NCBI GenBank assembly: GCA_031280965.1
Contig: JAITFZ010000007.1
Coordinates: 1-43,684 of the forward strand
Direction of reading: 5' to 3'
DNA: 43,684 nt
Origin: Oscillospiraceae bacterium
Lineage (GTDB): Bacteria > Bacillota > Clostridia > Oscillospirales > Ruminococcaceae
Of this stretch, positions 1 through 43,684 are shown in pieces. A program made the translations under genes and the position numbers. Position 1 is the stretch's first letter; each line of letters starts with the position of its first letter. Under the pieces are notes generated by a model that was given only the letters and a program-made list of their open reading frames with translations, made no database searches and was not told the DNA's origin.

Positions 1-183
1 TTTAGGAGTACATTTTACCACGTTATTTGACTTTGGGAAATTCAGATTGATGAGATTATACTTATTTAGCGTGAGTTTTAAAGCTTGTTTTTTTATTATT
101 TTTCGAGGATTTTAACACCCAAAAATCCGATATAATAAACATGAGAGTAAAGAAGAAGGATTTTGGGGTTTTACCCGTAAGAT

Positions 184-987
184 ATGTCCTGCGATGAGGG
201 ATTTTCGGGAACCAATCAAAATCGCCCGGCGTTCCAGCGCATGATTGCAGATGTAAAGCAAGGTTATATTAATGCTATATTGATTAAAGACCTTTCGAGG
301 CTCGGCAGAAACTACTTGGAAGTCGGTAATCTTGCGGAAGTCTTTCTGCCGGAACACAACTGCGAGTTAATCTCGCTGGGTGAAAAAATCGACGACATGA
401 TGGTTTTTCGCAACTGGTTCAATGAACAACATAGCAAATCCACCAGTAACAAAGTACGAGCTGTCAAAAAAATATGCGCCGAGAACGGCAAGTATATGGG
501 GGCTTATGCGCCCTACGGCTACATAAAAAACCCGGAGAATCGTCACAAGCTTATCCCCGACCCGAACACCGCGCCGATTGTCTGTAGAATCTTTGAAATG
601 CGGGTTGCCGGAATGGGTTTCAGAGCTGTTGCGGCGATGCTCAACGGCGAAGGATTAGCCTCACCTCGCGAGTATTTTTATCAAAGCCGGGAGCGAAAAA
701 ACCCTTATAAAACCAACCGCTCATGGTGTGCAACAACGGTTCAGGAAATTACCCGAAACGAGGTTTATATCGGGAATCTTGTGCAGGGTAAAACAGGGAC
801 GGTTTCTTTCAAGAATCCAAAGCAAATCGACAAACCCAAGGACGACTGGATTATTGTGCAAAACGCGCATGAACCGTTAATCGAACAAGAGTTATGGGGA
901 AAAGTTCAGATTTTCAACAATAAGAGGTACAATCCCCGCCGCAGAAATGACGGAAAATTCAACTTGTTTGCAGGTTTGCTGTACTGT
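184..987 (+). pseudogene. Large serine recombinase, 5'-truncated and interrupted (5' part)
   Basis: Middle part of a large serine recombinase (resolvase/invertase superfamily, TndX/TnpX type). Visible blocks are the end of the resolvase domain (CDEGFSGTNQNRPAF, then KDLSRLGRNYLEVG), the linker (NKVRAVKKICAENGKY) and the DNA-binding 'recombinase' domain (GFRAVAAMLNGEG, NEVYIGNLVQGK). The first 55-60 residues, including the catalytic serine segment (YxRxS), are absent, and the reading frame upstream of 184 is full of stops, so the gene had lost its 5' end. The frame stays homologous to FAGLLYC at 987 and then runs into the terminal arm of an inserted element, stopping at 1002. The rest of the gene lies at 15645-16289. 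It cannot be catalytically active. Confidence 0.9.
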
Positions 988-1009
988 TCAAACATGAATT
1001 AAGGACAAA
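984..1009. other. Left attachment junction of the inserted element
   Basis: CTGT (984-987) is followed by one T and a 21-base arm (989-1009) that is the exact reverse complement of 15619-15639 at the other element end. Placed outside-in, the two arms around CTGT form a 48-bp symmetric site, the size and shape expected of a serine-integrase attP. The arm contains an in-frame TAA that ends the interrupted recombinase. Assignment of the exact crossover dinucleotide (probably TG at the centre) is an inference. Confidence 0.8.
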
Positions 1010-1014
1010 AACAG

Positions 1015-1056
1015 AAAGGCTCTAAAAACGGCTTAACCAAGCCATTTCGAGCCTTT
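1015..1056. terminator. Terminator-like nested hairpin at element left end
   Basis: AAAGGCTC (1015-1022) pairs with GAGCCTTT (1049-1056), and inside it GGCTT pairs with AAGCC. T-rich tails follow on both strands, so it may work both ways. On the minus strand it follows the last cargo gene (stop at 1080); on the plus strand it would block read-through from outside the element. Confidence 0.7.
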
Positions 1057-1079
1057 TAGCTTTTTGCGGACATGGCGTT

Positions 1080-1283
1080 TCACAGGGGTTTCGTCAAATC
1101 TTTCACCCTGTTTCCGTATGTGTCCATTAAGTAATCGCCTTGGATCGTATACTTCCAATTGCCGTAGGTGTCGATGACACGGTCACCTTCAATCGTATAC
1201 TTCCAGTTTCCGTAGGTGTCGATAATTCTGTTGCCCTCTTTCCTACAGATAACGTTGCCATAAGCGTCTCTGATATCCGCCAT
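1080..1283 (-). CDS. Small YGN-repeat protein
   Basis: A 67-residue protein built almost entirely from a 16-residue repeat: D(A/T)YGN, a hydrophobic/basic strand, then EGN/EGD/QGD and a hydrophobic pair before the next DTYGN. Four units are visible, two of them nearly identical (DTYGNWKYTI, then EGDRVI or QGDYLM), with a matching 48-bp period in the DNA. The pattern suggests a chain of short beta hairpins. An AGGAGGAGAA ribosome binding site precedes the ATG. It is the last gene of the minus-strand cargo run, next to a terminator. I do not recognise a named family and cannot assign a function. There is no signal peptide, membrane segment or cysteine cluster. Confidence 0.72.
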   Translation of the reverse strand: MADIRDAYGNVICRKEGNRIIDTYGNWKYTIEGDRVIDTYGNWKYTIQGDYLMDTYGNRVKDLTKPL

Positions 1284-1330
1284 TTCATTTCTCCTCCTGA
1301 AACTATATGCTGTCTACGATTGTCTGCCAA

Positions 1331-1561
1331 CTACTCCACGTCGGAAATAATTCCCTTGAAATCCTTATGATATCTCATATCGATTTCGCCGACCTTACTT
1401 CCGCTGCTGTCGGTCACATTCCAAACACCGTCTGTCATTTGTTCATTCGCAAAATATTCTGGTGCTTTCATGTATTGGTGGATTTCGAGCTTGCCAGCCC
1501 AACCGTCACGAACATCATACCATGTGTGACCTATCTGTACACGACTCGGTTTTTTACCCAT
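1331..1561 (-). CDS. Hypothetical 76-residue protein
   Basis: A compact acidic and aromatic protein starting MGKKPSRVQIGHTWYDV, with a clear ribosome binding site (AAGAGGAGGACGAAAAG before ATG). It reads as one small mixed alpha/beta or beta domain: VQIGHTWYDVRDGW, a central Tyr/Phe-rich part, then VWNVTDSSGSKVGEID. It has no membrane segment, signal peptide or cysteines. It lies 47 bp upstream of the YGN-repeat gene and about 30 bp downstream of the Cys-rich gene, in the same orientation, so the three are probably co-transcribed. I do not recognise the family and infer no function beyond membership of the cargo operon. Confidence 0.65.
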   Translation of the reverse strand: MGKKPSRVQIGHTWYDVRDGWAGKLEIHQYMKAPEYFANEQMTDGVWNVTDSSGSKVGEIDMRYHKDFKGIISDVE

Positions 1562-1590
1562 CTTTTCGTCCTCCTCTTATTTTTTCGCCG

Positions 1591-1758
1591 TTAACGCCAG
1601 ACCTTGTAATCACCACGTTGGTATGCTTCGTAGTTGGCGCAATTTGTGTAATTATTGCAACAGCAGTAAGATTGCTGCTCACCTTCGGTTTTATAACATT
1701 GCGAATCCGAAGGAGACACTTTGCACCTCTTATATTCATAATCCCAAAATGGACACAT
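1591..1758 (-). CDS. Cys-rich 55-residue protein
   Basis: A short gene starting MCPFWDYEYKRC and ending YQRGDYKVWR. It has seven cysteines: C2, C12, C21, a CCC run at 32-34 and C40, in a Tyr-rich, highly polar sequence. A strong ribosome binding site (AAAGGGGGTG) lies 6-7 bases before the ATG. There is no leader peptide or membrane segment. The cysteine spacing could bind a metal or be cross-linked or modified, but no standard zinc-finger spacing is obvious. It sits between the PspC gene and the 76-residue gene in the same transcription direction. A natural-product precursor role is conceivable because of the nearby ABC transporter but is not shown by the sequence. Confidence 0.68.
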   Translation of the reverse strand: MCPFWDYEYKRCKVSPSDSQCYKTEGEQQSYCCCNNYTNCANYEAYQRGDYKVWR

Positions 1759-1829
1759 GAATTTCACCCCCTTTCCAATTAATCCCGACTACATATTCAG
1801 TAGCAACTTAGCGGTTGACGAGACTGGAT

Positions 1830-2024
1830 TTATTTCATCAGCTTTTCTTCGCTTGGAATAATGATTGCAGCGATGATATAAGCAAGTATTCCGCTACCAC
1901 CTAAAAGAATAAAAAGAATCCACCCCATGCGAATTAGCGAAACATCTATTTCAAGATGTTCGGCTATTCCGTTGCATACTCCAGCCAACATTTTCCCTTT
2001 CTTCTTCTTGCACAATCTCGACAT
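1830..2024 (-). CDS. PspC-domain membrane protein
   Basis: A 64-residue protein consisting of one PspC domain: a basic N-terminus (MSRLCKKKKGKMLAGVCNG), a conserved IAEHLEIDVSLIRMGWI segment, and a C-terminal transmembrane helix (ILFILLGGSGILAYIIAAIIIP). The start was placed at the ATG preceded by GAGGAGGGTAACTTC rather than at an upstream in-frame codon. PspC-family proteins are small membrane proteins linked to envelope stress in other bacteria; in Firmicutes, stand-alone PspC proteins of this length are common and mostly uncharacterised. Here it sits inside the cargo operon between the transglutaminase-like gene and the Cys-rich gene, which suggests an envelope-related role for that operon. 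Confidence 0.85.
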   Translation of the reverse strand: MSRLCKKKKGKMLAGVCNGIAEHLEIDVSLIRMGWILFILLGGSGILAYIIAAIIIPSEEKLMK

Positions 2025-2063
2025 GAAGTTACCCTCCTCGTAGTATAAAATTAGCGCTTTCAT

Positions 2064-3053
2064 TCAATTTATATTTACGACTGCTTTATTTTGAGCTTTG
2101 TTATATCGAAGTTGTATCGTTGAAACTTTATTTTGAAAATGATGCGGTGCGACATTTATAGCATTGGATATTTTATTTAGTATTTCAGTTTCGTTTGCAA
2201 TTCTCATGTCGAACCAAATTGCAAATTTACTTAAACCATGAGATATTTGCGTAGCAACGAACACATCAAGCTCTTTTGCGGTACGGATTATTTGTTTAGT
2301 GTGAAACTCTTTATCACACGCAGGCAGTAATTCAACGTCCCATTCATGGTCATTGCATATTTCTCTGTCAGATAAATTAAAGTAATCGAAGAAATCGGAT
2401 TCATCTAATATACTGTCCCATGTACTGTCTACGTGGTAAAATGCATCGTCAATTTTCACAATATTCCACGCATGATTCTCAGAATTGTCAAACGGTGGCG
2501 TTTTTGCTGAACCACACACCACAACACAAGGAATATTTACGGAGTTGCAAAGATATTTAAATGCTTTTGCATAACCTTCGCACACAGCCAATCTGTTTAA
2601 AAGGGGGCCTACTATGTTATTGTTGGCGTTTTGGTTTGAAAGATTGCGGTTATTATATTTAACAGCTTGGATTAACTTGGTGTAAATGTGTTTTTCTTTC
2701 TCGGAATCAGCTACATTAATTTTGACAATTGATGAAAGCATCTCTTTAACTTTAATGTCGATTCGGAGTTGCATTTCCTTTGAAACGAGAGGACTGTATA
2801 AATAGTTAAGACAAACTTCTTTGTTCTTTCCAAACTGCAATATTTCTGTTTTGCTTGAATCAATAAAAAACAGTTGCGGATTATCGAGAAGGACATATTG
2901 AGTTATCTTAAAAACCGTCTCATTATTGGGATAGCTCGAAACTTTTATTTTATTCTTGCATTCACGTATACCGGCGAGTATTTGATTGTACACATGACGA
3001 TTTGCAATACTTAACTTATGATAATAATACCAGTAATTATTAAATGTATTCAT
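2064..3053 (-). CDS. Transglutaminase-like protein
   Basis: A 329-residue protein with a transglutaminase/cysteine-protease-like core in its middle. The three expected catalytic residues are present in order: Cys in LAVCEGYAKAF, His in SENHAWNIV and Asp in YHVDSTWD. The N-terminal 100 residues are helical and polar, and the C-terminal part (after about residue 250) carries no motif I recognise. No signal peptide or membrane helix is visible, so it probably acts in the cytoplasm unless exported by the neighbouring transporter. The ATG chosen follows AAGGAGGA by nine bases, and a TTG immediately before it is a less likely start. It lies 22 bp downstream of the ABC permease in the same direction. 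The substrate is unknown; proteolysis or amide-bond chemistry are both possible for this fold. Confidence 0.82.
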   Translation of the reverse strand: MNTFNNYWYYYHKLSIANRHVYNQILAGIRECKNKIKVSSYPNNETVFKITQYVLLDNPQLFFIDSSKTEILQFGKNKEVCLNYLYSPLVSKEMQLRIDIKVKEMLSSIVKINVADSEKEKHIYTKLIQAVKYNNRNLSNQNANNNIVGPLLNRLAVCEGYAKAFKYLCNSVNIPCVVVCGSAKTPPFDNSENHAWNIVKIDDAFYHVDSTWDSILDESDFFDYFNLSDREICNDHEWDVELLPACDKEFHTKQIIRTAKELDVFVATQISHGLSKFAIWFDMRIANETEILNKISNAINVAPHHFQNKVSTIQLRYNKAQNKAVVNIN

Positions 3054-3075
3054 CAACTCGCTTCCTCCTTAGGTT

Positions 3076-3897
3076 TTACTTCAGTTCAATGTATTCGAAT
3101 TTTTTTATAGCGAGAACAGTTGAAACGGTCAACGTAATTGTGCCAACGGCTAAGAATATATAATTTATGTCGGTTGGTGTTTGTTTTGCTATATAAGTTA
3201 ATATCCAGTATGTTGATAAATCAAGCTGACCATTTGTTAACACCATTATCATATTGAGCGTCATCGTACCCATTACGACCATGCTTGCATTTATAAATAT
3301 CACAAGATTACGCCGAATAAGTATAGCCAGCATAAAACAAATAGAAGCGAACGAGATGTATAAGAATATTTGTATCGCAAGGAACGCGAGTATTCGTGCT
3401 ATATTTATGTTGTCCGTACCGGGCATCCCGAATATGAAAACTGTTGCAATGCAATATCCAAAAAAATACACACAAATAGTTGCTGCCACAGCACCCATTA
3501 ATACGGCGTACTTAGAAATAAAAACCCGTTTTCTGCTGAAGCCTTTCAAGAAAAAATTGCGGATACCCCCGTATTCAAATTCTTTAATAACATATAAAGA
3601 AATAAAAATCGCAACAAAAACTAACGGGAATAAATTTCTAAATGCAAATGAAATCACTATTCCAGAATCTATGTTTTGCAATTCTGATGTGTCATGAAAT
3701 TGAATCACACCAAAATTATACATTCCATCGGTAATTGTTCGGTCAAGTAATTCTTGCGGTATTTCACCGATAACATCTCCAAGCATTTGTACAACGAGAA
3801 CACCAACAATCGCACTTGCGAGGACGCATATTGCAAAAAATCTAAAAGCAGATGAAATGCGTAATTTATAAATCTCTGATTTGAATAAATTCTTCAT
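3076..3897 (-). CDS. ABC-2 type transporter permease
   Basis: A 273-residue integral membrane protein with about six hydrophobic helices. The first follows MKNLFKSEIYKLRIS, the standard cytoplasmic start of ABC-2/NatB-like permeases. The loop KEFEYGGIRNFFLKGFSRKRVFISKY after the second helix is the typical coupling-helix region. Its ATG overlaps the stop of the ATPase gene by four bases, so the two are translationally coupled and very likely form one transporter, an ABC exporter with a separate membrane subunit. The substrate cannot be read from the sequence; exporters of this class carry peptides, lipids or toxic compounds. Confidence 0.88.
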   Translation of the reverse strand: MKNLFKSEIYKLRISSAFRFFAICVLASAIVGVLVVQMLGDVIGEIPQELLDRTITDGMYNFGVIQFHDTSELQNIDSGIVISFAFRNLFPLVFVAIFISLYVIKEFEYGGIRNFFLKGFSRKRVFISKYAVLMGAVAATICVYFFGYCIATVFIFGMPGTDNINIARILAFLAIQIFLYISFASICFMLAILIRRNLVIFINASMVVMGTMTLNMIMVLTNGQLDLSTYWILTYIAKQTPTDINYIFLAVGTITLTVSTVLAIKKFEYIELK

Positions 3898-4598
3898 TTC
3901 TTGACACCAACCTTTTCTCTGAAGATATCTTCGAGCGTTATGCTTTCATTGAACTCGCTCTTATAGCCTTCGTGTATTAACTGACCGTCTTTCAGTATGC
4001 CATATCTGGTTGCTACTTCTTCAAGCTCGGATAAAATATGACTTGATACAATGAAGGTGATTCCGTAATTTTCGTTGAGATTTTTAATTAAGTCTCTAAA
4101 TTCAAGTACCGATTGAACATCAAGGCCATTTAAGGGTTCATCCAGAACTAATAATTCCGGGATTTTTATTAAGGCCATTGCGATATTTAATTTTTGTTTC
4201 ATTCCAAAGGAGAGGTCATCGGCTTTTTTTGATATTTGGTTAGATAAACCCACTATAGACAATACTTCGGAAATTCTGCTTGTATCAACATTTAACAATT
4301 TGCAATATATAGTCAAGTTTTCTTTTACTGTGTTCCTAAGATACAGAAATGGCTTCTCTATAACAAACCCTGCACGCCAAAGCTCTTTTTTGAAATCCGC
4401 GTTTGAGAATAGTGTTATTCCGCCGCTATCTATACGAATCAATCCTGAAATAGCCCGCAAGAAAGTTGTCTTGCCGGCACCATTCAAGCCAATGAGACCA
4501 TACACATCGCCTTTATTGATTTGTAATGAAATCGAATCCAGAGCTATTTGCTGTTTATAGCTTTTGGATATATTCTGTACCGATAAAATTGCTTCCAT
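3894..4598 (-). CDS. ABC transporter ATP-binding protein
   Basis: A 234-residue ATPase starting MEAILSVQNISKSYKQQIAL. Walker A is GLNGAGKTTFL, the signature motif LSFGMKQKL, Walker B LLVLDEPLNGLD, and the switch histidine is in IVSSHILSEL. This arrangement (GAGKTT, SFGMKQ) is typical of single-domain ATPases paired with ABC-2 permeases such as the following gene. The start was set at the ATG in the TGATG overlap with the upstream DUF5685-like gene, downstream of GGAAGGAG; an earlier in-frame start would extend further into that gene. It supplies the energy for export by the transporter. Confidence 0.93.
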   Translation of the reverse strand: MEAILSVQNISKSYKQQIALDSISLQINKGDVYGLIGLNGAGKTTFLRAISGLIRIDSGGITLFSNADFKKELWRAGFVIEKPFLYLRNTVKENLTIYCKLLNVDTSRISEVLSIVGLSNQISKKADDLSFGMKQKLNIAMALIKIPELLVLDEPLNGLDVQSVLEFRDLIKNLNENYGITFIVSSHILSELEEVATRYGILKDGQLIHEGYKSEFNESITLEDIFREKVGVKK

Positions 4599-5488
4599 CA
4601 GTTTTTCTCCTTCCATGGCAACCATCTATCAAAATCTAACAGAGTTGCCTTTAATTGAACCGTTTTTAATGATATGCCGGCGAGTATTTTTTGTGTGACA
4701 TCAGGAATGAAATTATTAATCAATATTTCGGCGGCGATATAATTAAAGCTGTCATCGTCGTATGTCAAGCAATTTGCAAATATTACATCGATAATATCTA
4801 AAACATTTTGACCATTCGATTCTACATAAGCCTTAAAACACATTCCTTTTACAACAAACGGATTAAATCTTTTCTTTTTCAAGTCGCTTTCGTAGTCATC
4901 AAGCGCATCAATTATGTATACCCATGACGTAATAGCAACTAAAAACTTTTTTTGTTGCTCTGAAATATCCAAATGACTTGATATCGCTAAACACATCATT
5001 TCAGAAAATACTTGTGCCATCGTAAGAGCATCCGTATTTTGCTCTTCATGCTTGAGTATCCGCAAATAACCATCGTTAATTTCCTTTGCCATTGTAGGAA
5101 AATCTTCTGTCGCTCTTTTTATGGTAGGCTTATATATCATTGATACGATCTTGGCAATTAAGGAATCATCGTCATTAATATCGTCATTAATCTTTCCAGC
5201 GAACAGCAAGACATTAAATGCCGCAATCGTTCTCCATACATTGTTGTTTTTTACATTTTTGAAAGAGCCGCAATATATAAAACAAGGAAATTTAAAAGCC
5301 TTTGCACACCTTTTGTCCAAATTCAAAAACATTGCTAATAACGCAATATCGCAACTTAATAATACTTTTGATAGAAAGCCATAATTATGTTGGAGGGCTT
5401 TGCAAGTTGAGCAATAGTATTTTCTATAATTTTTTCTTATATTCCGAAAATTTGAAATACTATTACGGGGATTAAAATACCCAAACAA
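4598..5488 (-). CDS. DUF5685-like protein
   Basis: A protein of 296 residues resembling the DUF5685 family. It opens MFGYFNP, then YRKYYCSTCKALQ with a CxxC pair, later carries acidic clusters (KINDDINDDDS) and the block YIIDALDDYESDLKKKRFNPF near residue 210. These paired Asp motifs in an all-helical protein recall isoprenoid-synthase-like folds, but that likeness is my inference. I chose the TTG at 5488 because family members begin MFGY and because AGGAGG lies eight bases upstream; the earlier ATG and GTG are too close to or inside that ribosome binding site. The stop overlaps the ATPase start by one base, tying it to the transporter. The function of the family is unknown. Confidence 0.75.
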   Translation of the reverse strand: MFGYFNPRNSISNFRNIRKNYRKYYCSTCKALQHNYGFLSKVLLSCDIALLAMFLNLDKRCAKAFKFPCFIYCGSFKNVKNNNVWRTIAAFNVLLFAGKINDDINDDDSLIAKIVSMIYKPTIKRATEDFPTMAKEINDGYLRILKHEEQNTDALTMAQVFSEMMCLAISSHLDISEQQKKFLVAITSWVYIIDALDDYESDLKKKRFNPFVVKGMCFKAYVESNGQNVLDIIDVIFANCLTYDDDSFNYIAAEILINNFIPDVTQKILAGISLKTVQLKATLLDFDRWLPWKEKN

Positions 5489-5523
5489 AATCATCACCTC
5501 CTATTATTCGATATTGCTATTTA

Positions 5524-6195
5524 TCAACCGCAACAACCGATAAGTGCTAAAACTATAAGAACTCCAATTATCCCAATAATAAATTGGATTATCCCCCAAA
5601 CTATAGCGATTATTAAAACAACTATCCACACTATAATCCATACTACAAGAAGTACCAGAGCAATTGCTAAAAGAGAGCCCACTGCTGTAATTAGTGCGGT
5701 TAAAAATGACCATAATATATCAATGGGTATTATTTCATACTCTTCGCTATATCGGTAAGAAATGAAAATAATGCTTGCAATTAAAACTGTGCCAATCACA
5801 ATATGTGGGGAATACATAAATATAGCTCTTAGCACTCCGTCCAAGCTAAAATTAGAGTCCGGGCTGGACGGAGAGTAGTGCCATAGCCTTGGCAACCATA
5901 AATTAGAAATTAACTGCGCACCTAAAAAAGCCGACACATTTGCTACAAACATAACCAAAAACGCCCAAACACCAGTCGTAAAATCTTCTTTGGCAATAAG
6001 GGTGATGGTTGCGATGACTACCGTTAAGCCAATTGCAATCCAATATAACCAACCATACCCCCAAAATAATGCGTTGGGGAGATGCATAATCCCATCGATG
6101 TGTTGGGTAACCGCATATACTACCGCTACGCAAGCAAGTGCTAAAACTGCCCAACCCGGAAGTCGTTTTATAGAATATTCTCTTACTGACATCAT
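5524..6195 (-). CDS. Polytopic membrane protein ending in GCCG
   Basis: A protein of 222-223 residues with about six hydrophobic segments. The last is a long, almost uninterrupted run of Val, Ile, Leu and Trp (from about residue 165) ending in GCCG at the C-terminus. Two adjacent ATG codons are possible starts, preceded by AAGGTGATG. No catalytic motif is visible. It is followed after about 35 bases by the DUF5685-like gene, so the two are probably co-transcribed. The vicinal cysteines at the extreme C-terminus could bind metal, form a disulfide or be lipid-modified, but nothing in the sequence decides this. I do not recognise the family. Confidence 0.72.
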   Translation of the reverse strand: MMSVREYSIKRLPGWAVLALACVAVVYAVTQHIDGIMHLPNALFWGYGWLYWIAIGLTVVIATITLIAKEDFTTGVWAFLVMFVANVSAFLGAQLISNLWLPRLWHYSPSSPDSNFSLDGVLRAIFMYSPHIVIGTVLIASIIFISYRYSEEYEIIPIDILWSFLTALITAVGSLLAIALVLLVVWIIVWIVVLIIAIVWGIIQFIIGIIGVLIVLALIGCCG

Positions 6196-6393
6196 AGTAT
6201 TTCATCACCTTTCTTTTTGTTTTTTCACGATTTATTAATTCGTTTAAACTCTTTGAGAAATTTTCACTTTATAGCCCTTATATCCCCGCAAAACGAAATG
6301 CTTTCACATAAAGTAATATATCGCAATAAAAACCATAACAGTTAAAACGGCGAAAAATGGGATAACAAGTAGTGAATAGCTACGGACAGTAAA

Positions 6394-6744
6394 TTACTCG
6401 TTGTCACCATCCTGTACTGATTTTGCAAATCCATAAATCGTTCCGATAATAGTTCCAGCAATCGAACAAAACATAACAGTTCGAATAAAGTGCCCCATAG
6501 ACCAAATTGTGAATATGCCGTATACGTTATATTCGCACATAAAGCAGTTCAGTCCCGGACAATGGTGCATAATGGTATATTGCTGTTTCCGATATATGTC
6601 CTCAATAATGGTGCCTGACCTTGCGCAGCTACACTGCATTTCGCATAATCCACAAGTAAAACAGTTTAAAAATTCCACAACAAATGCCAGTGCGAACAAG
6701 ACGAGAGCTACAGCAATACCTTCGAGCGGCTCATGGGGGGACAA
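6394..6744 (-). CDS. Cys-rich membrane protein, probably 5'-truncated
   Basis: About 116 residues with one N-terminal and one C-terminal hydrophobic helix and many cysteines between them: FLNCFTCGLCEMQCSC, then HHCPGLNCFMCEY. The spacing resembles a membrane-tethered metal-binding loop. The frame opens only at a TTG with no convincing ribosome binding site, and a TAA lies just upstream. The opposite-strand methylase fragment is also cut at this point, so I think the true 5' end was lost at a recombination junction near 6735-6745. It would be the first surviving gene of the cargo operon, but a 198-bp gap separates it from the next gene. Function unknown. Confidence 0.55.
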   Translation of the reverse strand: MSPHEPLEGIAVALVLFALAFVVEFLNCFTCGLCEMQCSCARSGTIIEDIYRKQQYTIMHHCPGLNCFMCEYNVYGIFTIWSMGHFIRTVMFCSIAGTIIGTIYGFAKSVQDGDNE

Positions 6745-7560
6745 AAGGCTCAGTTATGTGTAACATCGCCGCCATACGGAATCGGCGGCACAAAAACCTA
6801 CGAATCGGGGACGCTTGATGAGTGGTTTGAAACCATGCGCGCCGCTATAAAGAATATCTGCCGCAACGCCGATGTGGTTTGTTATAACATAGCGGATAAA
6901 TTTAATACGGGCGGTCAGTTTATAGAGCCGACATTCGCGTATAGTGTTCAACTGTTCGCCGATAGCGGTTTTCGGCCTTTGTGGGTACGGATTTGGAATA
7001 AACAGAGAAAGGCTCTCAGTTCATCGGCTCCGTTTCACCTTGCCTCGTTGAAGCCGGTGGGAGATTCGGAATATGTCGCGGCGTTTTCGGAAAAAGAACC
7101 GCAGGTAATTGATGATAACGAAGTGGATATCAGCGAACACAGCTACGTCAGCGCTTTTGCTAACCACAGCTACAAGCTGATAAAAAGGCTATCTAAACAA
7201 GAACGGCGGGAATGGGGATACTCGTCCATTTGGAATTTCCCATCAGTTACCGGCACGGGCAACCCCAAAGACCGGCTCGATGAGCGTAATCACCGGGCAA
7301 GGTTTCCTGTGACTTTGCCCTGGCGTTGTATAAAAATGCACTCCGACAAAGGGAATATTGTATTGGAGAGCTTCTGTGGTACGGGGACGACAATCGTCGC
7401 ATCAGAACAAACGGAACGAAAATGTTTCGCCATCGAACGTGAACCGTTGTACTGCGATATATCTGTAGCGCGGTATCATGCTTTCGCACCGGACGCGGAG
7501 ATTTTTCTTTTGCGCGGCGGCGAAACAATGCCGTTTTCGGAAACGAATATATGCGTATAG
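6733..7560 (+). pseudogene. DNA methylase (N4/N6 type), 5'-truncated
   Basis: A phage-type DNA methyltransferase in the beta-class order: target-recognition motif IV first (VTSPPYGIGGTK) and the SAM-binding motif last (VLESFCGTGTTIVASEQTERKC). Both motifs are intact, but the usual 20-30 residue lead-in before TSPPY is missing, and no proper ribosome binding site precedes the ATG at 6733. The missing end coincides with the truncated start of the opposite-strand gene, pointing to a deletion or recombination joint. It might still be translated from the surviving ATG, so activity is uncertain. It probably modified phage DNA against host restriction. Confidence 0.8.
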
Positions 7561-7570
7561 CCTGTTTACG

Positions 7571-7663
7571 GGTCGTGGTTTGGCAGGCGGGGTTTGTTGA
7601 GGCACGGTGAGTCGAGATGTGGCGAGGTGCGACATGGTCTGGCAAGGTAAGGCAGGCATGGCA
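7571..7663 (+). repeat. G-rich irregular GGCA/GGTR repeat tract
   Basis: Between the two methylase genes lies a G-rich, C-poor stretch in which short words of the type GGCAGG, GGCACGG, GGCGAGG and GGCAAGG recur every 5-10 bases, all in the same orientation (for example TGGCAAGGTAAGGCAGG). It has no long open frame and is followed directly by a terminator hairpin. The strong strand asymmetry suggests a transcribed, unstructured leader or a protein-binding tract. I know of no assigned function. Confidence 0.5.
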
Positions 7664-7668
7664 AAATT

Positions 7669-7692
7669 AAAGGAGCGGGATTCCGCTCCTTT
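7669..7692 (+). terminator. Intrinsic terminator
   Basis: A perfect 10-bp stem, AAAGGAGCGG paired with CCGCTCCTTT around the loop GATT, ending in a T run. It sits after the methylase fragment and the G-rich tract and just before the ribosome binding site of the next gene. Confidence 0.8.
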
Positions 7693-7712
7693 TCCATTGG
7701 AGGGGAAAGCAT

Positions 7713-9518
7713 ATGCAGATAGCAAAAAGGTACGAACTTGTACCGCTTATAAAAATAATTCCATATACAAATAATCCGCGCAAGCACAGCAAAGAACAAA
7801 TAGCGCAAATACGGGCGAGTTTCCGTGAATTCGGTGTGCTGTCCCCTTGCTTGGTGGATGAGAATTATAACCTTATCGCGGGGCATGGGCGGTTGGAAGC
7901 GGCACGGCTCGAAGGGTTGACGGAAATAAACTGTGTTATCGCCGAGGGGCTGACCGAAGCACAGAGAAAAGCGTTTGTCATTGCGGATAATAAACTGACC
8001 GAAAATTCTTCATGGGATAACGAATTGCTGACTCTTGAATTCGGCGAACTTAAAGAATTAGGCTTTAATGCAGAATTGACCGGCTTTTCACTTGCGGACA
8101 TAGAGAAGTTATTTGCTGCGGGCGCTGAAGCCCAAGAGGACGATTTCGATGTTGACAAGGAGCTTGATAAACCCACATTCTCAAAGGCTGGCGATATATG
8201 GACGCTCGGCCGGCATCGTGTTATTTGCGGCGACAGCACCAAACCCGAAACTTACGCCGCGCTCATGCAGGGCAAACAGGCAAACCTTATCGTGACCGAT
8301 CCGCCGTATGGAATCGACTATCAGGGTGCGGCGGGGAAAATCAAGAACGATAAATTTGATACCGAGGAACACTTTTATAAATTTCTTTATGATGCGTTTA
8401 TAAATATGGCAGCCGCTCTCGCCAATGACGGGGCGGCTTATTTATTTCACGCTGACTCAAAAGGACTCGTGTTCCGAAAAGCCTTTGACGACGCGGGCTT
8501 TAAACTGTCCGGTAATTGTATATGGGCAAAAAACAGTTTCACTCTTGGCCGCTCTGATTATCAATGGGGGCATGAACCATGTTTGTACGGCTGGAAAAAA
8601 TCAGGCAAGCATAACTGGTATGGCGACAGAAAGCAGTCCACCATTTGGAACTGTGATAAACCGTCCCGCTCGGAAAAGCACCCGACCATGAAACCTATAC
8701 CACTCTTAGCAATCCCGATTCAGAATTCATCACAAACAAACGGTTTTATAACCAATGCCATGATTGCCGACGCCACAATCCTAAACGCTAAAATCGGTAC
8801 GGTCGATGCCGCAAAGATTACCACCGGCACAATCAATGCCGCACGGATTGGAGCTGGTTCTATCACCGCCGACAAAATATCCGCTAACTTCCTTCAAACC
8901 TTGACGGGAAGTCAGTCCATACGGATTACAGGCTCGACTATCAGCTATTTCAGCGGCACAAATATGACCTCGCAAATCAACGCGAACGGCTTTGAATTCA
9001 CCCGCGACAACATCCGAATCGGGCGGCTTGGTACAAATAGTTTCTCTGGTCAACCATCATGGCGCGGGTTGGTTTTCGACCTTGAAAACGCCGGAAACTA
9101 TATGTCTTGGTCGTGGCGGGAAACTGCGACGGCCGGTTCATATACCACAAGATTCACCTATTACCGCAGCCGCCTGCAAAACGGTATGGAGCGTGGCTTT
9201 CATTTCGATGACACGGTGTTTTTCAAGGGTGGACTGTCCGTTGCGTCCGGCACAACCATCATCAATAACAACATTGGCTTTTGGACGTTCGGCTCGACCA
9301 GTTACCTCGCCCGCACAACCACGGGCGGTCGCTCCGGCGTGGCGCTCGGCGGCAACAGCTTAATTCTCGGCAGTCAAGGTCAATGGGTGGATTTTAATTC
9401 TATCCGGGCAATCTGCGCAGCGATTTCAAACAGACGGGTATTCTTACCTGCAAGCTCCGGTGGCTTGTCAAGTTGGTGGGACGTGACTATTCCGTCTTTG
9501 CCGGGGTGGACAACATAA
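7713..9518 (+). CDS. ParB/DNA methylase fused to phage tail protein C-terminus
   Basis: One 601-residue frame made of unrelated pieces. Residues 1-100 are a ParB-like nuclease domain (NPRKHSKEQIAQIRASF, AGHGRLEAARLEG). Residues 150-342 are a DNA adenine methylase with DPPYGIDYQG and HPTMKPIPLLA. Around residue 343 (about position 8742) the methylase stops just before its SAM-binding FxGxG motif, and the frame continues as the C-terminal region of a phage tail/minor structural protein, with repeated short strands (GFITNAMIADATILNAKIG, KITTGTINAARIG) and a receptor-binding-like end. A GGAGGGG site precedes the ATG. The methylase should be inactive for lack of motif I. The simplest origin is an internal deletion that removed the phage packaging, head and tail genes between the two parents. 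Confidence 0.85.
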   Translation: MQIAKRYELVPLIKIIPYTNNPRKHSKEQIAQIRASFREFGVLSPCLVDENYNLIAGHGRLEAARLEGLTEINCVIAEGLTEAQRKAFVIADNKLTENSSWDNELLTLEFGELKELGFNAELTGFSLADIEKLFAAGAEAQEDDFDVDKELDKPTFSKAGDIWTLGRHRVICGDSTKPETYAALMQGKQANLIVTDPPYGIDYQGAAGKIKNDKFDTEEHFYKFLYDAFINMAAALANDGAAYLFHADSKGLVFRKAFDDAGFKLSGNCIWAKNSFTLGRSDYQWGHEPCLYGWKKSGKHNWYGDRKQSTIWNCDKPSRSEKHPTMKPIPLLAIPIQNSSQTNGFITNAMIADATILNAKIGTVDAAKITTGTINAARIGAGSITADKISANFLQTLTGSQSIRITGSTISYFSGTNMTSQINANGFEFTRDNIRIGRLGTNSFSGQPSWRGLVFDLENAGNYMSWSWRETATAGSYTTRFTYYRSRLQNGMERGFHFDDTVFFKGGLSVASGTTIINNNIGFWTFGSTSYLARTTTGGRSGVALGGNSLILGSQGQWVDFNSIRAICAAISNRRVFLPASSGGLSSWWDVTIPSLPGWTT

Positions 9519-9535
9519 AGAGAGGGGAAAACTGC

Positions 9536-9841
9536 ATGGAAGATAAGAAAATCAATCTTCATATTGAAATCCCGGACGGGGAGCGGACGTATATTTTGCC
9601 GCCACATCCAACGGCGTGTGTTCCTGTCAGAGAGGAAACTTCAATGCCCGAAAAACCCACAGTATCCGAAGAGCCGCTTGCCGAATTAGTACGGCAGGCG
9701 GTGGATGAGGTACGCAGCGAGTTAATTGCAGAGTTGGATACACAGGTGAGGCGGTTTCGGTATGACTTGCAAATTGAACTGCAAGCAGAAATATTAAGGG
9801 AAAAGGAGTTTGACAACAATGCTCAAATTAAAAAACCATGA
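9536..9841 (+). CDS. Phage hypothetical protein downstream of tail gene
   Basis: A 101-residue hydrophilic protein starting MEDKKINLHIEIPDGERTY, with a Pro-rich middle and a charged helical C-terminal half (LVRQAVDEVRSELIAELDTQV) likely to form a coiled coil. The ATG at 9536 follows GAGAGGGGAAA; an upstream in-frame GTG would overlap the tail gene and has no site. Its position between tail fibre and lysis genes is typical of small accessory tail or chaperone proteins, but I do not recognise the family. It overlaps the next gene by 23 bases. Confidence 0.65.
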   Translation: MEDKKINLHIEIPDGERTYILPPHPTACVPVREETSMPEKPTVSEEPLAELVRQAVDEVRSELIAELDTQVRRFRYDLQIELQAEILREKEFDNNAQIKKP

Positions 9842-10244
9842 CCTGATCAATGTGGCGGAGTTTCTTGACAAAGTGGAACTGCCGCCGAAAGCAAGCCGCG
9901 CAAGGACAAAACTGAATCGGCTGTTCATCACCAAAATCGGGGAGCTTAACAACGATGAGCGGGAGCTACTCGAAAAGTACGGCAAAAAAGATGAAAGCGG
10001 AAATCTCATCGAAAGCAACGGCAATTTTACGCTGATTGAGGAAACCGCCGTGGAGTTCCACAAAGAAAAAGCGGCGTTGTTCGATGAGGTTACGTCAATC
10101 AACGCAGACGAACTCAAGGACAAATTCGGTACGTTGATTGACGCACTCGAAAACAGCGACATTAAAGTTTCCGGCAAGGATGCCGAGGCTTTGGATTTGC
10201 TGCTTGACGCGCTCGAAGGAGAGGTGGTGGCAAGTGAGGGTTGA
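9819..10244 (+). CDS. Phage hypothetical protein (helical, acidic)
   Basis: A 141-residue, strongly charged protein starting MLKLKNHDLINVAEFLDK. It is probably all-helical, with Lys/Glu-rich repeats and no membrane segment. Its start was placed at the ATG ten bases after AAAAGGAG rather than at a TTG that directly abuts that site. It lies in the tail-to-lysis interval, a usual place for small proteins that vary among phages. It resembles proteins with a DUF1617-like layout in position and composition, but I cannot confirm this. The terminator at 10266 follows it closely. Confidence 0.68.
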   Translation: MLKLKNHDLINVAEFLDKVELPPKASRARTKLNRLFITKIGELNNDERELLEKYGKKDESGNLIESNGNFTLIEETAVEFHKEKAALFDEVTSINADELKDKFGTLIDALENSDIKVSGKDAEALDLLLDALEGEVVASEG

Positions 10245-10265
10245 TAATCAAGGTGGCATAAAACG

Positions 10266-10295
10266 ACACTTTCGTTTCGGCGAAGGTGTTTTTTT
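10266..10295 (+). terminator. Intrinsic terminator before holin
   Basis: ACACTTTCG pairs with CGAAGGTGT (one wobble pair) around a six-base loop, followed by a run of seven Ts. It lies between the acidic phage protein and the holin gene, so lysis gene expression may need read-through or a separate promoter. Confidence 0.72.
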
Positions 10296-10325
10296 ATGCG
10301 AAAAAACAAAAATGGAGGTGCTAAA

Positions 10326-10751
10326 GTGAAAACACTCTGGACTACAACGCAGTTAGGATTTGCCGGGGTAGGCGGTGCGCTTGGCTGGTTTCTCGGTGGT
10401 TTTGACGGTTTGATTCTTACGCTGATTGCTTTTGTGGTCGTTGACTACATCACCGGCATATTGAGGGCAATCATCGAAAAAACGCTGTCAAGCAGAATCG
10501 GCGCGCGGGGTATCGTGAAAAAAGTGGTACTCTTCCTTGTCGTTGGTGTCGCCCATCTTGCGGATGTTTATTTGCTTGAGGACGGCGATGCTTTGCGTAC
10601 CGCGGTTATATTTTTCTACCTTTCCAACGAGGGTTTATCACTGTTGGAAAATGCGGCGGCACTTGGCTTGCCGGTGCCGGAAAGGTTGAAAGCGGCGTTG
10701 GCGCAATTACACGGGCGGGATAAAAAAGACAAGGGGGATGATGAAAAATGA
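10326..10751 (+). CDS. Phage holin (TcdE/holin-4 type)
   Basis: A 141-residue membrane protein of the phage holin 4 / TcdE-UtxA type. Hydrophobic helices cover LGFAGVGGALGWFLGG, LILTLIAFVVVDYITGIL and IVKKVVLFLVVGVAHLADVYL, followed by VIFFYLSNEGLSLLENAAALGLPVP, which is characteristic of the family, and a charged tail (GRDKKDKGDDEK). It forms the membrane pores that release endolysin. The GTG at 10326 is used because GGAGG lies seven bases upstream. The stop overlaps the endolysin start by four bases, giving a coupled lysis cassette. Confidence 0.93.
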   Translation: MKTLWTTTQLGFAGVGGALGWFLGGFDGLILTLIAFVVVDYITGILRAIIEKTLSSRIGARGIVKKVVLFLVVGVAHLADVYLLEDGDALRTAVIFFYLSNEGLSLLENAAALGLPVPERLKAALAQLHGRDKKDKGDDEK

Positions 10752-12205
10752 CACAGGCACAAAAGGATTTTATCGCCAAAGTCGGCGCGTTCGCGGCGGC
10801 GGACATGGCGAAGAGCGGTATCCTCGCCTCGCTCAAAACGGCACAGGCAATTTTGGAGAGCGGCTGGGGAACGTCGGCATTGGCGACACAGGCAAACGCG
10901 CTATTCGGCATCAAGGCTGATTCCCGTTGGAGCGGAAGGGTGTACAGCACCAAAACAAAGGAATGTTATAACGGCGTGAACTTTACTACAGTGGACGCGC
11001 TGTTCCGTGCTTACGATAGCTGGGAGCATTCGCTGTCCAACCACTCGGCTTTCCTTATTGCCGGTGCGCGTTATGCCGCCGTAATCGGTGAACGGGATTA
11101 CAAAAAGGCGTGTGCCGCTATTCATAAAGCGGGCTACGCCACCGACCCCGGTTATACCGACAAACTCATAAAGCTCATTGAACAATACAGGCTGATGGAT
11201 TTTGATACCGTCAGCGAACAGAGCCTGTTTGGCAGAAAGGAACAGAACATGAATATTATCCAAGACATTATACCCAAAGGGCGGCGAAACCGTCCGGGCA
11301 GGGCAAACCCCATGAAGTTTGTCACAATCCATAACACGGGCAACACTTCAAAAGGCGCGGGAGCGCGTAACCACGCAAACTATGTAAAAGGCGATAGTGC
11401 CGCCAATCTTCCTGTTTCATGGCATTACACGATTGACGATAAAGAAATCTACCAACACATCCCCGACAACGAGGACGCTTTCCATGCCGGCGATGGCGGC
11501 GGCAACGGCAACAGGCAGAGTATTGGTTTGGAAATCTGCATGAATTCGGACGGCGACTTACTGAAGGCGACCGACCTTGCCGCACAGCTTACGGCGTCAC
11601 TGTGCCGTAAGCATAACATCCCGATTGAAAATGTCGTGCAGCACCAGCATTGGAGCGGGAAAAACTGTCCGCAGCTTATACGGAGCGGCAGACCTTATGA
11701 TTGGAACACGTTTATTGGTAAAGTCCGGGCGTTTATGGGAACGGGTACAGTCGCACCCGTTCCGACTCCGGCAACGCCGACTATGCCCTCGATGCCAACA
11801 GCCGCTTCGTCTACGAGTTTCAAAGTCGGCGATATTGTGCAGTTCACAGGCGGCGGGGTTTATTTTTCCTCAACCGCCGCAACACCGGCGCATTCACGGG
11901 GGAGATCACGGTGTAAGGTAACGCAAATCGCAAGCGGTCGTAAACAGCCGTTCCATCTCGTCAGCGAGGACAGCGGACGAGTTCATGGTTGGGTAGCGGC
12001 TGGTGATGTTACAGCAATCGGCAGTGGCTCTACTCCTGTGACACCCGCCACACCGCCGAAACCCGCTTTGTTACCCCTTGATGTAATCGCGCGGGAAGTA
12101 ATAAACGGTCGATGGGGTAACGGGCAAGACCGTGTGAATCGCCTAACCGCTGCCGGATATGACGCGAAGGCAGTGCAAGCAAGGGTAAATCAACTTTTGA
12201 AATAA
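10748..12205 (+). CDS. Bifunctional phage endolysin (glucosaminidase + amidase)
   Basis: A 485-residue cell-wall hydrolase with four regions. Residues 1-150 form a FlgJ-type glucosaminidase domain (AQAILESGWGTSALA with the catalytic Glu). Residues 170-335 form an amidase_2 domain with zinc ligands in VTIHNTGN and VVQHQHWSGKNCP. Residues 360-425 form an SH3-like wall-binding module after a Pro/Thr linker. The last 40 residues form a Cpl-7-like binding repeat (EVINGRWGNGQDRVNRL). It cleaves both the glycan and the peptide side of peptidoglycan. No signal peptide is present, so release depends on the holin it overlaps by four bases. This is the best-preserved part of the prophage and could still be functional or repurposed. 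Confidence 0.94.
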   Translation: MTQAQKDFIAKVGAFAAADMAKSGILASLKTAQAILESGWGTSALATQANALFGIKADSRWSGRVYSTKTKECYNGVNFTTVDALFRAYDSWEHSLSNHSAFLIAGARYAAVIGERDYKKACAAIHKAGYATDPGYTDKLIKLIEQYRLMDFDTVSEQSLFGRKEQNMNIIQDIIPKGRRNRPGRANPMKFVTIHNTGNTSKGAGARNHANYVKGDSAANLPVSWHYTIDDKEIYQHIPDNEDAFHAGDGGGNGNRQSIGLEICMNSDGDLLKATDLAAQLTASLCRKHNIPIENVVQHQHWSGKNCPQLIRSGRPYDWNTFIGKVRAFMGTGTVAPVPTPATPTMPSMPTAASSTSFKVGDIVQFTGGGVYFSSTAATPAHSRGRSRCKVTQIASGRKQPFHLVSEDSGRVHGWVAAGDVTAIGSGSTPVTPATPPKPALLPLDVIAREVINGRWGNGQDRVNRLTAAGYDAKAVQARVNQLLK

Positions 12206-12445
12206 GCCACGGAAAAGATAACCAAACACAAAGAACAATGCTGCAATGAAACGATGCAACAACGCTTCGACGCTTCAAAGCAAACTTAAAAACACAGGCA
12301 GGAGAGGTAAATCAGCAACATAATAATTGCTTTTTGATATTTATGAATTTTGAGTGCAAGTGACAAGCCCTATAACTCATATACATTTAAAAAGCTAATT
12401 ATTACAAGGCTGTTTTCCTCTCCGCCTTGCTTTGGAGGAGCGAAT

Positions 12446-14326
<1,881 letters not shown>

Positions 14327-14327
<1 letters not shown>

Positions 14328-14363
14328 CGGCGGTGACTGTAAAAAGTTACCGCCGTTATTTTT
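14327..14363 (+). terminator. Intrinsic terminator after recombinase
   Basis: ACGGCGGTGACT (14327-14338) pairs with AGTTACCGCCGT (14345-14356) with one G-T wobble, followed by TATTTTTA. The stem begins at the recombinase stop codon. Confidence 0.85.
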
Positions 14364-14370
14364 ATGCCCT

Positions 14371-14517
14371 CTACTTCGCCAAAGTCCAATCCGTGGCGAA
14401 GTAGAGAAACCGCCGTCAAAGCCTGTTGTCATGCAGCTTTGAGGGCGGTTTTATGGTTTGTTTTCTACTTCGCCATTGCGGGTGTATGGGTTTGGCGATG
14501 TAGCGATGGCGAAGCAG
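14371..14517. repeat. Iteron-like cluster of TGGCGAAGTAG
   Basis: The 11-mer TGGCGAAGTAG occurs exactly three times and with one mismatch twice in 147 bp: 14371-14381 (inverted), 14394-14404, 14465-14475 (inverted), 14493-14503 (TGGCGATGTAG) and 14507-14517 (TGGCGAAGCAG). The first two form an 11-bp inverted repeat. Between 14407 and 14452 a second long hairpin is present (AAACCGCC with GGCGGTTT). The cluster abuts the stop of the RepA-type gene, which fits a replication origin or operator, but a terminator-like role is also possible. Confidence 0.68.
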
Positions 14518-15477
14518 TTATGGCAGCATCCACACCCGCTTGTTTCCGTCTCGTCCGGAGCGCACGTTTAACTCCTTCTTCACCCGCTCGACCGTCCGGG
14601 GGCTTATGCCCGCTTTTTCGCAAGCCTTGTATATTTCTGTACCTTCTTGAGGGGCATCTTTTAACATGGCATATATGATTTCCGTTGCTTTTGCCCGCTT
14701 GCCGGAATCATCGGGAATCTCCTCATATTCAAAATCGCCGTCGTATTCGCCTAAGTACAGAATAGGAGCCTTATCCTCTATGCGGAACGCAATCGGCGCG
14801 CCGGGGCGTGATACGCTGCTTTTTATATGCGAAATAATCCTTGTTTCCGGGTCACTCTCCGAAGCGCTTATACGCAAGACGCTTCTTGCCGTGGCGGTTA
14901 TATCCACAGAGCCGAAAACGCGGTGAAGTTCCTTCGCACCCTGCGCTTTGTTTTGGTGGGCAATAATTATCACGGCACAATCGTTTCTCGCGGCGATGCC
15001 GCCTAAGTTGGATAAAAGCCTGCGGATGTCCGTAATTCTGCACATATCAGCGTTCTTTCCCATATAGCTCTGCAGGGGATCAAAAATTGCCAAGCGCGCG
15101 CCTGTTTCCTGTATGTGTTGTTCAATTATATCGCAGTCCTCGTCAATGTTCAGGTCTGCCGCTTCGATAGATATGATTTTGTTTGAATCCGCACTCGCGT
15201 TCATGCAACGGGGCAGCAACGTGTCCGCCAAATCGTCCTCTTGGCTCTGAAATAAAACGCTGCCGATAATTGGTTCCGCATCGGACAGCGGCATAGGGCG
15301 GCCGGTGGTAAGGCGTGCGGCAATATCAAGAGCGATGGATGTTTTGCCTAAACCACTATCGCCGACAAGGATTGTTATTTTCCCAAACGGGATGCGGTCT
15401 TGCCAAAGCCACGTTATTTCCTTCGGCTGTACTGTGTTCCATATTATTCTTTTATGCTCTTTAGTTTTTGGATTCAT
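14518..15477 (-). CDS. RepA-type AAA ATPase (replicative helicase-like)
   Basis: A 319-residue P-loop ATPase of the RecA/RepA (AAA_25) class. It carries Walker A ILVGDSGLGKTSIALDIA, Walker B RLAIFDPLQSYMG, and the sensor stretch AVIIIAHQNKAQGAKELHR followed by FGSVDITATARSVLRI. A C-terminal helix-turn-helix-like region (GTEIYKACEKAGISPRTVERVKKEL) could bind DNA. Such proteins act in plasmid and phage replication or primase loading. It lies at the right end of the element on the opposite strand to the integrase, with the iteron-like cluster directly at its 3' end, so it may act on those repeats. It begins MNPKTKEHKRIIWN, preceded by a weak GAGG. Confidence 0.88.
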   Translation of the reverse strand: MNPKTKEHKRIIWNTVQPKEITWLWQDRIPFGKITILVGDSGLGKTSIALDIAARLTTGRPMPLSDAEPIIGSVLFQSQEDDLADTLLPRCMNASADSNKIISIEAADLNIDEDCDIIEQHIQETGARLAIFDPLQSYMGKNADMCRITDIRRLLSNLGGIAARNDCAVIIIAHQNKAQGAKELHRVFGSVDITATARSVLRISASESDPETRIISHIKSSVSRPGAPIAFRIEDKAPILYLGEYDGDFEYEEIPDDSGKRAKATEIIYAMLKDAPQEGTEIYKACEKAGISPRTVERVKKELNVRSGRDGNKRVWMLP

Positions 15478-15618
15478 GTATCGTTAAACCTCGTTTTTGT
15501 TTGAGTAGTGGAAATCTTATGTATTTATTTTAGCACATGGCTGTCGAAAAGGCAATGGTGGATTTACCGCGATTCCGTCAAACCGTTGGTATTACTGTGT
15601 TTTTTATGCTTTTGCGTA

Positions 15619-15644
15619 TTTGTCCTTAATTCATGTTTGTCTGT
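15619..15644. other. Right attachment junction of the inserted element
   Basis: A 21-base arm (15619-15639), the exact reverse complement of 989-1009, is followed by one T and CTGT (15641-15644), which also occurs at 984-987. Beyond CTGT the interrupted recombinase resumes with GCAGATTGCGG (Ala-Asp-Cys-Gly). The arm supplies an ATG at 15633 in frame with the recombinase remnant. Confidence 0.8.
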
Positions 15645-16289
15645 GCAGATTGCGGATTTAAACTGCGCGGGAGTGTACAGCACAACAAACGGTCTAAAAC
15701 TAAACGTATCTATTACATGTGCGGAACTTACGCCCACGGCGGCAGTACAGCCTGCTCTATTCACAGTATAAATGAATCCGTCTTGATTAAACTTGTTTCA
15801 GAACAGATTCGCGCCCATGCGGCTTTGACTGAGCTAAATGAGGAAAAGGTAATTGAAGCCCTCATAATCGCGCAAAGCAATGAAACTCAGGTATACCATG
15901 CTGTTTATAAGAATGAACTCGAAGCCCGCAGGAAAGAAATCGCGAAACTCGACCTCCTCATCGAAAGCCTGTATGCGGACAAAGTAAATGGGATTGTTTC
16001 CGTTGAAATGTTTAAAAGGCAGGTTATGAAGCACGAACAGGAAAGAGCTTCACGTCAAAAAGCTGTAACCGCGCTGGAGCAGAAAATAGCGAGCATAAAA
16101 CTAAACACAGACGATGCTTCAAATCGATTGAGGTTAGTCAGGGACTGCGCATCGTTTGAAACGCTTACTCCCGAGATATTGTTCACGCTCATCGACAAAA
16201 TCATCATCAGCGAAACGCAGATTATAGATGATAAGCGCGTGTGCGATGTAAAAATCGTTTATAATTACTCGGGTGAAAAACAGAATTAA
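15633..16289 (+). pseudogene. Large serine recombinase (3' part of the split gene)
   Basis: The zinc ribbon and coiled-coil C-terminus of the recombinase begun at 184. It starts ADCGFKLRGS at 15645, continues YYMCGTYAHGG, then a long coiled coil (EVIEALIIAQSN onward) and the usual ending IDKIIISETQIIDDKRVCDV. Joined at CTGT to 987 the frame is continuous, so this half was separated by the insertion. An ATG inside the element arm (15633) could drive translation of a 218-residue fragment with only the zinc-ribbon/coiled-coil region. That region is non-catalytic; in active integrases it controls att-site pairing. Confidence 0.9.
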
Positions 16290-16341
16290 CACGCACTAAG
16301 ACATACGAATTATTTACAAATTTATAGGAAATCTCCTTTAG

Positions 16342-16533
16342 CGGAGCTTTTACACCGAATGGTACCCGAACAGAGGATATTTTTTTGATATTACCAACTC
16401 GACCGCCTACGACCAATATTATAGGCACGGCGGTCCTGTTTATGAAAACATAAGCATGATTGTAGATGAGATTTTCAACGTTTACGCGCACAGATTCGGC
16501 TTCAGAAATCCGTACTTAGACGTACACTGTTAA
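16342..16533 (+). pseudogene. Orphan C-terminal gene fragment
   Basis: About 63 codons open after an in-frame TAG at 16339 and end at a TAA that overlaps the stop of the opposite-strand recombinase. The translation is protein-like and aromatic: FYTEWYPNRGYFFDITNS, then YDQYYRHGGPVYENISMIVDE and FRNPYLDVHC. No start codon or ribosome binding site is visible, so it looks like the 3' end of a gene whose front was lost to mobile-element insertion. I do not recognise the family. Confidence 0.5.
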
Positions 16534-18179
16534 GGAACGCTTTTTGGAATCGTGCTGTTGATATTTCCGACAAACCGATAAACAATATTAATCTTGCAAA
16601 CTCGCTGATTGCCTACTTTTTCCGCTTCAAAGATTTCGATTTTATCAATTAATTCAAGCAAAATCTTTTGGTTTAGTGACTCCAGTGCTGTGTATTTACG
16701 GATGATTTTAATCCAATCACTGACATCGCTGTTGTCGTTTTCGCAGGCTTCAATCTTGTTTCGCAGAGTTTTTATAGCTTCGGTCTTTTCCTTATGCTCA
16801 CGCTCATAGTTTTGCATGAGAGTGGAAAACACACTGTCGGTAACTGCGCCGCTTGTTCTGTCCTCATAAAGAGTAGCCATCATAACGCCGAGTTTAATTA
16901 CTCTTTCTTCTGCGTTTTTAAATTCACGCTTGCAAGTTGCGAGTTCATTTGCGGATTCGCGATTTTTTGTTTTCAGAACCGCTTCCATTACGCGCTTCTC
17001 GTTACACTCTGTTCGTTTTGCGTGTTCGCGGATTTCCTCTAATAAAATCTGCGTAAGTGCTTTCTCGCTAATCGTATGAACTGTACAGGCAGATTTTCCG
17101 CTTCGGGCATAATTCCCGCATACAAAGGCGAGCGCCGCATGAACAGAGCCATCTTTTCGTTTATCTTTCCTTGACAAAACCCTCATGTTATATCCGCAAT
17201 CAGCGCATTTCAAAAGCCCTACGAAAATACTCTGCGAACAACCCGAACCTATGCGCGGCTTAAATGCCTTTTCATCGAGTTCTCTCACCATGTTCCAATC
17301 CTCAATACTTATTAACGGTTCGTGGGTATTTTCAACCCGAATCCATTCATTCTTTGGCTTTCTGACCTGCTTTTTATTTTTATAGGAAATTGTACCTTGC
17401 TTGCCTTGTACTGTGTTCCCGATGTAGGCTTCATTCCGCAAGATTACCTTAACACTGGAATCATTCCACAAGCCGTTTTCCGTTAAAGGATTATTTCGCC
17501 CGTTTCTTGCATAGTAAATGGCTTTCGGCGACGGCACTCGTTCTTCGTTGAACGTTGTTGCTATAGAATAAAAACTTGCACCGTTACACCGCATTTGAAA
17601 TATTCGCCTCGCAATATGCGCCGTTTCTTCGTCAATGATTAAACGGTGCTTATCTGCGGGGTCTTTCTTGTAGCCTATCGGTGCGAATGTGGCAAGAAAC
17701 TTACCCTGCCTCATATACACTTGCCTGACCGCCCGAATCTTTTTACTGGTATCTTTTGCGTAAAATTCGTTAAATAGATTCCGATATACCATCATATCGT
17801 TTTCGCCGAGTATGGAATCCACCGAATCGTTCATGGCTATGAATCTGCACCCTAACCCCGGCAGAACATCCTCTGTTAAACGCCCGACCTCAAGATAGTT
17901 GCGACCGAGCCGTGATAAATCCTTGACTACGATTAAATTAATCCGTTTTTCCTTAACATCGCGCATCATGCGTAAAAATGCCGGACGTTCAAAGTTTGTC
18001 CCGGAGTAACCGTCGTCAATATATTCTTCCCGTATTTCCCACCCCTTTTCCTTAACATAGTTTGTCAGCATGAGCCGTTGATTCTCAATACTGGCAGATT
18101 CATTTAGACTCGTCCCGTTACGCTCGTCCTCTTTTGATAAGCGTAAATATAACCCGGCTATGTACTTGATTTCGCTCAT
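16530..18179 (-). CDS. Large serine recombinase
   Basis: A complete 549-residue large serine recombinase. The catalytic block is IAGLYLRLSKEDERNGTS with the active Ser, then YIDDGYSGTNFERPAF and VVKDLSRLGRNYLEVG. The recombinase domain ends with NEAYIGNTVQGKQGT, the zinc ribbon is LLKCADCGYNMRVL with AFVCGNYARSGKSAC, and a coiled coil leads to LIDKIEIFEAEKVGNQ. It is closer in sequence to the split recombinase (shared DLSRLGRNYLEVG and VQGK-GT blocks) than to the one at 12702. I set the start at the ATG 12 bases after AAAGGAC; a GTG 27 bases upstream overlaps the TnpW-like gene. With that gene it forms a minimal mobile unit whose ends I could not define. Confidence 0.94.
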   Translation of the reverse strand: MSEIKYIAGLYLRLSKEDERNGTSLNESASIENQRLMLTNYVKEKGWEIREEYIDDGYSGTNFERPAFLRMMRDVKEKRINLIVVKDLSRLGRNYLEVGRLTEDVLPGLGCRFIAMNDSVDSILGENDMMVYRNLFNEFYAKDTSKKIRAVRQVYMRQGKFLATFAPIGYKKDPADKHRLIIDEETAHIARRIFQMRCNGASFYSIATTFNEERVPSPKAIYYARNGRNNPLTENGLWNDSSVKVILRNEAYIGNTVQGKQGTISYKNKKQVRKPKNEWIRVENTHEPLISIEDWNMVRELDEKAFKPRIGSGCSQSIFVGLLKCADCGYNMRVLSRKDKRKDGSVHAALAFVCGNYARSGKSACTVHTISEKALTQILLEEIREHAKRTECNEKRVMEAVLKTKNRESANELATCKREFKNAEERVIKLGVMMATLYEDRTSGAVTDSVFSTLMQNYEREHKEKTEAIKTLRNKIEACENDNSDVSDWIKIIRKYTALESLNQKILLELIDKIEIFEAEKVGNQRVCKINIVYRFVGNINSTIPKSVP

Positions 18180-18199
18180 ATTTTCATAAAGTCCTTTCT

Positions 18200-18379
18200 T
18201 CACCAACGGGGGAATGAAAATGACATTTTTTCCATTTCGTCAAGAACGTGACGAACAGCGAGTTTTTCCAATGTGGAGCCGAGTTCTTTCTCGCCTGTAA
18301 AAGAACTGTATATTAAATAAAGTGTTTTGCCGATTTTTACCTCGCGGTAAGACGAGGTGTTGTTGGTGCTGTTTAACAT
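18200..18379 (-). CDS. TnpW-like small protein
   Basis: A 59-residue protein starting MLNSTNNTSSYREVKIGKT, then YLIYSSFTGEKELGSTLEKL. The IGKT core, the aromatic strand and the 'EKL..R..' helix match the other TnpW-like gene at 12446. It is immediately upstream of a large serine recombinase on the same strand with a 20-base gap. The start is supported by GGGGTGATT nine bases upstream rather than by an earlier in-frame ATG. Function is not established; co-occurrence with recombinases suggests a helper or regulator. Confidence 0.75.
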   Translation of the reverse strand: MLNSTNNTSSYREVKIGKTLYLIYSSFTGEKELGSTLEKLAVRHVLDEMEKMSFSFPRW

Positions 18380-18563
18380 AAAATAATCACCCCGTATTAA
18401 TTCTATAAATATATAATTTGTCCTATTCAAAAAAGAGTGACGAGCGTTAAATCAAGCAGGCAAAAAATTCTCATTTTTTATGCTCTGTTGTATGACTGCA
18501 TCAAAACGTATTTTAAAGTTTTTGCGATAAAACTAAACTTCTGTGGTTTTAAGCTAATAAATC

Positions 18564-18592
18564 TTGACAATCACGCATAAAAACATTATAAT
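18564..18592 (+). promoter_or_regulatory. Consensus sigma-A promoter, likely leaderless
   Basis: TTGACA (18564-18569), a 17-bp spacer and TATAAT (18587-18592) match the consensus exactly. The expected transcription start is 6-7 bases after the -10 box, at or next to the ATG at 18599, leaving no room for a ribosome binding site. Confidence 0.88.
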
Positions 18593-18598
18593 GTAAAC

Positions 18599-19234
18599 AT
18601 GACTGTTTTTTATAATCTCCATGACAAGCTCTATGTAAATCTCACAAACCTCTGTTCCTGTGACTGCGTCTTCTGTATACGCGGGGGTGGTGACGGTGTG
18701 GGCGATGCGGAGTCGCTTTGGCTCACGCGTGAACCCGGCGTGGCAGAAATCAGAGCGGCTTTTGATTCCCGCGATTTGTCAGGCATAGCCGAAGTTATTT
18801 TTTGCGGTTACGGCGAGCCTATGGAACGCGCCGATACGGTAATGCAAACCTGTGAGTATATTAAATCGAAATGTCTCTTACCGATTCGCCTTAACACAAA
18901 CGGGCTTGTTAAGCTGTTATTTCCCTGCTTTGATTTAAGCAGACTAAGTATTTTTGATTCTGTTTCAATAAGCCTTAACGCCGCTGATGAAGCGGAGTAT
19001 CTGCGGGTTACGCGTCCGCGTTTCGGCGCGCCGTCATATGCTGTAATGTGTGAATTCGCACAGGAAGTAATGAAATACACAGCAGTTTCTTTCACTGTTG
19101 TGGACGTAATCGGCAAAGAGCAGATTGAAAAGTGCCGCGAAATCGCCCGAAGCATGGGTGTGCCGCTCAGGGTGAGGAATTATATCGGAAACCTAACAAA
19201 AAATTACGTTGAAGGAGAGCATTATGAGGGCTAA
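18599..19234 (+). CDS. Radical SAM protein, TatD-associated type
   Basis: A 211-residue radical SAM protein. The cluster motif CSCDCVFC (CxxxCxxC) follows [18 protein letters not shown], and the SAM-binding regions FCGYGEP and RLNTNG are present, as is SISLNAAD. The pattern '[22 protein letters not shown]' fits the TatD-associated radical SAM family, normally about 200 residues with no extra cluster domain. The reaction is unknown. No ribosome binding site exists because the promoter's predicted start coincides with the ATG. A TatD gene is not visible in the window. The 3' end overlaps the cellulase gene by 11 bases. Confidence 0.87.
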
Positions 19235-21314
19235 CAGAATATTTTCACTTTTAATTACGGCGGTGTTGTTGCTGTCGGTTTTTTCGGCTTGCAACAGTGA
19301 CGGCGGGCAATTGACAAATGATGACGAACAATCGGCGATTGAAAACGGGCAATCGGTTATTGAGGATGAAAATACAGCTCTGCCGGAAGATTCCGCTTAT
19401 CAGGAAGAACCCGAAACCGAGCCTTCGCCCGAAAATATGACAACACCCTCGGATTCACCTGATTCATCAAACTCGTCGGATTCGCCCGAACAGGAAAACA
19501 CTGCGCCGCCTGAACAGGACGCGGTTGCGGTCACTCCTTCCGGAACCTCTGCACCCGCAGTAACCGCGGCACCTAAGCCGCAATCCGGCACAGCGGCTCC
19601 CGTAGCCAATACTCCCCCGTCACCTTCGGGCGGAACTTCTGTCGGCACCGGTACCGCATCAACGGGAAACGTGACAATTACTGCGGCTTTTACTCCCGGG
19701 AACACATGGTCCGACGGCGGTAAAACCGTTGTTCAATACTCGGGAGCTGTTAAAAATACGGGAAGCGCCGCCTGTTCAAGTTGGAGCGTAACGGTCACTG
19801 TTCCGTCAGATGCGGAAATGGTGGGTGGTTGGAACGGGATTTTCTCAATCAGCGGCACGACACTAACTATAAAGAATGAATCCTATAACGGTCAGATTCC
19901 CGCCGGCGGAAGCACCGAAATCGGGTTTCAAATAAAGAGCGCGAATACCTTGTCGCTCGGGAGCGGCACGGGTTCCGGCGGAACTTCAGGCGGCGGCGGA
20001 AGCTCGGGAGGAACTACAGGTGGCGGCAACTCGGGAGGAACGCAGACGGGTACAGTGGGAAATAACAACCCTGCTGTTATTCAGGTCAAAGATGTCCCGC
20101 CGCCGACTTCAACCGACTGGCTCTACGCGAAAGGAAACCAGATTGTCAACAATTACGGTCAGCCCGTTTGGATTACGGGAATCAACTGGTTCGGTTACAA
20201 TACAGGTACAAATACTTTTGACGGGCTTTGGGCGGCGTGTCTTAATACCTCGCTTGCCGAAATCGCAAACCGCGGCTTCAATATGCTGCGTATTCCTATT
20301 TCAACCGAGCTTTTGAAGCAATGGTCAAACGGCGAATATCCACGCGCTAACTTCAATCAGGCAATCAACCACTACTTAGTCGGTATGAACAGCCTTGAAA
20401 TTTTCGACTATGTAATCGGTCAGTGCCGCGCTAACGGTATTAAAATCATGATTGACATACACAGCGCCAAAACCGACCCGATGGGACACATGCAAAACAT
20501 GTGGTTTCACGCCGATATAACCGAGAAGGATTTTATTGATACATTAGCGTGGATTGCGCGGCGTTACGCGCACGATGATACGATTTTAGCCTACGACCTC
20601 AAGAACGAGCCGCACGGCAAACCCAACGAAACCCCGCGCGCAAAATGGGATAATTCAACCGACTCCGATAACTGGAAACACGTCGCGGAAAAGGCGGCTA
20701 TGGCTGTTCTGACGGAAAATCCGAACGCGCTTATTTTAGTTGAGGGAATTGAAATTTACCCGCGTGATATAGTTCGCAATCCTAACTTTACCTCGACAAA
20801 CTCTGCCGATTATTACTTCAACTGGTGGGGCGGGAACTTGCGCGGTGTTCGCGATAATCCGATTAATCTCGGCAGGTTCCAAAACAAGCTCGTCTATTCG
20901 CCGCACGACTACGGGCCTACGGTTTATGAACAGCCGTGGTTCCGCGGAAACTTCACTTTCGACAGCCTTATGAAAGACTGCTGGCGGGACAACTGGTTCT
21001 TTATCCATGAGGAAAACATCGCTCCGCTTCTTATAGGCGAGTGGGGCGGCTTCATGGACAATCAGCGGAACCTGACCTGGAAAACGCATCTGAGAACGCT
21101 TATAAAGGACAACAGACTCCACCATACTTATTGGTGTTTTAATCAGAACAGTGGTGATACCGGCGGTCTTATTCTAAGCGACTGGATGACATGGGACGAA
21201 ACGAGATATAATTTCGTCAGGGAAGTTCTGTGGCAACAGGGCGGGAAATTCGTAGGACTTGACAGTCAGATTCCGCTCGGCAACAACGGAATTTCTTTGA
21301 GTCAGGTAAGATGA
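19224..21314 (+). CDS. Cellulase lipoprotein, CBM2-like + GH5
   Basis: A 696-residue secreted endoglucanase. It begins with a lipoprotein signal (hydrophobic core, then VFSAC with lipid-modified Cys23). A Ser/Pro/Thr-rich linker follows to about residue 145, then a CBM2-like cellulose-binding domain (residues 148-250), a Gly/Ser-rich linker and a GH5 catalytic domain (residues 300-680). Catalytic residues are visible: the acid/base Glu in DLKNEPHG (near 461) and the nucleophile Glu in LLIGEWGG (near 605). The opening [14 protein letters not shown] and MLRIPIS are typical of subfamily 1-like enzymes. It should cut internal beta-1,4-glucan bonds outside the cell while tethered to the membrane. 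GAAGGAG precedes the ATG inside the end of the radical SAM gene, so translation is coupled. Confidence 0.93.
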
Positions 21315-22315
21315 ATATTTTTAATATGACTTTTCCCGCGCTTGAAGATTATTTCACAGAGCGCGGCGAAAACAAAGCAAAAGCGAAAATTGTTTATAAT
21401 CATATATACCGACAAGTCGGCGAGTTAAGCGAAAATGTAAATAAAATGCTGAAAGCCGATTTTGATTTCGGAAATGTTGAAATTCTCAAAACATCAAGCT
21501 GTCTTGATGCCGTGAAATTTCTTTTCGGGCTTGAAGACGACAGCACGGTTGAAGCTGTTTTAATGCGGCATGACTACGGAAACGCGCTGTGCGTTTCAAC
21601 GCAGGTCGGTTGTAATATGGACTGTGCGTTTTGTCAGAGCGGCGTTAACAAAAAAACACGCGGTTTGCACTCTTTTGAAATGGTTTTGCAGTTACTCAAA
21701 GCCGAGGAAAGCACGGGCGAAAAAATCAGCCGTGTGACACTTATGGGTATAGGCGAACCTTTGGATAATTTCGATAACGTAATGGACTTCATCAGCATAA
21801 TCGGGCATAAACACGGGCTTGCTCTCGCGCCGCGACACATCACCATTTCAACCTGCGGACTCCCTAAACTCGATGAGTTATATAATATTTCCTGCAATCT
21901 CGCAATAAGTCTGCACGCGCCTAATAACAGCATAAGAAGCCGTCTTATGCCTGTTAATAAAGTCTATGATGTGGAAAGAATAATTAATTTCACGCGGGAA
22001 TATTCTAAAGTGAAAAACAAAAAAATCACCCTTGAATACGTAATGCTCGCCGGCATTAACGACAGCGATGAATGTGCGTATGAGCTTGTTGTGCTAATCC
22101 GCGGCATTAACTGTTATGTTAACCTGATTCCGTACAACGAAACAAGTCTTGATTTCAAGCGTTCGTCTTCCGATAGAATTAAAAGCTTTTACTCCATTTT
22201 GATTCAAAGCGGTATAAGGGCGACAGTACGGCGGGAGTTCGGCGGGGAATTAAAAGCCGCATGCGGGCAATTATCTTCGGAAAGGGCGCAGTGCGCCGAT
22301 AAAGAGAGGACTTAA
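21311..22315 (+). CDS. RlmN/Cfr-family rRNA methyltransferase
   Basis: A 334-residue radical SAM methyltransferase of the RlmN/Cfr family. The N-terminal helical domain precedes [16 protein letters not shown], which holds the CxxxCxxC iron-sulfur ligands. Then come [28 protein letters not shown] and GINDSDE, and the C-terminal AACGQL carries the second catalytic Cys used to form the methyl-carrier intermediate. RlmN makes 2-methyladenosine at 23S position 2503 (and tRNA position 37), Cfr makes 8-methyladenosine at 2503; length and motifs do not separate the two. The ATG overlaps the cellulase stop by four bases, an unexpected coupling of rRNA modification with a secreted enzyme. The sequence is divergent, so I leave the symbol blank. 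Confidence 0.85.
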
Positions 22316-22321
22316 TAAAGC

Positions 22322-22954
22322 ATGAAAATTATTGCAAATGTACTCGGTATGGTTAGCACCAACAGCTATTTCGTTATTAACGAAAGCACGGGCAGGTGTA
22401 TAATTATCGACCCGGAAGAAAGCGCGGATTTTCTCATAGAAAAGTGCAATAAAATGCAAATAAAACCCGTTGCGATACTTCTGACGCACGGGCATTTCGA
22501 CCATATCGGCGCAGTTAACGGATTGAAAGAATCGCTGAAAATTCCGGTTTACGCGGGAGCGGAGGAAAAGGAATTCTTGCACGACCCTTCGTATAACGGT
22601 TCTGCAAAATTCGGGAGGACACCCGTTTCGGTAGCTGTTGACATTTGTCTTCGGGACAGCGAAATAATTGAAATCGCGGGCTTTTCAATAAAAGTGATTT
22701 CCACCCCGGGACATACCGCAGGCGGGGTTTGCTATTACTTTGAAAGCGAGGATGTGCTGTTCAGCGGCGATGTACTTTTCGCGGACAGCTTCGGCAGAAC
22801 CGATTTCCCCGGGGGAAGTCAAAAAGAACTTGCGGATTCTATTATAAATAAGCTGTTTATTTTACCCGGCGAAACCGCTGTTTATCCCGGTCATGGACAT
22901 GACACAACCATCGGATATGAAAATGCGAACAATCCGATTAAACGTGTAATATGA
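22322..22954 (+). CDS. MBL-fold metallo-hydrolase
   Basis: A 210-residue metallo-beta-lactamase-fold hydrolase of the small glyoxalase II-like type. Metal ligands are THGHFDHIGA (HxHxDH), the His in STPGHTAGG, the Asp in LFSGDVLFADSFGR and the terminal His in VYPGHGHDTT. The length fits the single-domain YcbL-like group, which hydrolyses thioesters such as S-lactoylglutathione; in a clostridium without obvious glutathione the substrate is uncertain. It starts six bases after the RlmN-like gene, after GAGAGGAC, and is probably the last gene of this run. Confidence 0.88.
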   Translation: MKIIANVLGMVSTNSYFVINESTGRCIIIDPEESADFLIEKCNKMQIKPVAILLTHGHFDHIGAVNGLKESLKIPVYAGAEEKEFLHDPSYNGSAKFGRTPVSVAVDICLRDSEIIEIAGFSIKVISTPGHTAGGVCYYFESEDVLFSGDVLFADSFGRTDFPGGSQKELADSIINKLFILPGETAVYPGHGHDTTIGYENANNPIKRVI

Positions 22955-23005
22955 TTATAAGGTGAATTGTTCCCGATTTTGAAATTTGTTTTTTTCGAGG
23001 AATGG

Positions 23006-23034
23006 AAAACCGCCCCGAAATAAATCGGAGCGGT
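23006..23034 (-). terminator. Intrinsic terminator of HIT-like gene
   Basis: ACCGCTCCGA pairs with TCGGGGCGGT (one mismatch) around six bases. On the minus strand it is followed by TTTTCC and lies just after the stop of the gene at 23054. Confidence 0.72.
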
Positions 23035-23053
23035 AGTGAGCTTTATGGTTATT

Positions 23054-23536
23054 CTATTCGTTTAATAACAACTTCAACCGTTCGACACATATTTTTATAT
23101 CTTCAATATATTTTTCTGTTTTCAAATTTTCTTCTGCATATTTCATAATTGGTCTGATTGAAGATAAAGAATTATCAAATAAATCATTTAACCATTTATA
23201 TTTCGGTAATATCCAAAAATGAAAGTGACTGCTTCTTTCTTCTTGAATTAAAGCACATTCAATAATATCTTCAAAATACGAAAGAGCCATTCTCGCTTCA
23301 TAACACAGTTCAAAAAACTCAATCGCCTGTGATTTTGATAATTGAGTAATTGATTTAATATGTTGTTTAGAAGCGATGATTAAAAATCCTTTTATCGGTA
23401 CTTCGGGGTCATGGTGTAAAATAAAATTTTCTGTTTCTTTAATAATTCCCCCGATAGGAACAAGGGTTTTATTTACTAATGCACAGCCTATGCACTCAAC
23501 ATCAAAATCATTACCTAATAAATCTATACCTTTCAT
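23054..23536 (-). CDS. HIT-like family protein
   Basis: A 160-residue protein resembling the histidine-triad (HIT) superfamily. The C-terminal HFHFWILPKY is the HxHxx catalytic strand, although the third His of the classical triad is replaced. HIKSITQLSKSQAIEFFELC is the usual helix after the first HIT strand, and PIKGFLIIASKQHI is the strand before it. HIT proteins hydrolyse or transfer nucleoside monophosphates; the altered triad makes substrate and activity uncertain. It begins MKGIDLLGNDFDVECIGCAL with a CxxC pair that could bind zinc, as in some HIT proteins. It is a single-gene unit with its own terminator. The DNA is more AT-rich than its neighbours, suggesting separate acquisition. 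Confidence 0.75.
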   Translation of the reverse strand: MKGIDLLGNDFDVECIGCALVNKTLVPIGGIIKETENFILHHDPEVPIKGFLIIASKQHIKSITQLSKSQAIEFFELCYEARMALSYFEDIIECALIQEERSSHFHFWILPKYKWLNDLFDNSLSSIRPIMKYAEENLKTEKYIEDIKICVERLKLLLNE

Positions 23537-23674
23537 TTCCTAACCTCGTATTTCATAAATTATTAAACTCGTCTTTATTTATTGCGGTCTTTCATAACAC
23601 CGTCATGGTATTGGATTGCAGACAACGCGCAAACGCTTGGCATCGGTTGGCGGTTGGTGCGTGGGTTCCGTTCG

Positions 23675-24127
23675 TCATCGGCGGTATTCGCTATTCAGAA
23701 TTGCATAAAAGTATTCATCACGCCAACCAATGGGGTTGTTTTCTGTGGGTTTCCTCAAATACAAACACTTTACGAAATGGGCTTCCCGTCGCATATTCAA
23801 TCGCTCTAAAAGTCTCCAAGACGCTATATTTCCAGGGTCGCAGGTGGCAATAATTCTATGTGCCTTTATATCTTCAAATCCATATTGTAGTATTCTGTGA
23901 CACGCTTCAGTAGCATAACCCTTTCCTTGATACTTTGGGTTTAGCATATACCCTATTTCATAAATTAGAAAATCAGGATTAAATTCTTTACTCAAAAAAA
24001 CATGACCTACCATCTTCCCGTTGTCTTTAATACAAATTACCCAAAAGGTGTTCCCTTGCGATTTTTCCAAACAAAAAGATTTACTGCCACTTCCATGAAA
24101 TTTTGATTCTGGAATAAACGCTCTCAC
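23675..24127 (-). pseudogene. GNAT acetyltransferase, 5'-truncated
   Basis: A RimL-type GNAT domain without its first 35-45 residues. The acetyl-CoA region is present (NPKYQGKGYATEACHRIL, with the Q/RxxGxG/A motif), followed by ATCDPGNIASWRLLERLNM and the family's ending. The best start is a GTG with no ribosome binding site. In-frame homology-like sequence runs upstream across the 3' end of rnfB without a better start, so the gene seems to have been cut when it came to lie behind rnfB. A normal GNAT begins with a beta strand (LRLR) that is absent. It may be inactive. Confidence 0.72.
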
Positions 24128-24152
24128 ATCTTTTAAGATACTGAACAGGCTC

Positions 24153-25007
24153 TTACATTGGAAGTACCTCTTTGGAGGCGTTAGGGTTAAGCTCGTTCAA
24201 ATTCGCCGCCGCCCGTTTATACCCGTCAACCGCGATACACTTAACAGGACAAATCATCGCGCACACCCCGCACGAGGTACAAATTTCGTAATCAATAACC
24301 GCGCAGTTATCCTCAATTTTTATAGCATCCGTAAGACATTTTTTCACACACGCATTACAAGCAATACAACCGTTCCCGCAAATTGCGCGGGTTTCTTTCA
24401 TGGTGTCGCAGGATTTACACATGACCTTAACCCTCTCGCTGTGCTTCCTTAGAGAGATAAGGTTATTCGGGCAGGCGTATACGCAAAGCCCGCATGCCCA
24501 GCACCTTTGTCGGTCAACAACAGCCGCGCCGTTCTTGAAAGTTATAGCGTCATACGCGCAAACGTCTGCGCAATCACCAAGTCCCAAACAACCGGTCTTG
24601 CAGTTGCCTTTTCCGTTATAATACCGCCCTGCGGCAACACAGCTTTTAGTTCCCGCATAAATATATTTATCCTCGGTGGTAACGCCGGCGCAGTGAACGA
24701 ACGCCGTTTCACGCTCGCCCGGAATAACTTCGATTCCGAGGACTTCGCCTATGCCCTGTGCGGATTCAATACCGCCGGGTTTGCATAAATTAGGGGCAAA
24801 GACGCCATCTCTCACGGCTTCGGCATACGCTTCACAGCTTGATAAACCGCAGGCGCCGCAGTTAATACCCGGAAGCTTGGAAAGGATTTGATTTACAGTT
24901 TCATCGCTTTCGATTTCAAATGTTCTCGACGCAAAAGTCAGCGCAACCCCCGCCGCACCTCCGATAAACAGAAATATAATGATGGGGACTATGTATTCTG
25001 TTACCAT
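24153..25007 (-). CDS. rnfB: Rnf complex subunit B (iron-sulfur protein)
   Basis: A 284-residue RnfB. It has an N-terminal membrane helix (PIIIFLFIGGAAGVALTFASR), then the cluster domain GINCGACGLSSCEAYAEAV with the conserved CKPGG, followed by ferredoxin-type cysteine groups: CLGLGDCADVC, CWACGLCVYACP, CIACNACVKKC and CTSCGVCAMICPVKC. It accepts electrons from ferredoxin at the cytoplasmic face and passes them into the Rnf complex, which moves Na+ or H+ out while reducing NAD+. It is last in the operon, three bases after rnfE. The length is typical of clostridial RnfB. Confidence 0.95.
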   Translation of the reverse strand: MVTEYIVPIIIFLFIGGAAGVALTFASRTFEIESDETVNQILSKLPGINCGACGLSSCEAYAEAVRDGVFAPNLCKPGGIESAQGIGEVLGIEVIPGERETAFVHCAGVTTEDKYIYAGTKSCVAAGRYYNGKGNCKTGCLGLGDCADVCAYDAITFKNGAAVVDRQRCWACGLCVYACPNNLISLRKHSERVKVMCKSCDTMKETRAICGNGCIACNACVKKCLTDAIKIEDNCAVIDYEICTSCGVCAMICPVKCIAVDGYKRAAANLNELNPNASKEVLPM

Positions 25008-25010
25008 CGT

Positions 25011-25664
25011 TTAATCCCCCTCTCCTCTTCTGCACATGCCCTTGTGAGGACAGTTGTCGCAACTTATATTATGCGGGCGTTTTTTCATAAACTTATTCAC
25101 GGCGGCAATCACAAAGCCGAGCGCAAAGAAGCCGCCTGCCGGCATTATAAAAATTACCATCGGTTCCGACAACTCCGGCAGGGTAAGCCCGAACCATGTC
25201 CCCGCGCCGAGAATCTCCCTGATTGTACCCATTATGAACAGCGCGAGGGCAAAACCTAAACCCGTTCCAAGTCCGTCGAGCGCAGAGTTGAAGACATTAT
25301 TCTTTTTCGCGAAAATCTCAGCTCTCGCGAAGATTATGCAATTCACTGCAATCAGGCTCAGAAAAATCCCGAGTTCGTTATAAAGGTCGGGTAAAAGCGC
25401 TTTTAACAGCAGTGAGGTGAAGGTGGTAAAGCCCGCGATAATCGTTATAAAACAAGGTATTCTTACCTGCGAGGGAATGATGTTTTTTAGGAGTGAAATA
25501 ATCATGTTCGAGCAGGTTAGCACGAACATGGTCGCAACACCGAGACCAACGGCATTCCATGCCGAATTCGACAGCGCAAGAGTCGGACACATTCCGAGAA
25601 GTGAGAAAAACACGGGGTTTTCCTTTATTATGCCTTTGGTAAAGGTTTTAAGGTAGCTTTTCAT
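25011..25664 (-). CDS. rnfE: Rnf complex subunit E
   Basis: A 217-residue membrane subunit of the Rnf complex. It starts MKSYLKTFTKGIIKENPVFF and LLGMCPTLALSNSAWNAVG, a family signature, and has about six helices including SLIAVNCIIFARAEIFAKKN and TGLGFALALFIMGTIREILG. A Cys-containing tail (SCDNCPHKGMC) ends the protein. RnfE and RnfA form a pair of inverted repeats that carry a shared 2Fe-2S cluster, each giving Cys residues (CPTLAL and, in RnfA, CPFLGV). A 147-bp gap separates it from the RnfG-RnfA fusion upstream, and AGGAGGGCGC precedes the ATG. Confidence 0.94.
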   Translation of the reverse strand: MKSYLKTFTKGIIKENPVFFSLLGMCPTLALSNSAWNAVGLGVATMFVLTCSNMIISLLKNIIPSQVRIPCFITIIAGFTTFTSLLLKALLPDLYNELGIFLSLIAVNCIIFARAEIFAKKNNVFNSALDGLGTGLGFALALFIMGTIREILGAGTWFGLTLPELSEPMVIFIMPAGGFFALGFVIAAVNKFMKKRPHNISCDNCPHKGMCRRGEGD

Positions 25665-25811
25665 AATGCGCCCTCCTCTCTCTTCATAGAATAGAGTTTA
25701 TGTTGATACTTATAATGCTGTACAGAATTTATTTAACAACCTGTCCGATTAACTCACTGTTTGCTAAAAAGAACGTATTCAAACCGCCGAGCGGAATCCT
25801 CATATAATCGC

Positions 25812-27023
25812 TTATATCCCGAAAATACCCTCAACCATACCCGCAAAACCTATAAACGACAGCGAAATTATTCCGGCAGAAATCAGCGTAATCGGCATAC
25901 CGCGCAGTGTAATCGGAATATCGCACCGCTCCGTCCTCGCCCTGACGCCGGAGAAAATAAGCATAACGAGCAGGAAGCCGAGCCCTGCGAAAAGCGCGTT
26001 AAACAGCGCGTCGATAAAGCCGAAATCGCTCGTCACATTCATAATAGTAACGGCTAATATCGCACAGTTTGTAGTCATTAGCGGCAGATAAATCCCGAGC
26101 GATTTATTAAGTGAGGGCAGATGCTTTTTCAAAACCATTTCGGTTAACTGCACGAAAAGCGCGATAATGAGGATAAAAGCGATTGTATTCATAAATTCTA
26201 TATTTAAAGGCGCTAAAATAAAGAAGTAAATCGGATAGGTTAAAATCGATGCGCAGACCATTACAAAGGTTATCATCAGCCCCATTCCGAGCGAGCTTGA
26301 AGTTTTTTTCGACACTCCGAGAAAAGGGCAGACACCGAGAAATTGTGACAGCACTAAGTTCTCGGTCAGTACGCAGACGATTAAAATTATAAACAGGTTT
26401 CTTACCAAATTTGAACCCGACTGCGAACTGTCCGAATGTGCTTCGCCGCCCAAAAACAATGACGCATATGTACGGGTTGCGATGTTCACGGCGTCCGCAA
26501 CAGCGCGCGCAGACATTGTCGCGCCGGTAATCGCCGCGACTTCTGCATCATTTCGCGGACTGCCCCTGACGATTCTGACTTCGCTCGAACTGCCAATGAA
26601 ATTTTCAAGAAAACTGCGTTCATTTACTTTTGTGCCGATTCGCGGTGTTTCGGTATTCTGAACAACGGCAAGGTCTTTTACGCTTCCGTCCTCGTTCATA
26701 ACAATCAGCATGTTTAAGCCGTCTTTATTATAGCCTTTTGTAATCACCTGAAAAGCAACCTGCCCGGTGTCAAGGTTGATAATGAACTTTGAAACACTGC
26801 CCGGCTTTTCAATCTCGTAACCTGATTCAAGCCAGTCGAGAACAATCTCGTATTCACCCTCGCCCATAAGTTCAAGACACTTGTCTTTGAGCGTACCGCT
26901 CAGAACGGTTTCATCGGTTTGCATTCCGCGCTCCATGATTATAAGGAGCATTGCCGCCGCAACAACTATTAATGTTAAAACCAAGGCGGGCTTGAATTCA
27001 CTGTAAAGTCTTTTCAACATCAT
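25812..27023 (-). CDS. rnfGA: RnfG-RnfA fusion protein
   Basis: A 403-residue frame that joins two Rnf subunits. Residues 1-190 are RnfG: one N-terminal membrane helix, then an extracytoplasmic FMN-binding domain with TETPRIGTKVNE and the FMN-attachment motif TGAT (166-169, followed by MSARAV). Residues 205-403 are RnfA: LTENLVLSQFLGVCPFLGVS, MVLKKHLPSLNKSLGIYLPL and MTTNCAILAV. The linker (GGEAHSDSSQSGSN) is short and polar. If RnfG's domain and RnfA's N-terminus both face outside, as reported for the family, the fusion is topologically possible. Separate rnfG and rnfA genes are the norm. The ATG overlaps the rnfD stop by four bases. Confidence 0.92.
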   Translation of the reverse strand: MMLKRLYSEFKPALVLTLIVVAAAMLLIIMERGMQTDETVLSGTLKDKCLELMGEGEYEIVLDWLESGYEIEKPGSVSKFIINLDTGQVAFQVITKGYNKDGLNMLIVMNEDGSVKDLAVVQNTETPRIGTKVNERSFLENFIGSSSEVRIVRGSPRNDAEVAAITGATMSARAVADAVNIATRTYASLFLGGEAHSDSSQSGSNLVRNLFIILIVCVLTENLVLSQFLGVCPFLGVSKKTSSSLGMGLMITFVMVCASILTYPIYFFILAPLNIEFMNTIAFILIIALFVQLTEMVLKKHLPSLNKSLGIYLPLMTTNCAILAVTIMNVTSDFGFIDALFNALFAGLGFLLVMLIFSGVRARTERCDIPITLRGMPITLISAGIISLSFIGFAGMVEGIFGI

Positions 27024-28036
27024 TCCTTCTTGCCCTCCTTATTTTTCTTAAAGAAAACAAACGATTCCCTCACCATCCCGAACGGCTTCGGAAAGGTGAT
27101 TTTATCAATATAGAAAGTCAGTATGTTCATTATTAAAATCGCAAACGAAACGCCCTCCGGCATGTCCGAGAAGAATCTTATAACAAGCGTTATAAGCCCG
27201 CAACCGACACCGAAAACGAACTTTCCCGCTATCGACACGGGCGTAGTGGCGTAATCGGTCGCCATGAAAATTGCGCCGATTAGCAGACCGCCCGAGAATA
27301 CATGAAGTATAACGCTTTCACCGGGAGCGAGAAGCGCGCCGAGCGCAACCGTTCCTACAAAAGCAAGCGGCGTAACCGAGCGGATTACCTTAGTAAGCAC
27401 TAAGAAGATGAAGCCGATTATAAGCGCAAGTCCGCTCGTTTCGCCGAACGAACCTCCGTGAAAGCCCATGAATAAATCCCACAGCCCGGGAACCTGCTCT
27501 CCCGCTTCCGCCAAAGCGAGCGGTGTTGCGCCGCTTAAAGCATCTGCCCCGTGTGAAGTTGCGCTTGATACGGTGTCAAGGGCTTCCTGCCCGGTTCTGT
27601 AGTGAAACGGTTCTGCCCAGTAAGTCATCTGCGCCGTGAAAGAAAGCGTAAGCACAATTCGCGCTGTAATTGCGGGATTGGCAAAGTTTTGCCCTAATCC
27701 GCCGAAAAGCTGTTTAACGACCACTATTGCGATAAAACAGCCTATAACCGCCATGTAATACGGTAAAGTTACCGGCAGGCAAAAAGCAAGCAACAGTCCC
27801 GTTACTGCCGGCGACGGGTCTATTTCCGTTTCCTTTTTAATTAAACGGCGGTACAGCATCTCGAAGATTACACACGAACCCACGCAAACTATACTTAAAT
27901 ACAGCGCTCTTATACCGAATATGTAAACGGACATAACCAAAGCAGGCACGAGCGCAATAAGCACACGCGTCATGATTTTATCAGTGGTGTTGTTACCTCT
28001 TATGTGCGGTGAGGGTTCGACAATAAACTTACTCAT
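27020..28036 (-). CDS. rnfD: Rnf complex subunit D
   Basis: A 338-residue membrane subunit. It starts MSKFIVEPSPHIRGNNTTDK and has about ten helices. The FMN-attachment motif is SGATPLALAEAG (Thr esterified to FMN), followed by GSFGETSGLALIIGFIFLV, GSVTPL-like loops and AIFMATDYATTPVSIAGK, a family hallmark. It belongs to the same family as NqrB and forms part of the electron path across the membrane. A longer in-frame start would overlap the rnfC end; the ATG at 28036 lies one base after the rnfC stop. It overlaps the RnfG-RnfA gene. Confidence 0.95.
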   Translation of the reverse strand: MSKFIVEPSPHIRGNNTTDKIMTRVLIALVPALVMSVYIFGIRALYLSIVCVGSCVIFEMLYRRLIKKETEIDPSPAVTGLLLAFCLPVTLPYYMAVIGCFIAIVVVKQLFGGLGQNFANPAITARIVLTLSFTAQMTYWAEPFHYRTGQEALDTVSSATSHGADALSGATPLALAEAGEQVPGLWDLFMGFHGGSFGETSGLALIIGFIFLVLTKVIRSVTPLAFVGTVALGALLAPGESVILHVFSGGLLIGAIFMATDYATTPVSIAGKFVFGVGCGLITLVIRFFSDMPEGVSFAILIMNILTFYIDKITFPKPFGMVRESFVFFKKNKEGKKE

Positions 28037-28037
28037 T

Positions 28038-29273
28038 TTATAATTCCTTACGTAATAAGTCTTTTGCAAGCTTGTTGCGTTCGGTGAGATTACGTTTTGC
28101 GGGGCAGATATAAGAGCAGGAGCCACATTCCATACAGAGATTTACGCGAAGCTTCCGCAGTCGTTTTAAATCCCGCATTTCATACGCCTTCTCAAATTCT
28201 GTCGGCATAAGGTTCATCGAACAGGCGCGCAGGCACTTTCCGCAGCGAATACACGAAGTCGCTCTGTATTCGGGCATGTCCTTGAAAAAAAGCACCGCTC
28301 CGGTAGTCTTGCAGACCGGTGTATCAAGGTCATAGACGCTCTTTCCCATCATTGGTCCGCCGAAAATAATCCTGTCAGGCTGTAAGCGCAAATCAGTTTT
28401 TTTCATAAGTTCGCCGAGCGTCATGCCGACCGGTACTAAGTAATTCGAGGGTTTGTTAACAATGTTGCCGTCTATGGTTATGCGGCGGGAAATTAGCGGA
28501 ATCCCTGTTTCGGCATACCGCGCAATGAACGCTACGCTCGAAACATTCAAAATCAAACAGCCCTCCGATAACGGCAACTGTCCTTCTTTCACAATCCGGC
28601 GCGTTGTATTGTAAATCAATACTTTTTCTGCGCCCTGCGGATAGTTGGTGGGTAACGGTTTAACTTTGATGTTTTTTTCGGTTTCAAGAAGCTCGCGCAT
28701 TAGCTTGACCGCAATCGGTCTGTTTTTCTCAATACCGATGATTGCGTGCGGAATTGCACACAATTTCATTATAAGCTTTATACCTTTGATTACATCGCCG
28801 GAGTTTTCCATGAACTCGCGGTAATCGCTCGTTATGTAAGGCTCACATTCGGCACCGTTGATTATAAGCGTATCTACATTGAATTTCTCGGAGTCATAAC
28901 CGATTTTTACGTGAGTGGGAAAACCTGCCCCCCCAAGCCCGACAAGCCCGCTTTTTCTGACAGCTTCGATTAACTGCGCCCGTGTTTCTATCACGGGAGG
29001 AGCGATTTTTTCGCATAAAATTTCATTCTTTTCGGGTTCTATAACAAGCGTTTTTTCAAGGTTTCCGTTTATACCGAGAATAAAACGCTCTTCAAGCACC
29101 TTTCCTGTTACGCTCGAATAGACGGGCGCGCTGACAAAAGAATCGCTGTCAGCTATAAGCTGTCCGGTTTGTACATAATCACCGGGCTTAACCACGGGAA
29201 CGCAGGGCGCGCCGATATTTTGCACCATGCTGATTATGACGGGACCGGGCGAGTCCAACTTCTTCGTGCGCAT
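28038..29273 (-). CDS. rnfC: Rnf complex subunit C (NADH-binding)
   Basis: At least 411 residues of the Rnf subunit that binds NADH/FMN and two 4Fe-4S clusters. It shows ISMVQNIGAPCVPVVKPGDYV, GLVGLGGAGFPTHVK (nucleotide binding), LIINGAECEPYITSDYR, PVGMTLGELM, then CIRCGKCLRACSMN and CMECGSCSYICPAK. The ATG at 29273 is inside the homologous region: the frame continues upstream as GGIKIYGKRFHLPHKKNAAE, equivalent to the usual 'F.GGIHP' start, but no ATG, GTG or TTG is found before a stop. A G6 run (29328-29333) and an A8 run lie there, so a frameshift, slippage or a rare start codon is possible. It is the first rnf gene. Confidence 0.92.
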   Translation of the reverse strand: MRTKKLDSPGPVIISMVQNIGAPCVPVVKPGDYVQTGQLIADSDSFVSAPVYSSVTGKVLEERFILGINGNLEKTLVIEPEKNEILCEKIAPPVIETRAQLIEAVRKSGLVGLGGAGFPTHVKIGYDSEKFNVDTLIINGAECEPYITSDYREFMENSGDVIKGIKLIMKLCAIPHAIIGIEKNRPIAVKLMRELLETEKNIKVKPLPTNYPQGAEKVLIYNTTRRIVKEGQLPLSEGCLILNVSSVAFIARYAETGIPLISRRITIDGNIVNKPSNYLVPVGMTLGELMKKTDLRLQPDRIIFGGPMMGKSVYDLDTPVCKTTGAVLFFKDMPEYRATSCIRCGKCLRACSMNLMPTEFEKAYEMRDLKRLRKLRVNLCMECGSCSYICPAKRNLTERNKLAKDLLRKEL

Positions 29274-29371
29274 TTCAGCCGCATTTTTTTTGTGCGGCAG
29301 GTGAAATCTTTTACCGTATATTTTAATCCCCCCAGACGAACAATTGACAGTTATTTTATATATTTACTGCA

Positions 29372-29557
29372 TTAATCTTTCTTTCTCATTCCGATTATTC
29401 CGATGATTATACCCGCAACCATAAACGCCGGACCCATATACATCAGCGCCTGCATTTCATAAGCCGATACCATTGTGTCTGCAAAACCTAATGTACCTAC
29501 GGAGTAGAGTATACATCCGCCGATAAATAAGAAACCGCCACATATTATTTGTTTCAT
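29372..29557 (-). CDS. Small two-helix membrane protein
   Basis: A 61-residue protein with two hydrophobic helices: IICGGFLFIGGCILYSVGTLGF and MYMGPAFMVAGIIIGIIGM, ending RKKD. A strong AAAGGGGGTG ribosome binding site precedes the ATG, and a good promoter lies about 90 bases upstream. It is the first gene downstream of that promoter, 98 bp before rnfC, so it may be the first gene of the rnf transcript. I do not recognise the family. Confidence 0.72.
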   Translation of the reverse strand: MKQIICGGFLFIGGCILYSVGTLGFADTMVSAYEMQALMYMGPAFMVAGIIIGIIGMRKKD

Positions 29558-29645
29558 ATTTTCACACCCCCTTTCTTCGTCTTTACGGCTTGTCGCGCAG
29601 GAATATTAATAATGTTTATAAAATAAATACAAGCCGCCTAAAACA

Positions 29646-29674
29646 ATTGTACTATAAAGCAAAAATTAAGTCAA
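29646..29674 (-). promoter_or_regulatory. Promoter for the small membrane gene and possibly rnf
   Basis: On the minus strand TTGACT (29674-29669), a 17-bp spacer and TACAAT (29651-29646). The predicted start is near 29640, leaving a leader of about 80 bases that can form an 8-bp hairpin (CGGCTTGT with ACAAGCCG). Confidence 0.78.
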
Positions 29675-29679
29675 GTGTA

Positions 29680-29719
29680 AAATAAGGCGTAAATGGAAAA
29701 TTCCATTTACGCCTTATTT
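29680..29719 (-). terminator. Terminator of rpsB-tsf
   Basis: A perfect 19-bp stem with a 2-base loop: AAATAAGGCGTAAATGGAA (29680-29698) and its complement (29701-29719), followed by TTTTAC on the minus strand. It lies just after the tsf stop. Confidence 0.88.
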
Positions 29720-29727
29720 ATAAACTG

Positions 29728-30645
29728 TTAATTATTTATCATTGAAGCGACTTCATCAGCAAAGTTATCTTCTTTCTTTTGGATTCCTTCGCCTTTTTCA
29801 TATCTTACGAATTGAATAATTTTAATGTTTTTGCCGACAGACTCTATATATTTCGCAACCGTTAAATCCGGGTCTTTAACATAAGGCTGGTCAAGCAGGC
29901 AGATTTCTTCAAGGAATTTACGCAGTCTTCCCTCAACTATTTTTTCAAGAACGTTCTGGGGCTTAGGCTTTGCTTCGTTTTCGGTTTTAACAATACCCAT
30001 TTGGGTGTCTTTTTCGTCTTCAATCACCTGCGCCGGAACATCATCCTTGCTGACGTATTGCGGGCCGCTTGCGGTAATTTGAAGAAGCAGGTTTTTGGCA
30101 CACTCGGCAACCGCAGGGTCGCCTGCATCGTCAGCTTCAAGCTTCAAAATTGTGCCGATTATGCTTCCGCCGCCGTCATGAACGTAGGTGAACAAATCGC
30201 CGTTCAATTTCGCAAAACGCCTGATTTGAATGTTCTCGCCAATCGTTGCGATTTTCTCAATTAAAGCTTCGTTTAAGGTTTCCTCCCCGCCGAATGCGGT
30301 GCATCCTTTAAGCGCTTCAACATCGCTGATGTCGTTATTAAGAATCGTATCCGCTACCTGTTCAACAAACTGTACGAATCTTTCGGACTTCGCCGCAAAG
30401 TCAGTCTCGCTGTTAACTTCAACAACCGTGCCGATTTTTTTATCTCTGTCAATCTTAGTGAAAACCAAGCCTTCTGCAGCGATTCTGCCGGCTTTTTTTG
30501 TTGCTTTGGCAAGACCTTTTTCGCGCAGATACTTTATAGCGGCGTCCATGTCGCCGTTTGTTTCCTCAAGAGCGCGTTTGCAGTCCATCATGCCGCAGTT
30601 AGTCAGCTCTTTAAGCTGTTTTACTTCTTGTGCTGAAATAGCCAT
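29728..30645 (-). CDS. tsf: Elongation factor Ts
   Basis: A 305-residue EF-Ts, the guanine nucleotide exchange factor that recharges EF-Tu. It starts MAISAQEVKQLKELTNCGMM and continues DCKRALEETNGDMDAAIKYLREKGL with the UBA-like N-terminal domain. TDFAAKSERF and the family's second core repeat (YVKDPDLTVAKYIES) are present. It lies six bases after rpsB, the usual rpsB-tsf pair. The length is at the upper end for Firmicutes (typical 290-310). It is probably highly expressed from the rpsB promoter and ends at a strong hairpin. Confidence 0.98.
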   Translation of the reverse strand: MAISAQEVKQLKELTNCGMMDCKRALEETNGDMDAAIKYLREKGLAKATKKAGRIAAEGLVFTKIDRDKKIGTVVEVNSETDFAAKSERFVQFVEQVADTILNNDISDVEALKGCTAFGGEETLNEALIEKIATIGENIQIRRFAKLNGDLFTYVHDGGGSIIGTILKLEADDAGDPAVAECAKNLLLQITASGPQYVSKDDVPAQVIEDEKDTQMGIVKTENEAKPKPQNVLEKIVEGRLRKFLEEICLLDQPYVKDPDLTVAKYIESVGKNIKIIQFVRYEKGEGIQKKEDNFADEVASMINN

Positions 30646-30651
30646 TTTAAT

Positions 30652-31512
30652 TTATGCCTCCTCTGTATTTTCGCCGAGAACCTCGGCTTGCTCTGCTGCG
30701 TTTTCCTGAACGGGTTCCGCTTCTTCTTCATCCGGTTCTGCTGTGTAAGCCACGCCTGTGTTCGTGTTAACTTCAATTTCAGCGGCGCCGTCGGCTTCCT
30801 GCACACTGCTTTCAGAGCTTTCGCCCATTACGCCGCCTTTAGCCGCGATAATCGCATCGGCAATCGCGCCGGCTATTAACTTAACGGCTCTGATTGCATC
30901 ATCATTGCCGGGGATTACATAGTCGATTTCATCAGGGTCGCAGTTGGTGTCAACTATAGCGACAACCGGAATCCCGAGTTTCTTTGCTTCGGCAACGGCG
31001 ATTTTTTCTTTGCGGGGGTCAACTACGAAAAGTGCGCCCGGCAAATCGGTCATATTTCTGATTCCGCCTAAGAATTTCTCAAGCTTCTCAATTTCGAGGT
31101 TTAATTGAAGCACTTCTTTTTTCGGGAGCAGGTCAAAAGTTCCGTCGCCTGCCATTTCCTGAAGCTGTTCAAGTCTTCTTATCCTTCTTTGAATCGTCTT
31201 GAAATTAGTCATCATGCCGCCGAGCCATCTTGCGTTTACGAAGTGTGTACCTGCGCGTTCCGCTTCTTCTCTAATTGAATCGACAGCCTGCTTCTTTGTA
31301 CCTACAAAGAGTATTTCTCCGCCGTTTTCAGCGACTTCATGAACGAAGTTATAGGCTTCGTCAAGCTTCTTAACGGTCTTTTGCAGGTCGATGATGTAGA
31401 TACCGTTTCTCTCCGTGAAAATATACTGCGCCATTTTGGGGTTCCAGCGTCTTGTCTGATGCCCGAAGTGGACACCGGCTTCAAGCAGCTGCTTCATTGA
31501 TACTACTGCCAT
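30652..31512 (-). CDS. rpsB: 30S ribosomal protein S2
   Basis: A 286-residue ribosomal protein S2. [20 protein letters not shown] and [20 protein letters not shown] are diagnostic, followed by [14 protein letters not shown] and [21 protein letters not shown], with [14 protein letters not shown]. The last 45 residues are an acidic, low-complexity tail ([16 protein letters not shown]), longer than in many bacteria. The start at 31512 follows AAAAAGGAGAAAAACACAGAC; an ORF start 96 bases earlier runs through the structured leader and is not the real one. It is co-transcribed with tsf. Confidence 0.97.
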
Positions 31513-31549
31513 GTCTGTGTTTTTCTCCTTTTTATTTTGGTTATTCCTC

Positions 31550-31613
31550 CGTTGCGTGCCAGTGCTTTCACCAAAATAAACGCAACGTGTGAATTGGCTG
31601 ATTTTCATCAGCC
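31550..31613 (-). promoter_or_regulatory. Structured rpsB leader
   Basis: Two hairpins lie in the leader. The first (31613-31596) is GGCTGAT/ATCAGCC closed by a GAAA tetraloop and would be at the extreme 5' end of the transcript. The second pairs CGTTGCG with CGCAACG (31587-31581 and 31556-31550) around a 24-base loop. S2 autoregulates rpsB in other bacteria, so an S2-binding leader is plausible, but I match it to no known family. Confidence 0.55.
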
Positions 31614-31618
31614 CTAAA

Positions 31619-31647
31619 ATTATAGCATAGTTTTAATTTAATGTCAA
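31619..31647 (-). promoter_or_regulatory. Consensus promoter of rpsB-tsf
   Basis: TTGACA (31647-31642), a 17-bp spacer and TATAAT (31624-31619), an exact sigma-A consensus on the minus strand, starting one base after the ylmC/ymxH stop. The predicted transcript begins at about 31612 with the tetraloop hairpin. Confidence 0.92.
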
Positions 31648-31932
31648 TCATTTTATAAAATTTTTCACGAATCCTGCTCTTTTTCCTCTTGCAGGGAAGT
31701 CGCAGGTCACTAAAATCGTATCTTCGCCGATGATTTCAATATCACACCACGGAATCACTATATCGTCTTCTCTGCCGAAAATCCCGAAGAAGCGCGACCT
31801 TCCGTATACAATCAGCCTGATAATTTTAGCCGTACAGCTTTCAAACTCCGCGTCGTCGGGATAGCCGAGTTTACAGCCTGTTCTTATATTAATGACTTCC
31901 TTGCACCGTAAATCCTCGAAACGACATACCAT
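31648..31932 (-). CDS. YlmC/YmxH-family sporulation protein
   Basis: A 94-residue protein of the YlmC/YmxH family (PRC-barrel fold). The start MVCRFEDLRCKEVINIRTG and KLGYPDDAEFES, then the strand VIPWCDIEIIGEDTILV, are typical. The family is found in endospore-forming Firmicutes, where members are linked to sporulation; the molecular function is not known. The ATG at 31932 follows GAGGTGATTCTT; an earlier in-frame ATG is not supported. The rpsB promoter directly follows its stop. Confidence 0.85.
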   Translation of the reverse strand: MVCRFEDLRCKEVINIRTGCKLGYPDDAEFESCTAKIIRLIVYGRSRFFGIFGREDDIVIPWCDIEIIGEDTILVTCDFPARGKRAGFVKNFIK

Positions 31933-32017
31933 AAGAATCACCTCGTCTTTAATTTTCACACTGCGGAGGGGCGGTTATTATATGGTATGAGCGGATTTGC
32001 CGTAATATTTCAAATTA

Positions 32018-32046
32018 TTGACAAGTTTTGCTTTTTATGATAAAAT
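32018..32046 (+). promoter_or_regulatory. Orphan promoter
   Basis: TTGACA (32018-32023), a 17-bp spacer and TAAAAT (32041-32046). On the plus strand it faces only a 13-codon frame (ATG 32054, stop 32093-32095) and then the 3' end of the opposite-strand reductase gene. No RNA or protein product is evident. Confidence 0.55.
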
Positions 32047-32103
32047 AAAAAGCATGAATATTTCTTTTTACTTTCATTCCACGTTGGCGAAGTAGTTTTT
32101 AAG

Positions 32104-32961
32104 TCACCACTGAGATGTATCCGGGTCCGGAGCGGCGCCGCAGCAGTCGGTCAGGTTAGTTATAAATTCTATATCCGGCTCGGACAGCGAAAATCCGAAT
32201 ATATCGGCATTGGATTTCATGCGTTCTATGTTTTTGGTGCGCGGTATAGGGATAAACCCTTTTTGAATATGCCAGCGCAGTGAAATCTGGTTTATTTCCC
32301 TGCCGTATTTTTGGGCTATTTCCCTCATTTCGGGTACATCCATAATTTTTCCGGAACCGAGCGGGCTGTAAGAAATCATGCGGATTCCGCGTTTCGCGCA
32401 ATAATTTGAAACGTCATTCTGACGGAAACCGTCGTCCCCGGGGCAAAGGCGCATTTGATTTGCCATCGGGGTAATCTTAGCCGTTTTCATAAGAGCATCG
32501 ATATGGCGGGGCAGAAAATTACTGATACCGATGGATTTTGCTTTTCCCGATTCAAGAATTTCCTCAAAAGCCCGCCATGCCCCGGCGTTGGCTTCCTCCC
32601 AACAATCCCTGAAAGCAACCGGATTTGCCCAGTGTATTAGGTATAAATCCAAGTATTCCGTATCAAGATTTTTCAAGGTAGCTTCAAAGGATTCCCATGC
32701 TTTTTCATAACCGTGCATTTCGTTGGGCAGTTTGCTCACGATGAAAAGCTCTTCCCGCGGAACGCCGGAGCGTTTCACTGCAAGACCGACGCTGTCTTCG
32801 TTCCCGTATCCGAAAGCCGTGTCGATATGCCGATAACCGATGTTAATCGCTTCCTTAATTAATTCCGCGCCCTCCCCGCCGTTCAGCGAATAAGTTCCGA
32901 ATCCGACGCAGGGGATTTTTACGCCGTTTTGAAGAGTATAAGTATCAGATAATGAATTCAT
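32104..32961 (-). CDS. Aldo/keto reductase
   Basis: A 285-residue NAD(P)H-dependent aldo/keto reductase. The catalytic tetrad is visible: Asp in HIDTAFGYGNE, the Tyr in the same motif, Lys in FIVSKLPNE and His in YLIHWANP. The NADPH-binding end has SYSPLGSG and FIPIPRTKNIERMKSN. The substrate cannot be read from sequence; the family reduces aldehydes and ketones such as methylglyoxal. It has its own consensus promoter and diverges from the phosphorylase gene. The length and motifs are normal. Confidence 0.94.
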   Translation of the reverse strand: MNSLSDTYTLQNGVKIPCVGFGTYSLNGGEGAELIKEAINIGYRHIDTAFGYGNEDSVGLAVKRSGVPREELFIVSKLPNEMHGYEKAWESFEATLKNLDTEYLDLYLIHWANPVAFRDCWEEANAGAWRAFEEILESGKAKSIGISNFLPRHIDALMKTAKITPMANQMRLCPGDDGFRQNDVSNYCAKRGIRMISYSPLGSGKIMDVPEMREIAQKYGREINQISLRWHIQKGFIPIPRTKNIERMKSNADIFGFSLSEPDIEFITNLTDCCGAAPDPDTSQW

Positions 32962-32999
32962 AATTAACCTCTTTTCTGAAGATTTGATTTTATAGTTAC

Positions 33000-33028
33000 A
33001 TTATAAACCAATAAACCCCTGTTGTCAA
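33000..33028 (-). promoter_or_regulatory. Consensus promoter of the aldo/keto reductase
   Basis: TTGACA (33028-33023), a 17-bp spacer and TATAAT (33005-33000) on the minus strand, about 35 bases from the gene start. Confidence 0.9.
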
Positions 33029-33064
33029 CTATAGCGTTTGTCCGCTCCTCTTTTTCTTGCGTTA

Positions 33065-33093
33065 TTGACAACGGCGGCAAAAAGAGGTATAAT
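33065..33093 (+). promoter_or_regulatory. Consensus promoter of the phosphorylase gene
   Basis: TTGACA (33065-33070), a 17-bp spacer and TATAAT (33088-33093), an exact consensus. The leader is about 80 bases, to the ATG at 33182 with AAAGGAG. It is back-to-back with the reductase promoter, the -35 boxes being 36 bp apart. Confidence 0.92.
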
Positions 33094-33181
33094 TATAAAA
33101 GACCCTATAGACACACCGAAGGAATATCAGTCGGCAGGCATATAACGCCTGTGCGTTAAAAATTTTAAAGGAGATTAAGCC

Positions 33182-34000
33182 ATGACCCCACTCGAAAAGC
33201 TTCACAAATGTCACGACAGCATAAAATCCAAAATCCCTTTTAAACCAAGGGTCGCGATTATTCTCGGTTCGGGGCTCGGCGCGCTCGCCGATGAAATCGA
33301 TGCCGCCGCAACCATTGATTACAGCGAGATTGACGGTTTCCCGCAGTCTACGGTTATAGGACACAAAGGGTGCTTCGTTTTCGGGCATATCGGGGGTAAC
33401 CCCGTTGTCGTCATGCAGGGGCGCGTGCATTACTATGAAGGATACTGCATGAGCGATGTGGTGCTGCCGGTGAGGTTAATGCGCCTGATGGGTGCGGAAA
33501 TCTTGTTTTTAACTAACGCAGCAGGCGGGATTAACGCCGAGATGACAGCCGGTGATTTTATGTTAATAACCGACCAAATCTCCACTTTCGCGCCGAATCC
33601 GCTTATAGGCGGGAACATGGAGGAACTCGGAACGCGCTTCCCTGATATGAGCGGGATTTATAATGCAGAACTGCGTGAAATTGTGCAAAGAACTGCAGAC
33701 GAGCTTGGAATTAAACTGTTCGAGGGTGTTTATGTGCAGACGACGGGACCGAGCTTCGAGAGTCCGGCTGAAATAAAGATGTTACGCACATTCGGAGCGG
33801 GCGCGGTGGGAATGAGTACGGCGTGTGAAGCGATTGCGGCGAATCATGCGGGCTTTAAAATCTGCGGGATTTCGTTCATCGCGAATCTTGCCTGCGGCAT
33901 GACCGATAACCCGCTGACCCATGCGGAAGTTATGGAGGCGGCAGATAACGGCGCGCCGCTGTTTAAAAAGATTGTACGCAGCGCAGTAGAAAAGATGTAA
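33182..34000 (+). CDS. Purine nucleoside phosphorylase
   Basis: A 272-residue trimeric-type purine nucleoside phosphorylase (PNP/MTAP family). The phosphate-binding IILGSGLGALADEID, VVVMQGRVHYYEGY, FLTNAAGGIN, GPSFESPAEIKMLR and the base-binding VGMSTACEAIAANHAG are present; SFIANLACGM carries the base-contacting Asn. It splits purine nucleosides to base and ribose-1-phosphate. With mtnA 270 bp downstream it could also help recycle 5'-methylthio- or 5'-deoxyadenosine. The usual 'STVPE' is changed to STACE, so substrate range is uncertain. Promoter and ribosome binding site are clear. Confidence 0.93.
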   Translation: MTPLEKLHKCHDSIKSKIPFKPRVAIILGSGLGALADEIDAAATIDYSEIDGFPQSTVIGHKGCFVFGHIGGNPVVVMQGRVHYYEGYCMSDVVLPVRLMRLMGAEILFLTNAAGGINAEMTAGDFMLITDQISTFAPNPLIGGNMEELGTRFPDMSGIYNAELREIVQRTADELGIKLFEGVYVQTTGPSFESPAEIKMLRTFGAGAVGMSTACEAIAANHAGFKICGISFIANLACGMTDNPLTHAEVMEAADNGAPLFKKIVRSAVEKM

Positions 34001-34091
34001 GGCAACAGGAAAAGTTTGAAACATAATACAACTGAAATGGGGAAAATGTCGTTTTCATTTCGCGTTGGTTAAGAAAGGACTTTATTAAAGT

Positions 34092-34274
34092 ATGAAAGTA
34101 AAGATTTTTAAGGCAACGGTTACTTCCGATTTAGAGGCAGATGTAAATAAGTTTATCGCGAAAAAAGACGTAAATATTATAAAAATGGACTTTTCAACGT
34201 CTACAAAGGACTACGCGGTAATGGTAACATATGAAACCCACGGTTTTGTCATAGAAAACGAGGAAGCGCTTTAA
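34092..34274 (+). CDS. Cse60-like small sporulation protein
   Basis: A 60-residue protein, [20 protein letters not shown] followed by [18 protein letters not shown], resembling the Cse60/DUF2758 family: a single beta-alpha-beta unit with KVKIF at the start and a long amphipathic helix. In Bacillus, Cse60 is a sporulation-controlled gene of unknown function. Here it overlaps mtnA by one base and so is co-translated with it. Confidence 0.72.
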
Positions 34275-35308
34275 TGCTTGATAATATACGGCTTTCGACC
34301 GATGAAACCGCAGTCGTGATTATCGACCAAACAAAATTGCCGGGGAAAACCGAGTATCTGCGACTGACTACAGCCGCCCAAATGCGCGAGGCTATTATTA
34401 CATTGCAGGTCAGAGGCGCGCCCGCAATCGGGATTTTCGCGGCTTACGCGCTTTATGTTTTAGCGCGGAGTATTCCTAAAAAAGCGGACTTCTTCGGAAC
34501 GCTCAAGGAGCTTAAAAACTATCTGAACGGGACGCGTCCTACGGCGGTGAATTTAAGCTATGCGCTTGAGCGTATGTTGTCTGTTGCTAAAAAAGCAGGG
34601 AGCAACCGCGAAAAGGTTTTACGGGCGCTCGGCGAAGAATGTAAGCGTATTCAAAATGAAGACATTGCCGTTTGCAGAAGTATTGCCGAATACGCGCTGA
34701 CACTGCTTAAAGACGACCGGGGGATTCTGACTTACTGTAATGCGGGACCGCTTGCAACGTCGCGTTACGGGACGGCACTCGGCGGGATTTTTCTCGGCTT
34801 TGAACGGGGATATAAGTTCAGCGTGTACTGCTGTGAAACCCGCCCGCTTATGCAGGGGGCGCGCTTGACTGCGTATGAGCTTGCGGAAGAAGGCGTTAAT
34901 ACCACGCTTATTTGTGACAATATGGCAAGCAGGGTTATGAGCGAGGGGAAAATCCATGCGTGTTTTGTGGGATGCGACCGCGTTGCGGCAAACGGCGACA
35001 CAGCCAATAAAATCGGTACAAGCATGGTGGCGGTTTTAGCCAAGCATTACAAAATTCCTTTTTATGTTTTCTGCCCTACCTCAACGCTCGATATGAAATG
35101 CAAAAGCGGCAGGGATATAGTTATAGAAACGCGCTCCGATGAAGAAGTTCACACCGGATATTTCAGGGAGCGGCTTGCGCCCCGGGATGTTAAGATTTAT
35201 AACCCGGCTTTTGATGTTACCCCCGCGAATCTTATTACCGCAATTGTCACCGAAAACGGCATTTGCCGCCCTCCCTATGAAGACTCGTTAAAAGCAATCT
35301 CACGCTGA
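34274..35308 (+). CDS. mtnA: Methylthioribose-1-phosphate isomerase
   Basis: A 344-residue MtnA that converts 5-methylthioribose-1-phosphate to the ribulose form in methionine salvage, and in clostridia also in disposal of 5'-deoxyadenosine made by radical SAM enzymes. It has [28 protein letters not shown] with the catalytic Cys, [16 protein letters not shown], and [18 protein letters not shown] with the catalytic Asp. The ending [19 protein letters not shown] is complete. Its ATG shares a base with the stop of the cse60-like gene. Other methionine-salvage genes are not visible. Confidence 0.95.
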
Positions 35309-35319
35309 AAGGGAAAATT

Positions 35320-36654
35320 ATGTTCTTACCCGAAAATGTAAAAACAATAATTGAACAACTTGAAACTGCGGGCTATGAAGCGTATGCGGTTGGAGGTTGT
35401 GTGCGCGACAGCTTAGGCGAGTGGTGGGCGGCTGAACTTGTCCCGCTTGATTATGATATAGCTACAAGCGCCGTGCCTGTTGAAATAAGAGAAGTTTTTC
35501 GGGATTACAGAATTGTTGATATAGGTGAAAAGCATGGGACTATTGCTGTAATTATCGACGACAACAAGATTGAAATTACATCGTTTCGCACAGACGGCGA
35601 CTACTCCGACAGCCGCCATCCCGACAATGTTGTTTTCACCCGCGACCTGAAGAGCGACCTTTCAAGACGTGATTTTACCGTCAATGCGATGGCGTATTCG
35701 GAAGCGACGGGGTTAGTTGACCTTTTCGGCGGCAGGCAGGATTTGGACAGTAATATATTGCGGTGCGTAGGCGACCCGGAGAAGCGCTTCTCCGAAGATG
35801 CCCTGCGCATAATGCGGGCGTTGCGGTTCATGTCGGAGCGCGGGTTTATTCTTGAAGAAAATACTGAACAGGCGCTCAGGGAATTAAAAGACAATCTGCT
35901 GAAAATCGCGCCGGAAAGAATCGCAATGGAATTCGACAGGTTGCTGCTCGGAGAACATGCCGAAAAAGTGATTACAGAATATTACGATGTTTTAGGTGTG
36001 ATTTTCCCTGACTTAATCAGTTGCGCCGGATTCGACCAGCATAACAAACATCATATTTACGATGTGCTTACACATATCGCAAAGGCGATTTCTGCCGCTC
36101 CCAAAGATATTGTAATAAGGCTCGCGTTATTTTTTCACGATATTGCGAAGCCTAAGTGTTTCGAGTTAAAAGACGGTATCGGACACGCCCCGGGGCATCC
36201 CGTCAAAAGCGCGGAAATTGCCGAAAAAACTATGCGGCGCCTGCGCTATAACAAGGCGACAATATATAAAGTTGTACTGCTTGTGGAAAATCATCGCGAA
36301 AAGCTTCGGGACGACGTCATAACCGTTAAAAGCCTGCTTAATAAATACGGGCCTAAGACGCTGATTCAGCTTTGTGAATTGAAAATTGCGGATGATAACG
36401 CGAAAGCGGGCTTTGTTAAGTTAGAGTTACATAAGCATCGTCTTGTTATCGAAAAGGCGCGGGAAGTCATAAAAAGCGGCGAGTGTTACACGCTCGGCGG
36501 GCTTGCGGTTAACGGCAACGACCTTATAGAACTCGGATACAGCGGCAGGGATATAGGCAAGAGATTAAAAAGCCTGCTTGATACGGTGATTACCGGCAGA
36601 GCGGAAAACCGCAGGGAAGTATTACTTGAAATTGCTGAAAAAGGACTGAAATGA
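35320..36654 (+). CDS. cca: CCA tRNA nucleotidyltransferase
   Basis: A 444-residue enzyme that adds or repairs the CCA end of tRNAs. The nucleotidyltransferase head has YAVGGCVRDSLGEWWAAELV and DYDIATSA (metal-binding Asp pair), TVNAMAYSEATGLVDLFGG and SEDALRIMRALRF. An HD-domain (LALFFHDIAKPKCFE, then GHPVKSAEIAE) follows near residue 270, giving the class with an added phosphohydrolase module. The loop before DYD is slightly longer than usual. It is separated by one base from the MreB-type gene, an unusual neighbour. The gene supports tRNAs lacking an encoded CCA, such as the tRNA-Leu at 43487, whose gene is followed by CTA. Confidence 0.95.
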   Translation: MFLPENVKTIIEQLETAGYEAYAVGGCVRDSLGEWWAAELVPLDYDIATSAVPVEIREVFRDYRIVDIGEKHGTIAVIIDDNKIEITSFRTDGDYSDSRHPDNVVFTRDLKSDLSRRDFTVNAMAYSEATGLVDLFGGRQDLDSNILRCVGDPEKRFSEDALRIMRALRFMSERGFILEENTEQALRELKDNLLKIAPERIAMEFDRLLLGEHAEKVITEYYDVLGVIFPDLISCAGFDQHNKHHIYDVLTHIAKAISAAPKDIVIRLALFFHDIAKPKCFELKDGIGHAPGHPVKSAEIAEKTMRRLRYNKATIYKVVLLVENHREKLRDDVITVKSLLNKYGPKTLIQLCELKIADDNAKAGFVKLELHKHRLVIEKAREVIKSGECYTLGGLAVNGNDLIELGYSGRDIGKRLKSLLDTVITGRAENRREVLLEIAEKGLK

Positions 36655-36655
36655 T

Positions 36656-37675
36656 ATGTCATCGGTGGATATTGGAATTGACCTCGGAACGGCGAACATA
36701 ATTATTACGCTCGGCGGCAAGGGCATTGTACTTAATGAGCCGAGCGTTGTGGCGTATGATAAGAAGAAGCGGCAGGTTATAGCCGTGGGCGGCGAGGCAT
36801 ACAAAATGCTCGGCAGAACGCCCGAGTATATCATCGCGGCGCACCCGCTTCGTGACGGCGTTATTTCCGACAACTGCATGACTGAAATAATGGTCAGAGA
36901 ATTCATACGCAAGGTCAGCGGGAACATGCTTATTAAGCCGCGGGTTGTCCTTTGTGTGCCGTCGTTTGTAACCGATGTGGAGAAGCGGGCGTTGGTGGAA
37001 ACCGCAATGCTTGCGGGAGCGCGGAAGGTGTTCCTCATAGAAGAGCCCGTGGCGGCACTGCTCGGCGCGGGCATAGACATAACTAAACCCAACGGCGTCA
37101 TGGTGGTGGATATAGGCGGCGGGACGACCGATATAGCCGTTGCTTCTTTCAACGGGATTGTCAGTTCAACCTCCCTGAAAGCGGGCGGAAATAAAATCGA
37201 CTCGGCTATTATCAAATACATGTATACAAAATACAAGCTTATTATCGGCGAAAAAACCGCCGAAGCCGCCAAAAAAGCCATCGCCAACGTCTACGACCCC
37301 GACGGTACGGCAGTCATGGCGGTCAAGGGGCGCAATGTAGTCAGGGGTTTACCCGTGAGTGTTGAAATCAGCGATTATGACATACAGGAAGCGCTGTCCG
37401 GCTGTATCGAAGAGGTTATAGGAGCGATTCGCGGCGTACTTGAAAAAACGCCGCCGGAGCTTGTCGGCGATATACATACAAACGGCGTGGTACTGACGGG
37501 CGGCGGGGCGTTGCTTGGGGGACTTGACAGGCTCATCACTTCGTTTGTCGGCGCGCCGTGCATAATAGCGAATAAGCCTGTGGAATGTGTGGCAAGGGGT
37601 GTAGGCATGGCGTTCAGGCATACGGGGGATTTGCTTGACGGATTCGAGAGAATTTCGCTCTATAAATACAAGTAA
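36656..37675 (+). CDS. MreB-family rod-shape protein
   Basis: A 339-residue bacterial actin homologue of the MreB/Mbl type. Phosphate-1 is VDIGIDLGTANIIITLGGKG, phosphate-2 VMVVDIGGGTTDIAVAS and the adenosine motif VLTGGGALLGGLDRLI; the IEEPVAALLGAGIDI helix is typical. It polymerises under the membrane to guide lateral cell-wall synthesis. The absence of mreC and mreD here, and its place after cca, suggest a secondary paralogue (Mbl or MreBH type). It is one base downstream of cca. The ribosome binding site is not obvious, so translation probably depends on coupling. Confidence 0.9.
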   Translation: MSSVDIGIDLGTANIIITLGGKGIVLNEPSVVAYDKKKRQVIAVGGEAYKMLGRTPEYIIAAHPLRDGVISDNCMTEIMVREFIRKVSGNMLIKPRVVLCVPSFVTDVEKRALVETAMLAGARKVFLIEEPVAALLGAGIDITKPNGVMVVDIGGGTTDIAVASFNGIVSSTSLKAGGNKIDSAIIKYMYTKYKLIIGEKTAEAAKKAIANVYDPDGTAVMAVKGRNVVRGLPVSVEISDYDIQEALSGCIEEVIGAIRGVLEKTPPELVGDIHTNGVVLTGGGALLGGLDRLITSFVGAPCIIANKPVECVARGVGMAFRHTGDLLDGFERISLYKYK

Positions 37676-37736
37676 ACTTTGTACAATTTCCACAAAATAT
37701 CTCACCATATTCTGTAAAATCTATCAATAGCTTTAA

Positions 37737-37765
37737 TTTACAAAAAATGTTATACTATATTATAA
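37737..37765 (+). promoter_or_regulatory. Probable promoter of the small-ORF cluster
   Basis: TTTACA (37737-37742), a 17-bp spacer and TTATAA (37760-37765), in an AT-rich stretch after the MreB-family gene. The match is partial, and TATACT at 37751 is an alternative -10. Confidence 0.45.
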
Positions 37766-37808
37766 ATATAGGTACGTCTTGTTTATACGATGGAAGGCAG
37801 GTGGAAAA

Positions 37809-37985
37809 ATGGCAACAAACAACGAATTACGCACAGCTCAAAAAGAAGAACTTTTCGACTTGCTGAAGTTGAAAATGCTCAACAAAAGTGAAGTCAAGGG
37901 ACTGAATGAACTTATTGCCCGCAAGAGAGCGGGAATGGAAGCCGAAGATGTCGCCTACGTTGAGAAAATTATCGCGGAATTGTAA
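37809..37985 (+). CDS. Small hypothetical protein (paralogue A)
   Basis: A 58-residue soluble protein, MATNNELRTAQKEELFDLLK and later LNELIARKRAGMEAEDVAYV. The ending MEAEDVAYVEKIIAEL is repeated almost exactly in the gene at 38220, so the two arose by duplication. It is mostly helical, and no motif is recognised. GGCAGGTGGAAAA precedes the ATG and is repeated before the next gene. It starts a run of three tiny genes leading to a large surface protein. Confidence 0.72.
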   Translation: MATNNELRTAQKEELFDLLKLKMLNKSEVKGLNELIARKRAGMEAEDVAYVEKIIAEL

Positions 37986-38027
37986 ACACAAACAAGTAAA
38001 TCCTACAAACAAAAGGCAGGTGGAAAA

Positions 38028-38192
38028 ATGTCATATGACACCAAATTAATTATAGGATTAATTGCTCAAAACGTAGCAAAGGCAAAATCAGTTAAAGAAG
38101 CGTACAACTCTATCAGAGCCGCCGCATGTGTCGAGGGAATGAACCTGCCGACATATGAAGAAGCAGTAGAAGGCTTTGAAACAACGCCTTAA
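38028..38192 (+). CDS. Small hypothetical protein (54 residues)
   Basis: A 54-codon gene, MSYDTKLIIGLIAQNVAKAK then SVKEAYNSIRAAACVEGMNL, ending EAVEGFETTP. It has the same ribosome binding site and spacing (GGCAGGTGGAAAA) as paralogue A, suggesting duplication of the upstream signal, although the protein is not clearly related. A helix with evenly spaced Ala and one Cys dominates. It is too short to assign; the shared site and its position between two paralogues make it likely to be translated. Confidence 0.65.
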   Translation: MSYDTKLIIGLIAQNVAKAKSVKEAYNSIRAAACVEGMNLPTYEEAVEGFETTP

Positions 38193-38219
38193 ACCAACCT
38201 AAAACACGGAGGTACTTCA

Positions 38220-38408
38220 ATGCCGTCAAATCTTGAAACGCGAGTAATGCAAAAAACCAACCTTTTTGATTTGTTAATCCTAAAAAAAGATAACGAAAAA
38301 AAAGGTATTCACGTCGATGGTCTTGATAAGCTTATTGTCAAAACAGAAGCAATCATGGAAGCCGAAGACGTCGCCTACGTCGAGAAGAAAATCGCACAAC
38401 TCGATTAA
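38220..38408 (+). CDS. Small hypothetical protein (paralogue B)
   Basis: A 62-residue protein, MPSNLETRVMQKTNLFDLLI with LDKLIVKTEAIMEAEDVAYV, sharing LFDLL and MEAEDVAYVEK with paralogue A. Its insertion of four residues (EKKGIHVD region) shows some divergence. ACGGAGGT precedes the ATG. It lies 57 bp upstream of the large surface protein, possibly in one transcript. Function unknown. Confidence 0.7.
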   Translation: MPSNLETRVMQKTNLFDLLILKKDNEKKGIHVDGLDKLIVKTEAIMEAEDVAYVEKKIAQLD

Positions 38409-38465
38409 CCCCCCGCACTGTCAGCAACCTTACTGAAATCAATCAAAAACATGGAGGAAATTTTT

Positions 38466-41400
38466 ATGAAGCTTAGGAAACTTTTAGCATGTTTTATCAC
38501 GGTCGCGATGGTCGCGACGATGTTCCCGCTGATGACGCTGTTTGTAAATGCAACGACAGTAACTATTTACGACATACAAGACGGAGACGAGTTAGCAAAT
38601 TTTCAAACTCATCAAGGCACAACTTTCTTGCAGGGTGCGGGCGGAAGTAGGGAGTTCAACCTTGTCGCTACCCCTAAAACGGTAACTGTCACCGAAAGAA
38701 CTGCGGACTGGCACGGCATTGACATTAAACCCGAAGCTTTTAATGCTCAAGCGGGTGACACGTTTAATATAACCGTTACCGGCTCTCTCGGAACAGAAGC
38801 CGGTCTTGGCGTGCGTATTGTACGTTCTGCGGGCGATAATTCTTGGTTGCAGACCGGCGTGACCGGAGCGGACGGTGCTTTTTCATTATCGTATAGCGTC
38901 CCCGCCGAAGGTGAAAATTCGCCCCTTCAAATGGTCACGGATGAACGCCGTTACCGAATAGCGGGAGTTGAAAATCATAACCTTACGATTAACGGATTAA
39001 TAATCACGCGAACACCCGGTACCCCGCCGCCTTCCGCTGTTGACCTCGACGGCAACGACACGAATATCCCTAACGCAAATTTACGTGCGGGCGCCGGTGT
39101 TGCCGCTCATGCTGACGGCAACGGCAGATTCGTAGCAAATACCACAAACTGGACACAAAGAAACGTATTTTTCGATGTAAACTGGGTCGGTGCTACCCTT
39201 GATGCTTATAAGAGCATAACGTTCACCTATACCGGACACGCCGGCGACTTCGGCAGTAAACAAATATCCGTAATAGCAGGCACAGGCAATGAAGAAATTG
39301 GAACAGTCAACACGGGTGGTTCCGGCGGAGAGCTTACTTTTAACATCCCGTCTGCCTATAGCGGCAACAAAACTCCGGACGCTATCACCTTTAGATTTGG
39401 AACAGGCGGAACCGATGGCAATAATGGCGGTCTGCTCGGCACTGGTGTTGATTTCTCAATCACAAACGTAAAGTTTAACAAAGCCGATGATTGCACTCAT
39501 GTATGGAACGAAAGCCATATGTGTACAGCAGGTTGCGGAATGACGCATGCGAGCGGAACGGGTCATAACTCTCAAGCAAGCAATAATACGGGAGCGCTGT
39601 TTGCCGCTTGCGACATTTGCGGAAAAGAAGCCGTCTTTACCTTGGACTCGAGTCAATCCGGTCATTGGCCTAATCAGTTCGGCAACTCTAACCCGCTTCA
39701 CGACCGCGGTATTCAGACTAATCCTAACAATGCGACACTTAACGAACACGCTCATACACTTAGGATTACTACTAATGAAACGGCGCTTACCACTTCTGAA
39801 ATTAGTTTAATCGTTGAGAGAGACGGTGTTTCCCGTACAGTTTTAAATACTTCAGGCGGCAGCGGTGTATTTACGGCTCCTCTGCCTAACGGCTTTTTCC
39901 CGACTACTGTGGGTTGGGGGAACTTCGGCTTGAATTATACAGGTACTAATACATTTACATTCATAGTCGAATTATTAGCAGAATGTGGCTGTGTAGTTTT
40001 CGGTACAAGCGGAGTGGTGGGAAACTTCGACCCCGCTACCTGCCCGCACAGCGGCAACTGCAGCCCTTGCTCAGTCTGCACCAAATGTACAAATACGCCG
40101 ACATGTGCAAATTGTAATCTCCTTGACCCCTGCTTAGGCACATGTATACCTAAAGCGCCGATTTTCGATACACAAGATTGGCAAATTGCGCACTTCAACC
40201 CCAGCCCCGGCACTAATTCTGTCGAAACGGGTGCAATATTCGGCGTCGGACATACTTTAAAAATCACGTCTACTTCTACCGAGGGCTTCCTTTGGGGAGC
40301 AAGGATTACTTTTGGCGACCTTGGTATGCGCGCCGGATTTAAGTATACTATTACCATGCAATACCTTATTCCTGCCGCTACACGTAACAACGTTGGCGGT
40401 ATGCAGTGGGCGGGTTCCGACCAAGGTAATTTCCCTGCGGGTGTTACCGCTCCCGCCAGTACATGGATTAACTGGCCCGGAGAAGATACATGGGTTTCAA
40501 GTTCAATTGAACTGACTGTTGCTGCCGGTACTGTGATTGACCCTGCCGCCACACTGCGCTTACAACCCGGCGGCGGTGCCCCGTTCATTTCCGGCTCCTC
40601 GTGGTACATATGTTCCTTGGTAGTAATTGAGGAAGCGCTTTGCACTAACCATACCTGGGGCGGGAACTTCATTTGTACAACCCCCGGTTGCGGCGCACGT
40701 AAACCTGCTTGCAACCCCCGCTCTAACTGTAATTACACCGGACAGGAAGACCACATTTGTACAGATTGCGGTTTTGAACACCCTGAAACTACAGCGCATA
40801 GTTATAACGCCGAACATAATTGCAGAATATGCGGTCACGCACATACGACAACAGACCATAACACGGACGGCGATAATGGCTCATGCACGATTTGTTTCTT
40901 CGGTCACCCCTGCGCGAGCGGACATACTTTCGTAAGAAATTCGGCGGGCAACCAAGATACGCACCGCTGTGAACATGGCTGTATAGTCTTTGCAGTGACT
41001 GATACTAACGACGGAACATGGGCTCGTTGCGACGTCACCACCCTTACGGGAGCCTGTACTGTTTGTGCCGGTCCTCACCCGTGCGCGGCAGGTCACGCTT
41101 ATCAGAATAACAGACCTGCCCACCAAAATCACGGTTGTAGTCGCGGTTGCGGTCTCTTAGCAAACGGCACATGGGAAAACTGTTTTGTTGACGCACAGGG
41201 CAACTGCCCCTGCGGATTCAATATCGACATTTCATTACTCTGCCCGGGTTGCAACGGTGCCACCGCCTGGAGCTGGGGCAATAACGACTCCAGTCACTGG
41301 GCGAATGGTTGCGCCTGCCCGTGGAACGCACCTCACGCTTTTGTAAACGGCGTGTGCGTGTGCGGGTTTGAACAACCTCCCGACCCCTGCGCGAACGGAC

Positions 41401-42470
41401 ACGACTGGGTAAATCATAACGCAGATGTACATGGTTGCTCAAGACCAACCTGTACCGCGTGGGAGGCGCACAGCTTCAACGCACAGGGCTTGTGTTTCTG
41501 CGGCGCACGCGGAACTCCGACGGAGGTAACAGGGCTGTGTGCATCACAGGGTCACGCATGGGAATACATTAACGAAGATGTACACGGTTGCTCAAGAAGC
41601 GAATGTACCGCGTGGGAGCCGCATAATTTCGTTGACGGCAAGTGTGTTTGCGGGGCTGTGGTAGGCGAGGACGGCGGGGTTGAGTCGCCGGAAGACTTCA
41701 TACCCGCACCACCTGAAGGCGGCGAAACACCACCGGAAGGCGGCACAACACCACCGGAAGGCGGTACAACACCTCCGGGCGGCGGTACAACACCTCCGGG
41801 CGGCGGTGACGCACCTCCTCCCATTGAATACGACCCGGAAGACTTTGTAGACGACAACATATTCTTAGACATTCTCGAACAGGATAATCCTGTAATCTTC
41901 ATAAGCGACCTCGTGGAACTCGGCGGCACGGTTATATCTGCCGAAGCATTGCAGGCAATCGCGGCAAGCGGCAAGGACGTAGAAGTTGTACTTGAAAACG
42001 GTTTCTCGTTCACGATTTTAGCAAACTCCATAAGCGCTGACGCGGCGGCATTTGACCTTAACATCGTGGTTGAAATGACAAGAAGAGCAGAGTTAATCGA
42101 AGGCGTAAGGGTTCCGGCTAACTCAATCGTAATCAGCCCGAACTTCGCAGGCGACTTCGGATTTGAAATCAAGTTCACCTTCACAGCCGAACAGCTCGCC
42201 GAAGCAGGAATCAACGGCAACAACGCATGGCTCTACCACGTAAACCATAACGGCGCGGTAACGCCTGTGGGCAGAGCAGTACTGCTTTCGGACGGCTCGG
42301 TTGAAATCGTAATTGACCACGCATCCTTCTATGTTCTCTCAGAAGAAGCGCCAATCGGCACAGACCCCGACGACAACAACCCCGGCACAGGCACAACGCT
42401 TGCCATAGCGGCAATGGCGGTTTCGGCGGCGGCGGCGATTATGTCGAAGGGCAAAAAGAGGAGAAAGTAG
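38466..42470 (+). CDS. Secreted Cys/His-rich surface protein with sorting signal
   Basis: A 1334-residue secreted protein. It has a signal peptide (MKLRKLLACFITVAMVATMF, cut near VNATT), two beta-rich, carbohydrate-binding-like regions (30-180 and 195-335), a short CxxC patch (341-375), another CPxxxxC cluster (527-550) and a third beta-rich region (555-720). A long Cys/His-rich part follows (725-1065), with many units of the form CxxC or HxxCxxC then (G)H. A PPEGG(T)TP linker (1078-1118), a conserved clostridial surface domain (1120-1295) and a tail NPGTG, hydrophobic helix, KGKKRRK complete it, fitting an NPxTG-type sortase signal. The ATG follows GGAGGAAATTTTT. Cell-wall attachment, binding of polysaccharide and metal or disulfide stabilisation are inferences. 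Confidence 0.85.
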   Translation: MKLRKLLACFITVAMVATMFPLMTLFVNATTVTIYDIQDGDELANFQTHQGTTFLQGAGGSREFNLVATPKTVTVTERTADWHGIDIKPEAFNAQAGDTFNITVTGSLGTEAGLGVRIVRSAGDNSWLQTGVTGADGAFSLSYSVPAEGENSPLQMVTDERRYRIAGVENHNLTINGLIITRTPGTPPPSAVDLDGNDTNIPNANLRAGAGVAAHADGNGRFVANTTNWTQRNVFFDVNWVGATLDAYKSITFTYTGHAGDFGSKQISVIAGTGNEEIGTVNTGGSGGELTFNIPSAYSGNKTPDAITFRFGTGGTDGNNGGLLGTGVDFSITNVKFNKADDCTHVWNESHMCTAGCGMTHASGTGHNSQASNNTGALFAACDICGKEAVFTLDSSQSGHWPNQFGNSNPLHDRGIQTNPNNATLNEHAHTLRITTNETALTTSEISLIVERDGVSRTVLNTSGGSGVFTAPLPNGFFPTTVGWGNFGLNYTGTNTFTFIVELLAECGCVVFGTSGVVGNFDPATCPHSGNCSPCSVCTKCTNTPTCANCNLLDPCLGTCIPKAPIFDTQDWQIAHFNPSPGTNSVETGAIFGVGHTLKITSTSTEGFLWGARITFGDLGMRAGFKYTITMQYLIPAATRNNVGGMQWAGSDQGNFPAGVTAPASTWINWPGEDTWVSSSIELTVAAGTVIDPAATLRLQPGGGAPFISGSSWYICSLVVIEEALCTNHTWGGNFICTTPGCGARKPACNPRSNCNYTGQEDHICTDCGFEHPETTAHSYNAEHNCRICGHAHTTTDHNTDGDNGSCTICFFGHPCASGHTFVRNSAGNQDTHRCEHGCIVFAVTDTNDGTWARCDVTTLTGACTVCAGPHPCAAGHAYQNNRPAHQNHGCSRGCGLLANGTWENCFVDAQGNCPCGFNIDISLLCPGCNGATAWSWGNNDSSHWANGCACPWNAPHAFVNGVCVCGFEQPPDPCANGHDWVNHNADVHGCSRPTCTAWEAHSFNAQGLCFCGARGTPTEVTGLCASQGHAWEYINEDVHGCSRSECTAWEPHNFVDGKCVCGAVVGEDGGVESPEDFIPAPPEGGETPPEGGTTPPEGGTTPPGGGTTPPGGGDAPPPIEYDPEDFVDDNIFLDILEQDNPVIFISDLVELGGTVISAEALQAIAASGKDVEVVLENGFSFTILANSISADAAAFDLNIVVEMTRRAELIEGVRVPANSIVISPNFAGDFGFEIKFTFTAEQLAEAGINGNNAWLYHVNHNGAVTPVGRAVLLSDGSVEIVIDHASFYVLSEEAPIGTDPDDNNPGTGTTLAIAAMAVSAAAAIMSKGKKRRK

Positions 42471-42519
42471 TCAAGAGCAACACCTTCATGGATTGTTAAA
42501 AATATTTATCGGAAGATAA

Positions 42520-42553
42520 CGAAGAACAGCGAACTTAGGTTCGCTGTTCTTCG
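42520..42553 (+). terminator. Terminator of the surface-protein gene
   Basis: A perfect 15-bp stem (CGAAGAACAGCGAAC, 42520-42534, with its complement at 42539-42553) with loop TTAG. The following tail is only moderately T-rich. Confidence 0.75.
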
Positions 42554-42666
42554 TGGTTTCGGTGTGGTTCTGAATTTTTCTTAGTGTAATTGGAGTAATC
42601 TCTCAAAAATCATCCAAGACTTTTAGTACGGAATAAACGCAGCTCTGCCGGAGAGTAACTACACGC

Positions 42667-42695
42667 TTGACAACCCGTAAGCTTTATGATATACT
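42667..42695 (+). promoter_or_regulatory. Promoter of zinc-ribbon membrane gene
   Basis: TTGACA (42667-42672), a 17-bp spacer and TATACT (42690-42695), 20 bases before the ATG at 42716. This leaves a very short leader, still including TAGGTGA as a ribosome binding site. Confidence 0.82.
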
Positions 42696-42715
42696 CCTAA
42701 TAGTAGGTGATTATA

Positions 42716-43132
42716 ATGTATTGTTATAAATGCGGATTGCAAATTGAAGACAAGGCTTTAGAATGCGAACACTGCCACGCTTACACAGCCCATGTTATGA
42801 GACCGAAGTTTTTAAAGTTCAGCATTTTAATGGGTGCTTGTCTGCTTATAATGCCGTTTTTAAGTTTCATAACGGAACTCACGGCTCCGCTTGTTCCTTA
42901 TTTATTAATTATCTTCGGTATAATCGGCTTGCCTTTAGCGTTTATCAGTAAGCGAAAGTTGGCTATCGGAATAAACATTACTGCAATTATTCTGTGGGTT
43001 ATGTTAATAATCACACCGTTTTTTGCGGAGAATTATGAGTCGCAAAACAGGGATTCCGGCAATTTTTCCGAAAGCGTATATGCGGAATATGCCGAGAAAA
43101 ACAGGGAGAGATACAGGAGCGCAGTAAATTAA
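42716..43132 (+). CDS. Zinc-ribbon membrane protein
   Basis: A 138-residue protein that opens MYCYKCGLQIEDKALECEHC, a zinc ribbon with two CxxC pairs, followed by three hydrophobic helices (FSILMGACLLIMPFLSFI, LVPYLLIIFGIIGLPLAFIS, LAIGINITAIILWVMLIIT) and a charged tail. Such 'zinc-ribbon plus membrane' proteins are common in Firmicutes and mostly uncharacterised. The ATG at 42716 is preceded by TAGGTGA; an upstream in-frame GTG is inside that site. It has its own promoter. Confidence 0.78.
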   Translation: MYCYKCGLQIEDKALECEHCHAYTAHVMRPKFLKFSILMGACLLIMPFLSFITELTAPLVPYLLIIFGIIGLPLAFISKRKLAIGINITAIILWVMLIITPFFAENYESQNRDSGNFSESVYAEYAEKNRERYRSAVN

Positions 43133-43135
43133 ATA

Positions 43136-43295
43136 GGCAGAATGGCGGACGCGCATGGTTCAGGTACTAACGTGGAAATTTGGGTGAATGTGCCTAAAAC
43201 CCTGTGTTTATGGGGTTTGTAGAGAAAATAGATTTTCAGATTTTACGAAAATGTCTGCCAAAAAAACAAGGGGCGCGCAGACGAAAATAGCAAAT
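43136..43295 (+). repeat. Degenerate tRNA-Leu-derived repeat, copy 1
   Basis: Contains a degraded 5' part of a tRNA-Leu (AATGGCGGACGCGC, then GGTTCAGGTACTAACG with the CAG anticodon context). It is followed by about 100 bases shared with copy 2 (GGAAATTTG.GTGAAT, CTAAAACCCTGT, TTTACGAAAATGTCTGCC) and a common ACGAAAATAGCAAAT just before the next copy. GGCAGA at its start can pair with TCTGCC at 43254-43259. It has no T-arm and no acceptor 3' half. Confidence 0.62.
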
Positions 43296-43486
43296 GCGGA
43301 TATGGCGGAACGGCAGACGCGGTGGCTTCAGGTACTAACGCGGAAATTTGAGTGAATCGCTCTAAAACCCTGTATTTATGGGGGTTGTCGAGAAAATATA
43401 TTTTTAGATTTTACGAAAATGTCTGCCAAAAATACAAGGTGTCGCGGGAGTCTTGGCAAGACAAGCCTCGGACGAAAATAGCAAAT
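43296..43486 (+). repeat. Degenerate tRNA-Leu-derived repeat, copy 2
   Basis: Starts GCGGATATGGCGGAACGGCAG, a good tRNA-Leu 5' end, then GGTGGCTTCAGGTACTAACG. The anticodon stem does not pair and no T-arm or acceptor 3' half follows. The 100 bases after the anticodon match copy 1 closely, and GGCAGAC (43312-43318) is complementary to GTCTGCC (43421-43427). It ends in the same ACGAAAATAGCAAAT as copy 1, directly before the intact tRNA. Confidence 0.65.
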
Positions 43487-43569
43487 GCGGTTGTGGTGGA
43501 ACGGCAGACACGATGGCTTCAGGTGCCATTGCACGCAAGTGTGTGGAGGTTCAAATCCTCTTAGCCGCA
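43487..43569 (+). tRNA. tRNA-Leu (CAG)
   Basis: A type II tRNA of 83 bases, starting GCGGTTGTGG. The acceptor GCGGTTG pairs with TAGCCGC (two wobble pairs), the anticodon stem ATGGC/GCCAT is perfect around loop TTCAGGT (anticodon CAG), the variable arm is CACGCAAGTG, and the T-arm GGAGG/CCTCT closes TTCAAAT. The D-arm resembles other tRNA-Leu. The gene does not encode CCA (CTA follows the discriminator A), so it needs the cca product. Confidence 0.88.
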
Positions 43570-43586
43570 CTATTACGTCCATACTT

Positions 43587-43617
43587 AAACCGTCACTAAA
43601 AAAATTAGTGGCGGTTT
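43587..43617 (+). terminator. Terminator of tRNA-Leu
   Basis: AAACCGTCACTAA (43587-43599) pairs with TTAGTGGCGGTTT (43605-43617) with one wobble pair around five As, then GGACTTTTGTTTTC. Confidence 0.82.
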
Positions 43618-43662
43618 GGACTTTTGTTTTCAAAGAACCAAGAAAATCCAATAAAGTAAATT

Positions 43663-43684
43663 GGGCAGTCGGAGCAGACTGCCC
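43663..43684. other. Hairpin at the window end
   Basis: GGGCAGTC and GACTGCCC form a perfect 8-bp stem around GGAGCA at the last bases of the window. It may be a terminator for a gene beyond the window; the tail is cut off. Confidence 0.4.

Follow-up and report, generated by a model that had tools for sequence, protein, structure and literature searches.

The window, that is the whole stretch of DNA analysed here (43,684 nucleotides), is one whole contig of a genome of 2.0 Mb in 36 contigs. In its left part a serine recombinase gene is interrupted by an inserted element (988..15640, forward strand), which can be recognised from both its junctions, from its phage genes and from its kinship to the phage contig G149. 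The middle part of the interrupted gene lies to the left of the element (184..987, forward strand) and comprises the Resolvase domain from profile position 39 onward and the Recombinase domain. The C-terminal part with the zinc ribbon and DUF4368 follows to the right (15645..16289, forward strand; Pfam matches on the frame 15633-16289, from position 317 of the recombinase profile onward). Judged by these domains the gene split in this way codes for a serine recombinase of the DUF4368 type. Two intact homologues from the same genus, L029 and L030, share 78% and 75% identity with 265 residues of the N-terminal part of the target, and intact homologues of the target read through GLLYCSDCGFKLRG without any gap.

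Both ends of the element are organised in the same way, and all positions given here refer to the forward strand. At the left end a CTGT (984..987, with the crossover TG at 985-986) is followed by the arm CAAACATGAATTAAGGACAAA (989..1009), and at the right end the arm TTTGTCCTTAATTCATGTTTG (15619..15639), whose exact reverse complement is the left arm, precedes a second CTGT (15641..15644, crossover TG at 15642-15643). Among the exact inverted 14-mers listed for the window no run that links two distant places is longer than these arms, and the remaining runs are shorter or form hairpins; by a rough hand estimate about 2e-4 inverted matches of 21 bases are expected by chance in 43.7 kb. Joining 15619-15644 to 988-1009 gives a site of 48 bp which is palindromic at 21 of 24 positions and has the TG at positions 24-25. 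When the flanks are joined, position 987 to position 15645, the sequence GKFNLFAGLLYCADCGFKLRGSVQ results in a single frame. The gene is thus split by attL and attR, and its reading frame is regained on joining the flanks. As CTGT is common to both ends of the element with TG at its centre, we place the crossover at the TG, a position deduced from the sequence alone. The sequence-only reading had proposed these inverted arms next to a shared CTGT, the symmetric joined site and the restoration of the interrupted recombinase; all three hold and its coordinates were right, with LLYCADCGF read in frame at a place where the intact homologues are continuous.

Since the genome is in 36 contigs and has many recombinase copies, and since the window is a whole contig, it might be argued that repeated recombinase genes were misjoined during assembly. 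Such a misjoin, however, would yield no near-palindrome of 48 bp, and the exact arms and the same core are present at both junctions; moreover, the geometry recurs in separate assemblies. We therefore regard an assembly artefact as extremely unlikely. Two further traces suggested by the sequence-only reading did not turn up. The uninterrupted junction, searched as an empty joint of 27 bases with up to 3 mismatches, had no match in 149 genomes. For the excised circular joint we searched with the arm, which gave no exact match in the viral_contigs set and, with up to 3 mismatches, none in G149, the record of the closest relative. A search with the reverse complement of the arm within 12 integrase loci gave the left arm of the window itself as the sole match.

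The element carries genes of cargo and phage type. On the reverse strand a transglutaminase-like protein, an ABC permease, an ABC ATPase and a DUF5685 protein are encoded (2064..5497; Pfam and NCBIfam, the NCBIfam match of the ATPase being below the curated cut-off). On the forward strand there follow a phage-type DNA methyltransferase (6733..7560), 65% identical to its relative on G149, and a frame which begins as a ParB/methyltransferase and runs into the C-terminus of a tail protein (7713..9518; PHROG matches to a methyltransferase at residues 4-346 and to a tail protein at 346-538). This frame is likely to be the junction of a deletion that removed the phage structural block. Domain and phage-family matches further identify a holin and an endolysin (10296..12205, forward strand). 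On G149, a viral contig of 48.8 kb, relatives of the methyltransferases, of the holin and of a small protein are found. Among the PHROG matches of the ten ORFs scanned in the element there are no terminase, portal or capsid families, and these ten ORFs do not make up a complete set of phage structural and packaging genes. The simplest reading would be that the element is a decayed prophage with cargo which has lost its structural block.

The element encodes a large serine integrase of 541 amino acids (12702..14327, forward strand). Within its frame (12642-14327) lie Resolvase, Recombinase, Zn_ribbon_recom and DUF4368 domains, which is the full set of the TnpX/TndX type. Of the relatives with a solved structure TnpX is the best match, and the identity to TndX is about 36%. 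In the nine-row alignment A1 the residues Y12, R14, L15, S16, R87 and R90 are invariant; S16 is presumably the catalytic serine (YxRLS). The nearest relative, L009, is an 84% identical integrase on G149, and its contig ends 3 bases past the integrase gene. This TnpX/TndX-like (DUF4368) serine recombinase of the element itself is the enzyme that is likely behind the insertion. Between the integrase gene and the right end there is a gene for an AAA_25 ATPase (14518..15477, reverse strand; domain match). We asked whether this gene might belong to the att system and rejected the idea, because in the related locus L160 the junction falls directly after the integrase gene.

For a census of relatives we compiled 138 integrase loci: at least 80 from the genome_contigs set (scan with A1), 50 from viral_contigs, seven from whole-genome searches and the window. 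A scan of genome_contigs with a single integrase as query gave five pattern matches and no relative. Out of 63 loci in viral_contigs 50 were used and 13 were excluded because their integrase matches were partial or weak; the whole-genome searches covered many genomes, with the best candidates per genome scored. In 130 of the 138 sources listed the 3′ flank is 150 bases or longer. A locus was scored as positive when a broken recombinase gene was found on the 3′ side of the integrase gene.

Among the loci listed such a broken gene is present at 11 of the 20 with an integrase at least 45% identical to that of the window, versus 5 of 110 below this value. Fisher's exact test gives P = 1.8e-7, which can only serve as a guide because the rows are related; the sample contains near-identical rows (L182 and L115, L169 and L099), and the reading by eye was more thorough for the close loci than for the distant ones. 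The 11 close positives are the window, L160, L161, L020, L163, L021, L081, L083, L084, L164 and L167, of which L160 and L081 were classed by eye and L160 by a sensitive scan too. At L020 (G047:C31) the recombinase fragment starts 75 bases after the integrase gene; no arm was found there in the 48-bp frame, and this locus was left out of the half-site comparison while being kept among the 11. Three close loci, with integrases 46-51% identical to that of the window, have other targets, namely a P-type ATPase gene (L080), a Pox_D5/primase-helicase-like gene (L165) and YjbR (L174), and six remained without a target call (L171, L082, L024, L023, L085, L092). The five positives listed below 45% are L193, L197, L198, L179 and L183, with L179 (E 6e-4) and L183 (E 0.047) resting on a sensitive scan and a reading of the NSHPAI and NSHEAI codons. 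We did not count as att-type breaks the C-terminal stretches on the other strand at L120, L132 and L201, the match at L126 (E 0.45) or the near-complete recombinases beside L166, L200, L205, L206 and G074:C3.

With L160 and L161 taken as one event, 13 targets could be resolved among the close loci, and 10 of these are recombinase genes. By a rough upper bound no more than about 1.8% of the window's genome consists of recombinase genes, and a binomial calculation which assumes independence and random sites gives P near 1e-15. This enrichment bears on a reading by ordinary multi-targeting, according to which the specificity of DUF4368 integrases is relaxed and the surviving insertions are those in recombinase genes because such genes are numerous and dispensable. 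The passages of PMC10083194 and PMC13137831 place DUF4368 integrases in a multi-targeting clade. The three close relatives in other genes also fit this reading, as do the 22 recombinase matches in the window's 2.0-Mb genome; the small share of recombinase genes in the genome, on the other hand, speaks against it.

The position of the cuts within the target genes is informative as well. For 16 half-sites an ungapped alignment was made by eye with the arm as anchor; the attP of the window then sets the crossover to positions 24-25. In the window, in L160 and in L161 it is the first Cys codon of the zinc ribbon that is cut, at its TG; TGCNGAYTGYGG comes next, and the right half-site is TGTGCNGAYTGYGG in all three. 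L160 and L161 lie on viral contigs; their integrases are 65% identical to that of the window and their target recombinase differs from the one interrupted in the window. We count the two as one lineage, because their identity is 93% over 7.4 kb but 85% over the 119 bp in which the target lies, so that two lineages of zinc-ribbon users are known. L081, L083, L084, L164 and L167 are cut at the same GA within DEG-type codons of the catalytic domain, L021 at the GA of KDI codons in antisense orientation and L163 at the GA of VENSHEAI. For L163 (contig G812) both ends could be read, the second arm lying outside its initial locus: exact arms of 16 bases are present, the 48-bp attP is palindromic at 19 of 24 positions, and residues 51-275 and 274-514 of the target lie on opposite sides and give the joined frame VRKPKDEWIIVENSHEAIVTKEIF. 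The fit is not equally good everywhere. The arms of L081, L164, L167, L193, of a scar at the left end of the window and of contig C16 (see below) depart from TTTGTCCTTAA at several places, and L080, L174 and L193, with the central dinucleotides AC, TT and CA, fit more poorly. Survival of insertions in dispensable genes fails to predict that the window and L160/L161 share one TG and that five DEG loci share one GA, and we therefore consider ordinary multi-targeting unlikely.

In a tree of 50 hand-chosen proteins out of 134 integrases the zinc-ribbon cases fall into a group of six rows (100/99) together with L009, L162 and L082. This group is nested in one of 11 rows (100/99) with L163, L021, L020, L165 and L080, and the five DEG cases belong to a group of eight rows (100/99) with L024, L166 and L168. 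Phages in comK or groEL are examples of specificity for one site, and the integrase could in the same manner recognise a DNA motif whose presence in zinc-ribbon genes is a coincidence; it would then not matter that the target is a recombinase. A plain DNA motif would indeed be enough, since all three zinc-ribbon right half-sites have the same sequence. The coincidence of a single motif, however, leaves unexplained that sister subclades with other motifs are also found in recombinase genes, which makes this explanation quite unlikely in our opinion.

The interrupted gene of the window bears a second scar. The region 170..194 (forward strand), where the target is broken at its 5′ side, aligns, when anchored on the arm, with the half-sites of L081, L083, L084, L164 and L167, i.e., it is a half-site of the DEG type with the crossover GA at 193-194. 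Upstream of this break the target is without its first ~50 codons in the window. Contig C16 of the same genome has an N-terminal recombinase piece which ends at the same DEG codons and adjoins a 48-bp stretch which shares 98% identity with the sequence 3′ of a DEG-group integrase on contig C35, likewise of this genome. The target gene of the window was thus probably hit twice, and C16 may well carry its missing N-terminal piece. According to the sequence-only reading an integrase of this kind could silence competitors, and one may suppose that it evolved to inactivate the recombinases of rival elements; the insertion does divide the zinc ribbon of another recombinase, and broken recombinases are frequent in these genomes. 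The present case, however, does not bear this out. Because of the second break at the DEG codons the target would be an incomplete recombinase gene even after excision of the element, and nothing in the sequence speaks for the element of the target being a rival or being active. The double hit therefore weakens the case for silencing of a live competitor here, and we consider such a function very improbable.

An integrase that recognises zinc-ribbon codons might also attack its own gene. The zinc-ribbon CxxC of the window's integrase (codons at approximately 13671..13685, forward strand, by sequence comparison) reads CADCD in place of CADCG. When the residue after the CxxC was called by a simple pattern 150-300 residues from the C-terminus, Gly was found in 122 of the 134 integrases of the loci listed. 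In the integrases of the window, of L160, of L161 and of L009 the residue is Asp or Asn instead, and Gly is absent in 8 of the 130 other integrases listed (Fisher 4e-5 against these four, with related rows). The changed codon coincides with the GG that is kept in the three attB right halves. L162 and L082, which belong to the same six-row tree group and are without a target call, retain Gly. As a lead, the loss of the Gly codon could be a means of self-avoidance.

Taken together, we consider it quite likely that the element is a decayed prophage integrated by its own DUF4368 recombinase, and that the lineage of this enzyme often uses conserved recombinase codons as attB. The large serine recombinase of the element would integrate 988-15640 by a 2-bp crossover at TG, in which the 48-bp attP recombines with an attB within the gene of a different serine recombinase, where the first Cys of the zinc ribbon is encoded; it would thus be an active enzyme, and the same site could serve for excision. 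The lineage would often choose codons of conserved serine recombinase motifs, the motif differing by subclade: CADCG of the zinc ribbon, DEG of the catalytic domain, KDI or NSHEAI. Codons of this kind are conserved, each genome has many copies of them and the cell can dispense with them, and there may be an advantage in sitting in another element. In the zinc-ribbon users the changed own codon may prevent self-insertion. The proposal of the sequence-only reading that the conserved zinc-ribbon codons of other integrases are the target is supported in part. The serine-integrase type of insertion stands, and among the other elements with this kind of integrase L160/L161 were found at the same TG in a different recombinase. 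Subclades that use other codons favour recombinase genes too. Related elements at unrelated sites, which the sequence-only reading had named as a refutation, do occur to some extent, as at L080, L165 and L174 relatives sit outside recombinase genes; the hopping between elements which it also envisaged is a conjecture.

One may go further and suppose that the lineage is specialised in hunting serine recombinase genes, with one conserved motif per subclade and its own codon changed for protection. We put this forward tentatively and hold it to be somewhat less probable than its opposite. If it were true, the pool of recombinase genes would be both habitat and battlefield of such elements. Conserved active-site codons are a comparable habitat of inteins and homing introns. 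If our interpretation is right, sequence alone tells how targets are chosen within the large DUF4368 group, at least for a single lineage: the sites are conserved codons of other recombinases. This would help to explain split recombinase genes in the genomes of Clostridia and would offer a natural case of an enzyme recognising the genes of its kin without cutting its own.

The domain make-up of the integrase is that of TnpX (Tn4451) and TndX (Tn5397), and a 2-bp core has been reported for elements of the TnpX type in passages of PMC3158075 and PMC5704250. Low target specificity is described for Tn4451 and its relatives (PMC5704250, in part), whereas in the lineage of the window a recombinase codon recurs. 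The multi-targeting clade of large serine recombinases of Durrant et al. (PMC10083194) shares DUF4368 and the TndX-like kinship with our integrase. In contrast to the present lineage, the passages of that paper name no recombinase genes as targets; by the same passages the multi-targeting clade was omitted from the Pfam enrichment of target genes, so that a pattern as described here could have been missed. Within the open-licence literature, at the level of titles, abstract openings and passages of the main texts, we recognised no integrases targeting recombinase coding sequences.

Elements with serine integrases within genes of other mobile elements are known, as seen in passages of the following papers: IMEs and ICEs are nested in conserved ICE genes (PMC5704250), Tn1806 is inserted in snf2 (PMC12942858) and Tn6104-Tn6106 lie inside Tn6103 (PMC3158075). 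The targets named in these passages are SNF2, Maff2, VirD4-type and methylase genes or oriT and no recombinase gene, unlike in the window. As described in part of PMC7765201, the res-site hunters of the Tn5053 family resemble our element in that a mobile element makes for the recombination machinery which belongs to others. With TniABQ and the resolvase of the target they transpose into res, next to the gene for the resolvase, whereas in the window a serine integrase would cut the recombinase coding sequence itself, and the family is an analogue only. Although recombinase coding codons are absent as a target from the cases described in these passages, the nested ICE elements and the res-site hunters can be regarded as precedents for the insertion analysed here.

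Between the integrase gene of the element (12702-14327, plus strand) and its right att end lies a gene for an AAA_25 ATPase (14518-15477), which occupies the gap. At L161, one of two loci whose integrases are 65% identical to that of the window, the corresponding gap (11879-15183) holds two TIR-domain proteins, one of them with a phosphoesterase domain, and at the other locus, L160, there are no extra genes from the integrase to the right att end. This gap may be a cargo slot, possibly one serving defence genes.

One reading frame inside the element (7713-9518) joins a ParB/methyltransferase part to the C-terminus of a phage tail protein and is likely the joint left by a large deletion. Outside the element, the ORF list contains a 1339-residue protein with many Cys-containing repeats (38451-42470), probably a surface protein.

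An intact DUF4368 recombinase gene (16530-18206) and the broken target gene lie tail to tail; in the zinc ribbon of the intact one the sequence is KCADCGY, and its first Cys codon is TGC. Further recombinase genes and pieces lie near the related integrases. The contig of L163 (G812), the relative with both ends recovered, carries several additional pieces (L242 70-552, 903-1643, 9576-10682 and 16056-16190), one of which stops at residue 52, that is, at the DEG codons of the catalytic domain. Another source, G352 (L060 3045-4139 and L063/L061), has two integrase copies with about 83% identical DNA, each adjoining a recombinase cut at the DEG codons. It also contains one more C-terminal recombinase piece, which shares 97% identity with one of the two targets. 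At L205 and L206 a second, near-complete recombinase gene follows the integrase directly in tandem, and beyond it the opposite strand carries an N-terminal recombinase piece.

The window also encodes a transglutaminase-like protein, an ABC-2 permease, an ABC ATPase and a DUF5685 protein (2064-5497), which may be a cargo for peptide export or for immunity; the closest NCBIfam model for the ABC ATPase is lantibiotic protection, with a score under the cut-off.
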